Shown here piece by piece: positions 1 through 64,000 of a stretch of 64,000 nucleotides of DNA. The notes under the pieces were generated by a model. It had not been told where the DNA came from, did no database searches, and saw only the letters and a program-made list of their open reading frames with translations. Location of the stretch: assembly GCF_023540835.1 (NCBI RefSeq), contig NZ_JALKCU010000001.1:186001-250000 (forward strand), written 5' to 3'. Each line of letters starts with the position of its first letter. Position 1 is the stretch's first letter. The position numbers and the translations under genes were made by a program. Source of the stretch: Marivivens geojensis. Lineage in GTDB: Bacteria; Pseudomonadota; Alphaproteobacteria; Rhodobacterales; Rhodobacteraceae.

Positions 1-2940
1 ACCGTATCGCGCGAGGTGATCGTAATCGCTGCCATAGGCCGAGGTTTCGGCGGCCATCATCGCCGTGTAGCCCCGCGCAGGATCGGTCCAAGCTTTGATC
101 AGGAGTTGGAACTTCGTCCATTCGTCATCGACGGATAGATCCTCGATCGCATCTTTGCGTTTCTTCGGGGACGCATCTGTCAGAATGGGCGCCCGAACCG
201 ATTTTGCGCCCGCTTTGATCGGGATGAATTCCGCATCCAAGGCCTCTTTGCGGCCAATGTCATTGAACGCGCCCAGCGCAACCATGGCCGCCTCAAGGAT
301 AAGCTGCTTGTCAAAATAGAGTTGTTGTTTCTCGCTCGGCGGGGTGCCCGTTTTGTAATCGTAAAGGATGACCTGACCGTCGTCTGTCTTATCAATACGG
401 TCGGCCTTGCCTTTGAGTTTGAAGTCGAGGTCGGGGAGGGTGATTTCCCCCCAAGCTTCAAGCTTGGCTGGCGCACCGCGTTTACGTCGGTCAATTTCGG
501 TCGAGAGGAACCAATCCGCCGCGCTGTCCATCCGTGCATACCAAAGTCGCCGCGTTGCGGGCCATGGACACTGGGCATCCAGTTCATCTTTGGTGAGTTG
601 CATCAAACGATCACGGGCCGCAGGAGTGGCGGGGTCGTGGTCTTCGCTTATGAACTTCTGCAGAACATCGTGGATGATGTTGCCGCGCAATGGGGCATCC
701 GCTGTCGGGACCAGAGGGTTCAACGCATAAAGTCCGAGCACTTTTTTCGCGTAGATCGCATAGGGATCGCGGATCAGCGTTTGGACTTGCGTGACGGACA
801 GTTCTTTGGGCCGTGCCTCGACAGGCGGGCAGGGCGATGGGCGTGGCGCAGGGGTGCCTCGTGGTTTGTCCGCGGCGCTGATGGCTTCGGCGGTTTTGAT
901 CCACTTCGACCCTCGCTCTCGCATCGCTTTCAGCGCCTCGGGTCCAGACTGATCCGCCAGACCGTCGAGCAAGTTGGTCAATCGGTTCACCCAGCGCGAC
1001 GGAACGGTCTGGGCTTCCTCGGATCGCGCTGCACGAGTGATCCAAACTTCCTTCGCAGCGATGGCCTGTTGGTAGTCATGCGCAGACAGACCAATGCGAC
1101 GTTCGGGCAGCAATAGCCCCGATTTTAGCCGCATGTCCCTGTTTAACCACGGATCAGGCGTCGGCGTTTCGGGCCACGTGCCGTCGTTCATCCCGCCCAA
1201 AATTACCAAGTCGGCGCTTTGAACACGGGCTTCAAGGGTTCCCCAGAACAGAAGGTTCGGATGGCTGATGTCGGGATTGCGGACTTCAGCGCCTGACAAA
1301 ATCGACCCAACGATCCCGCTATAGTCGCGCGCTGACAATGCGCCGCCGTGTTCGGCGTGCAGCGCGAGGTCAGTCATCACTGCCTTGGCCTTGCGACCAG
1401 CGGCTTCACCCCAAAGCCCACTTTCGCCAGCCATCGGGCCAGCGGCAAAGGCTTCTGTCAGCGCCAAATGCTGTGCAACGTGATCGGGGAGTGGGAGATC
1501 ATCGTCAGGCTTTGGCCCGCTATGGATTTGATCGAGCAATCCCCCGATCCATTCGGCCCAGTCCTTTTGCGCGTCCTTTTCTGCCCAGCCGCGTAGGTCG
1601 GCACCCTTTGGATAGGCTGGGCCTTTCTTGCGAATTGAGAGCTCTAGTTCGTTGGTAAGGCGAACATGGTCGCCACGGTTCCCGCCCGATGACACCAGCG
1701 GATGTTTCAGCAGCGCAAGCAGGCTTTCGCCCGTGATCTGATCGACCCGCAAACCAGCGACCTGACGCAGCAAACGCCCCGGCGCGGAAAGGTGCAAAGG
1801 TTGACCTGCAGAGTCATCTGGAACGACGTTCCAACGATCCAGTGCCGCAGCCACCTGACGTGTGAGCATTCGGTCGGGGGTGATCAACGCTGCCGTGATC
1901 CCTTCGTCCATTGCAGCGCGGAGCCGTAGCGCAATCGTTTCGGCCTCTGATCTGGGGGAGGGCGCCTCGACCAAGGTTAAATTTTCCATCGCGCTGGGCA
2001 GATCGCCTAATTCTTTGCCGTCCTTCAGCCATTGATCGGTCACGGGGGCAGGGCGCAGCGATAGCGAAATCACCCGATTACGCGCGGGGCTAAATGGTTC
2101 GGTCGTGTCCCAAGGACGGATGTCCGAAATCGAAAGGTCCAGCCGCTCCATCAGTAGCTTAAAGCGGTACTGGGGATGGTCCTCGAACCGCCGGCGGTCG
2201 GTCATGGCGTCCCAGATCGCGGGGGGCAGGTCGTAATCCACACCGGGGAGGATCACCGCGCCTTGGGGCAGGCGTGATACGGCCTCCATCAACATCGCGG
2301 TCGCGCCTCGCGATCCGGTTGAACCCGCGATGATGATTGGGTGCGTCGGAGGGGCGTCAGACCAGCGGGCAATGAGGAGTTCGATCACCATCCGCTGGCG
2401 AGCTTCGACGTCTGGTGGTTCTTGGGCGAAGTCGAAGTACTTAAGAACGATGCCGATGAACTCTTGGGTACGCGCCCAATGGCCCGACCTATCAGTCACG
2501 TCGAGGTCTAGCACGGTTTGCGGATCGACCCCTTCGCCATGCATTTCGTCCATCAATTTGGCGAGGCTATCCGAGAGCGCATAAAGAGCCGAGCGCGGCG
2601 CCAAATCGGGTTGACTGTCTAGCAATGCACCGACCAAGGGCGCCAATTCCAAACGACGACGCAGGCTCGCAACAGGGGGTGGCACGTCGATTGCCACAGG
2701 ATCGCGGGCAAGATCAGTGACCAGCCGCAGTCGTGGCAGCAACCCCGCAGGACCGTTGTCGAACACCTCGCGCATTCTACGCTGCATACGACGTGTGTTC
2801 AGGAAAATCTCAACTTTAGCGACCTCTTCGGGCGGCATTCCTTGCAGCCGCTCCATCACACCTTTGGTAAGGGAGTCGGCGAAATCCACCCCAGGGGGGA
2901 GACCAAAAATGCGGGGCTTATCGGTCGGTTCAAACATCAT
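1..2940 (-). CDS. addB: Double-strand break repair protein AddB, C-terminus cut by window edge
   Basis: AddB is the second subunit of the AddAB helicase-nuclease that processes DNA double-strand ends for RecA-dependent repair. Reading starts at ATG 2940 (a second ATG follows at once) and stays open to base 1, 980 codons, so only the last few residues should be missing. An ATP-site-like motif IIIAGSTGSRGATAM lies near residues 201-216. The C-terminal part has the RecB-family nuclease core GKADRID followed by LYDYKTG near residues 840-865. The start overlaps the end of the upstream nucleotidyltransferase gene by 11 bp, so the two are co-transcribed. addA would be expected just beyond the left edge. 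Several long plus-strand open frames across it are shadows. Confidence 0.93.
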   Translation of the reverse strand, partial: MMFEPTDKPRIFGLPPGVDFADSLTKGVMERLQGMPPEEVAKVEIFLNTRRMQRRMREVFDNGPAGLLPRLRLVTDLARDPVAIDVPPPVASLRRRLELAPLVGALLDSQPDLAPRSALYALSDSLAKLMDEMHGEGVDPQTVLDLDVTDRSGHWARTQEFIGIVLKYFDFAQEPPDVEARQRMVIELLIARWSDAPPTHPIIIAGSTGSRGATAMLMEAVSRLPQGAVILPGVDYDLPPAIWDAMTDRRRFEDHPQYRFKLLMERLDLSISDIRPWDTTEPFSPARNRVISLSLRPAPVTDQWLKDGKELGDLPSAMENLTLVEAPSPRSEAETIALRLRAAMDEGITAALITPDRMLTRQVAAALDRWNVVPDDSAGQPLHLSAPGRLLRQVAGLRVDQITGESLLALLKHPLVSSGGNRGDHVRLTNELELSIRKKGPAYPKGADLRGWAEKDAQKDWAEWIGGLLDQIHSGPKPDDDLPLPDHVAQHLALTEAFAAGPMAGESGLWGEAAGRKAKAVMTDLALHAEHGGALSARDYSGIVGSILSGAEVRNPDISHPNLLFWGTLEARVQSADLVILGGMNDGTWPETPTPDPWLNRDMRLKSGLLLPERRIGLSAHDYQQAIAAKEVWITRAARSEEAQTVPSRWVNRLTNLLDGLADQSGPEALKAMRERGSKWIKTAEAISAADKPRGTPAPRPSPCPPVEARPKELSVTQVQTLIRDPYAIYAKKVLGLYALNPLVPTADAPLRGNIIHDVLQKFISEDHDPATPAARDRLMQLTKDELDAQCPWPATRRLWYARMDSAADWFLSTEIDRRKRGAPAKLEAWGEITLPDLDFKLKGKADRIDKTDDGQVILYDYKTGTPPSEKQQLYFDKQLILEAAMVALGAFNDIGRKEALDAEFIPIKAGAKSVRAPILTDASPKKRKDAIEDLSVDDEWTKFQLLIKAWTDPARGYTAMMAAETSAYGSDYDHLARYG

Positions 2941-3598
2941 CACTCAACATCCTTTCGGCCACCGCGATGCTTTCGGGGCGGCCAACGTCACACCATTTAC
3001 CATTATATTCGACGCCGTAGAGCGTTCCTCTAGCCAGCATTCGGTTCCAGAGCTCCCACATAGAGAACGATTGTTCCGTGACTTCGTCCAGATCAGTCGT
3101 TCGAATGATCTGGCAGCCCGTATAGATCGCTCCAGCACCGCGCCGAATTTTACCCGTCTGGTCGGTTATGAAATCACCCTGACCCGAGTGGCCCAGCGCG
3201 TTGTCCTTGCTGACGAGCAAAAGTAGTCCCTCCATATCGTCGCGCCAATGTTGGTGCAGCTTATCAAAGGGGTTATCGCCGCGCCAAACTGCATCCGTGT
3301 TCATCGTGAAAACAGGCCCATCGCCCAGCAACGGCAAAGCATGTTTCAAACCGCCGCCCGTCTCACGTAGAAGGTCAGTTTCGTCCGAGATGTGAACATC
3401 CGCTGGGACGGCATCGCGGATTTGCTCTGCCTTATAATGCACGTTCACCACGCGGGTGAGCCTCTCCGCCAAATCGAGCGCATGAAATAATAGCGGTTTG
3501 CCCGCAACATTCACCATCGGCTTGGGTCTGTCGTTGGTCAGCGGCGCCATTCGGGTGCCAAGGCCAGCAGCAAAGAACAAAGCAGATTTTGGTGTCAT
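2930..3598 (-). CDS. murU: Nucleotidyltransferase, MurU-like (N-acetylmuramate 1-phosphate uridylyltransferase)
   Basis: This 222-residue protein has the sugar-1-phosphate nucleotidyltransferase fold: the signature AAGLGTRMAPL at residues 10-20, the substrate-loop residues RPKPMV just after it, and a metal-binding NTD at about 100-102. Next to an AmgK-type kinase it most likely makes UDP-MurNAc from MurNAc 1-phosphate, the second step of the fosfomycin-bypassing peptidoglycan recycling route known in Pseudomonas and alphaproteobacteria. Its start overlaps the amgK stop (ATG 3598, amgK end 3595) and its end overlaps addB. A mannose-1-phosphate guanylyltransferase role is the alternative on sequence alone; the neighbour favours MurU. 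Confidence 0.85.
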   Translation of the reverse strand: MTPKSALFFAAGLGTRMAPLTNDRPKPMVNVAGKPLLFHALDLAERLTRVVNVHYKAEQIRDAVPADVHISDETDLLRETGGGLKHALPLLGDGPVFTMNTDAVWRGDNPFDKLHQHWRDDMEGLLLLVSKDNALGHSGQGDFITDQTGKIRRGAGAIYTGCQIIRTTDLDEVTEQSFSMWELWNRMLARGTLYGVEYNGKWCDVGRPESIAVAERMLSDDV

Positions 3599-4500
3599 GT
3601 GGTCAGGTCCGGAAGGATCAATTCGGAAAGGTCTCGCAAGTCTGGATGAGCCAGATCGCGTCTGAGGTGGCTGATCACGCGCGGGATTAGTGGCTGATAT
3701 TTCAGCTTTTTGTCACGCTGCACTAGTCTAGCAAAAATACCGAGTATGCGGAGGTTTCGCTGCACAGCGATCGTCGAAAAGGCTGCCATATCGGCATCTT
3801 TGGTCAGTGCATCAACCGTGCGATCAGACACATCCCGCCGTGCATCGCGCAGTAGCGACACAAGATCATACAAAGGGTGCGCCAAAAATGCGTCCTGAAA
3901 GTCAAGGAGGCCGACGCGATCCGTCCCTTTTTGTTCGGGCCGCCAAATCAGGTTCTCAGCATGAAAATCCCGTAGTGAAAGGGTGAAAGGGTGAGGGGCC
4001 AAACGCTCTAACGCAGCCTTCATTGCAACGGTGATTTTTGACCCATCGGCGCTGGGCGCATACCATTCGGAATAAAGCCCGACCATGTCAGCGCCGACAT
4101 CGGGCGTCATCGTTTTCAGACCGGCTGGGGCAGGGCATCCGCTGATTTTTTGGATGCAGTCGGCAGCGGCTTGATACAGGGTCAGTTCATCCTCATCACC
4201 CGTCGCAATCCAATCGGCAAAGTGACGTGGGCCTAAGTCCCCAATGACCGCGAGGCCTGCGGTTTCATCGCATTTCAGGATTTCTGGCGGACATAGTCCA
4301 ATGCCTGCGAGGTGGGTCGCTATACGCAAAAATGGCGCGAGGTCTTCACCAGCTTCGGGTGGCGCGATCATCAGGATCACGCTTTCCCCATCGGGACTGA
4401 AGAGCCGTCGATAGCTACGAGCAGAGGCGTCGCCCGCAACAGGGGTTTGGTGCCAGTCCTGCCAAATGGTTCCGTTGAGAAATGTGGCAACATCAGACAT
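3595..4500 (-). CDS. amgK: Anomeric N-acetylmuramate/N-acetylglucosamine kinase AmgK
   Basis: This is a 301-residue aminoglycoside-phosphotransferase-fold kinase. The catalytic loop is visible as SLRDFHAENLIW and the metal-binding segment as GLLDFQDAF, about 20 residues later, as in the APH/choline kinase family. The N-terminal GDASARSYRRLF is typical of AmgK. It phosphorylates the anomeric carbon of MurNAc and GlcNAc freed from the wall, feeding MurU encoded directly downstream. It overlaps tsaE upstream by 8 bp and murU downstream by 4 bp, so the order tsaE-amgK-murU-addB forms one transcription unit, as in many alphaproteobacteria. Confidence 0.88.
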   Translation of the reverse strand: MSDVATFLNGTIWQDWHQTPVAGDASARSYRRLFSPDGESVILMIAPPEAGEDLAPFLRIATHLAGIGLCPPEILKCDETAGLAVIGDLGPRHFADWIATGDEDELTLYQAAADCIQKISGCPAPAGLKTMTPDVGADMVGLYSEWYAPSADGSKITVAMKAALERLAPHPFTLSLRDFHAENLIWRPEQKGTDRVGLLDFQDAFLAHPLYDLVSLLRDARRDVSDRTVDALTKDADMAAFSTIAVQRNLRILGIFARLVQRDKKLKYQPLIPRVISHLRRDLAHPDLRDLSELILPDLTT

Positions 4501-4951
4501 CGATTACGCCCAAACGTGTTTCCCAATCCGCTGGGCCAACAAACGTGACATGGTGTGGATCGGCGGCCACAAACCGCAATGTCAGAGCCGATTTTGGCGC
4601 GAGATCGGCCAGTCGATCAGGCCATTCGATAAGGCAAATTGCGGATTCGAATGCTTCGTCCAAACCGAGCTCAATCGCCTCGTCAGGGTGGCTAAGTCTA
4701 TAGAGGTCACAGTGCCAGATATCGATGTCGTCCTCGTAGGTTTGAACCAAGGTAAAAGTTGGCGATGGCACGTCCTCTTCGTAGCCAAGGCGGGCGCGGA
4801 TAAGGGCCCGTGAAAAGGCGGTTTTGCCAGCGCCAATATCCCCTTCTAAGAGTAATACATCGCCAGCCCGCAAAATCGGCGCAATCCGCTGCGCGAGCGC
4901 ATCGGTGTCCGTTTCGGACGGGAGTAAAATCGGGCCCTTGGTAAATGTCAT
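4493..4951 (-). CDS. tsaE: tRNA threonylcarbamoyladenosine biosynthesis ATPase TsaE
   Basis: A 152-residue P-loop ATPase with Walker A EGDIGAGKTAFSR at about residues 36-48, followed by the family segment VPSPTFTLVQTY and the later DLYRLSHPDE and LIEWPDR blocks that mark TsaE. TsaE works with TsaB and TsaD to attach threonylcarbamoyl to A37 of ANN-decoding tRNAs in the cytoplasm. Its partner gene tsaD lies about 9 kb away at 13733-14824 in this window. The gene begins the tsaE-amgK-murU-addB run and is 41 bp downstream of the PAS protein gene, so it may be read together with it. Confidence 0.93.
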   Translation of the reverse strand: MTFTKGPILLPSETDTDALAQRIAPILRAGDVLLLEGDIGAGKTAFSRALIRARLGYEEDVPSPTFTLVQTYEDDIDIWHCDLYRLSHPDEAIELGLDEAFESAICLIEWPDRLADLAPKSALTLRFVAADPHHVTFVGPADWETRLGVIDV

Positions 4952-4992
4952 GCCCCCAAACTAAGGGTTGGTGGTGCACTCGCAAGAGGCAA

Positions 4993-6561
4993 TCAACCTT
5001 GCGCCGCCCAAAGTGCGATGACGGCTTCGCGTCCAGACTTGCTATCGCCCGTATGACGGAACCGAACGAGCGTCGCACCGTTGGGCATCGGGCGAGTGCT
5101 GCACTCCAGTAAACGTCCATCATTGTGACGTATGGTATCGCTCCAGACCTGAGAAGATCGACTAAGGCCTCCATCTTCGCGCAGCCTCGTCCAGATCGGC
5201 GTTGGGGCTGAGGCGTCCTGCCAAAAGCGGGATTCATCAAGCAGGGTAGAGCCGACAAAGGGCGCAGTTTTCGTGTAGTTCCAAAGCTGATGGTAGCTTT
5301 GGTTCGACATGATCATGATTCCTGCCGCCGAAAAGACCGCGATAGCGTCATCGAGGCTATCCATCACGGCCTGACCCGTTTCGATCTGCGCCTCAAATCG
5401 CCGAGTGAGCGAGATTTCAGAGGTCACGTCTTCGACAAGAAAAGCCAAAGCACCGTCAGGATGAGGTCGTCCGACAAATCTGTACACTTGACCGTTGGAA
5501 AGTTCCCAATTCACCGAATAACGTCCTGCTTTGGCCTCTTTCTCGAGCGATACAATTTGATCGCGCCATGATCGCTGATCAGCTGCAACATGGATGTTCT
5601 TTTGGTCCCGAAGCCTGTCGAAAAAGGTGTGCAGTTTGGGCCGAGAAGCGAGGAAATCGGCAGGAATTTCGGTCAGATCGTGAAGGGCAGGGTTGAACAC
5701 GATCAATTCGCGGTCACTGTTGAAGATGGCCAAACCGACTGACAATTGGGCAAAGGTTTTGACCAAGGTTTGCACATAACTGCGTTGGGTTTCTTCGGCT
5801 TTCGTCACCTTTGTTACATCAACGGCAAAGTGGATCGTCTCGGCGTTGCGATGCGCCTTGGTGACTTCAAACCATTTTGGCGACCGACCGGTGCCTAGGT
5901 CTATGCTGTGACGTGTTGGGATGAGGTCGTCTTGGGTATCGAGTTTAGAAAACAATTCCGCAGGCGGCCATGGTGGGATTTCGGTTTCCGCATAACCAGC
6001 CACCAGCGCGGCGAGGTCTAGGTAGCTCCGATTGGCCCAAGTGATTGTACCCGTGTCATCCTGCTTCCAGATCAACTGAGGTGCGCTTTCTGCTATTCCG
6101 CGCAGGGTATGAAGCTCGTCCTCAATCGATGTAAGCGTCGCGATATCAACGGCTGTTCGGCGTCGAAATCCTTCTTGATATGTGACGCGGATGATCCCGT
6201 CACAAAGCTCAACATCGAGACGTAAGTCTGGGTCTGAGGGGGATGTCAGCATCTTTGATCCACCTGACTGGATCGAGGACATTGTGGTCCTGATTTGAGG
6301 GAAATTCGACGCAAAGAAACCGAGGAAGCGATCCCAATCCGTTTTCTCTGTCGCTCTGCGACGCAGAAGGGCCTTAGCGGATGGCGTCGCATCAATCAAT
6401 TTCGTCTCGTCAAAGAGAAACACGATCTCATCTTCGGCTTCGCGGATCATGGCGCGGGTGCTTTGGTTTTTCTGATCTAAGAACCGCGCCAGAACGGAAA
6501 TAATTAATCCGGCCGCCGCGACAGAGATGAGGCAGAGCCCAAAAAGATACATGCCCGACAT
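4993..6561 (-). CDS. Membrane-anchored multi-PAS protein without a kinase domain
   Basis: A 522-residue protein with one N-terminal membrane segment (about residues 4-26, MYLFGLCLISVAAAGLII) and then at least three PAS-like modules, roughly residues 150-260, 270-375 and 385-510. PAS-type phrases seen are APQLIWKQDDTGTITWAN, VGLAIFNSDRELIVFNPA and DDAIAVFSAAGIMIMSN. There is no histidine-kinase, cyclase or phosphodiesterase domain after the last PAS module; the protein ends shortly after a conserved-looking VRFRHTGDSKSG segment. It probably senses a ligand or redox state and signals through a partner. It lies 57 bp downstream of regB on the same strand, which makes a link to redox signalling possible but unproven. 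Confidence 0.75.
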   Translation of the reverse strand: MSGMYLFGLCLISVAAAGLIISVLARFLDQKNQSTRAMIREAEDEIVFLFDETKLIDATPSAKALLRRRATEKTDWDRFLGFFASNFPQIRTTMSSIQSGGSKMLTSPSDPDLRLDVELCDGIIRVTYQEGFRRRTAVDIATLTSIEDELHTLRGIAESAPQLIWKQDDTGTITWANRSYLDLAALVAGYAETEIPPWPPAELFSKLDTQDDLIPTRHSIDLGTGRSPKWFEVTKAHRNAETIHFAVDVTKVTKAEETQRSYVQTLVKTFAQLSVGLAIFNSDRELIVFNPALHDLTEIPADFLASRPKLHTFFDRLRDQKNIHVAADQRSWRDQIVSLEKEAKAGRYSVNWELSNGQVYRFVGRPHPDGALAFLVEDVTSEISLTRRFEAQIETGQAVMDSLDDAIAVFSAAGIMIMSNQSYHQLWNYTKTAPFVGSTLLDESRFWQDASAPTPIWTRLREDGGLSRSSQVWSDTIRHNDGRLLECSTRPMPNGATLVRFRHTGDSKSGREAVIALWAAQG

Positions 6562-6618
6562 CGGTCGAATCCCTTGTTTGCAACAAAGGAACTTTTACGG
6601 ATCAGGGTTAATTGCGCG

Positions 6619-7974
6619 TTAATCGCCAAAGGGCAGGTTTTCACCCAAACCGCCAGCGCGGTCGCCCTTGGACGGGTCGATCTGGTCGCGGTTCCATGTG
6701 ACGGCGACCAAGGCCCCACCGAGCGCCCCGCCGTTCGCAAAATCGAGCCGCGCCCCTGACCGTTCAAGCAGCGTTTTCGCGATAAACAGGCCCAAACCCA
6801 TGCCTTCGTAACCTGGGCGACTGGTGTCTTCCCGACGTCGCATGAACGGATCACCGATGCGAGCTAGAATGGCAGACGGATACCCTGGTCCATCGTCCGA
6901 AATGCGCACACTGACGGATTTTTCGGTCCATGTGCTTTCGATCAGTACTTTATCCGACGAAAAATCGACCGCATTTTGCACAAGGTTGCGAAGTCCATGC
7001 ACTATTTCTGGCCGACGTTCGATGATCGGTTGGCGTGCTGGCATCTCTGTTTCATCAGAGATCACGAATTCCAATCGTTTGCCACGCATCAGGTGGGGTT
7101 CTGCAGCTTCTTGCAAGAGACCTTCTAATGGAACGCGGCGCATGTGCAGGTCGTCTTTGCCTGCGCGGCCCATCGACCGAAGGATCGCAGTGCAGCGATT
7201 GGCTTGTTCCCCGATCAGGCGCACATCGTCTGCAAGGTCTGGATCATCCCCCAATTCATCTAACAACTCACCGCTGACCAGCTTAATCGTCGCGAGAGGC
7301 GTGCCCAATTCGTGCGCAGCAGCAGCGACAACACCACCCAGATCGGTGAGCTTTTGTTCACGGGCAAGCGCCATTTGCGTCGCCAGCAAAGCATCAGACA
7401 TTTCGTGGATCTCAGACGTGATCAAACGCGCATAGGCGCCAAGGAATACAACACCAATCACAAGCGCGACCCAGAACCCGAACCGAAAGAGGTCGGGCAT
7501 CTGCAATACGTCACCTGCCGTTGAGCGTAGCGGTATGTGCCACGCAGCGAGGGCGGTTAGAATAAGGATTGTGATGATCCCGAGGATCGCAGTATCGCGG
7601 AGACGCAAGAACGTTGCTGCGATGGTGACAGGTGCTAGCACCAACAGGGCAAACGGGTTGTTCAAACCGCCAGTGAGGTACAGGAGCAGACACAACTGAA
7701 GCAAATCGAAGAGAAGCATCAGCATCGCTTCGAGTTCGGACAGACGCTTGGTTTCGGGATACAGGAACGTCGAAAACAGGTTGGCGATGATTGATGCACC
7801 GATTGCCATCGCGGCAAGGCCTACCTCAAGGTCGAGGCCTAAAATCCGCACCGAAACAACGAGCGCAGTGATCTGGCCTAGAATGGCGATCCATCGCAAA
7901 ATGACCAAGGTCCGTAGGCGGACCCAACTGCTTCTCTCGCGATCGTGATGTTTGATTTGCCGGTCAGGGATCAT
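6619..7974 (-). CDS. regB: Redox-responsive sensor histidine kinase RegB/PrrB (ActS)
   Basis: This is the membrane sensor of the global redox two-component system that controls respiration, carbon and nitrogen fixation genes in alphaproteobacteria. Counting from ATG 7974 it has 451 residues and about six membrane segments in residues 20-190. The ubiquinone-binding heptad GGLNNPF is at 102-108, the H-box AAAAHELGTPLA has His221, and a cysteine lies at 261 in QANRCTAIL. The His-to-Cys distance of 40 residues equals that of H225 and redox-active C265 in Rhodobacter capsulatus RegB. The N-box NLVQNAV and GMGLGLFIAK ATP-lid motifs are intact. The frame is open 54 bp further upstream, but the inner ATG gives the usual length. 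It is transcribed divergently from senC-regA. Confidence 0.93.
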   Translation of the reverse strand: MIPDRQIKHHDRERSSWVRLRTLVILRWIAILGQITALVVSVRILGLDLEVGLAAMAIGASIIANLFSTFLYPETKRLSELEAMLMLLFDLLQLCLLLYLTGGLNNPFALLVLAPVTIAATFLRLRDTAILGIITILILTALAAWHIPLRSTAGDVLQMPDLFRFGFWVALVIGVVFLGAYARLITSEIHEMSDALLATQMALAREQKLTDLGGVVAAAAHELGTPLATIKLVSGELLDELGDDPDLADDVRLIGEQANRCTAILRSMGRAGKDDLHMRRVPLEGLLQEAAEPHLMRGKRLEFVISDETEMPARQPIIERRPEIVHGLRNLVQNAVDFSSDKVLIESTWTEKSVSVRISDDGPGYPSAILARIGDPFMRRREDTSRPGYEGMGLGLFIAKTLLERSGARLDFANGGALGGALVAVTWNRDQIDPSKGDRAGGLGENLPFGD

Positions 7975-8054
7975 TTTCGTCCAATCTGCGTCATGCTGAA
8001 CTATTGTTATTTGGACCCGCAGCGGCAATCAATGCGCGACCAAAGGAGAGTTCG

Positions 8055-8681
8055 ATGGAAAAGAAAATTGCTCTAGCTGCTGTATCAGTCGCCGCGTTGT
8101 TTATTGGTGGTACCTTTGCCGTGGTGAAATTGAACGCACCTGATCAGGATTTTGCTCAATGTGGTGCAACGGCAGTCGCTGGCAGCTCGATCGGCGGTCC
8201 GTTCGAACTGGTGAACAAGGACGGTGTGACCGTCACCGATACTGATGTCATCACAGGCCCGACCGTTTTGTATTTCGGCTACACCTTCTGCCCAGATGTT
8301 TGCCCGCTCGATAACATGCGCAATTCTCAGGCGGTTCAGATCCTTGATGAAAAAGGGATTTCTGTCACGCCAGTGTTTATTTCCATCGACCCTGAGCGGG
8401 ACACTCCAGAGCGCGTGGGCGAATTTGCCTATAACTTCCACGACCGTATGATTGGCCTCACAGGGACGCCCGAACAGACCGATGCAGCCTCCAAAGCCTA
8501 TCGGACCTATTACCAGAAAGAGGCGAATGGTGATCCTGAGTATTACCTCGTTGATCACTCTGTTCAGTCCTATTTCAACATCCCAGGCTATGGTGTGATT
8601 GACGTTTTCGGTCATAACGACACTCCAGAAAACGTGGCGCAAAGGATGGAGTGCCTGATCGAAATGGTTGGTGCGAATTGA
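8055..8681 (+). CDS. senC: SenC/PrrC, Sco1-family copper protein of the Reg locus
   Basis: Starts at ATG 8055 behind the ribosome site AAAGGAG at 8042-8048; the frame is open upstream but that start would lack a site. The 208-residue protein has an N-terminal membrane anchor (residues 5-25) and a periplasmic thioredoxin fold with copper ligands C79 and C83 (FCPDVCP) and His168 (LVDHSV). Sco proteins deliver copper to the CuA site of cytochrome c oxidase, and in Rhodobacter SenC also feeds the signal from cbb3 oxidase to RegB. It is the first gene of a senC-regA unit divergent from regB. Two further Sco genes lie in the island at 25300 and 26403. Confidence 0.93.
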   Translation: MEKKIALAAVSVAALFIGGTFAVVKLNAPDQDFAQCGATAVAGSSIGGPFELVNKDGVTVTDTDVITGPTVLYFGYTFCPDVCPLDNMRNSQAVQILDEKGISVTPVFISIDPERDTPERVGEFAYNFHDRMIGLTGTPEQTDAASKAYRTYYQKEANGDPEYYLVDHSVQSYFNIPGYGVIDVFGHNDTPENVAQRMECLIEMVGAN

Positions 8682-8735
8682 CCTTGGGGCCTCTGCCCGC
8701 TACCTGTTGAGAGCGCGACATATGAGGCGGACCTA

Positions 8736-9287
8736 ATGGATAATGAACCCATTGATCTGGGCGAAGACAGAACGCTGCTCTTGGTGGATGATGACGAACC
8801 GTTTTTGAAACGGCTCGCCAAGGCTATGGAGAAACGTGGGTTTTCTGTGGAAACCGCTGGGTCTGTCGTTGCTGGTAAGGCAATCGCGACCGCTCGACCG
8901 AGTGCCTACGCGGTCGTCGATCTAAGGCTCGAAGATGGGAACGGTCTGGACGTTGTTGAAACGCTGCGCGAGCGCCGTCCAGACAGCCGTATCGTTGTTC
9001 TTACAGGATATGGTGCGATTGCAACGGCTGTGGCTGCAGTGAAAATCGGCGCAACGGACTATTTGTCCAAGCCCGCCGACGCCAACGACATCGTCAACGC
9101 TTTGCTGCAAAAGGGTGATGAGCTACCGCCGCCGCCTGAAAACCCAATGAGCGCGGATCGCGTGCGTTGGGAACATATCCAGCGGGTCTACGAACTGTGT
9201 GATCGCAACGTGTCCGAAACGGCACGGCGTCTGAATATGCACCGTCGGACGCTTCAGCGTATTCTGGCAAAGCGTAGCCCGAAGTAA
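8736..9287 (+). CDS. regA: Response regulator RegA/PrrA (ActR)
   Basis: A 183-residue DNA-binding response regulator. The receiver domain shows the acidic pair in LLLVDDDEP, phospho-acceptor Asp62 in AVVDLRLEDGNG, a Thr/Lys pair in VLTGYGAI and YLSKPADA, then a proline hinge LPPPPENP typical of RegA. The C-terminal Fis-type helix-turn-helix is NVSETARRLNMHRRTLQRI. It is phosphorylated by RegB when the quinone pool is reduced. It lies 54 bp after senC. The divergent regB, senC-regA arrangement followed by ahcY is the classic Rhodobacterales order. Confidence 0.96.
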   Translation: MDNEPIDLGEDRTLLLVDDDEPFLKRLAKAMEKRGFSVETAGSVVAGKAIATARPSAYAVVDLRLEDGNGLDVVETLRERRPDSRIVVLTGYGAIATAVAAVKIGATDYLSKPADANDIVNALLQKGDELPPPPENPMSADRVRWEHIQRVYELCDRNVSETARRLNMHRRTLQRILAKRSPK

Positions 9288-9290
9288 GGG

Positions 9291-9887
9291 TTACATCTCA
9301 GCAAGCAAGGCCGCATGACGCGCGGTGAAATCCTTGCGAACCTCGACTGGGGGACGCAAACGGATGACCAATTTAGCAACCAATTGTTTGTCGAGCTTTC
9401 CAAAGAGCTTGTCCGCCTCGCTCGCCGAAAATCCCGCAATCTGGGTCGCTTCCAACCACGCGCTGACTTTGTCCGCTTCCTTGATCCGCTTCTTTATCTC
9501 AGTGGGCAATTTTGCGGGCAGCCCAAACCGAATGTGGATGGCCGCAGTCAGTCGTTCATCGAGTTCGCCGTAATTCGGACCGACCGCTGCTTTAACAGGG
9601 CTGATCATGTCGCCGATCACGTATTCAGGTGCGTCATGTAGCAATGCCGCGAGCTTCCATTTGGTCGCAATACCTGGGTTATCACGGCTGAAAATCTCTT
9701 CGACCAGAAGCGAATGTTCTGCGACCGAATAGGCGTAGTCGCCGATTGTTTGGCCGTTCCATCGTGCAACAAAAGCCAACCCGTGGGCAATGTCTTCGAC
9801 CTCGATATCCATCGGGGTCGGGTCCAAAAGATCGAGCCGCCGACCTGACAACATACGCTGCCATGCGCGGGGTTGTTTCGCTGCCAT
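9291..9887 (-). CDS. HD-domain phosphohydrolase, YfbR-like
   Basis: A 198-residue HD-superfamily protein, counted from ATG 9887; the frame runs 29 codons further but that part overlaps the ahcY leader and looks non-coding. Metal-binding residues are seen in [30 protein letters not shown] and the later EADKVSAW. The pattern matches the YfbR / 5'-deoxynucleotidase branch, so a role in nucleotide hydrolysis is likely; the natural substrate cannot be read from the sequence. It converges on regA with only 3 bp between stops and is divergent from ahcY. Confidence 0.8.
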
Positions 9888-9972
9888 GATTTTTCCAGTC
9901 CGTCGAAGTTGTCGTAGTAGGTCTACAGTGCTATCTGACCCGCAACAATTGTATTGGAAAGGGCGTTTCGCC

Positions 9973-11355
9973 ATGGATTACGTCGTCAAGGACATCTCAC
10001 TTGCAGCATTCGGCCGCAAAGAATTGAATATTGCAGAAACCGAAATGCCAGGTCTGATGGCGTGCCGCGCAGAGTTCGGTGAATCGAAGCCGCTCAAGGG
10101 TGCACGCATCGTTGGTTCGCTCCACATGACCATTCAGACAGCGGTATTGATTGAGACGCTGGTCGCTCTTGGTGCAGACGTGCGCTGGGCATCGTGTAAC
10201 ATCTTTTCGACCCAAGACCACGCCGCAGCAGCCATTGCTGAAGCTGGCATTCCGGTCTTCGCAGTGAAGGGTCAAACCCTTGAACAACATTGGGATTATC
10301 TCGACAAATCCTTTATGTTCCCTGAAGGCGCGAACATGATCCTCGACGATGGTGGCGACGCGACCCTCTACGTTTTGCTGGGCGCTCGTGCTGAGGCTGG
10401 CGAAGACATCATTCCAGTACCGCAGTCCGAAGAAGAAGCCGTGATCAAAGCGCAGATCCAAAAGCGCATGAAGGCAAGCCCTGGTTGGTTCACCAAGACC
10501 AAAGAAGCGATCCAAGGTGTATCGGAAGAGACCACCACAGGCGTTCACCGCCTCTACGACCTGCACAAAAAAGGCCAGCTTCCGTTCCCCGCAATCAACG
10601 TGAACGATTCTGTGACCAAGTCGAAGTTCGACAATAAATACGGCTGTAAAGAATCGCTTGTTGACGGGATCCGCCGCGCAACTGACGTGATGATGGCTGG
10701 TAAAGTGGCTGTTGTTTGTGGCTACGGCGACGTTGGCAAAGGTTCGGCTGCGTCCCTCGCAGGCGCAGGCGCACGTGTTAAAGTGACCGAAGCTGATCCG
10801 ATCTGCGCACTGCAAGCTGCGATGGACGGCTTTGAGGTTGTTCTGCTTGAAGACGTGGTGTCTTCGGCTGACATCTTTATCACCACCACTGGCAACAAAG
10901 ACGTGATCCGCATCGAGCACATGCGCGAGATGAAGAACATGGCGATCGTTGGCAACATCGGCCACTTCGACAACGAAATTCAGGTAGCGAGCCTGCGGAA
11001 CCATAAATGGACGAACATTAAGGATCAGGTCGACATGATCGAGATGCCGTCTGGCAACAAGATCATCCTTCTCTCCGAAGGCCGTCTGTTGAACCTAGGT
11101 AACGCAACTGGTCACCCGTCGTTCGTGATGTCCGCATCCTTCACCAACCAAGTTCTGGCTCAGATCGAACTTTGGACCAAAGGTGATGAATACCAGCCGG
11201 GTGTTTACATCCTCCCTAAGCACCTCGACGAGAAAGTTGCGCGCCTGCACCTCGATCGTATTGGCGTGAAGCTGACGACCCTCTCGAAAGAGCAGGCAGA
11301 CTACATCGGCGTCACCGTTGAAGGTCCGTTCAAACCAGAGCACTATCGCTACTAA
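9973..11355 (+). CDS. ahcY: Adenosylhomocysteinase (S-adenosyl-L-homocysteine hydrolase)
   Basis: A 460-residue cytoplasmic enzyme that splits S-adenosylhomocysteine into adenosine and homocysteine, keeping methyltransferases free of product inhibition. Start ATG 9973 gives [18 protein letters not shown]. Seen are the substrate-site block [16 protein letters not shown], the DGGDAT segment, the [15 protein letters not shown] block with the catalytic Lys, the NAD motif [13 protein letters not shown], and the C-terminal KPEHYRY that completes the active site of the neighbouring subunit. It retains the roughly 40-residue insertion of bacterial enzymes. A strong terminator follows at 11380. Confidence 0.97.
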
Positions 11356-11379
11356 TCATCGGTAGTTTTGCGAATTCGA

Positions 11380-11406
11380 CCGCCGTCCCAATGGGGCGGC
11401 GGTTTT
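11380..11406 (+). terminator. Rho-independent terminator of ahcY
   Basis: A 10-bp stem (CCGCCGTCCC pairing with GGGGCGGCGG, one G-T pair) closes on an AAT loop and is followed directly by TTTTCGTTT. It lies 25 bp after the ahcY stop. Confidence 0.85.
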
Positions 11407-11583
11407 CGTTTGCGGTTTTGGTGGTGTCAGAGTGCAACACAAAACATGCGATTTTTCGCAGGCATCGCGATTTATGGGTGGATTTTGCTTTACCGTTACA
11501 CGGCAGCGGGCATAGGCTTTGCTCATCCTAGGGCTGTATTTATTAATTTGGCCCGCGTGCAAAACAAACGAGGGGGCACCAGA

Positions 11584-11925
11584 ATGGGTAAACGGGACGA
11601 CCTGATCGCCAAATATGCCGACGATCTTAAGAACAAATGTGGCATGACACCGGATATGGACTTGCTGAAAAAGGTCACTATCGGCTGTGGTCCGTCGATT
11701 TACGACGCTGACGCAAGCACCGTTGCGGCCTCGCAAGAGTCCGAGCTGGACACCGTGAAAAAGAACTTCCTGATCAAAAAGCTTGGCCTTAAAGACGGAC
11801 CTGAGCTGGGCGAAGGTCTGAATGCCGTCATCGAAACCTACGGCAAGTCAGAGCGTAACAAATACCGCGCCGTAGTTTACTACATGCTGGTGAAACACTT
11901 CGGCAAAGAAGCTGTTTACGGCTAA
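11584..11925 (+). CDS. DUF2853 family small protein
   Basis: A 113-residue soluble, lysine-rich helical protein (MGKRDDLIAKYADDLKNKC at the N-terminus) of the DUF2853 family, whose function is not known. Start ATG 11584 follows a good ribosome site (GAGGGGG). It has two cysteines in the first half (NKCGM and GCGPS). It is monocistronic: the ahcY terminator lies upstream and its own terminator at 11950. An upstream extension of the frame exists but runs through the ahcY terminator and is rejected. Confidence 0.85.
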   Translation: MGKRDDLIAKYADDLKNKCGMTPDMDLLKKVTIGCGPSIYDADASTVAASQESELDTVKKNFLIKKLGLKDGPELGEGLNAVIETYGKSERNKYRAVVYYMLVKHFGKEAVYG

Positions 11926-11949
11926 TCCTTACGGATTGACGAAAATGCT

Positions 11950-11981
11950 AAGGGCTTTTCCTTTGAGGAGAGGCCCTTTTT
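11950..11981 (+). terminator. Rho-independent terminator after the DUF2853 gene
   Basis: A 12-bp stem (AAGGGCTTTTCC with GGAGAGGCCCTT, two G-T pairs) with loop TTTGA and a run of five T at the 3' side, 24 bp after the stop. Confidence 0.85.
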
Positions 11982-12089
11982 GCGTGTAGGATAGGTCAAA
12001 CAGCCAGAATGGCCGACCTTTTCCAGCGTGTGGGAGCGCGGGTGAGAAAGGGGTCTAGCCAATGGTATGTGGCTGGACCCTGATCCCGT

Positions 12090-12503
12090 TTAAATGCCGC
12101 CCATCGTGCAGATCAGCTGCCATTCGGCCTCTGTCACGGGTTGGACAGAGAGACGAGAGTTCTTAACCAGCACCATGTCCGCCAATTCCGCCGTGGCCTT
12201 GATCTGGTCGAGCGTCACTGGACACGGGAATGGAGTGACAGCTTTCACGTCGACGCAATCCCATTTGGGATCGTCGGTGGTGCTGTCAGGGTGTGATGTG
12301 GCGCAGACCTCTAGGATGCCGACTATCTCTAATCCTTGGCGAGAATGGTAAAAGAACCCTTTGTCGCCAATCGCCATGGCCCGCATATTGTTGCGGGCCT
12401 GGTAGTTTCGAACGCCGTTCCATTCTTCGCCCGCGTCCCCTTTGGCGACGAGGTGGTCCCAGCCGAAAACATCCGGCTCAGACTTGAACAGCCAATAGGC
12501 CAT
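12090..12503 (-). CDS. EVE domain protein
   Basis: A 137-residue EVE-domain (PUA-like, YTH-related) protein, start MAYWLFKSEP, with the family phrases WNGVRNYQARNNMRAM and GFFYHS. EVE domains bind modified bases in RNA or DNA; the physiological target of these stand-alone bacterial proteins is unsettled. The ATG at 12503 overlaps the yciI stop (TAATG), giving translational coupling; the seven-codon-longer frame upstream is therefore not used. It is the last gene of the tsaD-gpsA-yciI-EVE operon, an order common in alphaproteobacteria. Confidence 0.88.
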   Translation of the reverse strand: MAYWLFKSEPDVFGWDHLVAKGDAGEEWNGVRNYQARNNMRAMAIGDKGFFYHSRQGLEIVGILEVCATSHPDSTTDDPKWDCVDVKAVTPFPCPVTLDQIKATAELADMVLVKNSRLSVQPVTEAEWQLICTMGGI

Positions 12504-12775
12504 TAGCCGATCACCTTTTTCCATTCTTCGATGCGAACTTTTTCGAACAGTCCTGCTTTGGCGTAGGGATCATTGTCTGCCCAAGCCTGCGCCGCGGCAA
12601 AGTCCGCGACGTCGAGGATGATCATCGACCCATGCATCTCGCCCTCTTGATTCAGGAACGGACCAGCCATTTCGACCACGCCAGTTTCCTTGATGTAGGC
12701 AAGGTGAGCCTCGCGGTTGTTCAGGCGAAGTTGAAGCGCACCGTCTTTGTCTTTGGTGATGATTGCAAAACGCAT
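12503..12775 (-). CDS. YciI-like protein
   Basis: A 90-residue ferredoxin-like-fold protein of the YciI (YCII) family: MRFAIITKDKDG at the start, a conserved His in REAHLAYI, and DNDPYAKAGLFE near the end, matching the His-Asp pair proposed to be the active site of the family. Its substrate is unknown. It lies 1 bp after gpsA and overlaps the EVE gene, so it is part of the same operon. Confidence 0.87.
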   Translation of the reverse strand: MRFAIITKDKDGALQLRLNNREAHLAYIKETGVVEMAGPFLNQEGEMHGSMIILDVADFAAAQAWADNDPYAKAGLFEKVRIEEWKKVIG

Positions 12776-12776
12776 T

Positions 12777-13736
12777 TTATTCCTCCTTGAGCGGGCGCGA
12801 CAGCAACCCTTGAATGGCTTCTGTTATGCTGGATTTTCCGTCCAGCAATCCAGATAACATGGTGACGATCGGCATCTCGATGCCCTTTTCGCGTGCGAGT
12901 TTTGCAACGGCATGAGTGGTTGCGACGCCCTCTACGGTGATCGACGGATCGAACCCTTCCATCCGACCAAGAGCGAGGCCGTAGCGATAGTTGCGCGACT
13001 GTTCGGACGTGCAGGTCAAAACGAGGTCCCCAAAGCCAGACAGCCCCATCAGAGTTTCAGATTGGCCACCCATCGCGATGGAAAGACGCATCATTTCTGC
13101 CATACCGCGCGTCATGAGGGCCGCGCGGGCGCTGTCCCCCATGCCTTCACCGATGCAGGCGCCACAGGCAATCGCCATAACGTTTTTCAACGATCCACCG
13201 AGTTCGGCGCCGATCACATCTGTAGTGCGATAGAGCCGCAAAGTTTTGGTCGACAGGTCGGCTTGAAGCTGCGTGCCGACGCCGTCATCCGCGCAGGCCA
13301 AGGTCAGCGCAGTTGGCAGACCCTTCGCAATGTCAGCGGCAAAGCTAGGTCCAGTGAGGATCGCAGCTGTAGCGCTTGGGATCAGTTCTGAGATCGACGA
13401 TGCCGTGCCTTTGAGCGTAGTCAGGTCGATTCCTTTGGCGCAGGACACGATGATTTTGCCAACGAGGCGATCCGCATGGGTCGTTAGAAATGCGCTGATC
13501 TGTTGGGCAGGCACGGCGAGTAAGATCGTGTCGGCAAGAAAAACAGTCTCTAAATCGGCGGAAACATCGATATTTTCAGGCAAGACCACATTGGGTAGAC
13601 GGGGGGTCGTGCGGGTCGTACGCATCGCCTCTACCATCGCGGCGTCTCGTGCCCACAGGTGAACGGGCGCTTTTTTCCCCAAGGCAACCGCTAGTGCTGT
13701 GCCGAATGCGCCTGCGCCTGCTACTGCGATGGTCAT
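12777..13736 (-). CDS. gpsA: Glycerol-3-phosphate dehydrogenase [NAD(P)+]
   Basis: Makes sn-glycerol 3-phosphate from dihydroxyacetone phosphate for phospholipid synthesis. The 319-residue protein starts at ATG 13736, which overlaps the tsaD stop as ATGA. The nucleotide-binding motif [12 protein letters not shown] is at residues 4-15, the block IVSCAKGID follows, and [13 protein letters not shown] carries the catalytic lysine; [13 protein letters not shown] is the usual C-domain signature. The frame is open 20 codons upstream inside tsaD but that part has no family similarity. Confidence 0.95.
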
Positions 13737-14824
13737 GCTTTCGCTCCCTTTTTGCCAGAGCCTAAAAGGGCGGGGGCACGGTCGTCTAGTGGCCATCTTG
13801 GGCGGGCCTTAAACGCCATGTCATCGCTCTGACCTGCGAGTAGTCGAACACCGCCTGCATAGGCGATCATGGCCGCGTTATCAGTGCAGAGGTTCAATGG
13901 AGGCGCGACAAAATCAGTCTCTAATTCGGCGCAAAGCGCCATAAGTGCGGCCCTGATTGGCCCGTTAGCAGCCACGCCGCCAGCAATCGCAAAAACGCGT
14001 TTTTCAGGCTGAAGTTCAAAATACTCAGTCAAGGCGCGGCGCGTTTTCTCGGTCAAAATATCTGAGACTGCCAATTGGAACGCTGCAGATAGATCGGAAC
14101 GGTCTTTTTCCGTTAATCCGCCTTTCTCCGTAACTACGGCATCGCGTGCGCGCAGAAGTGCGGTCTTGAGCCCCGAGAACGACATGTCGCAGCCAGCACG
14201 ATCCATTAGAGGGCGCGGCAGGACAAACGCCTTTGCATCACCTGTCTGCGCAGCACGTTCCACATGAGGACCGCCCGGTTGTGGCAGTCCCAAGAGACGA
14301 GCCGTTTTGTCGAACGCTTCCCCCGGTGCATCGTCGATGGTTCCACCGATCCGACGGAACGTTTCGGGCCCTTCCGCGATCAGGAACTGGCAGTGCCCAC
14401 CTGAAACCAGCAGCATCAAATAGGGAAATGTCACCGCATCCGTCAGGCGCGGGGTCAATGCATGACCTGCTAGATGGTTGACGCTGACAATTGGCAAGCC
14501 TGTCGCGGTCGCAATACCTTTGGCGCACATCACGCCAGACAGAACGCCCCCGATCAATCCAGGCCCAGAGGTAACAGCGATGCCGTTGATGTCGCTTAAC
14601 GTCATGCCCGCTTCGGCCAAGGCCTCTTCGACGCAAATATCGACGCGCTCAGCATGGGCGCGGGCAGCAATTTCAGGCACCACGCCGCCAAAGTCCGCAT
14701 GCAGGTCATTCTGACCCTTCACCACCGACGCGAGGACGGTCGCGGTATCGTCCAAACGCACGACAGCGGCGGCTGTGTCATCACAACTGCTTTCGATGCC
14801 AAGTATGGTCAGGGCTTTTGTCAT
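13733..14824 (-). CDS. tsaD: tRNA threonylcarbamoyl transferase subunit TsaD
   Basis: A 363-residue member of the Kae1/Qri7 family that transfers the threonylcarbamoyl group to A37 of tRNA together with TsaB and TsaE. It starts [17 protein letters not shown], has the metal-binding HLAGH motif with the second half in [11 protein letters not shown], and the nucleotide-binding region [16 protein letters not shown]. It is the first gene of the tsaD-gpsA-yciI-EVE operon and is divergent from hemD with 69 bp between them. Its ATPase partner tsaE lies at 4493-4951. Confidence 0.96.
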
Positions 14825-14893
14825 GTGGTCCTGTTGGTTAGGTGTTAATGGCAGGTATCACTCTGCACGCGCCTGAACAATGCCGGAGCCGCT

Positions 14894-15592
14894 ATGACCA
14901 TTCTTGTTCTCACTCGCCTTCAAGCCGACTCCGAGCGGTTTTTAGCTGCGGTCGAGGCGGAGTTTGGCCCTGTAAAGGCGGTCATTTCCCCTGTGATTGA
15001 GGTGGTTTCACTGCCTGTTGAAGTGCCGTCCTATGATGAGGTGATCCTAACTTCGGCGAATGGGGCGGCAGAGGCAAAACGGCTGGGTGTCAAAGCTGGA
15101 ACGCGGGCGTGGTGCGTCGGTCAAAGAACGGCAAAACTTGCGTTTGAGGCCGGATTAGAGCCTATTTCTGCGGATGGAAATGCAGACGACTTGGTCGAAC
15201 TGATCCAGTCACAATGCACTGGAACGCTCTGTCACATTCGGGGGGTCCATTCGCGGGGGCAGGTCGCTGCGCGGCTCATTGCGCAGGGCCGCGTCTGCAA
15301 AGAAGTGATAGCCTACGATCAGCGCGATATTCCGCCCACAAAGGCCGCGCTTCAGGCTCTCCAAGGAACTGATCCGATTGTTTTGCCCTTATTTTCGCCA
15401 CGTAGCGCACTGCTGATTCCAGCGGTTCATCAGGCCCCTGTGCATGTCATCGCCATGAGTAGTGCTGTTGGCGCTGAAGTGGCCGACCTTGGTGCCGATA
15501 CTGTTACAATCGCTGAAAACCCTAATTTTGAGGCCATGCTTGCGGCGACCTGTCGCCGTCTGGACAGCCTTTTGCGGCGTGGTCGTGCTTGA
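14894..15592 (+). CDS. hemD: Uroporphyrinogen-III synthase
   Basis: A 232-residue protein of the HemD family, which closes hydroxymethylbilane with inversion of ring D. Sequence conservation in HemD is always low; seen here are VILTSANGAAEAKRLG, AWCVGQRTAKLAFEAGLEP and the later PLFSPRSALLI, which correspond to the three best-kept family blocks. The strongest support is context: hemD, mic60 and hemY follow each other, as in most alphaproteobacteria. hemC is not beside it; tsaD sits divergently upstream. Confidence 0.88.
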   Translation: MTILVLTRLQADSERFLAAVEAEFGPVKAVISPVIEVVSLPVEVPSYDEVILTSANGAAEAKRLGVKAGTRAWCVGQRTAKLAFEAGLEPISADGNADDLVELIQSQCTGTLCHIRGVHSRGQVAARLIAQGRVCKEVIAYDQRDIPPTKAALQALQGTDPIVLPLFSPRSALLIPAVHQAPVHVIAMSSAVGAEVADLGADTVTIAENPNFEAMLAATCRRLDSLLRRGRA

Positions 15593-15652
15593 GGCGCGAC
15601 GCGGCAGGGCATAGGTTGGACTTGAATTTTAATGGGTTGCGAGGATTCGTCC

Positions 15653-16873
15653 GTGTCAGAGGAAGAAAAGCCGAAAGTCGAACCAGAAGTTGAAGCCACT
15701 AGTGGTGAGAAACTTGATGAAGACCAGCAGGCGATTGAACAAACCGATGACATCGAAGATGCCGAAGTCGTCGAGGACGACACGCTAGAAGATGATGAAG
15801 CTCTGACCGAAGAGCCGTCAGATGACGATCAACCCTTTGTCGAAGAAGAAAAGCCCGAAACGCCAGATGTAGCCGCGCAGCCCAAAAAGGCCCGTAAGGG
15901 TGGGTTCTTGGGCGCTGTGCTTGGCGGTTTGATCGCTGGTGGCATCGGCTATGGCGCGGCGTGGTATACTTTGCCAAAAGTTGATCCCAGCGCGATTGAC
16001 GCCCAATCGGCAGAGATCGCTGAGTTACGGAGGTCGATTGAGACCCTGCAGGCTTTTGACCCAGAAGCGATGATCGACAGCACGGTTGGCGCTCGTACGG
16101 ATGCTGTTCAACGTGATTTGACGGCCTCAATTGCTGAAATCGCGAACAAATTGGATGCGATCGATACGCGCATTGCTGCTGTAGAGGCGCTCCCGCTCGG
16201 CGGTGAAGCCACTGTCGCGTCGATTACACAATCTGTTCAGGCCCAATCTGACGCGCTGCGTGCGGAATTGGCGGACCAAGAGGCGCGCATTCAATCTATT
16301 GCCTCTGCAACGGCTGATCAGTTGCAACAAGCCCGCGATGCCGCCGCCGCCGATGAGGCCGCCGCCGCCGAAGCCGAAAAATCAGCGATGCAACGTGTTG
16401 CGATTGCGCGTGTTCAAACCGCGTTGGAGGCAGGCACACCCTTTGCCGATGCGCTTCCTGATCTTGAGGCTGTGCTCGGTGTCTCGATCCCAGATGGACT
16501 TGCAGCCCCCGCCGTAGAGGGCGTCGCGACTTTGGTCACATTGCAGGATGATTTCCCCGCCGCCGCTCGCGCCTCACTCGATGCGGCCCGCCGCGCTGGC
16601 GTGGCTGGCGAAACTGGCGGAACAGTGGGCGGGTTCATGAGCAACCTCTTCAACGTGCGTTCTGTGGCCCCGCGTGAGGGCACGGATGTGGATGCTATCC
16701 TGTCCCGTGCCGAAGCAGCCGTCCGCGATGGACGTGTTGCAGATGCAATTGCAGAACTTGATGGTCTACCCGAACAAGCAGCGGCGCAAACCGCTGCATG
16801 GCGCGAACTGGCAGAAACGCGGCTCGCCGCCTTTGCCGCGCTTGATGACCTAGTTGTAACGATGAACCAGTGA
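15653..16873 (+). CDS. Mic60/mitofilin-like inner membrane protein (COG4223)
   Basis: A 406-residue protein from the GTG at 15653, which has GAGGA 8 bp upstream; an ATG seven codons earlier (15632) is the alternative. It has a very acidic cytoplasmic head (residues 1-75), a single glycine-rich membrane segment at about 84-106 (GFLGAVLGGLIAGGIG), a long alanine-rich coiled coil and a C-terminal mitofilin-like domain. Alphaproteobacterial Mic60 homologues sit in the haem operon between hemD and hemY, exactly as here, and can shape inner-membrane invaginations. The role in this organism is inferred from that family. Confidence 0.85.
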   Translation: MSEEEKPKVEPEVEATSGEKLDEDQQAIEQTDDIEDAEVVEDDTLEDDEALTEEPSDDDQPFVEEEKPETPDVAAQPKKARKGGFLGAVLGGLIAGGIGYGAAWYTLPKVDPSAIDAQSAEIAELRRSIETLQAFDPEAMIDSTVGARTDAVQRDLTASIAEIANKLDAIDTRIAAVEALPLGGEATVASITQSVQAQSDALRAELADQEARIQSIASATADQLQQARDAAAADEAAAAEAEKSAMQRVAIARVQTALEAGTPFADALPDLEAVLGVSIPDGLAAPAVEGVATLVTLQDDFPAAARASLDAARRAGVAGETGGTVGGFMSNLFNVRSVAPREGTDVDAILSRAEAAVRDGRVADAIAELDGLPEQAAAQTAAWRELAETRLAAFAALDDLVVTMNQ

Positions 16874-16880
16874 GGCCCCG

Positions 16881-18326
16881 ATGATGCTTTGGTCCCTAAT
16901 TAAGATCCTTGCCTTCGTGTTGGGCGTAACCGCACTGACCTACGGTGCAATGGAATTGTCACAAATCCAGGGCGAGGTGCTGATCACCTTTGCTGGTTTG
17001 GAAATGAGGCTCGGCCCACTTGAACTTGCGTTCGCTCTCGTCGGCATGGTCGTACTCACTTGGGTCATGTTCAAGCTGTTGGGCATGTTGGTGGCGTTCC
17101 TCAAGTTCCTGAATGGTGATGAAACGGCTGTATCGCGCTACTTCACCCGCAACCGTGTGGAGCGTGGGTATCAAGCTCTGACCGAAGGCATGATGGCCGT
17201 CGCCTCTGGCGAAGGTCATCTCGCATTGGCCAAAGCAGCCAAGGCTGAAAAGCTGCTCGATAAGCCTGAATTGACGACCCTCTTGATTGCCCAAGCCGCA
17301 GAAGTCGCAGGCGATCAGAAGAAGGCTGAAGCCGCCTACAAGCTCCTTTTGACCGAAGACCGTACACGGTTTGTCGGCATTCGTGGATTGATGCAGCAGA
17401 AACTTGCGGCAGGTGACACTGAAACAGCGCTGAAGCTCGCGCAGAAAGCCTTTGAACTGAAACCCAAGCACGAGGCCACTCAGGACACTCTCCTGAAACT
17501 GCAGGCCGATAGCGGTGACTGGACAGGCGCACGTGCGACCCTGGCCGCTAAGGCGAAGTCGGGTGGTCTGCCCAAAGATGTGCTGCGTCGCCGTGATGCG
17601 GTCTTGGCTCTGTCCGAGGCCAAAGACCTCATCAATGAAGAGTCTTCTATTGACGTTCAAGAAGCTGCAATAGCTGCCAATAAACAGTCGCCCGATTTGA
17701 TCCCTGCGGCAGTTATGGCCGCTCGTGCGCATATCGCCAAAGGTAAACCAAAGCTTGCTGCGCGTGTTTTGACAAAGGCTTGGACCGCGAAACCGCATCC
17801 TGATCTCGCTGCTGCTTTTGCCGAGATCATGCCTGATGAAACACCCGCGCAGCGCCTGAAACGCTTTAACGCGCTGACAAAAGTGAACCCGACCGACCCC
17901 GAGACGCAGATGCTTCTCGCAGAGTTGCAGATCGCAGCCGAGGATTTCCCTGCGGCCCGTCGCGCGCTGGGCACCTTGCCCGAAGACGGGCCAACCGCAC
18001 GTGTTCTCACGCTCATGGCGGCGATTGAACGTGGGTCTGGGGCTGAGGATCAAGTGGTTCGTGGTTGGCTGACCAAAGCCCTCGTCGCACCACGTGGTCC
18101 GCAATGGATCTGCGACAAATGTCAGAGCATTCATGCCGAGTGGGAGCCTGTCTGCCAAAGCTGCGGATCGTTCGACACCCTATCGTGGAAAGCACCCGCC
18201 AAGGCAGAAGTTGCAATGCCCGTTGGCACTGAGATGCTACCTCTTATCGTGGGGGCTGCGCCGTCACCTGAGGTGGAAGATGAAATCGAAGCTGAGGAGA
18301 TTTCCTCAGTCGAGGTTCAAAAATAA
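16881..18326 (+). CDS. hemY: HemY-like TPR membrane protein with C-terminal zinc ribbon
   Basis: A 481-residue protein with two N-terminal membrane helices (about residues 5-25 and 45-70) and then a series of TPR-like helical repeats (for example AEAAYKLLLTEDRTRFVGIR). This is the HemY of proteobacterial haem operons, not the protoporphyrinogen oxidase of Bacillus that shares the name. The C-terminus carries a rubredoxin-like four-cysteine ribbon, WICDKCQSIHAEWEP then VCQSCGSFDTLSW, a usual extension of this family. It lies 7 bp after mic60. Its function is linked to haem synthesis but is not defined biochemically. Confidence 0.9.
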   Translation: MMLWSLIKILAFVLGVTALTYGAMELSQIQGEVLITFAGLEMRLGPLELAFALVGMVVLTWVMFKLLGMLVAFLKFLNGDETAVSRYFTRNRVERGYQALTEGMMAVASGEGHLALAKAAKAEKLLDKPELTTLLIAQAAEVAGDQKKAEAAYKLLLTEDRTRFVGIRGLMQQKLAAGDTETALKLAQKAFELKPKHEATQDTLLKLQADSGDWTGARATLAAKAKSGGLPKDVLRRRDAVLALSEAKDLINEESSIDVQEAAIAANKQSPDLIPAAVMAARAHIAKGKPKLAARVLTKAWTAKPHPDLAAAFAEIMPDETPAQRLKRFNALTKVNPTDPETQMLLAELQIAAEDFPAARRALGTLPEDGPTARVLTLMAAIERGSGAEDQVVRGWLTKALVAPRGPQWICDKCQSIHAEWEPVCQSCGSFDTLSWKAPAKAEVAMPVGTEMLPLIVGAAPSPEVEDEIEAEEISSVEVQK

Positions 18327-18334
18327 CACTTTTC

Positions 18335-18365
18335 GGGGCGGCACAGCAGTGCTAATAGCCGCCCC
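18335..18365 (+). terminator. Hairpin between hemY and tRNA-Thr, possible terminator
   Basis: GGGGCGGC at 18335-18342 pairs perfectly with GCCGCCCC at 18358-18365. No T-run follows; the tRNA gene starts 4 bp later. It may terminate hemY or serve in processing of a hemY-tRNA transcript. Confidence 0.45.
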
Positions 18366-18368
18366 AGC

Positions 18369-18444
18369 GCCGCTGTAGCTCAGCTGGTAGAGCACGTCAT
18401 TCGTAATGATGGGGTCGGGGGTTCGAGTCCCTTCAGCGGCACCA
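18369..18444 (+). tRNA. tRNA-Thr (anticodon CGT), CCA encoded
   Basis: A full cloverleaf can be folded: acceptor GCCGCTG with CAGCGGC, D arm GCTC/GAGC, anticodon stem CGTCA with TGATG (one G-T pair), loop TTCGTAA giving anticodon CGT (reads ACG), T arm GGGGG-TTCGAGT-CCCTT, discriminator A73 then CCA. The 3' part from 18429 is the attachment site of the island that follows, and the gene is left intact at the left junction. Confidence 0.96.
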
Positions 18445-18446
18445 GT
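18429..18446 (+). repeat. attL, 18-bp core shared with attR
   Basis: CCCTTCAGCGGCACCAGT covers the T-arm 3' strand, acceptor 3' strand and CCA of tRNA-Thr plus two bases. It is identical at 34933-34950. This is the usual attachment position of tRNA-targeting tyrosine recombinases. Confidence 0.9.
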
Positions 18447-18500
18447 AATCCTCCAGATTTTTGATAGTTATCAATATAATCGGGGGTTTACTGTTTTTAC

Positions 18501-18556
18501 GGGACCAGTTTCGGGACCGCTTTTAGGACCACTCTGTCAATTTTGGGACCGCTTTC
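18501..18556 (+). repeat. GGGACC dodecamer array beside attL (probable integrase arm sites)
   Basis: GGGACCAGTTTC at 18501, GGGACCGCTTTT at 18513 and AGGACCACTCTG at 18525 follow each other at exactly 12-bp steps, and GGGACCGCTTTC recurs at 18545. The same motif, again at a 12-bp step, occurs inside the right end at 34851 and 34863. Position between attL and the integrase gene suggests arm-type binding sites of the recombinase. Confidence 0.65.
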
Positions 18557-18617
18557 GTCAGGTTTGGACGGTCGATTCCGCTTGCCTTGGGGCATGGTGG
18601 GCGGAAGAGTAACGACC

Positions 18618-19913
18618 ATGGAAGAGACAGTGGCCCCCAGATTACCTCGGTATGTATTCAAGCGCGCAAATGGGACGTTCCGGTACAAGCGGAATGTGCC
18701 ACTGGAGCTGAGAACGGTCATTCCAAAGGCAACGGTCTACAGGCAGCTGGGACGAACCTATCAGGAGGCGATGCTGGCGCTTCCGAAAGTCCATGCTGAG
18801 ATTGAGGCCCTGTTCGATCGAGAGCGGGGGACCAGTGACGAGGACAGAGCCCGGGCCATTGTGAGGGAACGCCTCGGTGAACGTCATGAGTCGATGTTCG
18901 TTGAGGGCGTGGTGGATCCGGAATGGGATGTGTTTGAGGACTTCCAAGAGCTGGCAGAGGACACGAGAGGTTTTGTCCCGAAGGGTGTTACGCAGCAACT
19001 GACCGCAGGTGCCTCAAAAGCACCCCCTATGAGCCTCAAGCGGGTCCTGGACACCTACTATGCCTACAAAGCAGAGGAGGCAGATGATGGGTTACGCACC
19101 CGAATTGAACGCCTCCGCAAAGACCTGATCCTGTGTCTGGGGAAGAACCGCTTCGAGTGGACGGAGCTGAAGGACATCACGCGGGCTGATATGAACAGCT
19201 ACCGAGACCTTCTGTTGGCGCGGATGTCCCCCAACTCGGTGAAGCGGAACGTGGGCACGCTGAAGGCGGCCATCAATCATGCGATCCTCGAGTATGACCT
19301 CGATATCCGTAACGTGCTGCAAGCCTTGCCGATCAAAGGGGCAGGGACCAGCAATACAGACCGCCTCCCCGTCACAGAGGAGCAACTAGCAAAGCTCTGG
19401 CCCGCCTATGCCAGCAACAAGACCGCCATAGTCCTTCTTACTGTGCTTACAGACACAGGAGCGCGGCTGTCAGAGATCACCGGACTGGTGGTCGAGGATG
19501 TGGATTTGGAAGCTCAGGTCCTCCACATCCGACCCAATAGCTACCGAAGGCTCAAGACCAAAACCTCTACCCGGAGTATCCCTCTGTCTCCCAGAGCCAC
19601 AGAGTGCTTGCAGGAGGCCATGGTTGGGCTCACCCAAGGGGCACCCATCTTCGAGACCTACGCTCAGCCTCGTGGCAATGATAAGGCCTCCGCCATGCTG
19701 ATGAAGCGGCTGAGGACTGTCATCACGGAAAAGAAGATCACCATCCACTCCCTGCGGCACCGAATGAAGGATCGCCTAAGGAACACAGGCTGCCCAGAAG
19801 CAATCTCCACCGCTCTCCTCGGCCATAGCAGCAACACCATCGCAGCCAACTATGGCTCAGGCTATGCCATCGAGGTCATGCGGGAGCACATGCAGAAGGC
19901 CTGGGGAGAGTAG
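18618..19913 (+). CDS. Tyrosine recombinase (integrase) of the tRNA-Thr island
   Basis: A 431-residue site-specific recombinase counted from ATG 18618 (MEETVAPRLPRYVF); the frame is open 25 codons earlier but those run into the arm-site array. An N-terminal DNA-binding part is followed by a SAM-like core-binding domain near residues 140-240 and the catalytic domain: Arg in TDTGARLSEITGL, the H-x-x-R box in IHSLRHRMKDRL, LLGHSS, and the nucleophile Tyr in NYGSGY. Being next to attL, it is the likely enzyme for integration and excision of the whole 16.5-kb element. It has no partner excisionase that I can recognise. Confidence 0.92.
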   Translation: MEETVAPRLPRYVFKRANGTFRYKRNVPLELRTVIPKATVYRQLGRTYQEAMLALPKVHAEIEALFDRERGTSDEDRARAIVRERLGERHESMFVEGVVDPEWDVFEDFQELAEDTRGFVPKGVTQQLTAGASKAPPMSLKRVLDTYYAYKAEEADDGLRTRIERLRKDLILCLGKNRFEWTELKDITRADMNSYRDLLLARMSPNSVKRNVGTLKAAINHAILEYDLDIRNVLQALPIKGAGTSNTDRLPVTEEQLAKLWPAYASNKTAIVLLTVLTDTGARLSEITGLVVEDVDLEAQVLHIRPNSYRRLKTKTSTRSIPLSPRATECLQEAMVGLTQGAPIFETYAQPRGNDKASAMLMKRLRTVITEKKITIHSLRHRMKDRLRNTGCPEAISTALLGHSSNTIAANYGSGYAIEVMREHMQKAWGE

Positions 19914-20042
19914 GTGCCCGATCCACTGGGCCATACCCCGGGGGAGGTCACACTCAGTACATCCCCTTCCACATCCCTCTAAGCCCAAGACATCAAAGGT
20001 CGATAAATACCGCCGCATAAAGAGGAAGTATGTGATGTTGTT

Positions 20043-20111
20043 GGTGCCCGGGGTATGACCCGGGTCCTACCCCTGTTGGGTCATAGGTCACTGCAGACCC
20101 AGTAGGGCACC
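20043..20111 (+). ncRNA. Candidate structured RNA, three-way junction
   Basis: Outer arms GGTGCCC (20043-20049) and GGGCACC (20105-20111) enclose a second stem TATGACCC (20054-20061) with GGGTCATA (20078-20085), which itself holds GGGT-CCT-ACCC, and a third stem GGTC (20086-20089) with GACC (20096-20099). A separate inverted repeat links CATACCCCGGG at 19932-19942 with CCCGGGGTATG at 20047-20057, which would compete with the outer fold. No open frame of note covers the region. It could be a small RNA, a leader element or only a terminator-like structure after the integrase gene. Confidence 0.35.
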
Positions 20112-20204
20112 ATGTATAGCCGACGCTAAAGAAGAACCCTTCCTGCGGAAGCTCTCATTCTTATGAATGATTACAGATAAAATGATCCCTCAGGGTTGGT
20201 GTCC

Positions 20205-20325
20205 CCAAACCCTTATATTTTATATATTACATATTATACATTATTCCTTATCCATTATGGATTATTCCTTATTATTTACATCTTATCAGTTACTTATTCA
20301 TTCTTATCCCTTTTCCACAGACGTC
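20205..20325. other. AT-rich stretch with a DnaA-box-like site
   Basis: The whole non-coding stretch 19914-20350 has two parts. The left is the structured region above; the right, from about 20205 to 20310, is far more AT-rich than anything else in the window. It contains ATTATTCCTTAT twice (from about 20240 and 20261) and ends in TTTTCCACAG at 20311-20320, which fits the relaxed DnaA box TTWTNCACA. This resembles an origin or an upstream promoter region for the gene at 20351. No replication initiator gene is recognised nearby. Confidence 0.35.
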
Positions 20326-20350
20326 ATTATGACAGAGAAAGTTATTGCCC

Positions 20351-21064
20351 ATGACCCAGTACATTCATCCCCAGTTTACCCCAGAGATCCTAACCACCTA
20401 CCAAGGCTACCACCTGCAGATCTTCTCCTCAGGACGGGCCAAGGTGACCCTCCAAGGAGAGGGCCGGTCTCAAGTGCATTACTATGCGGAGGCTCCTAAG
20501 CGAGACCGTGAGGCCTTGGCCCGCCAGAAAGCCCGGACAGGACAGGTCCTGCGGGACCACTATCGGATCGTGGATCAGCTCCTTGAGACGCTTCCTGATG
20601 GAAGGGTTCTGCGCTTTTATGAGCAGAGCAACCGTAACAATACAGCTGACAATGCCCATATGGTGGTGTCCATTGAGAGGGACTGTCTCTGGCTGGTGAT
20701 GGTTGAGGTGGTCCACACCTGGCACCTCCCCACACCTCTTGCCCAGCTTCTGCTCATGGGACAGGGCCCCAAGACGGGGGTGCCGAGTGTCTTTAACGAA
20801 TACATGTCGAGCCTCGAGCATGACTGGGAAGATGCTATCTTCGAGGTGGACCACTATCAGTATGGGGTCCGAGATCAGAGTCTATTGCAGGAGACTAGGC
20901 TCTCCCAAAAGACCCTAGCGCTCCAGACCGCGTCTCACCCCACTATGTCACCAGTGACCCCCAGAGAGCCACAGAGTGCTCCCTCTCGTACACAGCTGCA
21001 CCATGAATACCCTGATGGATCCCTCGTGGACCCCTATGAAGAGGTGCCCGCTCCTGAGGACTGA
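20351..21064 (+). CDS. Unrecognised island protein, ends at an in-frame TGA
   Basis: I do not recognise this 237-residue protein. It begins MTQYIHPQFTPEILTTYQGY, has a charged helical stretch (KRDREALARQKARTGQVLRDHY, in part, near residues 50-75), an aromatic middle part with VEVVHTWHLPTPLAQLL, and an acidic proline-containing tail ending in YEEVPAPED. There is no signal peptide or clear membrane segment. The frame continues without another stop for 83 codons beyond the TGA at 21062-21064 with similar acidic composition, so the annotated end may be a nonsense mutation. Its start could also be TTG at 20345; neither start has a strong ribosome site. Confidence 0.6.
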   Translation: MTQYIHPQFTPEILTTYQGYHLQIFSSGRAKVTLQGEGRSQVHYYAEAPKRDREALARQKARTGQVLRDHYRIVDQLLETLPDGRVLRFYEQSNRNNTADNAHMVVSIERDCLWLVMVEVVHTWHLPTPLAQLLLMGQGPKTGVPSVFNEYMSSLEHDWEDAIFEVDHYQYGVRDQSLLQETRLSQKTLALQTASHPTMSPVTPREPQSAPSRTQLHHEYPDGSLVDPYEEVPAPED

Positions 21065-21316
21065 GCGCTCACCCGAGCTGAGGCGGTTCCACTCTTCCGT
21101 TCTGCTGATGCACAGCCACTGAGAGAGGACAGCGAGGTCTGGGAGAACCCCTATGACGATCCGATCTTCTTTGTGCCTGACCCAGACCCGCAAGACCTGG
21201 ACGACTACTTGCACACTGAAGACACCGTCTCGGAGCGTGGTCACACAACGACCATAGGCAAGTCCACCCTCTACACCGGGACTGCGCTCTGGGAGCAGGT
21301 GGTGGGCTCACAATGA
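21065..21316 (+). pseudogene. In-frame continuation of the preceding gene after the TGA
   Basis: Directly after the TGA at 21062-21064 the same frame stays open for 83 codons up to TGA 21314-21316. It has no ATG and no ribosome site of its own. The translation is acidic and proline-rich, with VWENPYDDPIFFVPDPDP followed by QDLDDYLHTED, like the end of the part before the stop (DPYEEVPAPED). The simplest reading is a 321-codon gene broken by one nonsense change; stop-codon readthrough is the alternative. Confidence 0.5.
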
Positions 21317-21656
21317 AAGACTGAGACAACAGAGAGTAATTGAAGAGCTGGATTAGGCCTTGCGATGGTTTTAGGAGCAAGAGTTGCTTTGCGCCTTCCT
21401 TCGCATCACTTGCTACCTCCCGCCACGATAGCGTCCGGGACCACTGTACCGCTTCGCCTAGCCGCTGTCTCTTGCCCCCGTCCCAAGTCCAGAAAAGTGG
21501 AACGATATCATCACAATAGGGGTGCTTTTGTGGCAAAATCTGCTGGAGATCTTTTGGGACGGGACTGAATCTTTATCGACGGTTTGTGGTTTTACCTGGT
21601 GCTGTCCTGCCATCTCGTGAGGCGCGGAGTTCCCCCAAACCGGTCCATTATGCGTC

Positions 21657-21762
21657 AACTGTCCAAAAAACTGTCCAGGAAACTGTCCAAAAATATCTGA
21701 GTTTTGGACAGACCGTTTCCCATAAGATCAATGGCTTAGAGCCAAAACTGTCCAACTGTCCA
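21657..21762 (+). repeat. AACTGTCCA array with 12-bp period
   Basis: AACTGTCCA occurs at 21657, 21669 and 21681, exactly 12 bp apart, then inverted as TTTTGGACAG at 21702-21711, and again direct at 21746 and 21754. The reverse complement of the GGGACCAGTTTC element at attL reads GAAACTGGTCCC, which resembles AAACTGTCC. Array spacing and motif thus look like a second, diverged set of integrase arm sites, about 1 kb upstream of the second recombinase gene. Confidence 0.6.
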
Positions 21763-22053
21763 AGCCACTTCACTCATACCAATAGGTTTGGGTGACTCTG
21801 TTCATGGGTTGGGTGCTCTCATGCTGGTGGTCCCTGTCGTCTGGTGCATCCCCACCCTAGGGCAGTCCCCTCAGCTCGTGGTCTCTTGCTGTCCTGTGTG
21901 GCGCTGCTGATCCTCTCCATAGAGGTCGGTGACCAAGGGACCTGTCACATCTGCTCATACCCCCACTTTGCGTTCACTGATCTTGTCGGTGGGGGCATGA
22001 GAGAGCTGGTGTGCATACTGCAGAAGCAGAGTTTGCCCTGCCCCGGTGTCCCA

Positions 22054-22140
22054 CTGTCCCAGGGTTGGTCATTGGCCTTGGTTTACTCGACCTTTGGCTG
22101 GGACAGCGAAGTGTACCCTCTGTCCCAGGGTTGGTGTCCC
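22054..22140 (+). repeat. Repeat CTGTCCCAGGGTTGGT, two direct copies with an inverted core
   Basis: CTGTCCCAGGGTTGGT is present at 22054-22069 and 22120-22135, with CTGGGACAG (the inverse of its first nine bases) at 22098-22106 between them. The part CAGGGTTGGTGTCCC at 22126-22140 is also found at 20191-20205, next to the AT-rich stretch. The function is unknown; it may be a recombinase or regulator site. Confidence 0.5.
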
Positions 22141-22207
22141 ATCCCCCCCTCAGAACTGAGGAGTTTTGAGCATCTATGATGGTGACAACCCATCATGGAG
22201 AACGCTT

Positions 22208-22444
22208 ATGTTTACCTCACTCACACTGCTCGCCTGTGCGGGCGGTGCCCTTCGTCTTGGCCTGGGACTGGTCTTGTACCAGAAGACCCGGGTCGTCTTG
22301 TCTGTCCCTCAGGTACTGGCAGGTGCGCTTGTTGTTTTGGCGGGCCTGCCTGACGTTCTGAAGCCTGTGCCGTTCCCTCTCCCACCGGGACTGGTGCTGG
22401 GCTTTCTCTTGCCGGATCTCTTGTTCGCGAGGTCGGCAAAATGA
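22208..22444 (+). CDS. Small hydrophobic membrane protein
   Basis: A 78-residue protein from ATG 22208, with two likely membrane helices: about residues 3-24 (SLTLLACAGGALRLGLGLVL) and 32-48 (VPQVLAGALVVLAGLP), and a proline-rich hydrophobic end. Not recognised. Its stop overlaps the next ATG as ATGA at 22441-22444, so the two small genes are translationally coupled, and they are followed by the second recombinase gene. Small membrane proteins in such positions can be holin-like, toxin-like or immunity proteins; nothing in the sequence decides between these. Confidence 0.5.
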   Translation: MFTSLTLLACAGGALRLGLGLVLYQKTRVVLSVPQVLAGALVVLAGLPDVLKPVPFPLPPGLVLGFLLPDLLFARSAK

Positions 22445-22638
22445 CAGAGCGCGATCTTTCCCTCACCTCCGGCTGCATCGTTGTGATTGCCGCCTTCGAT
22501 GACGTCCCCGAACATACCTTCCGCGTGGAGGAGGTGTTCGAGGACTGTGTCACCGGGATCGCCCTCACGGGTCCTCTTGCAGGAGAGTACGGAGAGCCAG
22601 ACCTCTCGCTCATCCTGCAGGTGCTCCCGAGCACGTAA
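22441..22638 (+). CDS. Small acidic protein coupled to the preceding gene
   Basis: A 65-residue acidic protein (MTERDLSLTSGCIVVIAAF at the N-terminus, GPLAGEYGEPDLSLILQVL near the end) whose beta-strand-like pattern suggests a small barrel domain. Not recognised. It starts inside the stop of the small membrane protein gene. The pair has no promoter that I can point to. Codon use matches the two recombinase genes, not the GC-rich cargo to the right. Confidence 0.5.
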   Translation: MTERDLSLTSGCIVVIAAFDDVPEHTFRVEEVFEDCVTGIALTGPLAGEYGEPDLSLILQVLPST

Positions 22639-22667
22639 CCGCAACAGCCAAAACCCGTCAGTTCGGT

Positions 22668-22752
22668 CTTCAGGGGTCTGCCTAGTCCCTGAAGGCCTCT
22701 GACACGCATCACAAAATCCCACCTCACAGCACAAACCGGGGCCGCTGCCCCG
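22668..22752 (+). promoter_or_regulatory. Leader of the second recombinase gene with two hairpins
   Basis: CTTCAGGG (22668-22675) pairs with CCCTGAAG (22687-22694). A second hairpin CGGGGC-CGCT-GCCCCG occupies 22737-22752 and is followed at once by the ribosome site AAAGGAGA (22753-22760) and ATG 22765. A stable hairpin touching the ribosome site could influence translation of the recombinase. Confidence 0.4.
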
Positions 22753-22764
22753 AAAGGAGACCTC

Positions 22765-24111
22765 ATGTCGACACGTATTACGTATGCCAGCCTCCAGCAT
22801 AACACTTGGGTCTATCGCCGGACCTACCCGAGGCACCTACAGCCCCTCTTGGGCTCATCCCTGAAGCAATCCCTCAAGACCACCGATGCCCGGGTCGCCA
22901 AGGCACGGGTCGAGGAGCTGAATGCCACCTTCGCCAAGGTGGTGTCCGAAGCGGAGGCATCCCTGACGGATGAGAAGAAGAACGGCGTACTACATCCACA
23001 GACCACCTCATCCACCAGCACACCTGCAACCACCCCTGACACTCATACAGTTCAGCTGAAGGTCACACGTCCCCGCTATGCCCGTGTCTTGCTCCGAGGG
23101 GATAAGACCGTGGCTGAGATGGCCAAGGCCTATCTGGAGGAGCAGTGCCAGCGTCTGCGTCCTGGGAGCTACAAGTCGGTGCGCTTTGCGATGGAGCTGC
23201 TGACCTCTCACCTGGGGACCACATCCCTGAATGCCCTCACACTTGCACAGGGGAGAGAGGTCCTCAGCTTGATCAGTCGTCTTTCCCCCAACATCCGCAA
23301 GTACCGGGTGGCCTGGGGACAACCCCTGACCCAGCTGGCACGCCTGTCAGGGGAGCTGGAAAGCCAAACCCTGACCGCCAAGACCCAAGGGCGGATCTGG
23401 GAGCAGATGACAGGGTTCCTGACCTGGGCGGTCCAACAGGGGGAGCTCTCTGCCAACCCTTGGGAGAGGCTCACTCTTCTCGCCACCGAGAGGTCAGAGA
23501 CGAAGCCCCATGCGGTCTTGACGGATGAGCAGGTTGGTCTGCTGCTCCAGACGGTCAGCAGACAGTCCCAGGTCTATGGGGCACTGCTCTTTGGTCTTCT
23601 CGCAGGACTACGCTCCGGGGAGATCTGTGGCCTGACCTGGGGTGACATTCGATCGAAAGGCAACCTTGGCCGGTTTGTCTGCGTTCGACCCAACCAGCAC
23701 AGACCGTTGAAGTCGAAAGCGGCAGAACGGGAGGTTCCCCTGCATCCCACGCTTGAGGCCTATCTCGATCGGAGGAGCCCAGCCTCATCCCTCAGCACCA
23801 CCGACACCCCTGAGGACCGTCTCTTCCCACGTCTGACCGTCGATCGGGTGGTGAAGGCCTATGCCAAGCTGAGGACCCAGCATCCGACCCTCCAAGGCAC
23901 GGTGTTCCACTCTACCCGCAAGTGGTTCGTCACCCAGTGCGAACGCACAGGCACCCCGGAGCACTTCACCGCCACCCTCGTCGGTCACGCCTCCGCCCGC
24001 TCCGCCAACAGGCTCACCTACGGGCTCTACTCCGGCGGTATCTCCGATGAGCAGAAGCGGAGGATTATCGATGGGGTGAGGTTGCCAGTGCCAACCGGAG
24101 CGGAAGAGTGA
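22765..24111 (+). CDS. Second tyrosine recombinase
   Basis: A 448-residue tyrosine recombinase with an excellent ribosome site (AAAGGAG, 22753). The N-terminus (SLQHNTWVYRRTYPRHLQP) is of the type that reads a short beta-sheet DNA-binding domain. The catalytic residues are seen as Arg in LLAGLRSGEICGLTWGD, the H-x-x-R box in VFHSTRKWFVTQ, LVGHAS, and Tyr in LTYGLYSGG. It is only distantly similar to the first recombinase, so it is not a recent duplicate. Its own attachment site is not obvious; it may belong to an earlier element fused into this island or act on the AACTGTCCA array region. Confidence 0.92.
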   Translation: MSTRITYASLQHNTWVYRRTYPRHLQPLLGSSLKQSLKTTDARVAKARVEELNATFAKVVSEAEASLTDEKKNGVLHPQTTSSTSTPATTPDTHTVQLKVTRPRYARVLLRGDKTVAEMAKAYLEEQCQRLRPGSYKSVRFAMELLTSHLGTTSLNALTLAQGREVLSLISRLSPNIRKYRVAWGQPLTQLARLSGELESQTLTAKTQGRIWEQMTGFLTWAVQQGELSANPWERLTLLATERSETKPHAVLTDEQVGLLLQTVSRQSQVYGALLFGLLAGLRSGEICGLTWGDIRSKGNLGRFVCVRPNQHRPLKSKAAEREVPLHPTLEAYLDRRSPASSLSTTDTPEDRLFPRLTVDRVVKAYAKLRTQHPTLQGTVFHSTRKWFVTQCERTGTPEHFTATLVGHASARSANRLTYGLYSGGISDEQKRRIIDGVRLPVPTGAEE

Positions 24112-24114
24112 GGT

Positions 24115-24130
24115 AGGGACCGCCGTCCCT
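24115..24130 (+). terminator. Short hairpin after the second recombinase gene
   Basis: AGGGAC-CGCC-GTCCCT directly after the stop, six perfect pairs, no T-run. A weak terminator or a processing site. The rest of 24131-24375 holds no gene; the change to GC-rich cargo takes place near 24.36 kb, after a short AT-rich patch at 24320-24345. Confidence 0.35.
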
Positions 24131-24375
24131 CCGACGTAACCCCAACACAACACCCCGTTCGGTATCTCCATGTGAGGTATCGGGCGGGGGCAAATGAGAT
24201 ATTTTTTTGCACAAGGGCGGGGAGCGGATAGTCGCTGCGATGCGCGGTTCTATGAACGCGTCTCTAAAGCAGCCATTCGATGGATGGGATGGAGCTGACG
24301 CCGAATCTGACCCGAATCAAGTGATTGATTTAAATATATAATAACGCCCCAGCATGCACTCTTGCGCAAGCCCCT

Positions 24376-24702
24376 TCAGGCGGCCCGTGGCGCCGCGAGG
24401 ATGACGAAGGCGCCGATGAGGCAGAGGGCCGCACCGACCAGGTCCCAGCCATCCGGCCTCTGCCCCTCGGCGGTCCACATCCAGAGCAGCGATGCGGCGA
24501 TGTAGACCCCGCCATAGGCGGCGAAGGCGCGTCCGGCCAAGCCCACCTCGACCTGCGCGAGGAGCCAGCCGAAGGCCGCGAGGCTCGCCACGCCCGGCAG
24601 AAGCCAGAGCGCGGAGGCGCCGCTCCGCCACCAGGCCCAGACGGCAAAGCAGCCGGCGATCTCGGCCAGCGCGGCCAGCGGGTAGATCACGGCGGCCGGC
24701 AC
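24376..24702 (-). CDS. YnfA family (UPF0060) small multidrug-resistance-like membrane protein
   Basis: A 108-residue inner-membrane protein with four helices. The start GTG at 24702 gives the usual family length and begins 1 bp after the merR stop; an ATG at 24741 inside merR is the alternative. Family phrases seen are [33 protein letters not shown] and [16 protein letters not shown]. YnfA is distantly related to SMR exporters and its substrate is debated. It is downstream of merR in the same transcription unit, so it is probably under MerR control. Confidence 0.88.
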
Positions 24703-24703
24703 G

Positions 24704-25129
24704 TCAGGCCCCGGTCTGGTGGTCGGCGAGGCAGGCGCCATGGTCGCGCAGGACCTCGAGAACCCGGCAATCCGAGATGGTCTCCCGGCTGCATTCCCGC
24801 AGCATCCGCTTCAGTTCCGTGCGCAGCGCCTCCAGCCGGGCGATCCGGGCCTCGACCTCCTTGAGCTGGCGATGCGCGATGACATCCACCTCGGCGCAGG
24901 AGCGGGGGGGGTTGTCGGAGAGGTTCAGGAGCTCGCGGATCGCTTCGAGCGTGAACCCGAGCTGGCGCGCGTGCCGGATGAAGGCGAGCCGGTCGAGGTC
25001 GGCATTGCCGTAGCGCCGCTGCCCGCCTTCGGTCCGTCCCGGCTCGGGCAGAAGCCCGATCTGCTCGTAGTATCGGATGGTCTGCACCTTGGTGCCGGTG
25101 CGCTTGGCGAGCGTGCCGATGGCGAGCAT
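24704..25129 (-). CDS. MerR family metal-responsive regulator (Zn/Cd/Pb type)
   Basis: A 141-residue MerR protein from ATG 25129 ([20 protein letters not shown]), with a ribosome site AGGAGG before it. After the winged helix and the dimerisation helix, metal-ligand candidates are Cys78 (SCAEVD), Cys113 and Cys121 (CSRETISDC), and Cys133. A cysteine at the start of the dimer helix marks sensors of divalent ions (Cd, Pb, Zn, Hg); CueR-type copper sensors have serine there. The loop spacing C-x7-C, however, equals that of CueR. The nearby ATPase is of the divalent type, which supports Zn/Cd/Pb sensing. It is divergent from the sco-pcuAC-sco genes. Confidence 0.85.
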
Positions 25130-25146
25130 GTGGGGCCTCCTGATTG

Positions 25147-25183
25147 CTACAGCGATTGTAGGTTTTGCCATCGGCACATACAA
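25147..25183 (-). promoter_or_regulatory. merR promoter with overlapping dyad
   Basis: On the minus strand TTGTAT (25183-25178) and TACAAT (25160-25155) are separated by 17 bp, a normal spacer. A dyad CTACA-N5-TGTAG at 25147-25161 overlaps the -10 element, so MerR binding should repress its own gene. Confidence 0.6.
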
Positions 25184-25231
25184 GGGTGCTCACGAATGCG
25201 TCATGACGGCTGCCCCAGTTCAAAAAAGTGC

Positions 25232-25263
25232 TTGAACCTCTACCTACTGTAGCTTGTAGGTAG
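25232..25263 (+). promoter_or_regulatory. MerR-type promoter of the sco-pcuAC-sco genes
   Basis: TTGAAC (25232-25237) and TAGGTA (25257-25262) are 19 bp apart, the overlong spacer typical of MerR-activated promoters. Between and across them lies a perfect inverted repeat, CTACCTAC (25240-25247) and GTAGGTAG (25256-25263). The first sco gene starts 37 bp downstream. Confidence 0.78.
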
Positions 25264-25299
25264 CCGCCAAATCGAAGAATTGCGAGGCTTTCCGGGCGG

Positions 25300-25905
25300 A
25301 TGACAAGACTACAGAAAGGATTGTGGGCGGCGGTTGCCGTCGCCGCGCTCGGCGCGGGGGCACAGGCCGTGATGGAATCGCGCGCGCCGGAGGTCGCCAC
25401 AAGCGCCGCGTCCTTGGTGGTGGCCGAGTTCGAATTGACGGGCCATGACGGCGTTGTCCGCACCGAGGAGGATTTCTGGGGCAAGTGGACCCTCGTTTTT
25501 TTCGGCTTCACGAACTGCCCCGACATCTGCCCGACCACGCTGGCGGAGATCGCGCAGGTCATGGACGACCTCGGCCCGCAGGCTGACGCGGTGCAGCCGC
25601 TCTTCATCTCGGTGGACAGCGACCGTGACCGGCCGATGGATCTGGCCGAATACGTGCCGCTGTTTCATCCGTCGATCCTGGGCCTAACCGGCACGCCCGA
25701 CCAGATCGAGGCCGCCGCCGCGTCCTTCAAGATCTTCTACGAGCGCGTGCCGGAGGAGGACGCGCCCGACGGCTACATGATGGGCCATACGAGCCAGGTC
25801 TTCCTCTTCGACCCGGATGGCGGCTTCGTGCGGCTCTACGGCTACGGCACGCCCGCCCCGGAGATCACATCGGACCTTAGCGCGCGGATCGACGCGCGGA
25901 ATTAG
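25300..25905 (+). CDS. Sco family copper chaperone, first of two in the island
   Basis: A 201-residue Sco1/SenC protein with an N-terminal membrane anchor or signal (residues 7-24) and copper ligands Cys73 and Cys77 (NCPDICPTT) and His163 (MMGHTSQ). Such proteins carry Cu(I)/Cu(II) in the periplasm or act as thiol-disulfide reductases for the CuA site. It heads a three-gene unit with pcuAC and a second sco gene behind a MerR-type promoter. The sequence differs widely from the chromosomal SenC at 8055 and is much richer in GC, so it came with the island. Confidence 0.9.
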   Translation: MTRLQKGLWAAVAVAALGAGAQAVMESRAPEVATSAASLVVAEFELTGHDGVVRTEEDFWGKWTLVFFGFTNCPDICPTTLAEIAQVMDDLGPQADAVQPLFISVDSDRDRPMDLAEYVPLFHPSILGLTGTPDQIEAAAASFKIFYERVPEEDAPDGYMMGHTSQVFLFDPDGGFVRLYGYGTPAPEITSDLSARIDARN

Positions 25906-25941
25906 AGTTCTCAAGGATGCCCCAAATGACATGGAGACGAA

Positions 25942-26403
25942 ATGTTGAATAGATTTTCACGCGCCGCGTTGGTTCTTGGCCTTTTCGCTGTCGCGCCCCC
26001 CGTCCTCGCCGGCGGGGAGGACGTTGTGGTCGAAGACGCCTGGTCGCGTGCCTCGATCGGGACGGGCCGACCCGGCGTCGCCTACATGACGCTGCGCAAC
26101 ACCGGGGCTGAACCGGTCGTGGTGACCGGCCTGCGCACCGATCTCGCGATGATGCCGATGATCCATTCGACCACCACCGATGCGCAGGGCGTCACCCGCA
26201 TGTCGCATATGGAGGCGGTGGAGATCGCCGCGGGCGAGGCCGTCGCGCTCGCGCCCGGCGGATTGCACGTCATGCTCATGGACCTTCAGCGGCCGATGGT
26301 CGAGGGCGAGAGCTACACCCTGTCGGTGATCTTCGCCGACGGGACGGAGGCAACGGTCGACGTGCCGATCCTCGGCATCGCGGCGCGGGGGCCGGCGAAC
26401 TGA
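25942..26403 (+). CDS. PCuAC-type periplasmic copper chaperone
   Basis: A 153-residue secreted protein: signal peptide (residues 1-23, cleavage after VLAG), then a cupredoxin-like fold with the Cu(I) site of the PCuAC family: His75, Met87, His109 and Met111, i.e. H-x11-M-x21-H-x-M. PCuAC passes copper to Sco or directly to CuA of cytochrome oxidase. Placement between two sco genes fits this. The stop overlaps the next ATG (TGATG at 26401), so translation is coupled to the second sco gene. Confidence 0.92.
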   Translation: MLNRFSRAALVLGLFAVAPPVLAGGEDVVVEDAWSRASIGTGRPGVAYMTLRNTGAEPVVVTGLRTDLAMMPMIHSTTTDAQGVTRMSHMEAVEIAAGEAVALAPGGLHVMLMDLQRPMVEGESYTLSVIFADGTEATVDVPILGIAARGPAN

Positions 26404-27035
26404 TGCGGCGGCGCGCGCTCCTGCAATACGGCGCGCTCGGTTTCGGCGTCGCCGCGGCCACGCTCTTCGCGGGCTGGTGGCAGGTCGACGGCCCCGGCGC
26501 GCCGGACACCGCCACGGGCGACGGGCGTCCGCTGCCGCTCACCGCGATGGACTTCGCCCTCACCGACCACGAAGGACAGCCGGTCGGGCCGGAGACGCTG
26601 CTCGGCCGTGCCTCGCTCGTCTTCTTCGGTTTCACCTGGTGCCCCCAGGTCTGCCCGACCACGCTCGCCGACATCTCGCACTGGCTCGACGGTCTTGGGG
26701 ACGAAGCAGATGCGCTCGACGTCGTACTGATCACCGTCGATCCGGAGCGGGATACCATTGACGCGATGGCCGAGTATATCGGCTATTTCCATCCGCAGGT
26801 CCGCGGCTGGTCCGGCAGCCCGGCAGAGATCGCGCGCGCGGCGGACGGCTTCCGGGTGCGTTATGAGAAAGTATCCCTCGAAGGTGGCAATTACACGATG
26901 GACCACACCGCGGGCGTGTTCCTGTTCGATGCCGAAGGCGCGTTCGTCAGCATCATCGACTACCACGAGCCCCGCGACTTCGCGCTGCCGAAGATCCGCC
27001 GCGCGATGGCCGCACCTGACGGAGCCACCGGCTGA
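26403..27035 (+). CDS. Sco family copper chaperone, second of two in the island
   Basis: A 210-residue Sco protein starting with an arginine-rich, Tat-like leader (MRRRALLQYGALGFGVAAAT). Copper ligands are Cys80 and Cys84 (WCPQVCPTT) and His168 (TMDHTAG). It differs enough from the neighbouring Sco to suggest distinct partners or one serving as reductant and the other as copper donor, as proposed for other Sco/PCuAC pairs. A hairpin at 27038 follows and a new MerR-type promoter then drives the ATPase gene. Confidence 0.9.
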   Translation: MRRRALLQYGALGFGVAAATLFAGWWQVDGPGAPDTATGDGRPLPLTAMDFALTDHEGQPVGPETLLGRASLVFFGFTWCPQVCPTTLADISHWLDGLGDEADALDVVLITVDPERDTIDAMAEYIGYFHPQVRGWSGSPAEIARAADGFRVRYEKVSLEGGNYTMDHTAGVFLFDAEGAFVSIIDYHEPRDFALPKIRRAMAAPDGATG

Positions 27036-27037
27036 TA

Positions 27038-27055
27038 GCCGCTGCCGGCAGCGGC
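27038..27055 (+). terminator. GC-rich hairpin after the second sco gene
   Basis: GCCGCTG-CCGG-CAGCGGC, seven perfect pairs with four-base loop, 2 bp after the stop codon. No T-run follows, so it is a weak or Rho-aided terminator. Confidence 0.45.
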
Positions 27056-27086
27056 CTGCCGCCATACGAAGTGGCGCAGGCAGCAC

Positions 27087-27117
27087 TTGAAGCTACAGTT
27101 GCTGCAGGTCTTATGTT
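27087..27117 (+). promoter_or_regulatory. MerR-type promoter of the P-type ATPase gene
   Basis: TTGAAG (27087-27092) and TATGTT (27112-27117) are separated by 19 bp with the dyad CTACAG-TTG-CTGCAG (27093-27107) in the spacer. The half-site CTACA is shared with the two dyads around merR, indicating control by the same regulator. Confidence 0.7.
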
Positions 27118-27151
27118 TATGCCCGAACCGGAAGAATAACGGAGAATCACC

Positions 27152-29446
27152 ATGGCCGACGGGAGCACAGAACTACGCGAATGGCGCGTGACGGGCATGG
27201 ATTGCGGGTCCTGCGCCGCCAAGGTGCGCGGCGCGGTCGAGCGCCTGCCGGGCGTGGCGGATGTCGATGTGGCACTTATGGCCGAGCGGCTGCGTCTGAC
27301 GCTCGACGAGCGTCAGACCTCTCCCGAAAGCATCGAGAAAGCCGTTCGCGGGGTCGGGTTCGGCATTGCGGCAAAGGGAGCGCAACCAGAGAAGCCCAAG
27401 GGTGGCTTCGTCCTGCCCGATGGTGCGTTTCCCCTGGCCGCGGAAGCCCCGGACCCCAAGGGCGAGCCTGCGGAAGACGCCGCAGAGCAGCCGCAGGAGG
27501 CACCGACGCCGTCCTGGTATCAGACAGCGAAGGGGCAGCTCGTGATCGGCACAGGGGCCCTTCTGGCGGCAGCCTGGGCATCTCGCTTCGCGTTTCCCGC
27601 GGATATCGCCCATTGGGCCTTCATCCTTGCGACCCTGATCGGACTCGTCCCCGTGGCGCAGCGCGCGTTCGCCATGGCGCGGGCAAGGATGCCCTTCACG
27701 ATCGAGATGCTGATGACGATCGCCGCTGGCGGCGCGCTGGTGATCGGCGAGGCAGAAGAGGCCGCGCTGGTCGTCTTTCTCTTCGCGGTGGGCGAGTTGC
27801 TGGAAGGGGTCGCGGCCGGCAAGGCGCGCGACAGCATCCGGGCACTCTCGAAGCTCGTGCCGAAGACGGCGCAGCTCGAGGTGGGTGGCAAGATCCGTGA
27901 GGTCCCGGCGGAGCGGCTCCAGGTCGGCCAGGTCGTTCAGGTCCGCCCCGGTGACAGGGTGCCCTGTGACGGCGAGGTGATCGATGGCACCTCGGGTGTC
28001 GACGAGAGCCCGGTGACGGGCGAGAGTGTCCCGAGCCTCAAGGAGCCGGGCGCGGAGGTCTTCGCCGGGTCGATCAACGCGGAGGCGCTCTTGCGCGTGC
28101 GAGTCACGAAGGCAGCCGACGACAACACCATCGCTCGCATCGTCCGCCTCGTGGAGGAAGCCGAGAGCGCCCGCGCCCCGACCGAGCGCTTCATCGACCG
28201 GTTCAGCCGGGTCTACATGCCCGCCGTCGTCGGAGCCGCAGTCCTCGTCGCCGTCGTTCCGCCGCTGGCCTTCGGGCTGGCCTGGGGCGACTGGGTCTAC
28301 CGCGCCTTGGCGCTTCTGCTGATCGGCTGCCCCTGCGCGCTGGTCATCTCGGTGCCGGCCTCGATCACTTCGGCGCTCTCCACGGGGGCCCGCAACGGCC
28401 TGCTGATGAAGGGCGGCGCCGTGATCGAGGCCGCGGCCCGCACGACCCATGTGGCATTCGACAAGACCGGAACCCTCACCCACGGCAAGCCCCGTGTCAC
28501 CGACATCACGGCTCTTTCGGGAAGCGTGGACGAACTTCTGTCCCTCGCCGCCGGGGTCGAGAGCGGTGCGAGCCACCCGCTCGGACAGGCAATATGCGCA
28601 GAGGCAGAGCGGCGCGGCGTGGATGCGGCAGCAACGACCGGCGGCCACGCGCTGCCCGGCAAGGGGGCGGAAGCCGCCATCGACGGCGTGACCGTCAGCG
28701 TGGGCTCCCCGCGGCTTGCGGATGAGCGTGGCGCGCTCACGAACGACCTGCGGACCTGCGTGGCGGCACTGGAAGCCGGGGGCAAGACGGTGGTCATCGT
28801 GTTGCGCGATGACGTGCCCCAGGGCCTCATTGCGCTCAGGGACGAGCCGCGCGCCGATGCGGCCGTCGCCGTGGCGCAACTCCGCACGCTTGGCATCTCA
28901 TCCGTGATGCTGACCGGGGACAACAAACGCACGGCGCAGGCCATCGCCGAAGGGCTTGGGATCGCGCATCACTCCGAACTCATGCCGGAAGACAAGGTGA
29001 CGGCGATCCGTGATCTGACGTCCGACGCACGCGTGATGATGATCGGCGATGGGATCAACGATGCACCCGCGCTTGCCGCCGCCCATGTCGGCGTCGCCAT
29101 GGGCTCGGGCACCGATGTCGCGCTGGAGACGGCCGACGCGGCGATCCTGCGCAATCGCGTGACCGATGTGGCGAGCAAGATCCGCCTCGCCCGCGCGACC
29201 ATGACAAACATTCGCCAGAACATCGCCATCGCACTCGGGTTGAAGGCGGTCTTCCTCGTGACCACCCTGCTCGGGATCACCGGCCTCTGGATCGCAATCC
29301 TCGCAGACACGGGCGCCACAGTACTGGTAACGATGAACGCCCTCCGGCTGCTGTTCTTCCGGCCCTCCGTGGCGATCGACACGCCGCAACATGCGAGCCA
29401 TGACAACGGAAACACGCGCTCCGACCGCGTATCCGCAACGACTTGA
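27152..29446 (+). CDS. zntA: Heavy-metal P1B-type ATPase, Zn/Cd/Pb subgroup (ZntA/CadA-like)
   Basis: A 764-residue inner-membrane pump. One N-terminal HMA domain has Cys18 and Cys21 (GMDCGSC); a Pro/Glu linker (about 85-125) leads to eight membrane helices. Seen are TGES at 289-292, the membrane CPC at 393-395, the phosphorylated DKTGTLT (Asp437), the HP of SGASHPLG, and GDGINDAP. In the last helices, LKAVFLV and LADTGATVLVT carry the Lys and Asp that define the Zn/Cd/Pb group, as opposed to copper pumps. It therefore exports divalent metal even though its neighbours are copper chaperones. RBS: CGGAGAA before the ATG. Confidence 0.93.
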   Translation: MADGSTELREWRVTGMDCGSCAAKVRGAVERLPGVADVDVALMAERLRLTLDERQTSPESIEKAVRGVGFGIAAKGAQPEKPKGGFVLPDGAFPLAAEAPDPKGEPAEDAAEQPQEAPTPSWYQTAKGQLVIGTGALLAAAWASRFAFPADIAHWAFILATLIGLVPVAQRAFAMARARMPFTIEMLMTIAAGGALVIGEAEEAALVVFLFAVGELLEGVAAGKARDSIRALSKLVPKTAQLEVGGKIREVPAERLQVGQVVQVRPGDRVPCDGEVIDGTSGVDESPVTGESVPSLKEPGAEVFAGSINAEALLRVRVTKAADDNTIARIVRLVEEAESARAPTERFIDRFSRVYMPAVVGAAVLVAVVPPLAFGLAWGDWVYRALALLLIGCPCALVISVPASITSALSTGARNGLLMKGGAVIEAAARTTHVAFDKTGTLTHGKPRVTDITALSGSVDELLSLAAGVESGASHPLGQAICAEAERRGVDAAATTGGHALPGKGAEAAIDGVTVSVGSPRLADERGALTNDLRTCVAALEAGGKTVVIVLRDDVPQGLIALRDEPRADAAVAVAQLRTLGISSVMLTGDNKRTAQAIAEGLGIAHHSELMPEDKVTAIRDLTSDARVMMIGDGINDAPALAAAHVGVAMGSGTDVALETADAAILRNRVTDVASKIRLARATMTNIRQNIAIALGLKAVFLVTTLLGITGLWIAILADTGATVLVTMNALRLLFFRPSVAIDTPQHASHDNGNTRSDRVSATT

Positions 29447-29458
29447 AAGGATATATTC

Positions 29459-29926
29459 ATGACCCTCACCAGACGTGCCCTGCTGGCGATTACCGCGAGC
29501 TTCGCTGCCACCGTTCCCCTTCCAGGAATGGCCCAGACTGCGCCCGCAATCCACGTGCTGAAGGACCCGAACTGTGGGTGCTGCACTGCCTGGATCGATA
29601 TCCTGAAAGAAGACGGATTCACCGTCACTACCGAGCGCAGTTTCGGCACCCTCCTGATCCGGCACAAACTCGAGAACGGCATCCCCCAGAATATAACCTC
29701 CTGCCACACCGGTGAGATCGAGGGCTATTTCATCGAGGGCCACGTCCCGCCCGCCGACATTCGACGGCTGCTGTCCGAGCGCCCCGATGCTGTCGGTCTT
29801 GCGGTGCCCGGCATGCCCTACGGTTCGCCAGGCATGGGCCTGGAAGAGAGCCGCGAGGCCTACGATGTGTTCCTGATCCGGCACGACGGCAGCACCGAGG
29901 TGTTCACGCGCTACGAGGCTGCATGA
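29459..29926 (+). CDS. DUF411 periplasmic metal-binding protein
   Basis: A 155-residue exported protein with a Tat-like leader (LTRRALLAITASFA) and the DUF411 core: CGCC at residues 39-42 in DPNCGCCTAWI, a further Cys in ITSCHTGEIEGYFIEGHVP, and PGMPYGSPGM near the end. DUF411 proteins are thioredoxin-like and are found beside copper and silver resistance genes; they are thought to bind metal in the periplasm. It lies 12 bp after the ATPase gene with its own ribosome site and ends the plus-strand metal module; the next genes run towards it. Confidence 0.88.
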   Translation: MTLTRRALLAITASFAATVPLPGMAQTAPAIHVLKDPNCGCCTAWIDILKEDGFTVTTERSFGTLLIRHKLENGIPQNITSCHTGEIEGYFIEGHVPPADIRRLLSERPDAVGLAVPGMPYGSPGMGLEESREAYDVFLIRHDGSTEVFTRYEAA

Positions 29927-30018
29927 CCTTCCCTGGTTTGGTCGTGTCACCGCCCCTCACCACTCGGACACATGTACTTGTCGCCGCGGCATGAACTCCC
30001 AGGCGCGGTTCGCGGTGG

Positions 30019-30444
30019 TCAAGGCCGATAGGCAGCATCCTGCTGCCAGCCGGTGAAGCCGGTCTGCATGACGACGACGTTCGACCGTCCCGCGACCCGC
30101 AGCGCGAAGGCCGCCTGTGCCGAGAGGCTGCCGGTGTTGCAGAACAGGATGGTCATGCGGCCCTCGGGGATCTCGTCGATCCGGTCGAGCACCTCGCGCC
30201 ACTCAATGTTGACGGCACCGGGGATGGTGCCTTCCTCAAACTGACCCGCATCGCGGGTGTCGACGAAAAGCGCGGTCTCGAACACGGTCTGGTCGATCTG
30301 CTGGGGCAGGATGATGCCGGATTCGTATTCCGAGAACATCATGTATTCCTGCATGACCTCAACGGCTGCGTCTTGTGCCAAGGCGGGCGCTGCATGCAGC
30401 CCGAGCGCGACGGTCGTCGCCAAAAGTAGTTGTTTCAGGGTCAT
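30019..30444 (-). CDS. Periplasmic rhodanese-like sulfurtransferase
   Basis: A 141-residue single-domain rhodanese with a clear signal peptide (MTLKQLLLATTVALGLHAAPALA). The active-site loop is FCNTGSLS with Cys102, and DTRDAGQFEEGTIPGAVNI is the usual first half of the fold. It would move sulfane sulfur or act on persulfides in the periplasm. It is the last gene of the minus-strand operon that starts with the hydroxylase gene at 33924. Confidence 0.88.
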   Translation of the reverse strand: MTLKQLLLATTVALGLHAAPALAQDAAVEVMQEYMMFSEYESGIILPQQIDQTVFETALFVDTRDAGQFEEGTIPGAVNIEWREVLDRIDEIPEGRMTILFCNTGSLSAQAAFALRVAGRSNVVVMQTGFTGWQQDAAYRP

Positions 30445-30485
30445 CCGGGGGTATCCTCCATTCCGGTTTCTTGGTGTTCGGGTGT

Positions 30486-30791
30486 TCAGGTGTTTCGTGC
30501 AAGCCAGCCCTTCGTGCCGCCCTCGAGCCAGAGGGCGTCCGGGTGGCCCAACTTCTTCAGTATGTCCGCACCCTCTGCTGACCGACCGCCGCCCTTGCCG
30601 CAGATGGTCACGGGTGTCTTTCCAACCGGCATTTCACCGGTGCAGTCTTCGAGTTCGGCCAGCGGGATATGCGGGATATGGACGGCGCCCGTCACATGGG
30701 CGGAGGAGAAGTCTTCCGCGTCGCGGACGTCGATCATGTGTAAGCAATCCGGGTTGGCCGCGAGGGCGGCGAGCGTGAGCATTTGAGCCAT
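30486..30791 (-). CDS. Cytoplasmic single-domain rhodanese
   Basis: A 101-residue rhodanese without a signal peptide: MIDVRDAEDFSSAHVTGA, and the active-site loop ICGKGGGRSAEG with Cys64. The start ATG 30791 overlaps the dsrE stop (TGATG), so the two are made together, and a persulfide handover between the DsrE protein and this rhodanese is likely. The open frame continues 72 codons upstream inside dsrE but that is a shadow. Confidence 0.88.
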   Translation of the reverse strand: MAQMLTLAALAANPDCLHMIDVRDAEDFSSAHVTGAVHIPHIPLAELEDCTGEMPVGKTPVTICGKGGGRSAEGADILKKLGHPDALWLEGGTKGWLARNT

Positions 30792-31144
30792 CAGACCACC
30801 AGCACCTTGTCGACGGCGAGCGTCGCCTGGGCGAGTTCGTCCATGGTCGATCGGCTCGCCCCCTCCATCATGTCGCCCTCGGTCAGGCCGCGCGCATCCA
30901 TGGAGGTACCGCACATAAGGACGCGCCCCTTGGCGGATAAGAGCCTGCGGAGTGTGCGCTCGAGGTTGTAGTAGCCATCGGGCGTCTTCTGCCCCGCCTT
31001 GGCACAAAGCACCGCGTCGGCTATCAGGAAGACGGTGATTTCCGCTTCAGGTTCGTTCTTGGCAAGCGCGTGGGCCATGCGCAGCCCGTTGAAGCTACGC
31101 TCGTTGCCGTAGGGCGGATCGTTCAGAAGGATCAGGTGTTTCAT
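30791..31144 (-). CDS. DsrE/DsrF-like family sulfur carrier
   Basis: A 117-residue DsrE-fold protein. It starts MKHLILLNDPPYGNERSFNG and has candidate sulfur-carrying cysteines at 47 (AVLCAKAG) and 78 (VLMCGTSMDARG). The position of Cys78 corresponds to the conserved cysteine of DsrE relatives that bind persulfide sulfur. It lies between the broken DUF1499 gene and the rhodanese gene in one operon. Confidence 0.88.
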   Translation of the reverse strand: MKHLILLNDPPYGNERSFNGLRMAHALAKNEPEAEITVFLIADAVLCAKAGQKTPDGYYNLERTLRRLLSAKGRVLMCGTSMDARGLTEGDMMEGASRSTMDELAQATLAVDKVLVV

Positions 31145-31153
31145 TTTGGGTCC

Positions 31154-31770
31154 TCAGGTCCGGGCGCGCGTTTCAAGCTCCGACAGGAAGGCTTCGATGC
31201 GTCGTGCATTGGCCCCGCGGTCGATCTGGCCGAGGCGCGAGCGCGAGCGCATGTCGATGCGAGCGCCGCTTTCGGTTTCGGTCACGCGGATTGCCACCTC
31301 GTCCTCGAAGGCAAACAGACGGCTCCGGGCGATGGCCTCGATCTGGCTCTCCGCGGGATCGGCCGACAGCACCTCCCAGCCGCGCTGTTCCACGAGGGCG
31401 AGCGCCGCCGCGAACGCCTCGTCTGCGGAGACCGGCAGGTCCAGCGGGCGTACGTCCAGATAGGCGGCGCGCTGCGGGCTGCGATCTCGAACGCCGCACC
31501 AAGACATGCGACCGGCAGCGACAGGATCAACCCCAGCAGGACCGCGCCAGCGCGACCGTTCCTGCGGCGCAGCCAGACCACCAGCCCGGCCAGCGCGGCG
31601 ATGACGCCGGCACCGGCCGCCCAGGCGCTCCAGCCGGCAAGGTCATAGGCCTGCGGCCAGGGCCAGCCGCCCGCCCGGAAGCCCCAGACAGAGACTGCAA
31701 GAAGCGCGATTGAGGCGACGCCCAACAAGATCGAAAGGAAGCCCAGAGAGCGGGCAAGCGTGTCAGGCAT
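31154..31770 (-). pseudogene. DUF1499 family membrane protein, broken by an out-of-frame deletion
   Basis: The frame from ATG 31770 (MPDTLARSLGFLSILLGVAS) gives the N-terminal half of a DUF1499 protein with three or four membrane helices and runs into the conserved ARSAPPI, then into non-family sequence. The C-terminal half (RAAYLDVRPLDLPV up to ANARRIEAFLSELE) is in another frame ending at 31154. The two conserved parts meet on the same bases, around 31470-31490, where the DNA for APPI in one frame is the DNA for RAAY in the other. About 35 residues that normally lie between are absent. This fits a deletion at a short homology, leaving the gene non-functional. The start overlaps the MFS stop. 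Confidence 0.75.
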
Positions 31771-33073
31771 CTGCAAGCTCCCGTGGGCTGGCGGGGTTCA
31801 GTCGCGGGTGGGTTTCCTCGGAGAGCCAGAACAGAAGCCCGCCGGAGACGAACATGGATACCGCAACGAACCAGAAGGCCGCTTCCGCAGCGCCGGTCAG
31901 GCTGGCCGCCAGCCCGAGACCGAGCGCGCCGATCGCGTAGCCGAGGTCGCGCCAGAAGCGGTAGATTCCGATGGCCGAGCCGCGCCAGGCCGGCGGGGTG
32001 ATGTCGGCGACCGCCGCCCCGAGGTTCGGATAGAGGAGCGCCATGCCGAAGCCGGCCACCCCGGCCGAGACCGACCACCATAGCGCGCCGGTGCCCATGA
32101 CCACCATCGCCACGCCAGCACCGCAGATCCACATGCCGAGCACGTTGGGCCAGAAGCGCCCGACATGGTCCGACAGCCGCCCGGTGACAAGTTGCGAGCC
32201 GCCCCAGACAAAACCGTAGGTGCCGACGATCCAGCCGACCTCGGTCAAGGTCGCGCCTTGCGTCACGAGGAAGACCGGGAACAGCGCCCAGACCAGCGCA
32301 TCGACGAACTTCTCGACCAGCCCCGCCTGGGAGATCGCGAAAAGCCGACGGTCGCGCCAGCTCATCACCGCGAAGACCTCTCCCGTCGTGGGATTCTCGG
32401 ACACGCCCTGCGGATAGCGCGGTAGGGCTTTCGGCGGCGCTGCCTTGTGCGCGGCAGTTTCTGCCTTCGCCCAAGGAAGCGTGTCTTTCACCCAGACAAC
32501 CGTCAGGACCAGTGCCAGTAGGACCACCGCCATGCCGAAGACCAGCAGGCCGACACGTGCCCCCAGCCACTCGGCGGCATATGCGGTGACGACGCCCGCG
32601 ATCGCCACGCCGACATAGCCGGAGAATTCGTTGAGCCCCATGGTGAGGCCACGTTCCTCGGCCCTCGTGATATCGAGTTTGGCGGTCTGCGTCATCGACC
32701 AGCAAAGGCCCTGATTGACGCCCAAAAGCACAGTCGCCGCGACGATCCAGTTCCAGTCCGGCGCGGACCAGATCATCACCGGGATCGGCAGCGCCACGAC
32801 CCAGCCCCAGAACAGCACCCGCTTGCGCCCGATCCGCTCGGACCACCGCCCGGCGACGAAGTTCATCACCGCCTTAACCGCACCGAAGGCCACGACGAAG
32901 GACGCCAGCAGCAGGAACGAGCCGCGCTCGAGCCCGAACTCGCTTTCGGCCAGCGCCGGGACCACCGTGCGCGTCATGCCGATGGCGAAACCCACCAGCA
33001 TGACCTGGATCAGCTGATGCGCGACCTGGACCCGGTTCTCGCGGATGCCGCGCGTGTACTCACACGCGGTCAT
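31763..33073 (-). CDS. Major facilitator superfamily transporter
   Basis: A 436-residue inner-membrane transporter with twelve predicted helices and a cytoplasmic loop in the middle (about residues 200-240). MFS signatures are GRWSERIGRKRVLF after helix 2 and GRLSDHVGRFWP after helix 8. No specific substrate family can be named; it is the type found in operons with ArsR-rhodanese regulators and rhodaneses, where export or import of sulfur or metal species is suspected. Its start overlaps the upstream hydroxylase gene by ATGA and its end overlaps the DUF1499 pseudogene. Confidence 0.9.
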   Translation of the reverse strand: MTACEYTRGIRENRVQVAHQLIQVMLVGFAIGMTRTVVPALAESEFGLERGSFLLLASFVVAFGAVKAVMNFVAGRWSERIGRKRVLFWGWVVALPIPVMIWSAPDWNWIVAATVLLGVNQGLCWSMTQTAKLDITRAEERGLTMGLNEFSGYVGVAIAGVVTAYAAEWLGARVGLLVFGMAVVLLALVLTVVWVKDTLPWAKAETAAHKAAPPKALPRYPQGVSENPTTGEVFAVMSWRDRRLFAISQAGLVEKFVDALVWALFPVFLVTQGATLTEVGWIVGTYGFVWGGSQLVTGRLSDHVGRFWPNVLGMWICGAGVAMVVMGTGALWWSVSAGVAGFGMALLYPNLGAAVADITPPAWRGSAIGIYRFWRDLGYAIGALGLGLAASLTGAAEAAFWFVAVSMFVSGGLLFWLSEETHPRLNPASPRELADA

Positions 33074-33924
33074 TCGGCGGGCTCCTTCGTCGTGATGCGC
33101 GGGTCGAGCGCGCCGCCCGAGGCCGGTCCGCGTAAAGGCTGGACCAGCATCCGGTCGAGCCAGAGATCGCGGCGCGTGCGGAACTGCTCGATGCCGATCT
33201 CCATCCCCTCATGCCCCTTGGCGGGCTGGGCGATGTAGGTGCCGAGGAGCTGGTCCCACCACGGCAGGTTGAAGCCGTAGTTCGAGTTGGTCACGCGCGG
33301 GTCAATGGAATGGTGGACGCGGTGCATGTCGGGCGTGACCACGATCAGCCGCAGCACCCCGTCTACCGGGCGCGGCAGGTCGATGTTGGCGTGGTTGAAG
33401 AGCGCTGTGGCGTTCAGGATCACCTCGAACAGCAGCACCGCGACGGCGGGCGGTCCGAGCGCCGCGACCACCGCCAGCTTGATCTCCATCGAGATGAGGA
33501 TCTCCACGGGATGGAACCGCAGTCCCGTGGTCGCGTCGAAGTCGAGATCGGCGTGGTGCATCCGGTGCAGCTGCCAGAGCCCAGGCACTGCGTGGAACAT
33601 CACGTACTGGAGGTAGATCGCCAGATCGAGCAACAGCATCGAAACCACAACCGCGACCCAGATCGGCACATCGAGATTGTTGAATAGGCCCAAGCCGTGA
33701 TCCTCGGCCATGACGGCGAGCCCGACGGCGATGATCGGGAAGGTCAGCCGCAGGATCGCGGTGTCGAGCACCACAAGCGCGAGGTTGTTCGTCCAGCGGA
33801 TGACGCGCGGGATCTCCCGACGCCTCCGCGGCGCCGCCACCTCCCACAGCGCCATGGCCACCAAGACGCCGAGAAAGGCAGCAAGGCGAATGGTTAGTTC
33901 AGCGGCGAGGATGGTCTCGGACAT
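33070..33924 (-). CDS. Sterol desaturase / fatty acid hydroxylase family protein
   Basis: A 284-residue membrane di-iron oxygenase. Helices lie at about residues 10-30, 45-70 and 88-110. The histidine clusters are H111 with H120, H123 and H124 (QLHRMHH), H138, H178 (FNHAN), and H201, H204 and H205 (MHRVHH), as in the family. It would hydroxylate or desaturate a lipid. First gene of the minus-strand operon, 88 bp from the divergent arsR-rhodanese gene with the ArsR-type palindrome between. Why a lipid hydroxylase is grouped with sulfur-transfer genes is not clear; membrane adjustment under stress is one idea. Confidence 0.88.
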   Translation of the reverse strand: MSETILAAELTIRLAAFLGVLVAMALWEVAAPRRRREIPRVIRWTNNLALVVLDTAILRLTFPIIAVGLAVMAEDHGLGLFNNLDVPIWVAVVVSMLLLDLAIYLQYVMFHAVPGLWQLHRMHHADLDFDATTGLRFHPVEILISMEIKLAVVAALGPPAVAVLLFEVILNATALFNHANIDLPRPVDGVLRLIVVTPDMHRVHHSIDPRVTNSNYGFNLPWWDQLLGTYIAQPAKGHEGMEIGIEQFRTRRDLWLDRMLVQPLRGPASGGALDPRITTKEPAE

Positions 33925-33968
33925 GGGATGTGGACTTCGGACTTGTGGGACGCGATGAAATCGCTATT

Positions 33969-33988
33969 ATTCAAGTTATCGCTTGAAT
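33969..33988. promoter_or_regulatory. ArsR-type operator palindrome
   Basis: ATTCAAG-N6-CTTGAAT, seven perfect pairs around a six-base centre, midway between the divergent starts at 33924 and 34012. ArsR/SmtB repressors bind such 7-n-7 AT-rich palindromes. It should control both the ArsR-rhodanese gene and the six-gene operon. Confidence 0.75.
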
Positions 33989-34011
33989 GATGTAGCGTCA
34001 GGAGGCACGAC

Positions 34012-34680
34012 TTGTCAATCAGCCCGAAGTTGGCCCTGCTGGAAGAATACGCCCTCGTCGCGCGCGCCTTATCGGCACCGGCGCGTCTGATGCTGCTGGA
34101 ACAACTGGCGCAAGGCGAACGCGGGGTCGAGGCTCTTGCCGACAAGACAGGCCTGACCATCGCCAACTGCTCGCAGCACCTGCAACAGTTGCGCCGCGCC
34201 GCACTCGTCACCAGCCGCCGCGACGGCAAGGCGGTGATCTACCGGCTGACCGACGCGAAGACGCTTCAACTGATGGACCTTCTGCGCATCGTTGCGGAGC
34301 GGAACCTCGCGCAGGTCGAGCGCATCTTGCGGGGGCTCTCGGGCGGCGAGGATGCCCCTGAGCCGGTCAGCAGAGAAGACCTGTCAGCCTGGATCGCCGA
34401 AGGTTCTGTGACCGTGCTCGATGTTCGCCCCGCGGACGAATACGCTGCAGGTCACATTTCGGGTGCGCACAACATGACGCTGACGGAGATCGAGCGGATC
34501 GTCCCGACGCTCGATCCGGCCACCGAAATCGTGGCCTATTGCAGGGGCCCTTATTGCATCTATGCCCACCAGGCTGTCGCCGCACTTCGCAAACACGGCC
34601 TCAATGCGCGCCGCCTTGACGGCGGTCTGCCGGAGTGGCGCGAGGATGGAAGGGTTGTGGAAACGGCCGCGATGAACTGA
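34012..34680 (+). CDS. ArsR family regulator fused to a rhodanese domain
   Basis: A 222-residue fusion, start TTG 34012 preceded by AGGAGG at 34000-34005. Residues 10-100 are an ArsR winged helix (ALSAPARLMLLEQLAQGERG; recognition helix around ANCSQHLQQLRR with Cys53). Residues 118-215 are a rhodanese with active Cys177 and a second Cys182 (YCRGPYCIYA). The fusion suggests that a sulfur modification on the rhodanese cysteine controls DNA binding. It lacks the two-cysteine arrangement of the SqrR/BigR persulfide sensors in the helix-turn-helix part. It is divergent from the operon it most likely represses. Confidence 0.9.
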   Translation: MSISPKLALLEEYALVARALSAPARLMLLEQLAQGERGVEALADKTGLTIANCSQHLQQLRRAALVTSRRDGKAVIYRLTDAKTLQLMDLLRIVAERNLAQVERILRGLSGGEDAPEPVSREDLSAWIAEGSVTVLDVRPADEYAAGHISGAHNMTLTEIERIVPTLDPATEIVAYCRGPYCIYAHQAVAALRKHGLNARRLDGGLPEWREDGRVVETAAMN

Positions 34681-34932
34681 CCATAGCAGCCTGATCACTC
34701 CATATATAAAAGTTTGCGCTGGCAAGCGCGATAGGGCTCGGTTGAATGACTGCATTCTCGTCATTTGACTGCTTCCGCGAAGAGTAATCGACCGGCAGCT
34801 TTGGGCCGGTTGTGTATCATCGCCTCGTCGATATTGCTTTGAGCAACCCCGGGACCGCTTTCGGGACCACTTCTGCGAAAGCGCCCACCACTAACCCTCT
34901 ATAATTTCATCGAAATTGGCGGTGTTAGATTG
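34681..34932. other. Right end of the island, non-coding
   Basis: No gene is seen between the ArsR-rhodanese stop and attR. It holds two GGGACC dodecamers (34851, 34863) and a 15-bp palindrome AATTTC-ATC-GAAATT at 34903-34917 which could bind an accessory factor of excision. Confidence 0.5.
34851..34874 (+). repeat. GGGACC dodecamers beside attR (probable integrase arm sites)
   Basis: GGGACCGCTTTC at 34851 and GGGACCACTTCT at 34863, one 12-bp step apart and in the same orientation as those next to attL. Presence at both ends, same spacing, fits arm-type sites used by the first recombinase. Confidence 0.65.
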
Positions 34933-34950
34933 CCCTTCAGCGGCACCAGT
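34933..34950 (+). repeat. attR, 18-bp duplicate of the tRNA-Thr end
   Basis: CCCTTCAGCGGCACCAGT, identical to 18429-18446. No tRNA precedes it; it marks the right boundary of the island. Chromosomal sequence with an nsrR-like gene starts after it. Confidence 0.9.
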
Positions 34951-35016
34951 TTATCTGGAACAGTCTTGAGCTTTAGAGTCCAATGGATCGGCCCTGTAAG
35001 GGTGCATTTCGTTCCG

Positions 35017-35496
35017 TCAGCTTGTGGCTTCGATCGCGTTGCATTCAACTGATGCCAATGGTGCGGTCATCGCAAAGATGTCGACCAGTCCGCAATTTCC
35101 CTTGACCAGATCTTCGAGGGTCACGAGGTCTAGTTCGTGAAAGAACGCCTCAAGTGCACGACCGATGGCGACCCGAAGGCGGCAGGCTTTGACCAATGGG
35201 CATGTGTTTGTGGCTTCAGAGAAGCATTCAGTAAACGGAACATCCGCCTCAAAAATACGGAAAACTTCGCCGATGTTGATTTTGGCCGCGTCCCGCGCCA
35301 ACCGAACCCCGCCGGTGCGACCGCGTGTTGCATCCACGAACCCGTTTACGTGCAGCGTATGAACGACCTGCGCCAAATGGTTGGCAGAGGCGTTGCAGGC
35401 GTCTGCAATGATGGACGATGGCGTGATCTGGTCCAAATGTGTGCCGCAATACATCAAAACACGTATCGCAAGGTTTGTACGGGTGGTGAGGCGCAA
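35017..35496 (-). CDS. nsrR: Rrf2 family iron-sulfur regulator, NsrR-like
   Basis: A 159-residue Rrf2 protein: MRLTTRTNLAIRVLMYCG, helix-turn-helix around ACNASANHLAQVVHTL, wing at RGRTGGVRLA, and the cluster ligands Cys91, Cys99 and Cys105 in ECFSEATNTCPLVKAC. This is the NsrR pattern, a [Fe-S] repressor relieved by nitric oxide that controls flavohaemoglobin and related detoxification genes. Its targets are not in view. It stands alone, between attR and the alcohol dehydrogenase operon. IscR-like alternatives are less likely because of the NsrR-type EC-F...NTC motif. Confidence 0.85.
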   Translation of the reverse strand: MRLTTRTNLAIRVLMYCGTHLDQITPSSIIADACNASANHLAQVVHTLHVNGFVDATRGRTGGVRLARDAAKINIGEVFRIFEADVPFTECFSEATNTCPLVKACRLRVAIGRALEAFFHELDLVTLEDLVKGNCGLVDIFAMTAPLASVECNAIEATS

Positions 35497-35619
35497 CGGA
35501 AAATTCCTCTCATCAAATGACTAGAGGTCAAAAATCACGTTTCTGTGCGCTCGTAACTGATCCAGATCAGAATTTCGGTGCGTTTTCGCAGAAAAGTTTA
35601 GTCAGATATGCAGAATTTA

Positions 35620-35647
35620 CCCTGATCCAATGGTGATTGGATCAGGG
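35620..35647 (-). terminator. Terminator of the amidohydrolase-TRAP-ligase-dehydrogenase operon
   Basis: CCCTGATCCAAT-GGTG-ATTGGATCAGGG, twelve perfect pairs, lies 8 bp beyond the alcohol dehydrogenase stop. On the minus strand it is followed by TAAATTCTG, a weak T-tract. It may also insulate nsrR. Confidence 0.75.
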
Positions 35648-35655
35648 CGTGATCA

Positions 35656-36801
35656 TTAGATGACGGCTTCAAACAGGGCGCGAACGTTAGCCTCGTTCAG
35701 TTCAACAGGGTTACCGCCGCAAGATGGGTCGGCTAGGGCTGCAGGAACCAGTTCGTCAATTTTGTCCAAAGTTGCGCCCATTTCGCGGAGTTTGCGCGGG
35801 ATGGCGAAGCTATCGTTGAACTCTTGGACAAAGGTACGGAACCCGTCAAAGCCACCCGAAACGCCGATATAGCTTGCTGCGCGGTCAAAACGATCAGCGA
35901 TCAATGGGGCGTTCAGTTCCAGCACCGCAGGCATACACACAGCGTTCGTTGTGCCGTGGTGGGTGTTGAACACCGCGCCGATGGGGTGCGACAGCGCGTG
36001 AATAGCGCCGAGACCCTTTTGGAAAGCAACGGCCCCCATTGCCGCTGCAGCCATCATGTTTGCGCGAGCCTCAAGGTCGGTGCCGTCTGCGTAAGCCCGT
36101 GGCAGGTTTTCGACGACTAAGCGCATCCCTTCGAGCGCAATACCTTGGCTCATCGGATGATAGAACGGGCTGCTGAAGGCTTCGACACAGTGCGCAAAGG
36201 CATCGAGGCCTGTGCCAGCGGTGATGAACTTCGGCATCCCAACGGTCAGTTCAGGGTCGGAAATCACAACGGTCGGCAGAACCTTCGGGTGGAAGATGAT
36301 CTTTTTGACGTGTGTTTCCGAATTGGTGATGACCGAGGCGCGGCCGACTTCGGACCCTGTGCCTGCAGTCGTCGGAACAGCGATGATCGGTGCGATGGCG
36401 TCTGCGTTCGCGCGGGTCCACCAGTCGCCAATGTCCTCAAAGTCCCAGATCGGACGGTTCTGGCCCGCCATGAAAGCGACCATTTTGCCGAGGTCGAGGC
36501 CAGAGCCACCGCCAAAGGCAATCACACCGTCATGACCCCCAGCTTTGTAGGCTTCAACGCCCGCAGCGAGGTTCAATTCGGTCGGGTTTGGGTCTACTTC
36601 GGCGAAAATAGCGCGACCAAAACCAGCCTCGTCCATGATGTCCAAGGTCTGCTGCGTGATCGCCATGCTGGCAAGCCCACGGTCCGTCACCAGCAGAGGG
36701 CGCGTGATGCCTGCTTGGGCCAAGGCTGCAGGGAGTTCTTTGATCCGGCCTGCGCCGAACTTCACAGCGGTCGGATAGGACCAGTTACCGATGAGGTTCA
36801 T
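35656..36801 (-). CDS. Iron-containing (type III) alcohol dehydrogenase
   Basis: A 381-residue Fe-dependent alcohol dehydrogenase. NAD-binding GGGSGLDLGKMVAFMAG, TTAGTGSEVGRASVI, the metal-site region FITAGTGLDAFAHCVEAF, and GAIHALSHPIGAVFNTHHG with the conserved histidines are present. It is the last gene of the seven-gene operon and overlaps the aldehyde dehydrogenase gene by 4 bp, so it should form the aldehyde used by that enzyme. Substrate unknown; see the operon finding. Confidence 0.93.
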   Translation of the reverse strand: MNLIGNWSYPTAVKFGAGRIKELPAALAQAGITRPLLVTDRGLASMAITQQTLDIMDEAGFGRAIFAEVDPNPTELNLAAGVEAYKAGGHDGVIAFGGGSGLDLGKMVAFMAGQNRPIWDFEDIGDWWTRANADAIAPIIAVPTTAGTGSEVGRASVITNSETHVKKIIFHPKVLPTVVISDPELTVGMPKFITAGTGLDAFAHCVEAFSSPFYHPMSQGIALEGMRLVVENLPRAYADGTDLEARANMMAAAAMGAVAFQKGLGAIHALSHPIGAVFNTHHGTTNAVCMPAVLELNAPLIADRFDRAASYIGVSGGFDGFRTFVQEFNDSFAIPRKLREMGATLDKIDELVPAALADPSCGGNPVELNEANVRALFEAVI

Positions 36802-38180
36802 TTCGTCACCTTCTTAAGATGGTAGGATTTTGGACGTGTGAGGTTGTGGTAGCCGATCACGGACAAGCCACCGCCGCGACCCGTATCTTTGCAGCCCGTC
36901 CAGCACAAACCCGGATCGAGGTAGTCCGCGCGATTTAGGAACACAGTGCCTGTTTCGAGCTGATCGCCCACGGCTTGTGCGCGCTCGACATCTTGGGTCC
37001 AGAGGGAAACCGTCAGGCCGTAGTCGCTGTCATTCATCAGCGCAATGGCTTCGGCGTCTGACGAAACCTTCATGATGCCAACGACTGGGCCGAACGACTC
37101 TTCACGCATGACGCGCATGTCATGGGTGACGTTGGTCAGGATTTGCGGTGTCAGGTAGGCAGCGCCGTCGTCACCTTCCATCGTCGGAATATGCGTGACT
37201 GCGCCAGCCTCAACTGCCTCTGCGATCTGCGCACGAACCTCAGTTGCAAAGCGGACGTTGGCCATCGGGCCAATCGTCGTGTCGCTGTCCAGCGGATTGC
37301 CGAGCTTGTAGCCCTTGACCACCGCAACGGCCTTTTCGACAAAAGCGTCATAGAGGCTTTCGTGGACGTAAATCCGTTCGATGCCGCAGCAGCACTGACC
37401 CGAGTTGAACATCGCTGCGTCAACCAGTGTATCAACGGCTGCGTCCAGATCGGCGTCCTCCATGACGTAGCCTGGATCTTTACCGCCGAGCTCTAGGCCC
37501 ACGCCAGTAAAGGTGCCTGCCGCAGCGCGCTCCATCGCCTTGCCGCCGCCAACAGAGCCCGTGAAGTTCACAAAGTTAAAAGCCCGACCTGCGATCAGAT
37601 CATTGGTCGTGTCGTGATCGAGGAAGACGTTGATGAACACGTCCTCTGGCACGCCAGCAGAGTGGAACGCCTTTGCCATGCGTTCACCGACCAGCAGGGT
37701 CTGCGTCGCATGTTTTAGGATAACCGTATTGCCCGCGATTAGCGCAGGCGCGACCGTGTTGATCGCGGTCATGTAGGGGTAGTTCCACGGCGCTACGACG
37801 AACACGACGCCATGCGGAACACGTTTGATGTAGCGCTTAAAAGTCGCGTCCTCGCCCACTTGCATATCGGCGAGGCTGCTCTCTGCAATTTGCGCCATGT
37901 AGCTTGCGCGTTCTTCAAAGCCACGGAATTCGCCGCCATAACGCACGGGGCGACCCATCATATGCGCCAGTTCTGGTACGACCTCATCGTTCATTGCGCC
38001 AACGGCAGCGACGCCAGCCAGCACCAGATCAATGCGTTCCTTCAACGGACGCGCGGCCCATGCGGCCTGTGCTGCGCGCGCGCGTTCAGCGACGGCAAAA
38101 GCCTCGTCGCGGCTCAGCGTATCACGGGTGGCGTAAACTGACCCGTCGATGGGCGAAATACACTTCAGTTGCCCTGTCAT
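36798..38180 (-). CDS. Aldehyde dehydrogenase family protein
   Basis: A 460-residue NAD(P)-dependent aldehyde dehydrogenase. The nucleotide-site phrases VVAPWNYPYMTAINTVAPAL and FTGSVGGGKAMER, the general base in LELGGKDPGYV, and the catalytic Cys in FNSGQCCCGIERIYV are all present. Three adjacent cysteines at the active site are uncommon but known in relatives. It lies 15 bp after the ligase gene and overlaps the alcohol dehydrogenase gene. Confidence 0.93.
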   Translation of the reverse strand: MTGQLKCISPIDGSVYATRDTLSRDEAFAVAERARAAQAAWAARPLKERIDLVLAGVAAVGAMNDEVVPELAHMMGRPVRYGGEFRGFEERASYMAQIAESSLADMQVGEDATFKRYIKRVPHGVVFVVAPWNYPYMTAINTVAPALIAGNTVILKHATQTLLVGERMAKAFHSAGVPEDVFINVFLDHDTTNDLIAGRAFNFVNFTGSVGGGKAMERAAAGTFTGVGLELGGKDPGYVMEDADLDAAVDTLVDAAMFNSGQCCCGIERIYVHESLYDAFVEKAVAVVKGYKLGNPLDSDTTIGPMANVRFATEVRAQIAEAVEAGAVTHIPTMEGDDGAAYLTPQILTNVTHDMRVMREESFGPVVGIMKVSSDAEAIALMNDSDYGLTVSLWTQDVERAQAVGDQLETGTVFLNRADYLDPGLCWTGCKDTGRGGGLSVIGYHNLTRPKSYHLKKVTK

Positions 38181-38195
38181 AATGTCCTCATAGGG

Positions 38196-39548
38196 TTAAG
38201 AGCGTTCAAAGCCGCGTGCGACTTCGTAGTCGGTCACGACGCGGTCAAAATCTTCGATTTCTACTTCTGCGGCGCGGGCATAATGGTCAACGGCCCAATC
38301 ACCGAATGCTTCGCGAAGCATGTCAGATTTCACTAGTGCCGAACGAGCATCGCGCAGCGTTTGTGGGATCGACTCGACCTCTGCGTCATAAGCATCCCCA
38401 GTGAATGGGGCGCCGAGTGTCAGGCCCTCTTCGATACCTGCGATACCAGCGGCAAGTTGCGCTGCCATAGCGAGGTAGGGGTTCAAATCGGACCCGCCCA
38501 CGCGACATTCGACCCGCACGCCTTTGGTGTTTTCACCGCAAAGACGGAAACCCGCGGTGCGGTTATCGACCGACCAAATGATCCGCGTGGGTGCAAAGGT
38601 GCCTTTCTGGAACCGTTTGTAACTATTGATGTAGGGGGCGAGGAAATAGGTGTAATCCGCAGCGTATTTCAGCAGACCCGCCATGTAGGATTTCATCACC
38701 GCCGACATGCCGCGTTTGTCTGCTGGGTCATAAAACGCGTTCGCGCCGTCTTTCCAGAGTGATTGGTGAACGTGAGCGGAGGAGCCAACCTTGCTATGGT
38801 GATACTTCGCCATAAAGCTCGCCGCGTGACCGTTCTGCCAAGCGATCTCCTTGATCGCGTTTTTGGCGATGGTGTGATAGTCGGCCGTCAGCATGGCCTC
38901 GGCGTATTTGATGTTGAGTTCTTCCTGACCAGCCTCGGCCTCGCCTTTCGAGTTTTCGATCGGGATTTCAGCAGCGTAAAGGTGATTACGGATCGGGCGC
39001 ATCACGCTTTCTTCCTTGGTCGTTTGAAAGATGTGATAGTCTTCGTTGTAGCCCGAAATAGGCTCTAAATCGCGGAAACCGCTCTTGCGGATGTGGTCAT
39101 AGCTCTTTTCGAACAAGAAGAATTCGAGCTCGGTCGCCATCATCGCGGTATAGCCCAACGCCTCAAGCCGTTTGATCTGCTTTTTCAGCATCGCGCGGGG
39201 GGAGTGTTCGACTTCTTTGTGGGTGTGGTGGTCGATCAGATCGCACAGAACCATCGCTGTGCCCTCAAGCCACGGCACAGGGCGGATCGTGCCCAGATCG
39301 GGTTTCATCACGTAGTCGCCATAGCCTGCTTCCCACGAGGTTGACGCGTAACCGTCGGGCGTCGCCATCTCTAGGTCAGTGGCCAGCAGGTAGTTGCAGC
39401 AATGGGTTTCTTCCCATGCGCTGTCGATAAAATGCTGGGCATGGAACCGTTTGCCCATCAAGCGACCCTGCATGTCGATACCGCAGACCAAGATGGTATC
39501 GTATGTGCCGTCAGATACCCGAGCCTTGAGCGTGTCGAAGTCTAGCAT
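38196..39548 (-). CDS. Glutamine synthetase family ligase (gamma-glutamyl amine ligase type)
   Basis: A 450-residue protein of the GlnA family but not a housekeeping GlnA: it lacks the standard N-terminal beta-grasp sequence and the adenylylation-site context. Seen are MATELEFFLFEKSYDH (metal-site glutamate), HVHQSLWKDG, and APTRIIWSVDNRTAGFRLCG (ATP/Arg site). Relatives such as PuuA, IpuC and GlnA3 join glutamate to an amine through the gamma-carboxyl. With the two dehydrogenases and an N-formylglutamate amidohydrolase-like enzyme in the operon, it probably glutamylates an imported amine or amino alcohol. Confidence 0.88.
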   Translation of the reverse strand: MLDFDTLKARVSDGTYDTILVCGIDMQGRLMGKRFHAQHFIDSAWEETHCCNYLLATDLEMATPDGYASTSWEAGYGDYVMKPDLGTIRPVPWLEGTAMVLCDLIDHHTHKEVEHSPRAMLKKQIKRLEALGYTAMMATELEFFLFEKSYDHIRKSGFRDLEPISGYNEDYHIFQTTKEESVMRPIRNHLYAAEIPIENSKGEAEAGQEELNIKYAEAMLTADYHTIAKNAIKEIAWQNGHAASFMAKYHHSKVGSSAHVHQSLWKDGANAFYDPADKRGMSAVMKSYMAGLLKYAADYTYFLAPYINSYKRFQKGTFAPTRIIWSVDNRTAGFRLCGENTKGVRVECRVGGSDLNPYLAMAAQLAAGIAGIEEGLTLGAPFTGDAYDAEVESIPQTLRDARSALVKSDMLREAFGDWAVDHYARAAEVEIEDFDRVVTDYEVARGFERS

Positions 39549-39572
39549 GGCGATGTTCTCCGTCGTTTAGGT

Positions 39573-39599
39573 GCCCTGCCGATGGGATACCGGCAGGGC
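39573..39599 (-). promoter_or_regulatory. Intercistronic hairpin between dctP and the ligase gene
   Basis: GCCCTGCCG (39573-39581) pairs perfectly with CGGCAGGGC (39591-39599). It lies just after the dctP stop and 25 bp before the ligase start. No T-run. Such hairpins after binding-protein genes stabilise the upstream mRNA and lower downstream expression. Confidence 0.55.
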
Positions 39600-39607
39600 G
39601 ATTGCTC

Positions 39608-40642
39608 TTAGCTGTAGCGGTAAGGACGGCCAGCTTTGGCCATGTCCGCGTTGTATTTCTTGATGATTTCAACAACGCGCGCTTTGGTCGGGGATTCTGC
39701 GGCGATTTCGTCCCAGAATTCCAACGCCTTGGCTTCGACGGTTGCCCATTCAGCATCTGGGATCGAAGTGAGCTGCATCTTGGTGCCATCGACACGCAGC
39801 GATGCTTCACCACCCCAATACCACCACTGGCGATAGTAGTGTGACTGGTCGGTGCAGACGCGGAACAGGGTCTGGAGGTCCTCAGGCAGTTCGTTCCAAC
39901 GATCCATGTTCGCAAAGAACGACCCAGCCCAAGCGCCAGAGATGTTGTTTGTGAGGAAGTAGTTGGTCACGTCAGCCCAGCCAACGGTGTAGTCTTCGGT
40001 GATGCCTGACCACGCGATACCGTCCAGTTCGCCTGTCTGCATTGCGACTTCGACGTCTTCCCACGGAATAGTCACTGGAACGACGCCGAACTGGGACATA
40101 AAGCGGCCAGCCGTCGGGAAGGTAAAGATGCGCTTGCCCTGAAGATCAGCGAGGCTGTTGATCGGGTCTTTGGTTGCAAAGTGGCATGGGTCCCAAGAGC
40201 CAGCTGAGATGTGCTTTACGCCAACTTTGGAATACTCTTCATCCCAGATTTCGTTCAGTCCGTATTGGTTGAACAGCACTGGCACGTCGAGCGAGTAGCG
40301 TGATGCGAAGGGGAAGTAGCCGCCGAACACGGTCACTTCGGTCGGGGACGCCATGGAGTCATCGTCCGACTGAACTGCATCAATTGTGCCGCGCTGCATC
40401 GCGCGGAACAATTCGCCCGTCGGAACCAGCTGGTCTGCAAAGTAGAGTTCGATCTGCATGCGGTCGCCTGCGATCTTGTTGAACATGTCGATTGCGGGTT
40501 TCACAACATGCTCAGCCAGAGCCGGACCTGCATAGGTCTGCATCCGCCAAGTGATGGTCGATTGAGCAATAGCCGGAGCCGCGAGTGGCGTTGCCAATGC
40601 GCCGACACCAGCGGTGGCTAGAAACTTACGTCTTGTCGTCAT
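39608..40642 (-). CDS. dctP: TRAP transporter substrate-binding protein, DctP type
   Basis: A 344-residue periplasmic binding protein with a Tat-like leader (MTTRRKFLATAGVGALAT). The family phrases TWRMQTYAGPALAEHVVKP, GKRIFTFPTAGRFMSQFGV and GELDGIAWSGITEDYTVGW are seen; the Arg that binds ligand carboxylates should lie in the KRIF-T-PTAGR region. It binds the substrate that the operon degrades; TRAP systems usually carry carboxylate-containing molecules. It is followed by a hairpin that may allow its surplus production. Confidence 0.93.
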   Translation of the reverse strand: MTTRRKFLATAGVGALATPLAAPAIAQSTITWRMQTYAGPALAEHVVKPAIDMFNKIAGDRMQIELYFADQLVPTGELFRAMQRGTIDAVQSDDDSMASPTEVTVFGGYFPFASRYSLDVPVLFNQYGLNEIWDEEYSKVGVKHISAGSWDPCHFATKDPINSLADLQGKRIFTFPTAGRFMSQFGVVPVTIPWEDVEVAMQTGELDGIAWSGITEDYTVGWADVTNYFLTNNISGAWAGSFFANMDRWNELPEDLQTLFRVCTDQSHYYRQWWYWGGEASLRVDGTKMQLTSIPDAEWATVEAKALEFWDEIAAESPTKARVVEIIKKYNADMAKAGRPYRYS

Positions 40643-40693
40643 TTCTCTTCTCCTTGTTGGGGTTGATCGGCCCTGTTCAGGCTCTTTTATTAG

Positions 40694-42016
40694 TTAATTT
40701 CCGTAAACCGAGTTCGGCAGCCACATCGCGATGTCGGGTATGATCATCACGAGCGCGAGTGCGAGCACCATCAACAACACAAACGGCACGATGGAGCGGT
40801 AGATGTCGCGAAGTCCGATCTCTGGCGGGGCCATCGCCCGCATGAGAAAAAGGTTATAGCCAAAGGGCGGCGTCATATACGCAATCTGCGTGGTGATGGT
40901 GTAGAGAACGCCATACCAAATCAGGTCAAAGCCGAGCTGATCCACCAGCGGCACGTAGAGCGGCGCCACAATCACTAGCATCGCCGTATCGTCGAGGAAG
41001 GTGCCCATGACGATAAAGCTCAGTTGCATCAGGATCAGGATCGTCCAAGGGCTCAGGTGCATTTGTTCGGTGAACAGATCCTTAATCGCGTTCACCGCGC
41101 CCAAGCCGTCAAAGATCGCTCCAAAGCCTAGCGCGGCTAGAATGATCCACATGAACATGCACGAAATACCCAAGGTCTGTTTGACTGAGGTCTCAAAGAC
41201 GTCTTTCGTCATGCGGCCTTTCAGCACCGCAGCAACAAACGCGGCCATCGCGCCAATCGCAGAGCTTTCCACCAGCGAGGTCCAGCCGTTCACAAACGGC
41301 ACCATCATTGACGCAAAGATCACGAGCGGCAGAACACCAGCGCGCAGCAGGCGCATCTTTTCGGCAGTCGAGACATTGCGTTCGTCCTCTGGAAGCGCAG
41401 GGCCGAGCTCGGGATTAATGCGGCAACGGATGTAGATGTAGATGATGAACATCGCAGCCATCATCAGGCCAGGCACTACCCCAGCGAGCCACAGTTGCCC
41501 GACGGGCTGACGTGCGATCATCGCATAAAGCACGAGAACGACAGACGGCGGCACGAGGATACCAAGCGACGATCCCGCCTGAATAACGCCCGTCACCATG
41601 ATCTTATCGTATTTGCGCTTTAGCAGTTCAGGCAGCGCAATCGTCGCGCCAATCGCCATGCCGGCGACCGACAAACCATTCATCGCGGAGATCAGGACCA
41701 TCAGGCCAATTGTTCCGATGGCCAGACCACCACGCACTGGACCCATCCAAACGTGGAACATCTTGTAGAGGTCGTCGGCGATCTTTGACTCAGACAACAC
41801 GTAGCCCATGAAAATGAACATCGGCAACGTGAGCATCGGATACCATTTCATCAGCTTCATCGCGGCCGAGAAGGGCACATCGACGCCACCAACGCCCCAC
41901 AGCAACATCCCTGCAGCCGCACCAACAAAACCGATAGCCCCAAAGACGCGCTGCCCCGTAAAGAGCATCACCATCATGGTGCTGAACATCACTATGGCGA
42001 TCATTTCATAGGACAT
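40694..42016 (-). CDS. dctM: TRAP transporter large permease, DctM type
   Basis: A 440-residue inner-membrane protein with about twelve helices; MYKMFHVWMGPVRGGLAIG, in part, AMNGLSVAGMAIGATIALP and GVIQAGSSLGILVPPSVVL are family hallmarks. It imports the ligand held by DctP using the sodium gradient. Start ATG 42016 overlaps the small-permease stop by one base. Confidence 0.94.
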   Translation of the reverse strand: MSYEMIAIVMFSTMMVMLFTGQRVFGAIGFVGAAAGMLLWGVGGVDVPFSAAMKLMKWYPMLTLPMFIFMGYVLSESKIADDLYKMFHVWMGPVRGGLAIGTIGLMVLISAMNGLSVAGMAIGATIALPELLKRKYDKIMVTGVIQAGSSLGILVPPSVVLVLYAMIARQPVGQLWLAGVVPGLMMAAMFIIYIYIRCRINPELGPALPEDERNVSTAEKMRLLRAGVLPLVIFASMMVPFVNGWTSLVESSAIGAMAAFVAAVLKGRMTKDVFETSVKQTLGISCMFMWIILAALGFGAIFDGLGAVNAIKDLFTEQMHLSPWTILILMQLSFIVMGTFLDDTAMLVIVAPLYVPLVDQLGFDLIWYGVLYTITTQIAYMTPPFGYNLFLMRAMAPPEIGLRDIYRSIVPFVLLMVLALALVMIIPDIAMWLPNSVYGN

Positions 42017-42612
42017 CAGAGTTCAACTCCACGAATGCGGCCAATATCTCGGAAGAATTCGGCAAGGACTTGTAGGATCATTAAGAAAACACCCGCGGCG
42101 AGGATCAGCTTGATCGGCCAGATGTGAGGGCGCCATGCGGTAGAACTACGCTCTAGATAACCGAGTTCTTCACCTGCGGCGGTTGGTCCGCCAGTGACAA
42201 AGGCGACAATCAGATCTTTGAAATAGGTGATCGGCTCGGTGCCGAAATATCCCAGCGAATAAGACAAAGAACCCAGCGCGCCATAGAGAAGTACGCCCAA
42301 GTAAAAGAGCAGGAAAAACACGGTAAAGCCGTCCATCCACGCTTTCTGTTTGGTTGTCCAATTGCCGTAAAACAGGTCCATCCGCACGTTCGATCCCAAT
42401 TGGATCGAATACGGCCCGCCCAACACATAATAAGCGACCATGATGAACTGTGCTGTCTCGAGCGTCCAAAGTGACGGCGTAAAGAAAGTCTTGGACACCG
42501 ACGACCAGAGCAGAACGCCAATCAGTGCGAAAATTCCATACATCGCAATCCGCCCGATAAATCGGTTAATCGCGTCAATCACGTGGATGTAGCCTACGAT
42601 CACACTAGGCAT
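42016..42612 (-). CDS. dctQ: TRAP transporter small permease, DctQ type
   Basis: A 198-residue membrane protein with four main helices and the expected YYVLGGPYSIQLGSNVRMDL region. It is longer than most DctQ proteins because of a cytoplasmic insert around residues 130-160. It overlaps the amidohydrolase gene upstream by 8 bp and the large-permease gene downstream. Confidence 0.92.
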   Translation of the reverse strand: MPSVIVGYIHVIDAINRFIGRIAMYGIFALIGVLLWSSVSKTFFTPSLWTLETAQFIMVAYYVLGGPYSIQLGSNVRMDLFYGNWTTKQKAWMDGFTVFFLLFYLGVLLYGALGSLSYSLGYFGTEPITYFKDLIVAFVTGGPTAAGEELGYLERSSTAWRPHIWPIKLILAAGVFLMILQVLAEFFRDIGRIRGVEL

Positions 42613-43369
42613 TCATGACCTCCAAACTGGCGAGTGCCGGACGTAAAAGTGCCAAGAGTTGATGCGCCACATCGCGCTGGGCATCAGGTGTATCAATAAG
42701 GTCATTGCGGACCTCGATCATCACATTGGCGATGCCGTTAGAAATACCATGCAAGCGCAAAGAATGGGTTACACCATCGTCCGGTCCATAGGGCTGGTTG
42801 CGTTCAACCCCCAACGTAATGGCATGGGATTGCGCGATCATCGCATCGGCGAGCCGTGTATCACTGTCGTGCAGGATACCGATCTCTGTCGCACGAGGCT
42901 TTCCGAAATAGATCGGGGTAAAGCTGTGCATCGTCACGATCGCCATCGGTTTGGTGCGGGTCGAGATGGACTCGGCCACCGCTTCGCAAAAGGGCGCGTA
43001 GACAGACTCGGTCCGTTCGTCCCTTTGATCTTGGGTCAGACCGTGGTTGCCGGGTACTTTGATCAGTTCAGAAGTTTCAGGCATCGCGCTGGGCGCTTCG
43101 GGCGGACGATTGCAGTCATAGACCAAGCGCGACACCGTTGAGGCGACCAAGGGTGCGTCCAAAGCAGCAGACAAGATTTGGGCAACGGGTAAAGCGCCTG
43201 GGTCCCATGCCGCGTGACTTTTGCGGTCATTCTCCGCCAATCCAAGCCCATTATAGCGTTCGGGAATGGCGTGTGATGCATGTTCGCAGAGAATCACGAC
43301 CGGAGATTTACCCTCCGGATTAAACACCTCAACCGCCGATGTTCGTTGCGTTTTCGCCGCTTTTTTCAT
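42605..43369 (-). CDS. N-formylglutamate amidohydrolase family protein (HutG-like)
   Basis: A 254-residue zinc amidohydrolase-like protein from ATG 43369 (MKKAAKTQRTSAVEVFNPEG). The family motifs VILCEHASHAIPERYNGLGL, HAAWDPGALPVAQ (as SHAAWDPGA), and AIVTMHSFTPIY are present. No other histidine-utilisation genes are near, so N-formylglutamate is an unlikely substrate. Hydrolysis of an N-substituted glutamine (gamma-glutamyl product) is a sensible alternative in this operon. It is the first gene of the operon, divergent from the RpiR regulator. Confidence 0.88.
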   Translation of the reverse strand: MKKAAKTQRTSAVEVFNPEGKSPVVILCEHASHAIPERYNGLGLAENDRKSHAAWDPGALPVAQILSAALDAPLVASTVSRLVYDCNRPPEAPSAMPETSELIKVPGNHGLTQDQRDERTESVYAPFCEAVAESISTRTKPMAIVTMHSFTPIYFGKPRATEIGILHDSDTRLADAMIAQSHAITLGVERNQPYGPDDGVTHSLRLHGISNGIANVMIEVRNDLIDTPDAQRDVAHQLLALLRPALASLEVMNA

Positions 43370-43427
43370 GCGATTTTCCTGTCGTTTGTAAAAATCTTTC
43401 CACACACTTTGCTAATGCGTCAATAAT

Positions 43428-43492
43428 TTTCCTAAATGGTGGTGTTGAATCTTTTCTTGCGGTTTGCTCAATCGCAGCGTCTGCTTAGGAAA
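43428..43492. promoter_or_regulatory. Possible RpiR operator: inverted repeat TTTCCTAA / TTAGGAAA
   Basis: TTTCCTAA at 43428-43435 and TTAGGAAA at 43485-43492 form an eight-base inverted repeat spanning the divergent promoter region between the amidohydrolase gene and the regulator gene. RpiR dimers often use separated half sites. Confidence 0.4.
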
Positions 43493-43517
43493 GCAGCATT
43501 TGTGAAAGCGAGGCGTT

Positions 43518-44387
43518 GTGTCTGAACCCAAAACCACCGTGCGCGAACTGATCCGCGAGAAATACGCGACGTTGACCGCGTCTGAAAAGAAGCTCGCTAA
43601 TGCACTGTTGGAGAACTATCCGGCGGCGGGGATCGCCTCGATCACGGTCGTGGCGCAGAACGCGGATGTTTCGACGCCGACCGTGGCGCGTATGGTGGGA
43701 AAACTCGGGTTCAAAGGCTTTCCGCAGTTCCACCAGTCCTTGCTGTCCGAACTTCAAGCCAAGGTTCAAGGCCCGACACAGCGTCGCGCGAATTGGGCGA
43801 CCGAAGCGCCAGAGTCGCATCTCTTGAATCGCTTCTCTCAGGCGATCACGCGCAACCTCAGTCAGACACTATCCAACGTCGATCACGATAAATTCGATAA
43901 AGCGGCAGGGTGTTTGGCAGATACAAACGGGCGGCTTTATATCGTTGGTGGGCGCATAACACGGGCCTTGGCGGAATATGCGTTTACCCACTTTCAGGCG
44001 ATCCGCGAACGCGTCACCCACATGACCAGTTCGTCCGCGACGTGGCCGCACTATGTGTTGGATATGGTCAAAGGCGATACGCTGCTGATGTTTGACATTC
44101 GCCGCTACGAGACGAACCTCCTTCGCCTTGCTGAACTGGCCAAAGAACGAGGCGTCACAGTGATCGTCGTGACCGATCAATGGGCGAGCCCGATTGCCAG
44201 TATCGCGGACTACACGTTTAACTGCTGGGTCGAAATCCCTTCGGCTTGGGACTCTAATGTTTCAACGATGATGTTGCTCGAAACTTTGATCGCGGCGGTC
44301 CAAGAGGAAAACTGGCCGCGCGCTAAGGACCGCTATGAACGGCTCGACGAAATCTTTGAAGCGGCACGCCTGTTCCGCAAACCTTAG
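43518..44387 (+). CDS. MurR/RpiR family transcriptional regulator
   Basis: A 289-residue regulator from GTG 43518. The N-terminal helix-turn-helix reads SITVVAQNADVSTPTVARMV, and the C-terminal SIS (sugar isomerase-like) domain has GGRITRALAEYAFTHFQAIR and VIVVTDQWASPIA. It is divergent from the amidohydrolase-TRAP-ligase operon and the obvious candidate to control it. The effector is not necessarily a sugar; RpiR proteins of this type are found with amine and carboxylate catabolism. It overlaps the convergent DUF1513 gene by 4 bp at the 3' end. Confidence 0.92.
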   Translation: MSEPKTTVRELIREKYATLTASEKKLANALLENYPAAGIASITVVAQNADVSTPTVARMVGKLGFKGFPQFHQSLLSELQAKVQGPTQRRANWATEAPESHLLNRFSQAITRNLSQTLSNVDHDKFDKAAGCLADTNGRLYIVGGRITRALAEYAFTHFQAIRERVTHMTSSSATWPHYVLDMVKGDTLLMFDIRRYETNLLRLAELAKERGVTVIVVTDQWASPIASIADYTFNCWVEIPSAWDSNVSTMMLLETLIAAVQEENWPRAKDRYERLDEIFEAARLFRKP

Positions 44388-45448
44388 AGCGCGATAATGT
44401 GGTTGTCCCAGTTCACGGGATGCTGCGCGATTTGCGTTGCGATGCCATCGCGAACGGTGACGATATTGCCGAACCCATCGCTGGATAGGTAGCCGTTCAC
44501 ACCCGCGACCAAGCCGCAAACATCGCGCTGGATCACCGCACCGAGGAACGTTCCGTTCTCATCAAACCGATGCAAACGGCCGCCTTTGGGTGATGAAATC
44601 GCAACCTCGGAACCGTCAGGGGCAAAGGCGATAGACCCCGCGTAGCCCTGCATCGGATATTCATCAGTCAGGGGCGCTTGGGCCAGAATAGGGTCTGATC
44701 CACGACGATGAAGCCCCATCAATGGGGGCAAATAAGACGGGTCATCCTGCCACTGCATTGCAAACGCAACGAGGCCATCATTCCGCACAGCTAAATGGCG
44801 GATGGAGTTGAAATGCAGGTCGGGGTCGAGCGTGACGATCTCTTCCACGCCATCCAAGGTCAAGTAGGCGAGGTTCGGTTTCATCGCGCCAACATTCAAT
44901 GGCGTCCGTCCACCGGGGTCCGTTTGAATGCCCCCGTTTGCCACGACCAGTGTTCGCATATCTGGCATCAGTCGCACATCATGTGGGCCGACCCCAAATG
45001 TGTCCAACTCACCGAGGCGAGAATAACCGTTCTCGGCATCCCAGAGCCCCAATCGTCCAACACTATCGCTAGAACGCTGCTCTGTGCTGATCAGGATACG
45101 ACCTTCATCGACAAAGAGCCCGTGACCGTTGAAATGGTTACCCTCGGGTGCCTGAAGGTTTCGGAGGATTGACCCGCTGACGCAATCAATCACGATCGCA
45201 TAGTTCCCCGGACGACGGGCAAATGCGACGGCGATGGGCTGCGTTGGATGACCTGCGCCAGCGTGTCCTCGCGCGGGCAGCGGGACCCGAAATGTGATCT
45301 CGCCCTCTTGTGTAAGGCCGAACAAGGCGTAGTCGTCCCCTTCTTTCGCGGCGGCGATATAGGACGGGCTGCCCACGCTGGCCCACGATATGCGGGGCGT
45401 CGCGGCGGCGGCTAAAAACGTGGTTAAGAAGCGGCGGCGTGTGGTCAT
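44384..45448 (-). CDS. DUF1513 beta-propeller-like exported protein
   Basis: A 354-residue exported protein with a Tat-like leader (TTRRRFLTTFLAAAATPRISWA). DUF1513 proteins are predicted beta-propellers found after imelysin genes in iron-acquisition loci; repeated patterns such as GVGPHDVRLMPDMRTLVVAN and YAGSIAFAPDGSEVAISS look like propeller blades. Function unknown. Last gene of a four-gene minus-strand operon, 1 bp after the imelysin gene. Confidence 0.9.
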   Translation of the reverse strand: MTTRRRFLTTFLAAAATPRISWASVGSPSYIAAAKEGDDYALFGLTQEGEITFRVPLPARGHAGAGHPTQPIAVAFARRPGNYAIVIDCVSGSILRNLQAPEGNHFNGHGLFVDEGRILISTEQRSSDSVGRLGLWDAENGYSRLGELDTFGVGPHDVRLMPDMRTLVVANGGIQTDPGGRTPLNVGAMKPNLAYLTLDGVEEIVTLDPDLHFNSIRHLAVRNDGLVAFAMQWQDDPSYLPPLMGLHRRGSDPILAQAPLTDEYPMQGYAGSIAFAPDGSEVAISSPKGGRLHRFDENGTFLGAVIQRDVCGLVAGVNGYLSSDGFGNIVTVRDGIATQIAQHPVNWDNHIIAL

Positions 45449-45449
45449 A

Positions 45450-46433
45450 TCAATCCCCGTCAGACGCGTTAAAGCCCGCAGAAATTCCCATAACAGCGCC
45501 TATTTCGTTCGAAACCGCGTTCTTAACCCCGTCAACTTTTTGGCCGAGGATTTGTAGTTTTAGCCAGGCTTGGGAGTTGTCCGCGAGATCGGAAAAACTA
45601 GGGTCAGGAATGGCGTTCGCTGCGTCGTGGAATTCTGCCACGGCCTGTGCTGTGGCGGGCAAAGGTGCGCCCATGAGCTCGACCGCTTGGGCATATGCCG
45701 TATCGACCGCCAGCACGATATTGCGAAGCGAACGGTCGGATCGCCATGCCTCGGCCCGCGTCGGGCGCGGGCGGGCAAAATCGGCCAGAGGACGACCCAC
45801 CCGACTGTCGGCGGTGAATTCGAGTGAGTTCACAATTTGCGAATAGAGCGTCGCAAACGCATCGGCATCGGACACAATGGGCAGTGTTTCCCCGTCTCCT
45901 TGACCTTGGATGATCAGCGCATAGCGATCCTGCCAGTCCGTCGACTGCGCGTGTGCTTCGCGAGCAATGTTGGCGGCGACGCGCTGGACGTAGGCGCAGG
46001 TGTAACTATCGGCATCGTAGCCATCGAAACGGTCGTCAAAGAGCAACATTTCGAGTGCGAACAAACCACGACCCGCAATCGAAGACGCGGCAAAGCCTTC
46101 GGCATCGTCGATCAACGGGTCAGTGTCCGCGATCATTGTGGAAAGCGTCTTGGCCGTGAAGCCACGCTCATCAGGCCAAAAGGCGATGTTCAGGGCGCCA
46201 TTCTCGGTCGGACCAATGCGCAAATGCTGAACGTTCATCCATGCGTCGAACACGGCGTTATACTGCGGTCGCATCGTTTCAATACTGCAGTCTGTGGCAG
46301 CCGTTTCTGCCATTGTAGCCGCAACAGTGTCGAATTTTGCGAAATCTGGCAGCACGTTGTTCGACATCACAGACGCGACATCCGCCGCTGCAGGAGTTGC
46401 GCAGATCAGGGCAAAGGCGAGGGGGCGTATCAT
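45450..46433 (-). CDS. Imelysin family protein (second, shorter copy)
   Basis: A 327-residue periplasmic imelysin-like helical protein with a signal peptide (MIRPLAFALICATPAAA). The family GxHxxE region is altered here: the segment around IAGRGLFALEMLLFDDRFDG has Arg-Gly where GYHAIEFLLWG stands in the other copy at 47996. So the conserved His is not present, and this copy may have a different or structural role. It overlaps the dihaem gene by 4 bp. Confidence 0.88.
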   Translation of the reverse strand: MIRPLAFALICATPAAADVASVMSNNVLPDFAKFDTVAATMAETAATDCSIETMRPQYNAVFDAWMNVQHLRIGPTENGALNIAFWPDERGFTAKTLSTMIADTDPLIDDAEGFAASSIAGRGLFALEMLLFDDRFDGYDADSYTCAYVQRVAANIAREAHAQSTDWQDRYALIIQGQGDGETLPIVSDADAFATLYSQIVNSLEFTADSRVGRPLADFARPRPTRAEAWRSDRSLRNIVLAVDTAYAQAVELMGAPLPATAQAVAEFHDAANAIPDPSFSDLADNSQAWLKLQILGQKVDGVKNAVSNEIGAVMGISAGFNASDGD

Positions 46434-47944
46434 AGGCTCTCCAAGAAACGGATCAGGGCGTTGCGGTCGTTTTTCGGCATAGCAACCACGGCATCGCGAT
46501 GCGTTTGCGCCTCACCACCATGCCACAAAACAGCCTCTAGAAAGGACCGCGCACGACCATCATGCAGGAAATAGGTGTGTTCGCTGACCTGTTCGGTCAA
46601 ACCAATCCCCCAAAGAGGTGGCGTCCGCCATTCGGTCCCCGTTGCGCGGGCTTCGGGACGGAGATCGGCGAGACCTTCGCCCATGTCGTGTAGAAGAAGG
46701 TCAGAGTAAGGCCAAATCAGCTGAAACGACTGCTCTGGCTGATCCTCCAGCCGAGCAGTGACGAATTTCGGCGTGTGACATGCGGTGCAGCCCGTCTCGT
46801 AAAAGACTTCTTTGCCGAGTAGCACCTCCGGATCATCCAGATCGCGCCGTGCAGGGACCGCCAAATTGCGGGAGTAGAAGGTCACGAGGTCGAGCCCGTC
46901 CGCATCAACTTCCAAACCGTCATGGACATTATCGCCACCATCAATCGCTGCGCGGCATGCGTCTTGAGTATCGGTGCATTCGCCCCACCCATTGGGGTGC
47001 AGCGGGTTTGAAATGCCAATGTCGCCAGCAAATGCATCGGCGGATTGCTGACGGATGGTGGGCGCGCCCGCTTTTAGGCCGAAACGACCCAACATAGGTT
47101 GATCAAATTCGGTCGACCAAACGATGTTGGCCCGACCAGAGATGCCATCACCATCAGCGTCGGTCTCGTCCACATGGGCGAGTATATCCGCCGCTGGAAT
47201 CGCTTCCAAAAGACCAAGCCCGATCATCTGTGGGGCAATACGTGGCGACAGCATTGCGTCAGGGTGAAGGTCGCCATAGCCGAGGTCAGCGGCGCGATAG
47301 GTTGGACTGCGAAGCGTCACGACTTCACCACCTGACAGTGTGACCTCGATGTCCTCGTATTCGATGTCGAGTCGGTATTCCGCGTCATGGCCAGCGATCC
47401 CGAAATCTTGGAGCTGTAGACCATAGGTCGGATCAGGTGCGGTTGGGATGAAGTCGGCGATGGCCTGTGTCACCTCGTCGTCCGACGCGGGGATCGAGAT
47501 GCGCAGGAACATTGAAATCGCGTTATCGCTCGGGCTTTCGGGTGGGTGCCCGCGCCCGTCCTTGAGGTGGCAATTCTGGCATCCCCGCGCGTTATAAAGC
47601 GGCCCTAAACCGTCGGAAGCGAGCGTCGACGATGGGGCCGAAACCCAGATCTTCCGAAACAGCCCATCCCCGACTTTGAAATCCAATTCGCGCTCAAAAC
47701 TGATATTGCCCGATGGCTGCGAAAACGCGTCAGCGGTCGAATGAACGCGCACTGTTGCGGCACCAGCGGGGCGTTCTTCGAACCGTTCGGGGGCTGTGAA
47801 ATCGGTCGTTGGGTGCACAATCGCGGCAATACGCGCCGCTTCTTCCGCAGTGCGGGGCGCTGCGTTCAAGTGGAGGTCGCTGACCTCTTGGGCAATGGCG
47901 GCAAAGGGGAGGACGGTAGCAAATACGACGGAAGCAAATTTCAT
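46430..47944 (-). CDS. Di-haem oxidoreductase family protein (periplasmic)
   Basis: A 504-residue secreted c-type cytochrome with signal peptide (MKFASVVFATVLPFAAIAQ) and two haem sites: NARGCQNCHLKDGRG (Cys122, Cys125, His126) and YETGCTACHTPK in the C-terminal third. This is the family once called putative thiol oxidoreductase and found between imelysin genes. It could change the redox state of iron or copper in the periplasm before uptake. It lies 51 bp after the long imelysin gene. Confidence 0.92.
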   Translation of the reverse strand: MKFASVVFATVLPFAAIAQEVSDLHLNAAPRTAEEAARIAAIVHPTTDFTAPERFEERPAGAATVRVHSTADAFSQPSGNISFERELDFKVGDGLFRKIWVSAPSSTLASDGLGPLYNARGCQNCHLKDGRGHPPESPSDNAISMFLRISIPASDDEVTQAIADFIPTAPDPTYGLQLQDFGIAGHDAEYRLDIEYEDIEVTLSGGEVVTLRSPTYRAADLGYGDLHPDAMLSPRIAPQMIGLGLLEAIPAADILAHVDETDADGDGISGRANIVWSTEFDQPMLGRFGLKAGAPTIRQQSADAFAGDIGISNPLHPNGWGECTDTQDACRAAIDGGDNVHDGLEVDADGLDLVTFYSRNLAVPARRDLDDPEVLLGKEVFYETGCTACHTPKFVTARLEDQPEQSFQLIWPYSDLLLHDMGEGLADLRPEARATGTEWRTPPLWGIGLTEQVSEHTYFLHDGRARSFLEAVLWHGGEAQTHRDAVVAMPKNDRNALIRFLESL

Positions 47945-47995
47945 GGCAAGCCTATGGTGTAGAGGGCCGCGCAGAGCGCGACCCCCGATAGCGGA

Positions 47996-49258
47996 TTATT
48001 GGAAAACAGCGTTCGGATCGTCGAGGCTGTCAGACCCCTCGAACGCCACATCGTGGAGAGACAACGCGCCTACAATTTTCTCAAAGCTGCGCGTTTGGTC
48101 GATCAAGCCATCAACACCAGCCGTGATCAGCGCCTCACCTTCGGCGTTTCGGCGGTCAAGCATCTGGTCATACGCCATGCCGTTTTCGGCTGCGGCTACG
48201 ATTGCGGTCAGGGCAACCATGGTGGTGTCGAGTTTACCGCGCACTTCGTCGTCGAGTGCTGGATCAACAGCAGCTACCAAGGCGGTCAAACCGGGGCCTT
48301 CGACAACGGTTCCATCGATCCGCTCGTATTGTCCGAGATACACGTTCTGCACGCCTTTTCCGTCGTAATAGTGACTATTGTGGGTGTTGTCCGAGAAACA
48401 GTCGTGCTCTTCTTCCGGATCGTTCAGCATCAGACCAAGGCGCATACGTTGGCCGGCTTGTTCACCATAGGACAACGATCCCATACCCGTGATCATTGCG
48501 ACGATCCCCGCGTCAGGATCGGCAAGGAGATCAGTCCGAGCCGCACCGTTTTCATCCCATTGGTCGATGATGAATTCGAGGTCGGTGATCAGCAGCTCTG
48601 TCGCAGCTGTCAAATAGTCAACACGGCGGTCACAGTTGCCGCCTGTGCAACCATCCCCTTCGACAAAGTCGGTATAGGGACGATCACCCGCGCCCGCATC
48701 GGTGCCGTTCAAGTCCTGACCCCAAAGGAGAAACTCAATCGCGTGATAGCCGCGGGCGACGTTAGTCTCGATTCCGTCGGCTTCGTGCAGGACATCACCT
48801 ATCAATTCAGGAGTAATGTCCGTTGCGTCCACATCCATGCCCGCGATGGAAAAGGTTGGGTTTGCAATGACGTTCAGTGCTGCAAATTCGTTTTCATCCG
48901 TCGGCCCGCCATAGGACGCGTCTACGTAGTCCATTAACCCTTCGTCGAGCGGCCAAGCGTTCACCTTGCCCTCCCAATCGTCCACGATTGGGTTGCCGAA
49001 ACGGAACACCTCGGTCTGCTGATAGGGAACGCGCGCGGCGATCCATGCGGTTCGCGCTGCATCTAAGGTTTCGACAGAAGGCGTCGCAACGAGCGCAGTG
49101 ACTGCATCCTGAAGCGCCAGCGCGGTCATGAGGCTGTCAGAATATCCAGCGAGAGCAATATCTGCGTAAGTGGACAAAACGTTCGCGCGTTCGTCCGCCA
49201 AAGCGCTCGTTGCGGTCAGGGCGAGAGTGGCTGAACCGGCTAAAAATGATCGATACAT
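47996..49258 (-). CDS. irpA: Imelysin family protein, IrpA-like
   Basis: A 420-residue periplasmic protein with signal peptide (MYRSFLAGSATLALTATSALA). It has the imelysin GxHxxE motif in GYHAIEFLLWGQDLNGT, together with WEGKVNAWPLDEGLMDYVDA and YTDFVEGDGCTGGNCDRR. Imelysin-like proteins bind iron and are iron-repressed in many bacteria. First gene of irpA - dihaem - imelysin - DUF1513. A dyad lies in its leader. Confidence 0.93.
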   Translation of the reverse strand: MYRSFLAGSATLALTATSALADERANVLSTYADIALAGYSDSLMTALALQDAVTALVATPSVETLDAARTAWIAARVPYQQTEVFRFGNPIVDDWEGKVNAWPLDEGLMDYVDASYGGPTDENEFAALNVIANPTFSIAGMDVDATDITPELIGDVLHEADGIETNVARGYHAIEFLLWGQDLNGTDAGAGDRPYTDFVEGDGCTGGNCDRRVDYLTAATELLITDLEFIIDQWDENGAARTDLLADPDAGIVAMITGMGSLSYGEQAGQRMRLGLMLNDPEEEHDCFSDNTHNSHYYDGKGVQNVYLGQYERIDGTVVEGPGLTALVAAVDPALDDEVRGKLDTTMVALTAIVAAAENGMAYDQMLDRRNAEGEALITAGVDGLIDQTRSFEKIVGALSLHDVAFEGSDSLDDPNAVFQ

Positions 49259-49282
49259 GGTGGTCCTTTCAATGCAGCTAAA

Positions 49283-49298
49283 CTGACTGGCGAGTCAG
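49283..49298. promoter_or_regulatory. Dyad CTGACT-GGCG-AGTCAG in the irpA leader
   Basis: A perfect six-pair inverted repeat 25 bp before the irpA start; another CTGACT lies at 49311-49316. TTGACA-like boxes on the minus strand lie further upstream (around 49335 and 49375). The dyad may be an iron-responsive operator or a leader hairpin. TGA...TCA spacing here is 8, one less than the TGA-N9-TCA pattern described for the iron-Rhodo-box, so I do not assign it. Confidence 0.45.
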
Positions 49299-49452
49299 AA
49301 TGGCTATTACCTGACTAAAAATATAAGGATTGTCAATTCCGACAATTTAAGTCGGTTTATTTTGGATTGTGTCAACTCCTCAAATACGCGTCAGGGCAAT
49401 TGCGCGGAGCCGTAACATTCGTCACAAGTTCTGAACCCCAAGGAGAAACCCC

Positions 49453-50061
49453 ATGTTGGATGCGACAGTGCGAAAACTCATCGATCCGCCGCTGAATACG
49501 GCTGGGACTGTTCTCGCTCGGTCGGGTGTTTCGGCAGATTTAGTGACGATTGTCGGGCTGTTGCTAGGTCTTATCGCAGCAGGGTTCGTCGCCATGGGCG
49601 GATATACTTGGGCCTTGGTTTTTATTCTGTTCAGTCGGATCGCCGACGGTTTGGATGGGGCCGTTGCGCGGGCCAGTCAGCGCACCGACTTTGGCGGTTA
49701 CCTCGACATCACTTGCGATTTCCTGTTCTACGGCGCGATTCCGATGGCTTTTGTCATCGTTGATCCATCGGCCAACGGAGCCGCGGGTGCCGTCCTACTG
49801 ACATCCTTTTATTTCAACGGGGCGAGCTTCCTCGGTTACGCGATCCTTGCTGAAAAGCGCGGGCTAGAGACCGCTGCGCAGGGTGTGAAATCGCTCTACT
49901 ATTCCAACGGTCTGCTTGAGGGCACCGAAACGATTGGGTTCTTCGTCTTTCTGTGCATCTTCCCGACGAGCTTTCCAATCCTTGCTCTGATTTTTGGAGC
50001 TCTATGTTTTCTAACCGGTGCTTTGCGCCTCTACGGCGCGCGTCGTCTCTTTGTTTCATGA
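49453..50061 (+). CDS. CDP-alcohol phosphatidyltransferase family protein
   Basis: A 202-residue inner-membrane enzyme with about five helices and the full CDP-alcohol signature D-G-x2-A-R-x8-G-x3-D-x3-D, read as DGAVARASQRTDFGGYLD then ITCD. It transfers a phosphatidyl or similar group from a CDP-activated donor to an alcohol; which alcohol cannot be told. RBS AAGGAG at 49440. Its stop overlaps an ATG (ATGA at 50058), and the ABC transporter genes follow directly, so the four are one operon. Confidence 0.9.
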   Translation: MLDATVRKLIDPPLNTAGTVLARSGVSADLVTIVGLLLGLIAAGFVAMGGYTWALVFILFSRIADGLDGAVARASQRTDFGGYLDITCDFLFYGAIPMAFVIVDPSANGAAGAVLLTSFYFNGASFLGYAILAEKRGLETAAQGVKSLYYSNGLLEGTETIGFFVFLCIFPTSFPILALIFGALCFLTGALRLYGARRLFVS

Positions 50062-50072
50062 AAGGAAATGCG

Positions 50073-51266
50073 ATGAATTACCTTGGCCTAGCTTTGGCAT
50101 GTGTTCTTCCGACTGTTGCTCTGGCTGACCCTGATCCATCCGATTGGACATCTGTTTTGGACGAGGCTCGCGGCCAAACGGTCTATTGGAACGCATGGGG
50201 TGGATCGACGGCGACGAACGACTTTATCGCGTGGGTCGGTGATCGCGTTGCAGAGGACTACGGCGTTACGCTTGAGCACGTAAAACTCAGTGATACAGCC
50301 GACGCCGTGACCCGCGTTCTGACCGAAAAGCAGGCTGGTCAAGATGACGACGGCGCCATCGACATGATCTGGATTAACGGATCAAACTTTGCCGCGATGA
50401 AAGACGCGGGCCTCCTCTTTGGTCCATTTGCCGAGAGCCTACCGAATTGGGCCTATGTAGACACTGATGGTAAGACCGTTCAGACAGACTTTACCGTGCC
50501 CGTTGAGGGATACGAGAGCCCTTGGGCCATGGCGCAGGTGGTGTTCATGTATGACACGGCGGATATGGCGCCGCTGGGTGATATGAACGCCTTGCTCGAC
50601 TGGGCGGCTACACATCCGGGTCGCTTTACCTATCCGCAGCCGCCGGATTTCCTCGGCACGACATTCCTGAAACAGGCGCTGGTCGATCTGACCGACGACA
50701 CTTCGGTGCTGTCGCAACCCGCCACGGATGAAACCTACGCTGAAGTCACGGAGCCGCTCTGGCTTTGGCTCGATGAGTTGACGCCGAACCTCTGGCGGCA
50801 GGGGCAGGCCTACCCGCAAACTGGTCCAGCGCAGTTGCAGTTGATTGCCGACGGAGAGGTGGATCTCGCGATTTCCTTTAGTCCGGGTGAAGCATCGACC
50901 GCGATCGCCAATGGTCAGTTGCCCGACACCGTGCGGACCTTCGTTCTGGATAAAGGAACGATCGGCAACGCCTCTTTCGTCGCGATCCCTTACAATTCGG
51001 GCGCAAAAGCCGGCGCAATGGTCGTCGCTGACTTCCTTATGTCCCCCGAAGCCCAAGCTCGCGCCCAAGATCCGAATGTCCTCGGCTATGGCACCGTGTT
51101 GGATATGGCGAAACTATCTGACGATGAACGTGCCGTTTTCGACGATCTTGACCTCGGCGTTGCGACGCTGACACCGGCCGAACTTGGCACGGTGCAGGCT
51201 GAACCCCATCCGTCATGGATGACCCGTATCGCGGACGATTGGCAGCTTCGGTTCGGTAATCAATAA
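50073..51266 (+). CDS. ABC transporter substrate-binding protein, YnjB-like
   Basis: A 397-residue periplasmic binding protein. ATG 50073 has AAAGGA at 50060-50065; an ATG at 50058 overlapping the previous stop is the alternative. Signal peptide MNYLGLALACVLPTVALA. YnjB-like phrases are QTVYWNAWGGSTATNDFIAW and the GEASTAIANGQLPD region. The ynjBCD system of Escherichia coli is related to thiamine/iron/sulfate-type importers, but its ligand is not established. Confidence 0.88.
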   Translation: MNYLGLALACVLPTVALADPDPSDWTSVLDEARGQTVYWNAWGGSTATNDFIAWVGDRVAEDYGVTLEHVKLSDTADAVTRVLTEKQAGQDDDGAIDMIWINGSNFAAMKDAGLLFGPFAESLPNWAYVDTDGKTVQTDFTVPVEGYESPWAMAQVVFMYDTADMAPLGDMNALLDWAATHPGRFTYPQPPDFLGTTFLKQALVDLTDDTSVLSQPATDETYAEVTEPLWLWLDELTPNLWRQGQAYPQTGPAQLQLIADGEVDLAISFSPGEASTAIANGQLPDTVRTFVLDKGTIGNASFVAIPYNSGAKAGAMVVADFLMSPEAQARAQDPNVLGYGTVLDMAKLSDDERAVFDDLDLGVATLTPAELGTVQAEPHPSWMTRIADDWQLRFGNQ

Positions 51267-52913
51267 GTGGCCCGAGCGCTGGTCATTCTCATCCTGATCG
51301 GGCCAGTGATTGCTGGTCTGATCGGGGTGATTTTGCCAACGCTTGGCTATTTCCCTGCAGCAGGCGCGAACCATTTCAGTTTAGAGCCTATTCAAGCCCT
51401 ATTCGCATGGAACGGCCTTGCGTCCGCGGTTCGATTGTCCATCACCACAGGCCTATTTGCGACGGCGCTCTCTTGTCTGATAGCACTGGGGTTCACCGCC
51501 TCCATGATGGCGTCACCTTGGTGGCGTCGGGTTCAGTCGATATTGGGACCATTGCTCGCTGTGCCACATGCTGCGGCGGCATTTGGGATGGTGTTTTTGA
51601 TCGCACCATCGGGCTGGATCGCGCGTGTGCTGGCACCCGTTTTGGGGTGGGACCGTCCACCAGACCTGCTCATCGTAAATGACCCGTGGGGTGTGGCGCT
51701 CGTACTTGGGTTGGTGATCAAGGAAGTTCCGTTCCTCCTTCTCATGATCATCGCGGCCTTACCGCAAGTCGATGCCCCATCGCGGCTCAAGGTCAGCGCG
51801 TCGCTCGGGTATGGGGTAATCGCAGGCTGGACCCTTGCGGTGTTGCCTGCCGTCTACAAACAAATACGGTTGCCGATCTACCTTGTCTTGGCGTTCTCAA
51901 TGTCGGTCGTAGATGTTGCGCTGATCCTTGGTCCGACGACACCCAACACCTTAGCGGTCCAAGTCCTGAAATGGATGAACGACCCTGATATATCGCTCCG
52001 AGGCCAAGCCGCTGCGGGGGCAATCCTTCAATTCGGATTGATCATCATCGCGATTTTGGCCTTGCGCCTATTCGAGCAATTGATGGGCGGGCTGAGAAAC
52101 TGGATCATTATGGGCGGGCTGCGTTTGGCCATGTTAGAGCAGCTTCGCTGGCTGTTACAATGCCTCGGAGCGATAGTGTTCTTCGCTCTCTTGATTGGAC
52201 TATGCGGTCTGTTGATGTGGTCAGTTGCGGGTTTTTGGGCCTTTCCTGATCTCACACCCAATAGTATTTCGCTGTCGAACTGGGCACGCCATTCCGACGG
52301 TCTGATGGTCCGATTAGGGCAAACCGCGATCATTGGATTTACAGCAGCGACAATCAGTCTTTCCATCGCGGTTCTCTACCTTGAATCGACCCGAACAGTG
52401 CCAAACTGGGCCATTTTTCTCCCCCTCATCATTCCCCAAGTCGCATTCTTACCGGGTGTCCAAATTCTACTGTTGAATATGGGGCTGAAGGGCGGTTTGG
52501 CGGTCGTGATTGCAGCGCATATGGTCTTTGTCCTGCCCTATGTGATCCTGACCTTAGGCGGCAGCTATCGCACGTGGAACCGAGATTTCGAGCGTGTGGG
52601 GCATGCTCTCGGCGCGTCACCTGCCCGAGTCTTTTGGCGCATCCGTTTGCCAATGCTTTTGGCGCCGCTCGTGTCTTCTCTCGCCGTCGGCTTTGCTGTT
52701 TCCGTGGGGCAATATTTACCGACGTTGCTGATCGGCGGTGGACGCATATCAACATTAACGACCGAGGCTGTGGCGCTGGCCTCTGGCGGTGACCGACGCG
52801 CGATTGCGGTCTTTTCGGTGTTGCAATTGCTGGCCGCTCTGGTGCCTTTTGTGATCGCTTTGGGTCTTCCGATGATCCTTTGGCGGAATAGACGGGGAAT
52901 GTCGCATGGCTGA
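51267..52913 (+). CDS. ABC transporter permease, double-domain YnjC-like
   Basis: A 548-residue inner-membrane protein from GTG 51267 (directly after the binding-protein stop). It consists of two permease halves in one chain, each with about six helices and an EAA-type loop, the second one seen as HALGASPARVFWRIRLPML. The fused double permease is characteristic of the YnjC and Fe/thiamine transporter group. Confidence 0.9.
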   Translation: MARALVILILIGPVIAGLIGVILPTLGYFPAAGANHFSLEPIQALFAWNGLASAVRLSITTGLFATALSCLIALGFTASMMASPWWRRVQSILGPLLAVPHAAAAFGMVFLIAPSGWIARVLAPVLGWDRPPDLLIVNDPWGVALVLGLVIKEVPFLLLMIIAALPQVDAPSRLKVSASLGYGVIAGWTLAVLPAVYKQIRLPIYLVLAFSMSVVDVALILGPTTPNTLAVQVLKWMNDPDISLRGQAAAGAILQFGLIIIAILALRLFEQLMGGLRNWIIMGGLRLAMLEQLRWLLQCLGAIVFFALLIGLCGLLMWSVAGFWAFPDLTPNSISLSNWARHSDGLMVRLGQTAIIGFTAATISLSIAVLYLESTRTVPNWAIFLPLIIPQVAFLPGVQILLLNMGLKGGLAVVIAAHMVFVLPYVILTLGGSYRTWNRDFERVGHALGASPARVFWRIRLPMLLAPLVSSLAVGFAVSVGQYLPTLLIGGGRISTLTTEAVALASGGDRRAIAVFSVLQLLAALVPFVIALGLPMILWRNRRGMSHG

Positions 52914-53541
52914 CGGATTGGGGTTGAGCAATGTCACGATTCACAAGGGTGAAACGCGCCTGTTGTCCGTTGATACCCATATCAATCGAGGCGAGGCGCT
53001 GACGATCATGGGGCCGTCTGGTTCTGGCAAATCGACGCTTCTGTCCTACATCACGGGATCGCTTGATCTAGCCTTTAAGGCGGCGGGCAGCGTCACCCTT
53101 GATGGCGAAGAAATCAACACTAAACCAGCCCATTTGCGCCATATCGGGATATTGTTTCAGGACGATCTCTTGTTCCCGCATATGTCGGTGGGTGCGAACC
53201 TGTCGTTCGGCTTGGATCGATCCATCCCGAGAACTGAGAGAAAAGATCGGATCAACGCAGCACTCGACTCCGTCGGTCTTGCTGGTTTTTTCGACCGTGA
53301 TCCAGCCACGTTGTCGGGCGGGCAAAGGGCGCGTGTATCCCTCATGCGTACACTTTTGTCTAACCCCAAGGCACTTCTCTTGGACGAACCCTTTTCACGG
53401 CTCGATCAGGACTTGCGACAGCAGGTAAGGGAACTGGTTTTCAACCACGCAAAGGCGCAGTCCTTGCCCGTTTTATTGGTGACACATGACATGGACGACG
53501 CGCAGGCGGCTGGCGGTGCAATACTAAGGTTAGACCGTTAG
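52906..53541 (+). CDS. ABC transporter ATP-binding protein, YnjD-like
   Basis: A 211-residue ATPase: Walker A MGPSGSGKSTLLSYI, Q-loop FQDDLLFPH, signature LSGGQRARVSLMR, Walker B ALLLDEPFS, and H-loop LLVTHDMDD. Overlaps the permease gene by 8 bp. Last gene of the cdp-ynjBCD unit; its 3' end overlaps the convergent tetR gene by 12 bp. Confidence 0.94.
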   Translation: MADGLGLSNVTIHKGETRLLSVDTHINRGEALTIMGPSGSGKSTLLSYITGSLDLAFKAAGSVTLDGEEINTKPAHLRHIGILFQDDLLFPHMSVGANLSFGLDRSIPRTERKDRINAALDSVGLAGFFDRDPATLSGGQRARVSLMRTLLSNPKALLLDEPFSRLDQDLRQQVRELVFNHAKAQSLPVLLVTHDMDDAQAAGGAILRLDR

Positions 53542-54138
53542 CATCTTTCGAAAGAGCTGATCGAGGTAGGCATCAGCCCCAGGGAACGGGTCAACGCCAC
53601 CCAAAACGGCACGAACTTGCACGTCAAAGTCAGCATAGTGCTGCGTCATCGCCCAAATCGAAAAGATCAGATGATAGGGATCGACAGGCGCGATTTTCCC
53701 GGCGTCACTCCACTCGCGGATAAGCGCGGCCTTTTCGTCGACGAGCGGCTTTAGACCGTTGGTCAGATCATTAAGAATACGCGGGGCGCCCTGTAGAATT
53801 TCATTGGCAAAGAGGCGGCTTTCACGCGGGAATTTCCGCGCCATCTCCAATTTACCATGCACATAGGCGAGGATTTCTTCGATCGGATCGGCATCCGCCT
53901 TCATAGCCCGCAACGGGTCCAGCCACGTATCCAGCAAACTCTCCAACAGTTCGACGTGGATCGCCTCTTTGGACGGGAAATAATACAAGAGGTTCGGCTT
54001 TGATAGCCCCGATGCCTCCGCAATCTGATCAAGCGTTGATCCGCGGAAACCGTATTGGGAAAAAATGCCCAAAGCGGCGTCCAAAATCGCGCCGCGGTTC
54101 CGCTCTTGAATACGTGTGCGTGTAGTAACTTTTGCCAT
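53530..54138 (-). CDS. TetR family regulator, RutR-like
   Basis: A 202-residue TetR protein. N-terminal helix-turn-helix IFSQYGFRGSTLDQIAEAS and GLSKPNLLYYFPSKEAIH, followed by LLDTWLDPLRAM, a phrase shared with RutR (pyrimidine/uracil-responsive). The C-domain phrase FSIWAMTQHYADFDVQV also fits RutR. No pyrimidine genes are near, so the target set is unknown; it may act at a distance or on the convergent transporter operon. Confidence 0.88.
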   Translation of the reverse strand: MAKVTTRTRIQERNRGAILDAALGIFSQYGFRGSTLDQIAEASGLSKPNLLYYFPSKEAIHVELLESLLDTWLDPLRAMKADADPIEEILAYVHGKLEMARKFPRESRLFANEILQGAPRILNDLTNGLKPLVDEKAALIREWSDAGKIAPVDPYHLIFSIWAMTQHYADFDVQVRAVLGGVDPFPGADAYLDQLFRKMLTV

Positions 54139-54290
54139 ACTTAAGATCCTCGTTACTTATATGACCCTTAGTCAACGCGAATTGAAACGGAAAATCAGCG
54201 TTTCGGTGGGACATTGGTTTACTTTCCCTTGGACCAATTGGTTGCTTGGGGGTTAACTAGATGTAACTGAATACAACCGGACGATTTATT

Positions 54291-54581
54291 ATGACCCGTG
54301 TGTTTGCTTTTGTGCTGTTCGCCTGCAGCTCTCTCTCCGCCTGCGTGATGAGCGATTTTCCCTTGGATGAGAACGGTCAACCGATCTATCCGCCAGAGAT
54401 CATCGCGGCTCTGCCTGAAGGTGTGCCACCTGCGATCGTCTTTTTGGCCGCCGATGGCTGTTATGCCTATTCGATCGAGGTTTCAGAGCCAGTCACAGGT
54501 TTCCCGCTTTATGGCCGTGATGGAAAACGTGTCTGTAATGCAGAGGCCCAAGCACGGCTTGCTGCGATACCTGACGTATAA
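54291..54581 (+). CDS. Small predicted lipoprotein
   Basis: A 96-residue protein with a lipoprotein signal (MTRVFAFVLFACSSLSACVM; lipobox LSAC, Cys18) and two further cysteines (ADGCYAYSIE, KRVCNAEAQ) that could form a disulfide. It would sit in the outer or inner membrane facing the periplasm. Not recognised beyond that. The next gene starts 40 bp downstream. Confidence 0.75.
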   Translation: MTRVFAFVLFACSSLSACVMSDFPLDENGQPIYPPEIIAALPEGVPPAIVFLAADGCYAYSIEVSEPVTGFPLYGRDGKRVCNAEAQARLAAIPDV

Positions 54582-54620
54582 CAATAGCGCAGCGTCAACT
54601 GCGCCCATAGGACGACGAGA

Positions 54621-55409
54621 ATGGAATTTTCGGTCAAGTTCGAGAACGCTCCCGGTTTGCCAGAAAACAAAGGTCCAGTGACCGTTGGATGGTTCCTAAA
54701 TTCACAAAAGGCGGGGGTGATTTTCTATCCGCCCGAAAGGTTCCGTAGCACTGAAAAGAATAAAGCCCACGCCAAATCCGCGTCGCGTTGTCCCGCAGTG
54801 ATCAACATGGAGAGCAGGTATTTCGTATTTCGCGCTCCGTTTGACCTGCACTTGCAATTCGTGCGGGATAAGGACGGCAAAGCTGGGCTGCGCAACCTGA
54901 ACGGTGATCTTAGCCCCGTTCGGGCGAATAAGATCAGCCAGCACCTCCATGTGACGTCCGAAAACGAATGGCGGCATCCAAATGTGCCGACCATCCAACT
55001 GTCGCTGCCTTATGTCTTGGTCGCTGACGAACCCGTTTATGTGACCCAACTCGCGCCGTTTATGCACTACCAAAAGGACCCTTGGCCAGGCACCATCTTT
55101 GGCGGGCGGTTCCCGATCAACGTTTGGCCGCGCCCGTTGATGTGGGCGTTTGAATGGCACGACACGTCAAAGCCACTCAAGATCAATCGCGGTGATCCCC
55201 TGTTCTACGTCATGTTCGAAGCCGCGACGCCCGACCGCAGTGTCGCTTTGGTAGAGACTGAATTGACCAAAGAACTGGCCGACTATGTTGATTTCGTATC
55301 GGGCGCTGTAAACTTTGTGAACCAGACGTTTAGCCTTTTTGAACGTGCCGAAGAGGTGCGCCCCGACACTCTGATCAAACCAGTGAAGCGCCGCAAATCA
55401 GATGACTGA
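54621..55409 (+). CDS. Uncharacterised protein of the glycan cluster
   Basis: A 262-residue soluble protein without signal peptide that I cannot assign to a named family. Aromatic-rich segments (INVWPRPLMWAFEWHD, PFDLHLQFVRDKDGK) suggest a beta-sandwich. Overlaps the next gene by 8 bp (55402-55409), so it is made with the TPR glycosyltransferase-like protein, DUF6165 protein and FkbM methyltransferase. A role in glycan modification is only suggested by the neighbours. Confidence 0.75.
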   Translation: MEFSVKFENAPGLPENKGPVTVGWFLNSQKAGVIFYPPERFRSTEKNKAHAKSASRCPAVINMESRYFVFRAPFDLHLQFVRDKDGKAGLRNLNGDLSPVRANKISQHLHVTSENEWRHPNVPTIQLSLPYVLVADEPVYVTQLAPFMHYQKDPWPGTIFGGRFPINVWPRPLMWAFEWHDTSKPLKINRGDPLFYVMFEAATPDRSVALVETELTKELADYVDFVSGAVNFVNQTFSLFERAEEVRPDTLIKPVKRRKSDD

Positions 55410-56766
55410 ACGGACGCTCAGAGATATTCGCTCCGCAGCAATCAGCGCCCATCAATCGGGCAAGCTGGATACGGCCTTGCGTGACTATGCGGATTATCTG
55501 GCGGCGCGACCCGACGATGCCCAGATGTGGTCGAACTACGGTGCGCTGTTGCGACGGATCAAACAGTATCACAACGCAGAACGGGCACATCGGCGCGCCT
55601 ATGACACCGATCCTGAAAATACGGTCGTTCGGGCGAACTTTGCGAATATCCTGTCAGATCTCGGCAAATACGAAGAGTCGATCGCGTTGCGAAAACTGTT
55701 ACTTGCTGACGATCCTGACCTGCCCGAACAGCATTCCCTCATCGGGCGGTGTTTGCGCGGAATGGGGCGTTACGCAGAAGCGGTCGATTATCTCTCTCCG
55801 CTGATCCCTCAGTTTCCTGACTACCACGACATGTCGCTTCAAGCGGCTATGTCAGCACTTGCGCTGGGCGATTATGAAAAGGCATTTGACCTATACAAGG
55901 CGCGTTGGGACTTAGGCGAACTAACAAAGCGTGACTTGTCGTTTCCCGAATGGAAGGGCGAACCGCTGGACGGCAAAACGATCCTTGTCTTGCCAGAGCA
56001 AGGATTTGGCGACTGCGTTTTGATGGCGCGACATCTGCCAGATTTGAAACGTCTGGGTGCGAAAACAGTGATTGTTTTAGCTGAAAAACCGCTGCTCCGC
56101 CTTTTCCAAGGCCTCCCTGGGGCGGATCATGTTGTCAATTCAATCAATCCAAAGTCCGAAGCCGACTATTGGATCAATATGATGGATTTGGGTGGCATCG
56201 CGTTGAAATCGGATGCCGATCTGCGCAGCCCGACAGAGCTCTCGATCCCTGAAGATTCGCGTGTTCGCGCCCGTGCGATCACCGCACCATATCGCGATAG
56301 GTTCAAGGTTGGCATCGTCTGGACAGGCTCCGTCACCTACAAAGCCAACGCATTTCGGTCATTTAGTCACACTGACTTCCTGCCCTTAACAGATCTAAAA
56401 AACGTACAGTTGTTTTCGCTCTACAAGGGCCCAATGATCGATGCCTTTTACGCCGACGGAAGCGCGGGTTTGATCGTTGATGCGGCGTCATCGGACAGGG
56501 ACTTTGCCGATTGCGCAGCAACGATGGAAGAAATGGACCTGATCATTTCGTCCGACACGGCCACTGCGCATATTGCGGGATCGCTGGGTTTACCGACGTG
56601 GGTGGTTCTGCATTCCGATGCGTTTTGGGTTTATCGGCACATCGGGGACACCACTCCTTGGTATCCGACGATGCGCTTGTTCAGACAACATCAGGCGCTG
56701 AAATGGGATGAAGTTATGGGCCGTGTTAGGGTCGAATTGGAACGGAAGGTAGCGGCACATGGATGA
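55402..56766 (+). CDS. TPR protein with glycosyltransferase-like C-terminal domain
   Basis: A 454-residue protein. Residues 1-175 form TPR-like repeats (YGALLRRIKQYHNAERAHRR and the following NPENTV-type units). The C-terminal 250 residues resemble the heptosyltransferase/GT9 to GT41 type: VLPEQGFGDCVLMARHLPDL, KVGIVWTGS and SSDTATAHIAGSLGLPTWVV. Such proteins occur in clusters for flagellin or surface-sugar modification. Overlaps the DUF6165 gene by 8 bp. Confidence 0.85.
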   Translation: MTERTLRDIRSAAISAHQSGKLDTALRDYADYLAARPDDAQMWSNYGALLRRIKQYHNAERAHRRAYDTDPENTVVRANFANILSDLGKYEESIALRKLLLADDPDLPEQHSLIGRCLRGMGRYAEAVDYLSPLIPQFPDYHDMSLQAAMSALALGDYEKAFDLYKARWDLGELTKRDLSFPEWKGEPLDGKTILVLPEQGFGDCVLMARHLPDLKRLGAKTVIVLAEKPLLRLFQGLPGADHVVNSINPKSEADYWINMMDLGGIALKSDADLRSPTELSIPEDSRVRARAITAPYRDRFKVGIVWTGSVTYKANAFRSFSHTDFLPLTDLKNVQLFSLYKGPMIDAFYADGSAGLIVDAASSDRDFADCAATMEEMDLIISSDTATAHIAGSLGLPTWVVLHSDAFWVYRHIGDTTPWYPTMRLFRQHQALKWDEVMGRVRVELERKVAAHG

Positions 56767-57154
56767 TATTTTGGTTCCGACTGCACCGGGTGAATTGATC
56801 GATAAACTGACCATTCTCCGCCTGAAATCTGAACGTATTATGGATGCTGCAAAGCTTGCGAACGTCGCCCACGAGCGCAAAGTTCTACAGGACATCGCTG
56901 ATCAGGCCCTACCTGAGTCCAAGAAATTGGGCCTATTGTGGGAAACGCTTTACCAGATTAACGCGAGCCTTTGGGTGATCGAAGATGACATACGCGAATG
57001 TGAATCTCGTCAGGATTTCAGCGCAGAGTTCATCCGACTGGCTCGCGCTGTTTACCAAACCAATGACCGTCGAGCGGCGGTTAAGAAACAGATCAACCTA
57101 CTGCTCGGCTCGGCCATCGTTGAGGAAAAATCCTATTTCGAGGTGCCAAAATGA
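56759..57154 (+). CDS. DUF6165 family protein
   Basis: A 131-residue helical protein, MDDILVPTAPGELIDKLTIL at the start and a mostly coiled remainder. DUF6165 genes are usually found with TPR/glycosyltransferase and methyltransferase genes; the biochemical role is not known. Overlaps both neighbours (8 bp upstream, 4 bp downstream). Confidence 0.82.
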   Translation: MDDILVPTAPGELIDKLTILRLKSERIMDAAKLANVAHERKVLQDIADQALPESKKLGLLWETLYQINASLWVIEDDIRECESRQDFSAEFIRLARAVYQTNDRRAAVKKQINLLLGSAIVEEKSYFEVPK

Positions 57155-57915
57155 CGATTGATAGCCGCCTACGTACTGTAAAAACCGAAATTGCCCAATT
57201 GCAGGCCGAGTTGAACGGTCTTTTGGTTACCGAAAAGACCCGCAAACGGGGTGCGATTTTACGGGAATTGCATCAACTGCGCCGTGCCTCCGATCCGACC
57301 TATCACTATATGTCGCAAGCAGGTCAGGACTGGGTCATCGATCGTTTGCTGGACCACAAAACGGGCGGAACCTTTATCGATGTGGGTGGCTATGACGGCG
57401 TAACAGGGTCGAATTCGCTGTTTTTTGAACAGATCCGTGGGTGGACAGGGGTTCTGGTCGAACCTGTCGCGTCCCAAATCGCAAAGGCACGCATTGCACG
57501 GAAATGTCCCTGCGTCGAAGTGGCCGTCGCCCCCACCGACGGCACCGCATCGTTTATCGCAGTGACGCGGGGGTTTACGCAGATGAGCGGGCTTGCTGAT
57601 TTATATGATGAGGATTTGCTTCAAACTGTCCGCGACGACCCCCGCCACGACGAAGAATTGGTCACCGTAGAGACGCGCACCCTGTCCCGCATTTTGACCG
57701 AGAGCGGCATTCCCCATCCCGACTTCATTTCGTTGGATATTGAGGGTGGTGAAGCCGCTGTTTTAAAAGCGTTTCCCTTTGATCAGCATCGGGTCGCGTT
57801 TTGGTCGATCGAGAACAATTCCAAGACCACAGAGATCGCCGATATCATGCGCGCAAATGACTATGATCTGATCGAATTCGCAGGTCCGGATGAACTCTAC
57901 CGCCGCCGGTCCTGA
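57151..57915 (+). CDS. FkbM family SAM-dependent methyltransferase
   Basis: A 254-residue protein with an N-terminal coiled coil (about 1-45) and an FkbM methyltransferase domain: TFIDVGGYDGVTGSNSLFFE (SAM-binding), VEPVASQIAKARIA, and FISLDIEGGEAAVLKAF. FkbM enzymes O-methylate sugars or polyketides; in this cluster a glycan is the likely target. Last gene of the 54291-57915 run, followed 61 bp later by the broken motB. Confidence 0.9.
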   Translation: MTIDSRLRTVKTEIAQLQAELNGLLVTEKTRKRGAILRELHQLRRASDPTYHYMSQAGQDWVIDRLLDHKTGGTFIDVGGYDGVTGSNSLFFEQIRGWTGVLVEPVASQIAKARIARKCPCVEVAVAPTDGTASFIAVTRGFTQMSGLADLYDEDLLQTVRDDPRHDEELVTVETRTLSRILTESGIPHPDFISLDIEGGEAAVLKAFPFDQHRVAFWSIENNSKTTEIADIMRANDYDLIEFAGPDELYRRRS

Positions 57916-57976
57916 GTTTACGGCCTGTTAAACCTCTCCCCTTAGCCCTGATCGTGGGTGAATAAAGGTGGATGAG

Positions 57977-58189
57977 ATGGCAGTTCAATCGAACGCGCCG
58001 GTGATCATTAAGCGCAAAAAAGTCGTGGCCGGTGACGGTCATCACGGCGGCGCTTGGAAGGTTGCCATGAGTGCGAGTCCTTTTCATGGAGGGGCGCTTT
58101 TGCGCCGTGAGTTCAATGGCCATTCCGGCCGGAGAAATCGTCGTTCTGACGGGAGTCAGGTCAGGCCTGACAATCCATTTCGGATGTGA
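57977..58189 (+). pseudogene. motB: Truncated motB (flagellar stator protein), N-terminal remnant
   Basis: From ATG 57977 behind AGGTGG the frame reads the typical MotB cytoplasmic start: APVIIKRKKVVAGDGHHGG, followed by AWKVA. In intact proteins this is followed by the YADFVTAMMAFF membrane helix that holds the proton-binding Asp. Here the family match ends at about codon 30 (around base 58066) and an unrelated arginine-rich tail of about 40 residues runs to the stop at 58189. The helix and the peptidoglycan-binding domain are missing, so no working stator can be made from this gene. A short frame within the tail (58088-58216) is not recognised. Confidence 0.8.
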
Positions 58190-58249
58190 GGCCACCTTTG
58201 GTAGAGTCGGCTAACGAATTCCTAATCGCCGTCTCAAAAATCGTTCAAA

Positions 58250-58579
58250 TTAGATCTTTTGTTGCAGGGACTCGGGGCGCATCACATGAACGGCATGGTG
58301 CCCAGCCGCGTCATATGTCCCGAAATTCGCCATCTGCTGTTTTTGATCAACGAGCCGTTTTCGTACGTTCTCAATCCCGTTTAGCGCCATCTGTAAAAGC
58401 CGCGCATTCCGTTCTGCCGCGGGTCGAAGGGCTGACGCGAATGCGGCATCCGTGCTGGCCTTTTCAGTGATCGCATTTAATGGGGCGGATAGCTGGTCTA
58501 AAGCGCGGTAATCACCGCATAAAGTGGCTTTGCGCGCCTGATCCAACAGGTCCAATGCGTGTTGTGTCTGGTCAGTCAT
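58250..58579 (-). CDS. FlgN-like flagellar chaperone candidate
   Basis: A 109-residue helical protein from ATG 58579 (MTDQTQHALDLLDQARKATL), ending in MRPESLQQKI. Length and all-helix composition, plus its place directly after the flgJ-like gene, fit the FlgN-type export chaperone for hook-associated proteins as found in Rhodobacterales flagellar clusters. Sequence similarity in this family is low, so the call depends on context. Overlaps the flgJ-like gene by 8 bp. Confidence 0.65.
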   Translation of the reverse strand: MTDQTQHALDLLDQARKATLCGDYRALDQLSAPLNAITEKASTDAAFASALRPAAERNARLLQMALNGIENVRKRLVDQKQQMANFGTYDAAGHHAVHVMRPESLQQKI

Positions 58580-58841
58580 GGGCTCTCTCCGAAAGGGCGC
58601 GGAAGATTGATTCTGAGAGGCCGATGCCGCCGCCTTCGACCATAATTCGGGCCTGTTCTTCGCGCAGAAATGACGCGAAATGTTCGCCGCCAGCTCCCGC
58701 GCCAAACGCGCCCGACGTATCGCCAAGTCCCGAATATTTCAGCATTTCTGCCAAAAACGCTGTTTCCATTTCATTGGCGACCGTTCGCAATTTTGAGGTC
58801 GGACTGAATGCGCTTGGCTGTTTGGTCAAAAGGGGGATCAT
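58572..58841 (-). CDS. flgJ: FlgJ-like rod-binding protein
   Basis: An 89-residue single-domain rod protein from ATG 58841, chosen for its GGAGGT ribosome site at -10; an ATG at 58907 would add 22 unrelated residues. It has the rod-binding pattern ANEMETAFLAEMLKYSG and GGEHFASFLREEQAR. It lacks the muramidase domain of enterobacterial FlgJ, as is normal in alphaproteobacteria. It is divergent from fliK. Confidence 0.8.
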   Translation of the reverse strand: MIPLLTKQPSAFSPTSKLRTVANEMETAFLAEMLKYSGLGDTSGAFGAGAGGEHFASFLREEQARIMVEGGGIGLSESIFRALSERAHD

Positions 58842-58926
58842 CGGCACCTCCGATCCGTGGGTTTCGGCGATGAAATAAATCGATGGCGGTAAAGATTCGG
58901 TAAGCATCGGACGCTAAACCCGACCT

Positions 58927-59847
58927 ATGATGCTTCAACCCGATCTCATCTGCGCGCTGCCGATTTTGCCCCAGATTCCCGTCGAATCTGCAGGGGTAAC
59001 GCCGCAAGAGTTGCCCGACTTCGCGGCGATTTTACAGGAAATGTCTGAGGTTGAGACAGAGGAGCCTGAGTTAGAGGTCGGCGACGAAATGATCGAACCT
59101 GAGCGGGAGTTTGCTTTGCCTCTCATACCCGCTCGTGTCTTTGAGACCCAGCCAGAACAACCTATGGCGCCTGAGGATGTGGGGGACTTTGTGCCCAAAC
59201 CGAAACATGCGATAGCGCCTGCGGTCGAAGTGTTTCGTGCGCCTGACAGTTCAGATGCGCTGGCGCTGACAACCTCTCCTAAAAAGGTGGAGGTGGTGCA
59301 ACCAGTCAAGGTGAATGCACCTGAACCAGAAATAACGGAAAGTATAGAGCAACGCTCTACGACTCTCTCGACGCCTCCACCTATCGACCAAACGCCCACA
59401 TTTACGCTGCCCTACCATCGCATTGATCCTATTCCGATAGCGGCGCCAAAGCCGATCCTTGTCCCTGCGCAAACCGTTCGGCACATCGCCGAACAGCTCG
59501 TGGTTTCGGTCGCGAATGATGACAGTGGCACCACCGAAATTGCTCTCGACCCTGAAGAGCTAGGCCGCGTGCGGTTGCATCTGACCGTGACGGATCAAAT
59601 CGTGCAGATCGTGATCGCTGCGGAACGACCTGAGACCTCTGACCTAATGCGGCGGCATTTGGACGTGTTGCAGCAGGAGTTCCGGTCGCTTGGGTTCCAA
59701 TCTGTCGATTTGGGTTTCTCGGATGAGGGTGGTCGAAATTCTCCCAAAGAGGTTCCGAAACCGACCCATATTGCGGTCGAGGCCCTTCCCGACGACCCAG
59801 CCCCAGCGCAGCAAGTTTTAACGACGGGCGTCGACATAAGGCTATGA
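58927..59847 (+). CDS. fliK: Flagellar hook-length control protein FliK
   Basis: A 306-residue protein with a long, Pro/Glu-rich disordered N-terminal part and the conserved C-terminal FliK domain: TTEIALDPEELGRVRLHLTV, then RRHLDVLQQEFRSLGFQSVD. FliK measures hook length and switches the export gate. Start ATG 58927 (MMLQPDLICALP). It is followed 13 bp later by flgD, with which it forms a unit. Confidence 0.85.
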   Translation: MMLQPDLICALPILPQIPVESAGVTPQELPDFAAILQEMSEVETEEPELEVGDEMIEPEREFALPLIPARVFETQPEQPMAPEDVGDFVPKPKHAIAPAVEVFRAPDSSDALALTTSPKKVEVVQPVKVNAPEPEITESIEQRSTTLSTPPPIDQTPTFTLPYHRIDPIPIAAPKPILVPAQTVRHIAEQLVVSVANDDSGTTEIALDPEELGRVRLHLTVTDQIVQIVIAAERPETSDLMRRHLDVLQQEFRSLGFQSVDLGFSDEGGRNSPKEVPKPTHIAVEALPDDPAPAQQVLTTGVDIRL

Positions 59848-59860
59848 AAAGGATGATAAA

Positions 59861-60508
59861 ATGGAAGTGACTGCAACCACAACAACGACTACCACGGCGG
59901 CGCCGACCTCGTCCTCGGCGATCAGTTCGGATTTTGAGACGTTTTTGAACATGCTGACGGTCCAGATGCAGAATCAGGACCCGCTGAACCCAACCGACCC
60001 GTCGGACTATGCCGTGCAATTGGCGACCTTTTCGTCAGTCGAACAGCAGGTCAAAACCAACGATCTTTTGGCGCAGTTGATGGACGTGATGTCCTCTTCT
60101 GCCATGTCCGATATGGGCGCCTGGATCGGCCAAGACGTCAGGGCTCCGACCGCCGCACACTTTGACGGCACGCCCATTTCGGTGACGACATCGGTCGACA
60201 CCGAGGCGGACTCTGCCGATCTGGTCGTGGCGAACAGTTACGGTGCCGAAGTGCAGCGCATCGCCATTGATCCGACCTCGGGCACCGTGACGTGGGCGGG
60301 GGTGGATGATGACGGGTCGCCGATGACCGCTGGCGACTACAGTTTTTATGTCGAAAGCTACCAATCCGACACTCTGATCGAGACCACACAGGCGAGCGTT
60401 TACGGCACCGTGGCCGAGGTCCGCACCGAATCTGGTGCGACCGTGCTGGTTCTCGAAAACGGGGCGGAGGTGCCGGTCGAAACCGTCACCGCCTTGCGTG
60501 CTAGATAA
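59861..60508 (+). CDS. flgD: Flagellar hook capping protein FlgD
   Basis: A 215-residue FlgD. After a threonine-rich N-terminus the conserved block FLNMLTVQMQNQDPLNPTDP and VQLATFSSVEQQVKTNDLL lies at residues 27-65, and a FlgD Ig/tudor-like part follows (TWAGVDDDGSPMTAGDYSF). FlgD caps the growing hook. Its 3' end overlaps the convergent ubiB gene by 8 bp. The gene is intact although the nearby motB is broken. Confidence 0.92.
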   Translation: MEVTATTTTTTTAAPTSSSAISSDFETFLNMLTVQMQNQDPLNPTDPSDYAVQLATFSSVEQQVKTNDLLAQLMDVMSSSAMSDMGAWIGQDVRAPTAAHFDGTPISVTTSVDTEADSADLVVANSYGAEVQRIAIDPTSGTVTWAGVDDDGSPMTAGDYSFYVESYQSDTLIETTQASVYGTVAEVRTESGATVLVLENGAEVPVETVTALRAR

Positions 60509-62027
60509 ACAGCGTCGCGACCCAAGCCGCCCCAACAACCGCCGCGCCCGCAATCGCCCAGAGGGCAGAGGTGCTGCGCACTTCTTCCTCTTCGCCAAAG
60601 TTCTTACCCTGACGCACCAGCGCGGCCTCGGCCATTTCCGGAAGGCGCGGACCAAAGCGGGACAGAACTCGCGCCGTCCGCATCAGATCACGCATGACCG
60701 CTTTGGGTCCAATCGCGTTCTTGATGTAGGACTCAACGACGGGACGGGCATCGGCCCAAATATCGACGTTCGGATTGAGCGACCGCGCCACGCCTTCGAC
60801 AACGACCATGGTGCGCTGCAAAAGGATCAGTTCGGTGCGGGTCTGCATCCCAAATCGCTCGGTCACTTCAAAGAGGTAGGACAACAGGCGCGCCATCGAA
60901 ATGCGGCTCGCATCCATGCCAAAGATTGGCTCACCGACCGCACGCAGCGCGCGCGCGAATTCATCAACGTCTTGATTTGCTGGGACATATCCCGCTTCGA
61001 AGTGTACTTCGGCCACGCGTTTATAGTCGCGTTTGATGAACCCGTAGAGGATTTCCGCGTATACACGGCGCGTATATTCATCGATGCTGCCCATGATCCC
61101 AAAATCATATGCGATGATGTCACCATTCGCCGCGACTTTGAGGTTACCCTGATGCATATCACCGTGGAACAGTCCGTCACGAAGTGCTTGGCTCAGGAAA
61201 ATTTGCAGCACGCGGGTCGCCAGCGCATTGCGATCGTGCCCCGCTGCATCCAGCGCCGCGTTGTCACCCATATTGGTGCCCTCGGCCCACTGAAGCGTCA
61301 TCACGCGCCGCGCCGACAACTGCCAATTCACGCGCGGCACGGTAAAGCCTTCGTCGGCTTCAGTGTTCGCCGCGAATTCCGAGGCCGACGCGCTCTCTAG
61401 TCTTAGGTCCAATTCACCACGCACAACACCGTCGAAATGTTCGATCACTTCAATCGGGCGCAGGCGGCGGGATTTACGTGACAGAAACTCGATCATGTTG
61501 GCGGCAAAGTAGAAGGCGTCGATATCCTTGCGGAACGCCTTTTCCACGCCGGGGCGTAGAACCTTTACAGCGACTTCTTCACCCGTCGACCGCAGAACGG
61601 CCTTGTGAACCTGCGCCAGCGAAGCGGCGGCAACGGGTTCGGAAAAGCTGGTAAACACTTCATCGACCGAAATGCCCAGCTCGTGTTCGACCTCGCGTTT
61701 CGCGATATCGACCGAAAACGCGGGCAACTGGTCCTGCAGCACACGCAGTTCCCGTGCGAGGTCATCGCCCACCACGTCAGGACGCGTCGAAAGGATCTGA
61801 CCGAATTTGATGTAGGCAGGCCCCAGCGCTGTCAGCGCCCGCGTGGTCGGCGGCAAAGACGCATCACCACGATACCCGAGCCAGCGAAACGGCAGCGCCA
61901 GCGTCCGCGCCGTGAACCGCAGCAGCGTCCCAGCTTCAAACGCGTCTAGAACGACATTCATCGCGCCCGCGCGCTCCAGTGTGGCACCCGTGCGGACAAG
62001 ACGCCAAATGTTATGAGGACCGCGCAT
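60501..62027 (-). CDS. ubiB: UbiB, ubiquinone biosynthesis ATPase/kinase-like protein
   Basis: A 508-residue protein from ATG 62027, which overlaps the ubiE stop as TAATG; the frame four codons earlier lies in ubiE. It shows the ADCK/UbiB signature KxGQ in [14 protein letters not shown], the A-rich loop [13 protein letters not shown], catalytic-loop HGDMHQGNL and metal site DFGIMGSID. Two membrane helices lie at the C-terminus ([19 protein letters not shown]). Needed for ubiquinone synthesis, probably by extracting lipid intermediates. Confidence 0.96.
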
Positions 62028-62779
62028 TAGATTTTCCACCCCGAATGCAGCGCCGCGATGCCCAGCGACAGGTTGCGATACTTCGCGTTTTCAAAGCCCG
62101 CCTTTTTCACCATCGACAGGAACGTGTCCTGATCAGGGAACTTTCGGATCGATTCGACGAGGTATTGGTAGCTGTCACGGTCATTCGCGATCAGTTGGCC
62201 CATCCGCGGAATGACGTTGAACGAATAAAGGTCGTAGGCCTTTTGCATCATCGGGTTCGGCAACTGGCTGAACTCCAGCACCATCAGACGACCACCTGGA
62301 CGAAGAACGCGGTAGGCTTCGTTCAGCGCTTCTTGGGGGCGGGTCACGTTACGGATGCCAAAGCTGATCGTGTAAACGTCGAACGTATTGTCAGGGAACG
62401 GCAGCTTCATCGCGTCGCCGACAACCCAGTCGAGGCTATCGGCCATATCGTCGGCCTCGGCCCGCTGACGCCCAGCCACCAGCATCGATTCCGTAAGGTC
62501 GAGCACGGTCGAATGCCCGCTGCCTGCGCGTTTCAAGAAACGGAACGAAATGTCACCCGTGCCACCGGCAACGTCCAACAGTTTTTGTCCCGGACGCGGG
62601 GCCAGCCAATCCATCATCGCGTCTTTCCAAACACGGTGGATGCCAACGCTCATCACGTCATTCATAATGTCATATTTCGACGCGACCGAAGTAAACACGC
62701 CCTGCACGCGGCCTGCTTTTTCGTCTTCCCGCACGGTTTCGAAGCCAAAGTGGGTGGTGTTTTCTGGTGTCTCGGTCAT
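62027..62779 (-). CDS. ubiE: UbiE, demethylmenaquinone/ubiquinone C-methyltransferase
   Basis: A 250-residue SAM-dependent methyltransferase with the UbiE start [20 protein letters not shown], motif [37 protein letters not shown] and the end [17 protein letters not shown]. It methylates the benzoquinol ring at C2. The pair ubiE-ubiB is translationally coupled and divergent from mutM (84 bp). Confidence 0.97.
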
Positions 62780-62863
62780 GGCACTTGCCGTCCTCGTGCT
62801 TGCGTCACATCTTTAGGGGCCAATTGGGGCATACACTGGACCCCCGCAGATAGGAAGCACGCC

Positions 62864-63715
62864 ATGCCCGAATTGCCAGAGGTAGAGACAGTCCGCCGCG
62901 GCCTGCAACCCGCGATGGAAGGCGAAATCATCGCGAAAGCCTCGGTCAACCGTCCCGACCTGCGTTGGCCGTTCCCCGAAAATATGGCGGATCGTCTGAC
63001 AGGCAAGCGGATCAACGCTCTGCGCAGGCGGTCCAAATATATCCTCGCTGACCTTGATAGCGGGGAAACGCTGCTGATTCATCTAGGGATGTCGGGCCGC
63101 ATGACCGTGTCTGGCGTTACCATCGGCGAATTCCACCACCCGCACCCCGTGCCCGCCAAACACGATCACGTTGTCTTTGATATGGCGAACGGTGCACGCG
63201 TGACCTTTAACGATGCCCGTCGGTTTGGCGCTATGGATCTTATGGAAACGTATAAAGCCGACGACCACTGGCTGTTGCGAGACATCGGGCCGGAGCCGTT
63301 TTCCAACAGTTTCAACGAACACTACCTGACCGAGCGACTCAGGGGAAAGAATTCGCCCATCAAAACGACCCTCCTCGATCAGGGAATCGTTGCTGGATTG
63401 GGGAATATATACGTCTGCGAGGTTCTTTATCGCGCTGGCATCAACCCAAAGCGCAAAGCAGGTCAAATTTCTGCCGCTCGTATCGCATCACTTGTCCCGA
63501 TTATCCGCGAAGTCCTCTCTGAGGCGATCGAAGCAGGCGGTTCTTCGCTCAAAGATCACCGTCAGGCCGATGGAGAACTAGGTTATTTTCAACATACTTT
63601 CCGCGTCTACGATCAGGAAGGAAACCCTTGTAAAACAGAGGGATGCCCTAACGTCATTCATCGATTCGTGCAGTCGGGACGCTCAACTTTCTATTGTCCG
63701 CAATGCCAAAGATAG
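62864..63715 (+). CDS. mutM: Formamidopyrimidine-DNA glycosylase
   Basis: A 283-residue bifunctional glycosylase/AP-lyase that removes 8-oxoguanine. Start ATG 62864 gives the required [14 protein letters not shown] with catalytic Pro2 after Met removal and Glu3. The later [10 protein letters not shown] and the helix-two-turn-helix with [21 protein letters not shown], in part, are seen, and the C-terminal zinc finger has CKTEGCP and FYCPQCQR. The ubiE/mutM divergence and enoyl-CoA hydratase gene next to it are conserved in alphaproteobacteria near dnaA. Confidence 0.97.
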
Positions 63716-63778
63716 CTTGATCGGTGTCACAGCTTTGTTAAGCAGTTGGTCCTGTGAAAATGATAACAGAGGCTGCAC

Positions 63779-64000
63779 ATGGCTTATGAGACCATCATCG
63801 TCGACGTTCAGGGATACGTCGCACTGATAACCCTGAACCGTCCCGAGGCTCTCAATGCGCTGAACTCGAAACTTCTCGGCGAACTGTGCGATGCACTCGA
63901 AGCCGCTGATGAAAACGAGAAGGTGCGCTGCATCGTCATCACCGGTTCTGAAAAGGCATTTGCCGCTGGTGCTGACATCTCCGAAATGTCGGAAAAATCC
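63779..64000 (+). CDS. Enoyl-CoA hydratase, N-terminal part cut by window edge
   Basis: The first 74 codons of a crotonase-family enzyme: [33 protein letters not shown], then [17 protein letters not shown], which is the oxyanion-hole segment. It hydrates trans-2-enoyl-CoA in beta-oxidation. The rest lies beyond the right edge. Confidence 0.93.

Follow-up and report, generated by a model that had tools for sequence, protein, structure and literature searches.

Within the window (the whole stretch of DNA that was analysed, 64,000 nt long), an ArsR-family repressor of 222 aa with a fused C-terminal rhodanese domain (34012..34680, plus strand; recognised from Pfam, AlphaFold2 and relatives) is divergent from six genes of the minus strand. 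Starting from the regulator, these encode a FA_hydroxylase-family membrane protein with its HxxHH motifs present (FAH; 33070..33924; Pfam 90.2 bits, conserved His columns and tree), an MFS carrier (31763..33073; Pfam 153.2 bits), a DUF1499 gene whose frame is lost through an internal deletion (31154..31776), a DsrE-family protein with Cys78 (30791..31144; Pfam 85.6 bits, alignment), a cytoplasmic single-domain rhodanese with Cys64 (30486..30791; Pfam 58.3 bits) and a single-domain rhodanese with Cys102 (30019..30444; Pfam 54.8 bits), whose signal-peptide-like start was judged from the sequence by eye. FAH, the MFS carrier, DsrE and the two rhodaneses all pass the Pfam cut-offs, and the four cysteines to which a sequence-only reading had drawn attention (Cys177 of the regulator, DsrE Cys78, Cys64 and Cys102 of the cytoplasmic and exported rhodaneses) are all found where that reading had put them.

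The divergent operon and its mobile island

The six genes had been described as tightly overlapping, which is true of FAH/MFS (4 bp), MFS/DUF1499 (8 or 14 bp, depending on the start codon) and DsrE/rhodanese (1 bp), but not of DUF1499/DsrE, which are 9 bp apart, nor of the two rhodaneses, between which 41 bp intervene. A promoter scan of the gaps between genes returned zero promoter-like sites and one terminator-like stem. In the DUF1499 gene (Pfam, ORFs and sister-species comparison), the internal loss of about 103 bp causes a frameshift, with the N-terminal half at 31282-31776 and the C-terminal half at 31154-31507; a sequencing error was considered and rejected, because the sister-species assembly has the same state. 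The sister-species copy being identical, it does not represent an independent deletion event. DsrE meets the general DsrE domain (85.6 vs 22.7 bits) but not the curated TusD model (30.7 bits, cut-off 89.25); its motif is CGTS, against CGTC in most relatives, and Cys78 is lost in the DsrE of one relative. The MFS carrier matches no curated NCBIfam family at its cut-off, and no MBL persulfide dioxygenase (Blh/CstB/ETHE1) occurs among the genes of the window operon.

A 16.5-kb island in tRNA-Thr (18369-18444), flanked by 18-bp direct repeats, carries the operon as cargo; the left repeat lies at the 3' end of the tRNA gene (18429..18446, plus strand) and the right one, a copy of that 3' end, at the island boundary (34933..34950, plus strand). 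A phage-type integrase adjoins the tRNA gene (18543..19913, plus strand; Pfam 57.3 bits), while the co-cargo, identified with Pfam, comprises a heavy-metal P-type ATPase (27152..29446, plus strand) and a DUF411 protein (29459..29926, plus strand); the island, on which copper-type genes are present, also holds a MerR regulator and two SCO1 proteins. In the sister species, the operon is 100% identical and the right flank just 89%, the island site is empty in four congeners, and the island carrying the operon has moved recently.

The regulator, its operator and its relatives

An ArsR-rhodanese regulator was found in 47/398 genomes sampled across the phylum, including the genome studied here, and 20 of these 47 genomes, hand-picked, were taken with flanks. 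Altogether, 137 loci with 135 distinct regulators (duplicates L032/L119 and L027/L123) were compared. One search for relatives used two patterns, one of them AYCRGP[YFW]C, and the best 80 of its 574 relatives were kept; these were left out of the cysteine-conservation counts because the search pattern contained the motif. Those counts rest on 50 loci from whole-protein profile searches, the profile containing the cysteine motif without requiring it. Also left out of the counts were a regulator stub with stops (L126), two loci with no regulator above threshold or unscanned (L006, L009) and the short copies (L010-L013, L094-L110, L127-L168).

The regulator is recognised by the Pfam domains Rhodanese (65.1 bits) and HTH_20 (35.5 bits), and its score against NCBIfam HTH_metalloreg (72.4 bits, cut-off 55) indicates a winged-helix ArsR DNA-binding domain, with which the AlphaFold2 model (pLDDT 94.7) agrees. 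Its sole cysteines are Cys53, Cys177 and Cys182. Both Cys177 and Cys182 are kept in 50/50 profile-found loci, as are the rhodanese residues D137, E143, H148 and R178 (R139 in 49/50); the position of Cys53 is a cysteine in just 12/50, and the core of the regulator is devoid of any further cysteine in 29/50. In structure searches, the rhodanese half of the model is nearest to 3tp9 (Z 17.9, 1.3 A over 102), with further matches to the rhodanese domains that occur in persulfide dioxygenase fusions and in CoA-persulfide reductase. Its active-site loop exceeds that of the aligned 3tp9 MBL-rhodanese by two residues, for which reason sulfur transfer by the regulator is not assured, yet it is gapless against the BH2092 rhodanese (PDB 3nhv, 3o3w; Z 17.8), which has the same C-x-G-P-x-C loop. 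Unlike the regulator, BH2092 is a stand-alone rhodanese, the solved chain being without a DNA-binding domain. Among the closest solved DNA-binding domains is that of Mb0332 / Rv0324 (PDB 3gw2, 2kko; fragment 1-100; 42% identity, 1.1 A, Z 14.1); we take Mb0332 to be the same protein as Rv0324 and to carry a rhodanese domain as well. In the available text of PMC9480834, this mycobacterial protein is reported to have a part in drug tolerance, with no ligand named there.

Between the regulator and FAH lies an operator-like palindrome, ATTCAAG-N6-CTTGAAT (= ATTCAA-N8-TTGAAT; 33969..33988, without strand), conserved in relatives, whose TTCAA starts at -42 relative to the regulator start. As the sequence-only reading had it, the divergent unit contains one perfect ATTCAAG-N6-CTTGAAT, and this is the single perfect match in the window, while ATTCAA-N8-TTGAAT has its sole perfect copy in the whole 3.18-Mb genome here. 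Across the loci, TTCAA-N8-TTGAA adjoins the regulator in 75/137 and any other spacing in at most 4, a frequency above chance, since after mononucleotide shuffling the operator turns up in no more than 0.01 loci per set. We regard the palindrome as the putative operator of the regulator.

The regulators SqrR, BigR, SoxR, sHdrR and YgaV share with this one the ArsR fold, the adjoining sulfur-handling genes and the half-site ATTC. The partial texts available give ATTC-N8-GAAT as the deduced site of SqrR (PMC9774250) and place the sensing cysteines of BigR, Cys42/Cys108, in the ArsR domain (PMC9774590). The SqrR/BigR dithiol is missing here: a BigR cysteine (taken as Cys42) aligns with Glu30, a position that is Glu in 49/50 and Asp in 1/50 profile-found loci. 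Moreover, the window regulator adds a rhodanese domain with Cys177/Cys182, its half-sites are separated by N12 instead of N8 (ATTC-N12-GAAT), ATTC-N8-GAAT being found beside the regulator in 0/137 loci, and its score against the NCBIfam BigR model (59.9 bits) does not reach the cut-off of 155. A canonical two-Cys regulator (L011) is present elsewhere in the same genome. No prior description of the regulator or of the gene set was found among the titles and opening lines of abstracts listed by searches of open-licence PMC literature, and one may exist in wider print.

Partner genes across the loci

The gene set had been expected to recur as a fixed unit. The neighbourhood search argues against this, all seven genes occurring together in 5/137 loci, a count that may be too low, as the profile for the cytoplasmic rhodanese was built from one sequence; the fixed seven-gene unit was therefore rejected, and one of the five loci belongs to the sister species, whose DUF1499 is broken in the same way. 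Because the partner genes are swapped between loci, the proposal of a single linear relay that would span the membrane by way of the transporter is not borne out either. What recurs is the type of partner: sulfur-handling genes (DsrE, separate rhodanese, TauE, NifS-like desulfurase and MBL, matches to VTT alone being excluded) lie within 6 kb in 89/137 loci (74/137 without MBL) and in 28/50 profile-found loci, vs 2/20 in a small and non-random control of loci centred on FAH genes that lack the regulator. The sulfur families are absent within 6 kb in the other 22/50 profile-found loci, 5/50 have no recognised partner gene at all, and in 27/137 loci less than 6 kb of contig precedes the regulator, so that some partners may have escaped the count.

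Of the 21 families that were counted, FAH is the most frequent neighbour, found near the regulator in 69/137 loci; we know of no sulfur role for its family. The sole curated NCBIfam match of the window protein is the ornithine lipid hydroxylase OlsE, at 83.4 bits and thus far short of the family cut-off of 475, and a fold search with its model (pLDDT 81.1) gave no PDB structure at E<=0.001, just as there was no PDB sequence match. In the FAH tree (thinned from 80 rows to 58, those unlinked coming from a single family, root for drawing only), linked FAH are separated from ten chromosomal family copies by a branch supported at 100/99, with 7 label changes vs 16.3 in shuffles. FAH as a mere housekeeping gene can thus be partly rejected, the linked proteins standing apart from chromosomal copies, notwithstanding that 9/48 rows on their side of the tree are unlinked to the regulator.

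BigR operons and CstB-type persulfide detoxification systems are modular, combining an ArsR repressor with a rhodanese, an MBL persulfide dioxygenase, TauE and YeeE. In contrast to these, the window operon has FAH and not MBL in its divergent slot, while in sibling loci a related MBL protein occupies that same slot; the two are found together in 2/137 loci, an exclusion (Fisher P 1e-7) that is suggestive, given that the test ignores shared ancestry. Regarding these MBL proteins as relatives of persulfide dioxygenases is insecure, because they score under both curated cut-offs (GloB, the best match, 59.7-69.1 vs 200.8; Blh dioxygenase 36.9-52.7 vs 625). Why a lipid-family hydroxylase tops the neighbour list, in the slot used elsewhere by an MBL protein, has hereby become a testable question. 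One ambitious answer, to which we give little credence, is that the regulators form a large branch of sulfane-sulfur regulators in which the ArsR dithiol gave way to a fused rhodanese, the C-x4-C loop acting as both acceptor and switch, and that FAH, their preferred target, would be a di-iron oxygenase standing in for the persulfide dioxygenase, which at the membrane would oxidise either sulfane sulfur or a lipid loaded with sulfur.

Signal and function of the operon

Since the loop cysteine is invariant and sulfur-handling genes are near in 28/50 profile-found loci, the best reading is that the repressor responds to sulfur being passed to its rhodanese: most likely, judging from sequence comparisons, the regulator senses with this domain and is a sulfane-sulfur-responsive repressor of a modular sulfur-stress operon. 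The same observations favour the earlier suggestion of a readout through persulfidation of Cys177, although Cys182 had been overlooked. More specifically, we are dealing probably with an autoregulated repressor that would be released by sulfane sulfur at Cys177/Cys182 and would control a sulfur-stress operon including FAH. Bound to ATTCAA-N8-TTGAAT, the repressor would shut off its own gene and the divergent operon. Upon a rise in sulfane sulfur (presumably polysulfide, persulfide or thiosulfate-derived persulfide), Cys177 would accept sulfur and then react with Cys182 of the same loop, the persulfide possibly giving way to a sulfur bridge, and the modified repressor would come off the DNA, allowing expression of the operon. 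DsrE and the cytoplasmic rhodanese would then act as carriers of cytoplasmic sulfane sulfur and the secreted rhodanese would handle the periplasmic pool, while the MFS carrier may export a sulfur product (sulfite, thiosulfate or a persulfidated small thiol) and FAH may modify membrane lipids or, less likely, oxidise sulfur within the same stress response.

ArsR proteins are classically metal sensors, and the signal could instead be a metal or metalloid (copper, arsenite, mercury), the loop cysteine pair binding a soft metal and the operon being protective, with the sulfur carriers as metal sinks. The P-type ATPase, DUF411, SCO1 and MerR genes of the island are in line with this, as are loci adjoining merA, a multicopper oxidase, RND pumps or an arsenic-resistance gene. 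However, a P-type ATPase lies within 6 kb in 14/137 loci and 6/50 profile-found ones, compared to 89 and 28 for the sulfur genes (other metal genes were not pooled), and the cysteines sit in a rhodanese domain in which D137, E143, H148 and R178 are invariant and R139 nearly so; the metal alternative is hence weakened, and we hold it for unlikely. That the signal would be a selenite-derived perselenide, with the operon serving selenium handling, appears very improbable, even though the selenoneine synthase SenA (L083) and the selenosugar synthase SenB (L050) pass their NCBIfam cut-offs (499.7 vs 420 and 390.6 vs 300), a SenA profile match lies within 6 kb in 6/80, 1/20 and 1/7 loci, and SenB is annotated close by in Hydrogenophaga: zero SenA/SenB matches exist within 6 kb in the window and in the 15 family and 15 class loci, and both genes may be mere island neighbours.

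It is also conceivable that the repressor keeps its rhodanese as a relic, or uses it to bind some other anion allosterically, and that the cluster is a chance pile-up of mobile cargo devoid of a common function, as the rarity of the full set, the decaying DUF1499 and the mobile island would allow. Set against the invariant loop cysteines, the conserved operator, the overlapping frames and partner families recurring across classes, this explanation looks quite doubtful.

If the reading of a sulfane-sulfur-responsive repressor is right, the regulator would represent a second design for sulfane-sulfur sensing, in which an enzyme domain is fused to the repressor in place of an internal cysteine pair. 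According to the available part of PMC12423496, the persulfide-sensing ArsR repressors of the SqrR/BigR kind have rhodanese, persulfide dioxygenase, TauE and RND genes as neighbours, and many sHdrR-like regulators located by sulfur-oxidation genes are without the two cysteines and may act differently. For these, the ArsR-rhodanese family would be a concrete and widespread candidate.

The divergent unit and its island

The divergent unit (30019-34680) comprises a plus-strand repressor gene (34012-34680) and an operon running leftward from it. Pfam finds in the repressor an ArsR winged helix with a fused rhodanese domain; the operon products are a membrane protein of the FA_hydroxylase family (FAH), an MFS protein, a DUF1499 protein, a DsrE protein and two rhodaneses. 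Reading of the sequence gives the repressor a TTG start codon preceded by AGGAGG. Some neighbouring operon genes overlap (FAH/MFS by 4 bp, MFS/DUF1499 by 8 or 14 bp, DsrE/rhodanese by 1 bp), which makes their translational coupling likely. A deletion of about 103 bp has destroyed the reading frame of the DUF1499 gene, of which relatives have unbroken copies; the damage is the same in the sister species.

The unit belongs to a 16.5-kb island integrated in a tRNA-Thr gene (18369-34950) and delimited by 18-bp direct repeats: on the left the 3' end of the tRNA-Thr (18369-18444), on the right, just beyond the repressor, a copy of these 18 bp (34933-34950). Two integrases follow the tRNA, then a MerR regulator, two SCO1 proteins, a heavy-metal P-type ATPase, a DUF411 protein and the operon (Pfam), metal genes being among the island's cargo. 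In four congeners (L261-L264), DNA that is 66-69% identical to the window past the right repeat is reached within about 70-155 bp of the tRNA-Thr stretch, so their site is empty. Identity to the sister species is 100% over the operon and 99.2% over a 13-kb part of the island, against 91-95% for the integrase end and 89% for the DNA past the right repeat; its tRNA and its island each end a different contig, and the insertion site is likely the same. From these comparisons of empty sites and of identical cargo with divergent flanks, it follows that the operon is recently moved cargo. Part of the operon is also present, at 86% identity, in a third congener, where the copy lies about 470 bp from a tRNA-Ser (L259 7186-11506), so that more than one integration site may be used. 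Relatives occur on plasmids too: 91 plasmid records, in several groups, had some match to the query, none covering 80% of it.

The repressor and its candidate operator

Profile searches recovered the regulator family in 16/295 genomes of the taxonomic family, 16/385 of the class and 47/398 of the phylum, own genome included. Across the 50 profile-found loci with flanks (15 family, 15 class and 20 hand-picked phylum loci), Cys177, Arg178, Cys182, D137, E143 and H148 are invariant and R139 is retained in 49, the usual rhodanese loop being C-R-G-[PA]-[YWF]-C. The core has no cysteine beyond Cys177 and Cys182 in 29 of them; the position of Cys53 is a cysteine in 12, all from the family set, and Glu30, the alignment partner of a BigR cysteine, is Glu or Asp in all 50. 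M. geojensis also encodes a two-cysteine SoxR/SqrR-like repressor (L011 1435-1770), hence both designs coexist in its genome. This second repressor adjoins genes reading like CcdA, a thioredoxin-like protein and a YeeE/SoxT-like transporter.

In the predicted structure of the ArsR-rhodanese repressor, a confident model (pLDDT 94.7, pTM 0.88), residues 172-176 form a strand ahead of the loop and a helix begins at 184, so that Cys177 and Cys182 share a single loop. Structural matches of the rhodanese half are 3tp9 (Z 17.9), BH2092 (Z 17.8), persulfide dioxygenase-rhodanese fusions (Z 16.4) and GlpE (Z 16.3); the BH2092 loop (C-W-G-P-A-C) aligns without gap to that of the repressor, whereas the 3tp9 loop is two residues shorter. 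The DNA-binding half has two tied matches, CzrA with Z 15.0 (1.7 A over 93) and, with Z 14.1 (1.2 A over 93), the mycobacterial fragment 3gw2.

Between the repressor and operon starts lies the single perfect ATTCAAG-N6-CTTGAAT of the window, which is also the sole perfect ATTCAA-N8-TTGAAT genome-wide. When scanned from -150 to +60 relative to the regulator start, TTCAA-N8-TTGAA was present in 11/15 family, 11/15 class, 8/20 phylum, 41/80 contig (best 80 of 574) and 4/7 plasmid loci, versus at most 0.01 loci per set in mononucleotide shuffles. A half-site spacing of 8 occurs in 75 of these 137 loci and any other spacing in at most 4, the exact form being missing from 62. According to the YgaV paper (PMC9774250), the SqrR site is deduced to be ATTC-N8-GAAT. 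That arrangement occurs in 0/137 regulator loci, while ATTC-N12-GAAT is common among them; relative to this deduced SqrR site, the candidate operator thus has a similar half-site but a different spacing. Overall, the system would work similarly to a BigR/SqrR regulon, but it differs in both the dithiol and the operator spacing and, by the tests made, is not a member. Among the papers listed by searches of an open-licence library, none describes in its title or abstract opening an ArsR-rhodanese regulator with these partners. Another ArsR-rhodanese fusion is Rv0324. This protein has been reported in connection with drug tolerance (PMC9480834).

Partner genes and the role of FAH

FAH lies within 6 kb of the regulator in 13/15 family, 8/15 class, 9/20 phylum, 35/80 contig (best 80 of 574) and 4/7 plasmid loci. 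Altogether, FAH is found in 69/137 loci and a metallo-beta-lactamase-type (MBL) protein in 28, the two occurring together in only 2 (L001 and L116); the divergent first gene is FAH in 57 and MBL in 19, and in L001 and L116 it is FAH, with the MBL gene on the opposite side. The one MBL protein compared to the PDB has the MBL-rhodanese chains 3tp9 and 3r2u as its closest matches, with ETHE1, a glutathione hydrolase and the persulfide dioxygenase-rhodanese BpPRF among the lower-ranking ones; for three MBL proteins, the top NCBIfam model is GloB, scoring under its cut-off. DsrE is near the regulator in 46/137 loci, a VTT (DedA-type)-rhodanese fusion beside it in 21, often adjoining FAH (e.g., L071 6787-7953), and TauE, a NifS-like desulfurase and a second MFS type also recur. 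Taking DsrE, a separate rhodanese, TauE, NifS or MBL as a sulfur-handling neighbour, 89/137 loci have one (28/50 among profile-found loci), compared to 2/20 control loci around FAH genes without regulator. All seven window genes reappear together in five loci, all from Alphaproteobacteria (L014, L015, L019, L111, L114). One DsrE homologue close to the regulator (L115 7073-7390) has lost Cys78 and is apparently decaying. The selenoneine genes senA/senB occur near the regulator in Reyranella, Asaia and Hydrogenophaga (L050, L083, L084, L092, L004).

What FAH does can be read in two ways. Members of its subfamily are found in the absence of the repressor too, next to a cation transporter, copper genes or housekeeping genes, and these contexts favour a general lipid modification protecting the membrane; the slot shared with MBL argues, more weakly, for an oxygenase acting on sulfur. 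Close FAH relatives without regulator adjoin a VTT-type protein in three loci (L237, L238, L239). On D. shibae pDSHI01, the FAH-matching DNA (L009 6441-8793) has DUF411 on one side and a cation diffusion transporter on the other.

The proposed signal

In the mechanism that we propose, the likely switch is that Cys177 would take up sulfur and bridge to Cys182, this pair replacing the SqrR dithiol. Across the family, effectors vary while the repressor and its loop cysteines are constant and the operator is kept in over half of the loci. Such a pattern agrees with the sensing of a single chemical class, and the nature of the effectors suggests that this class is sulfane sulfur.
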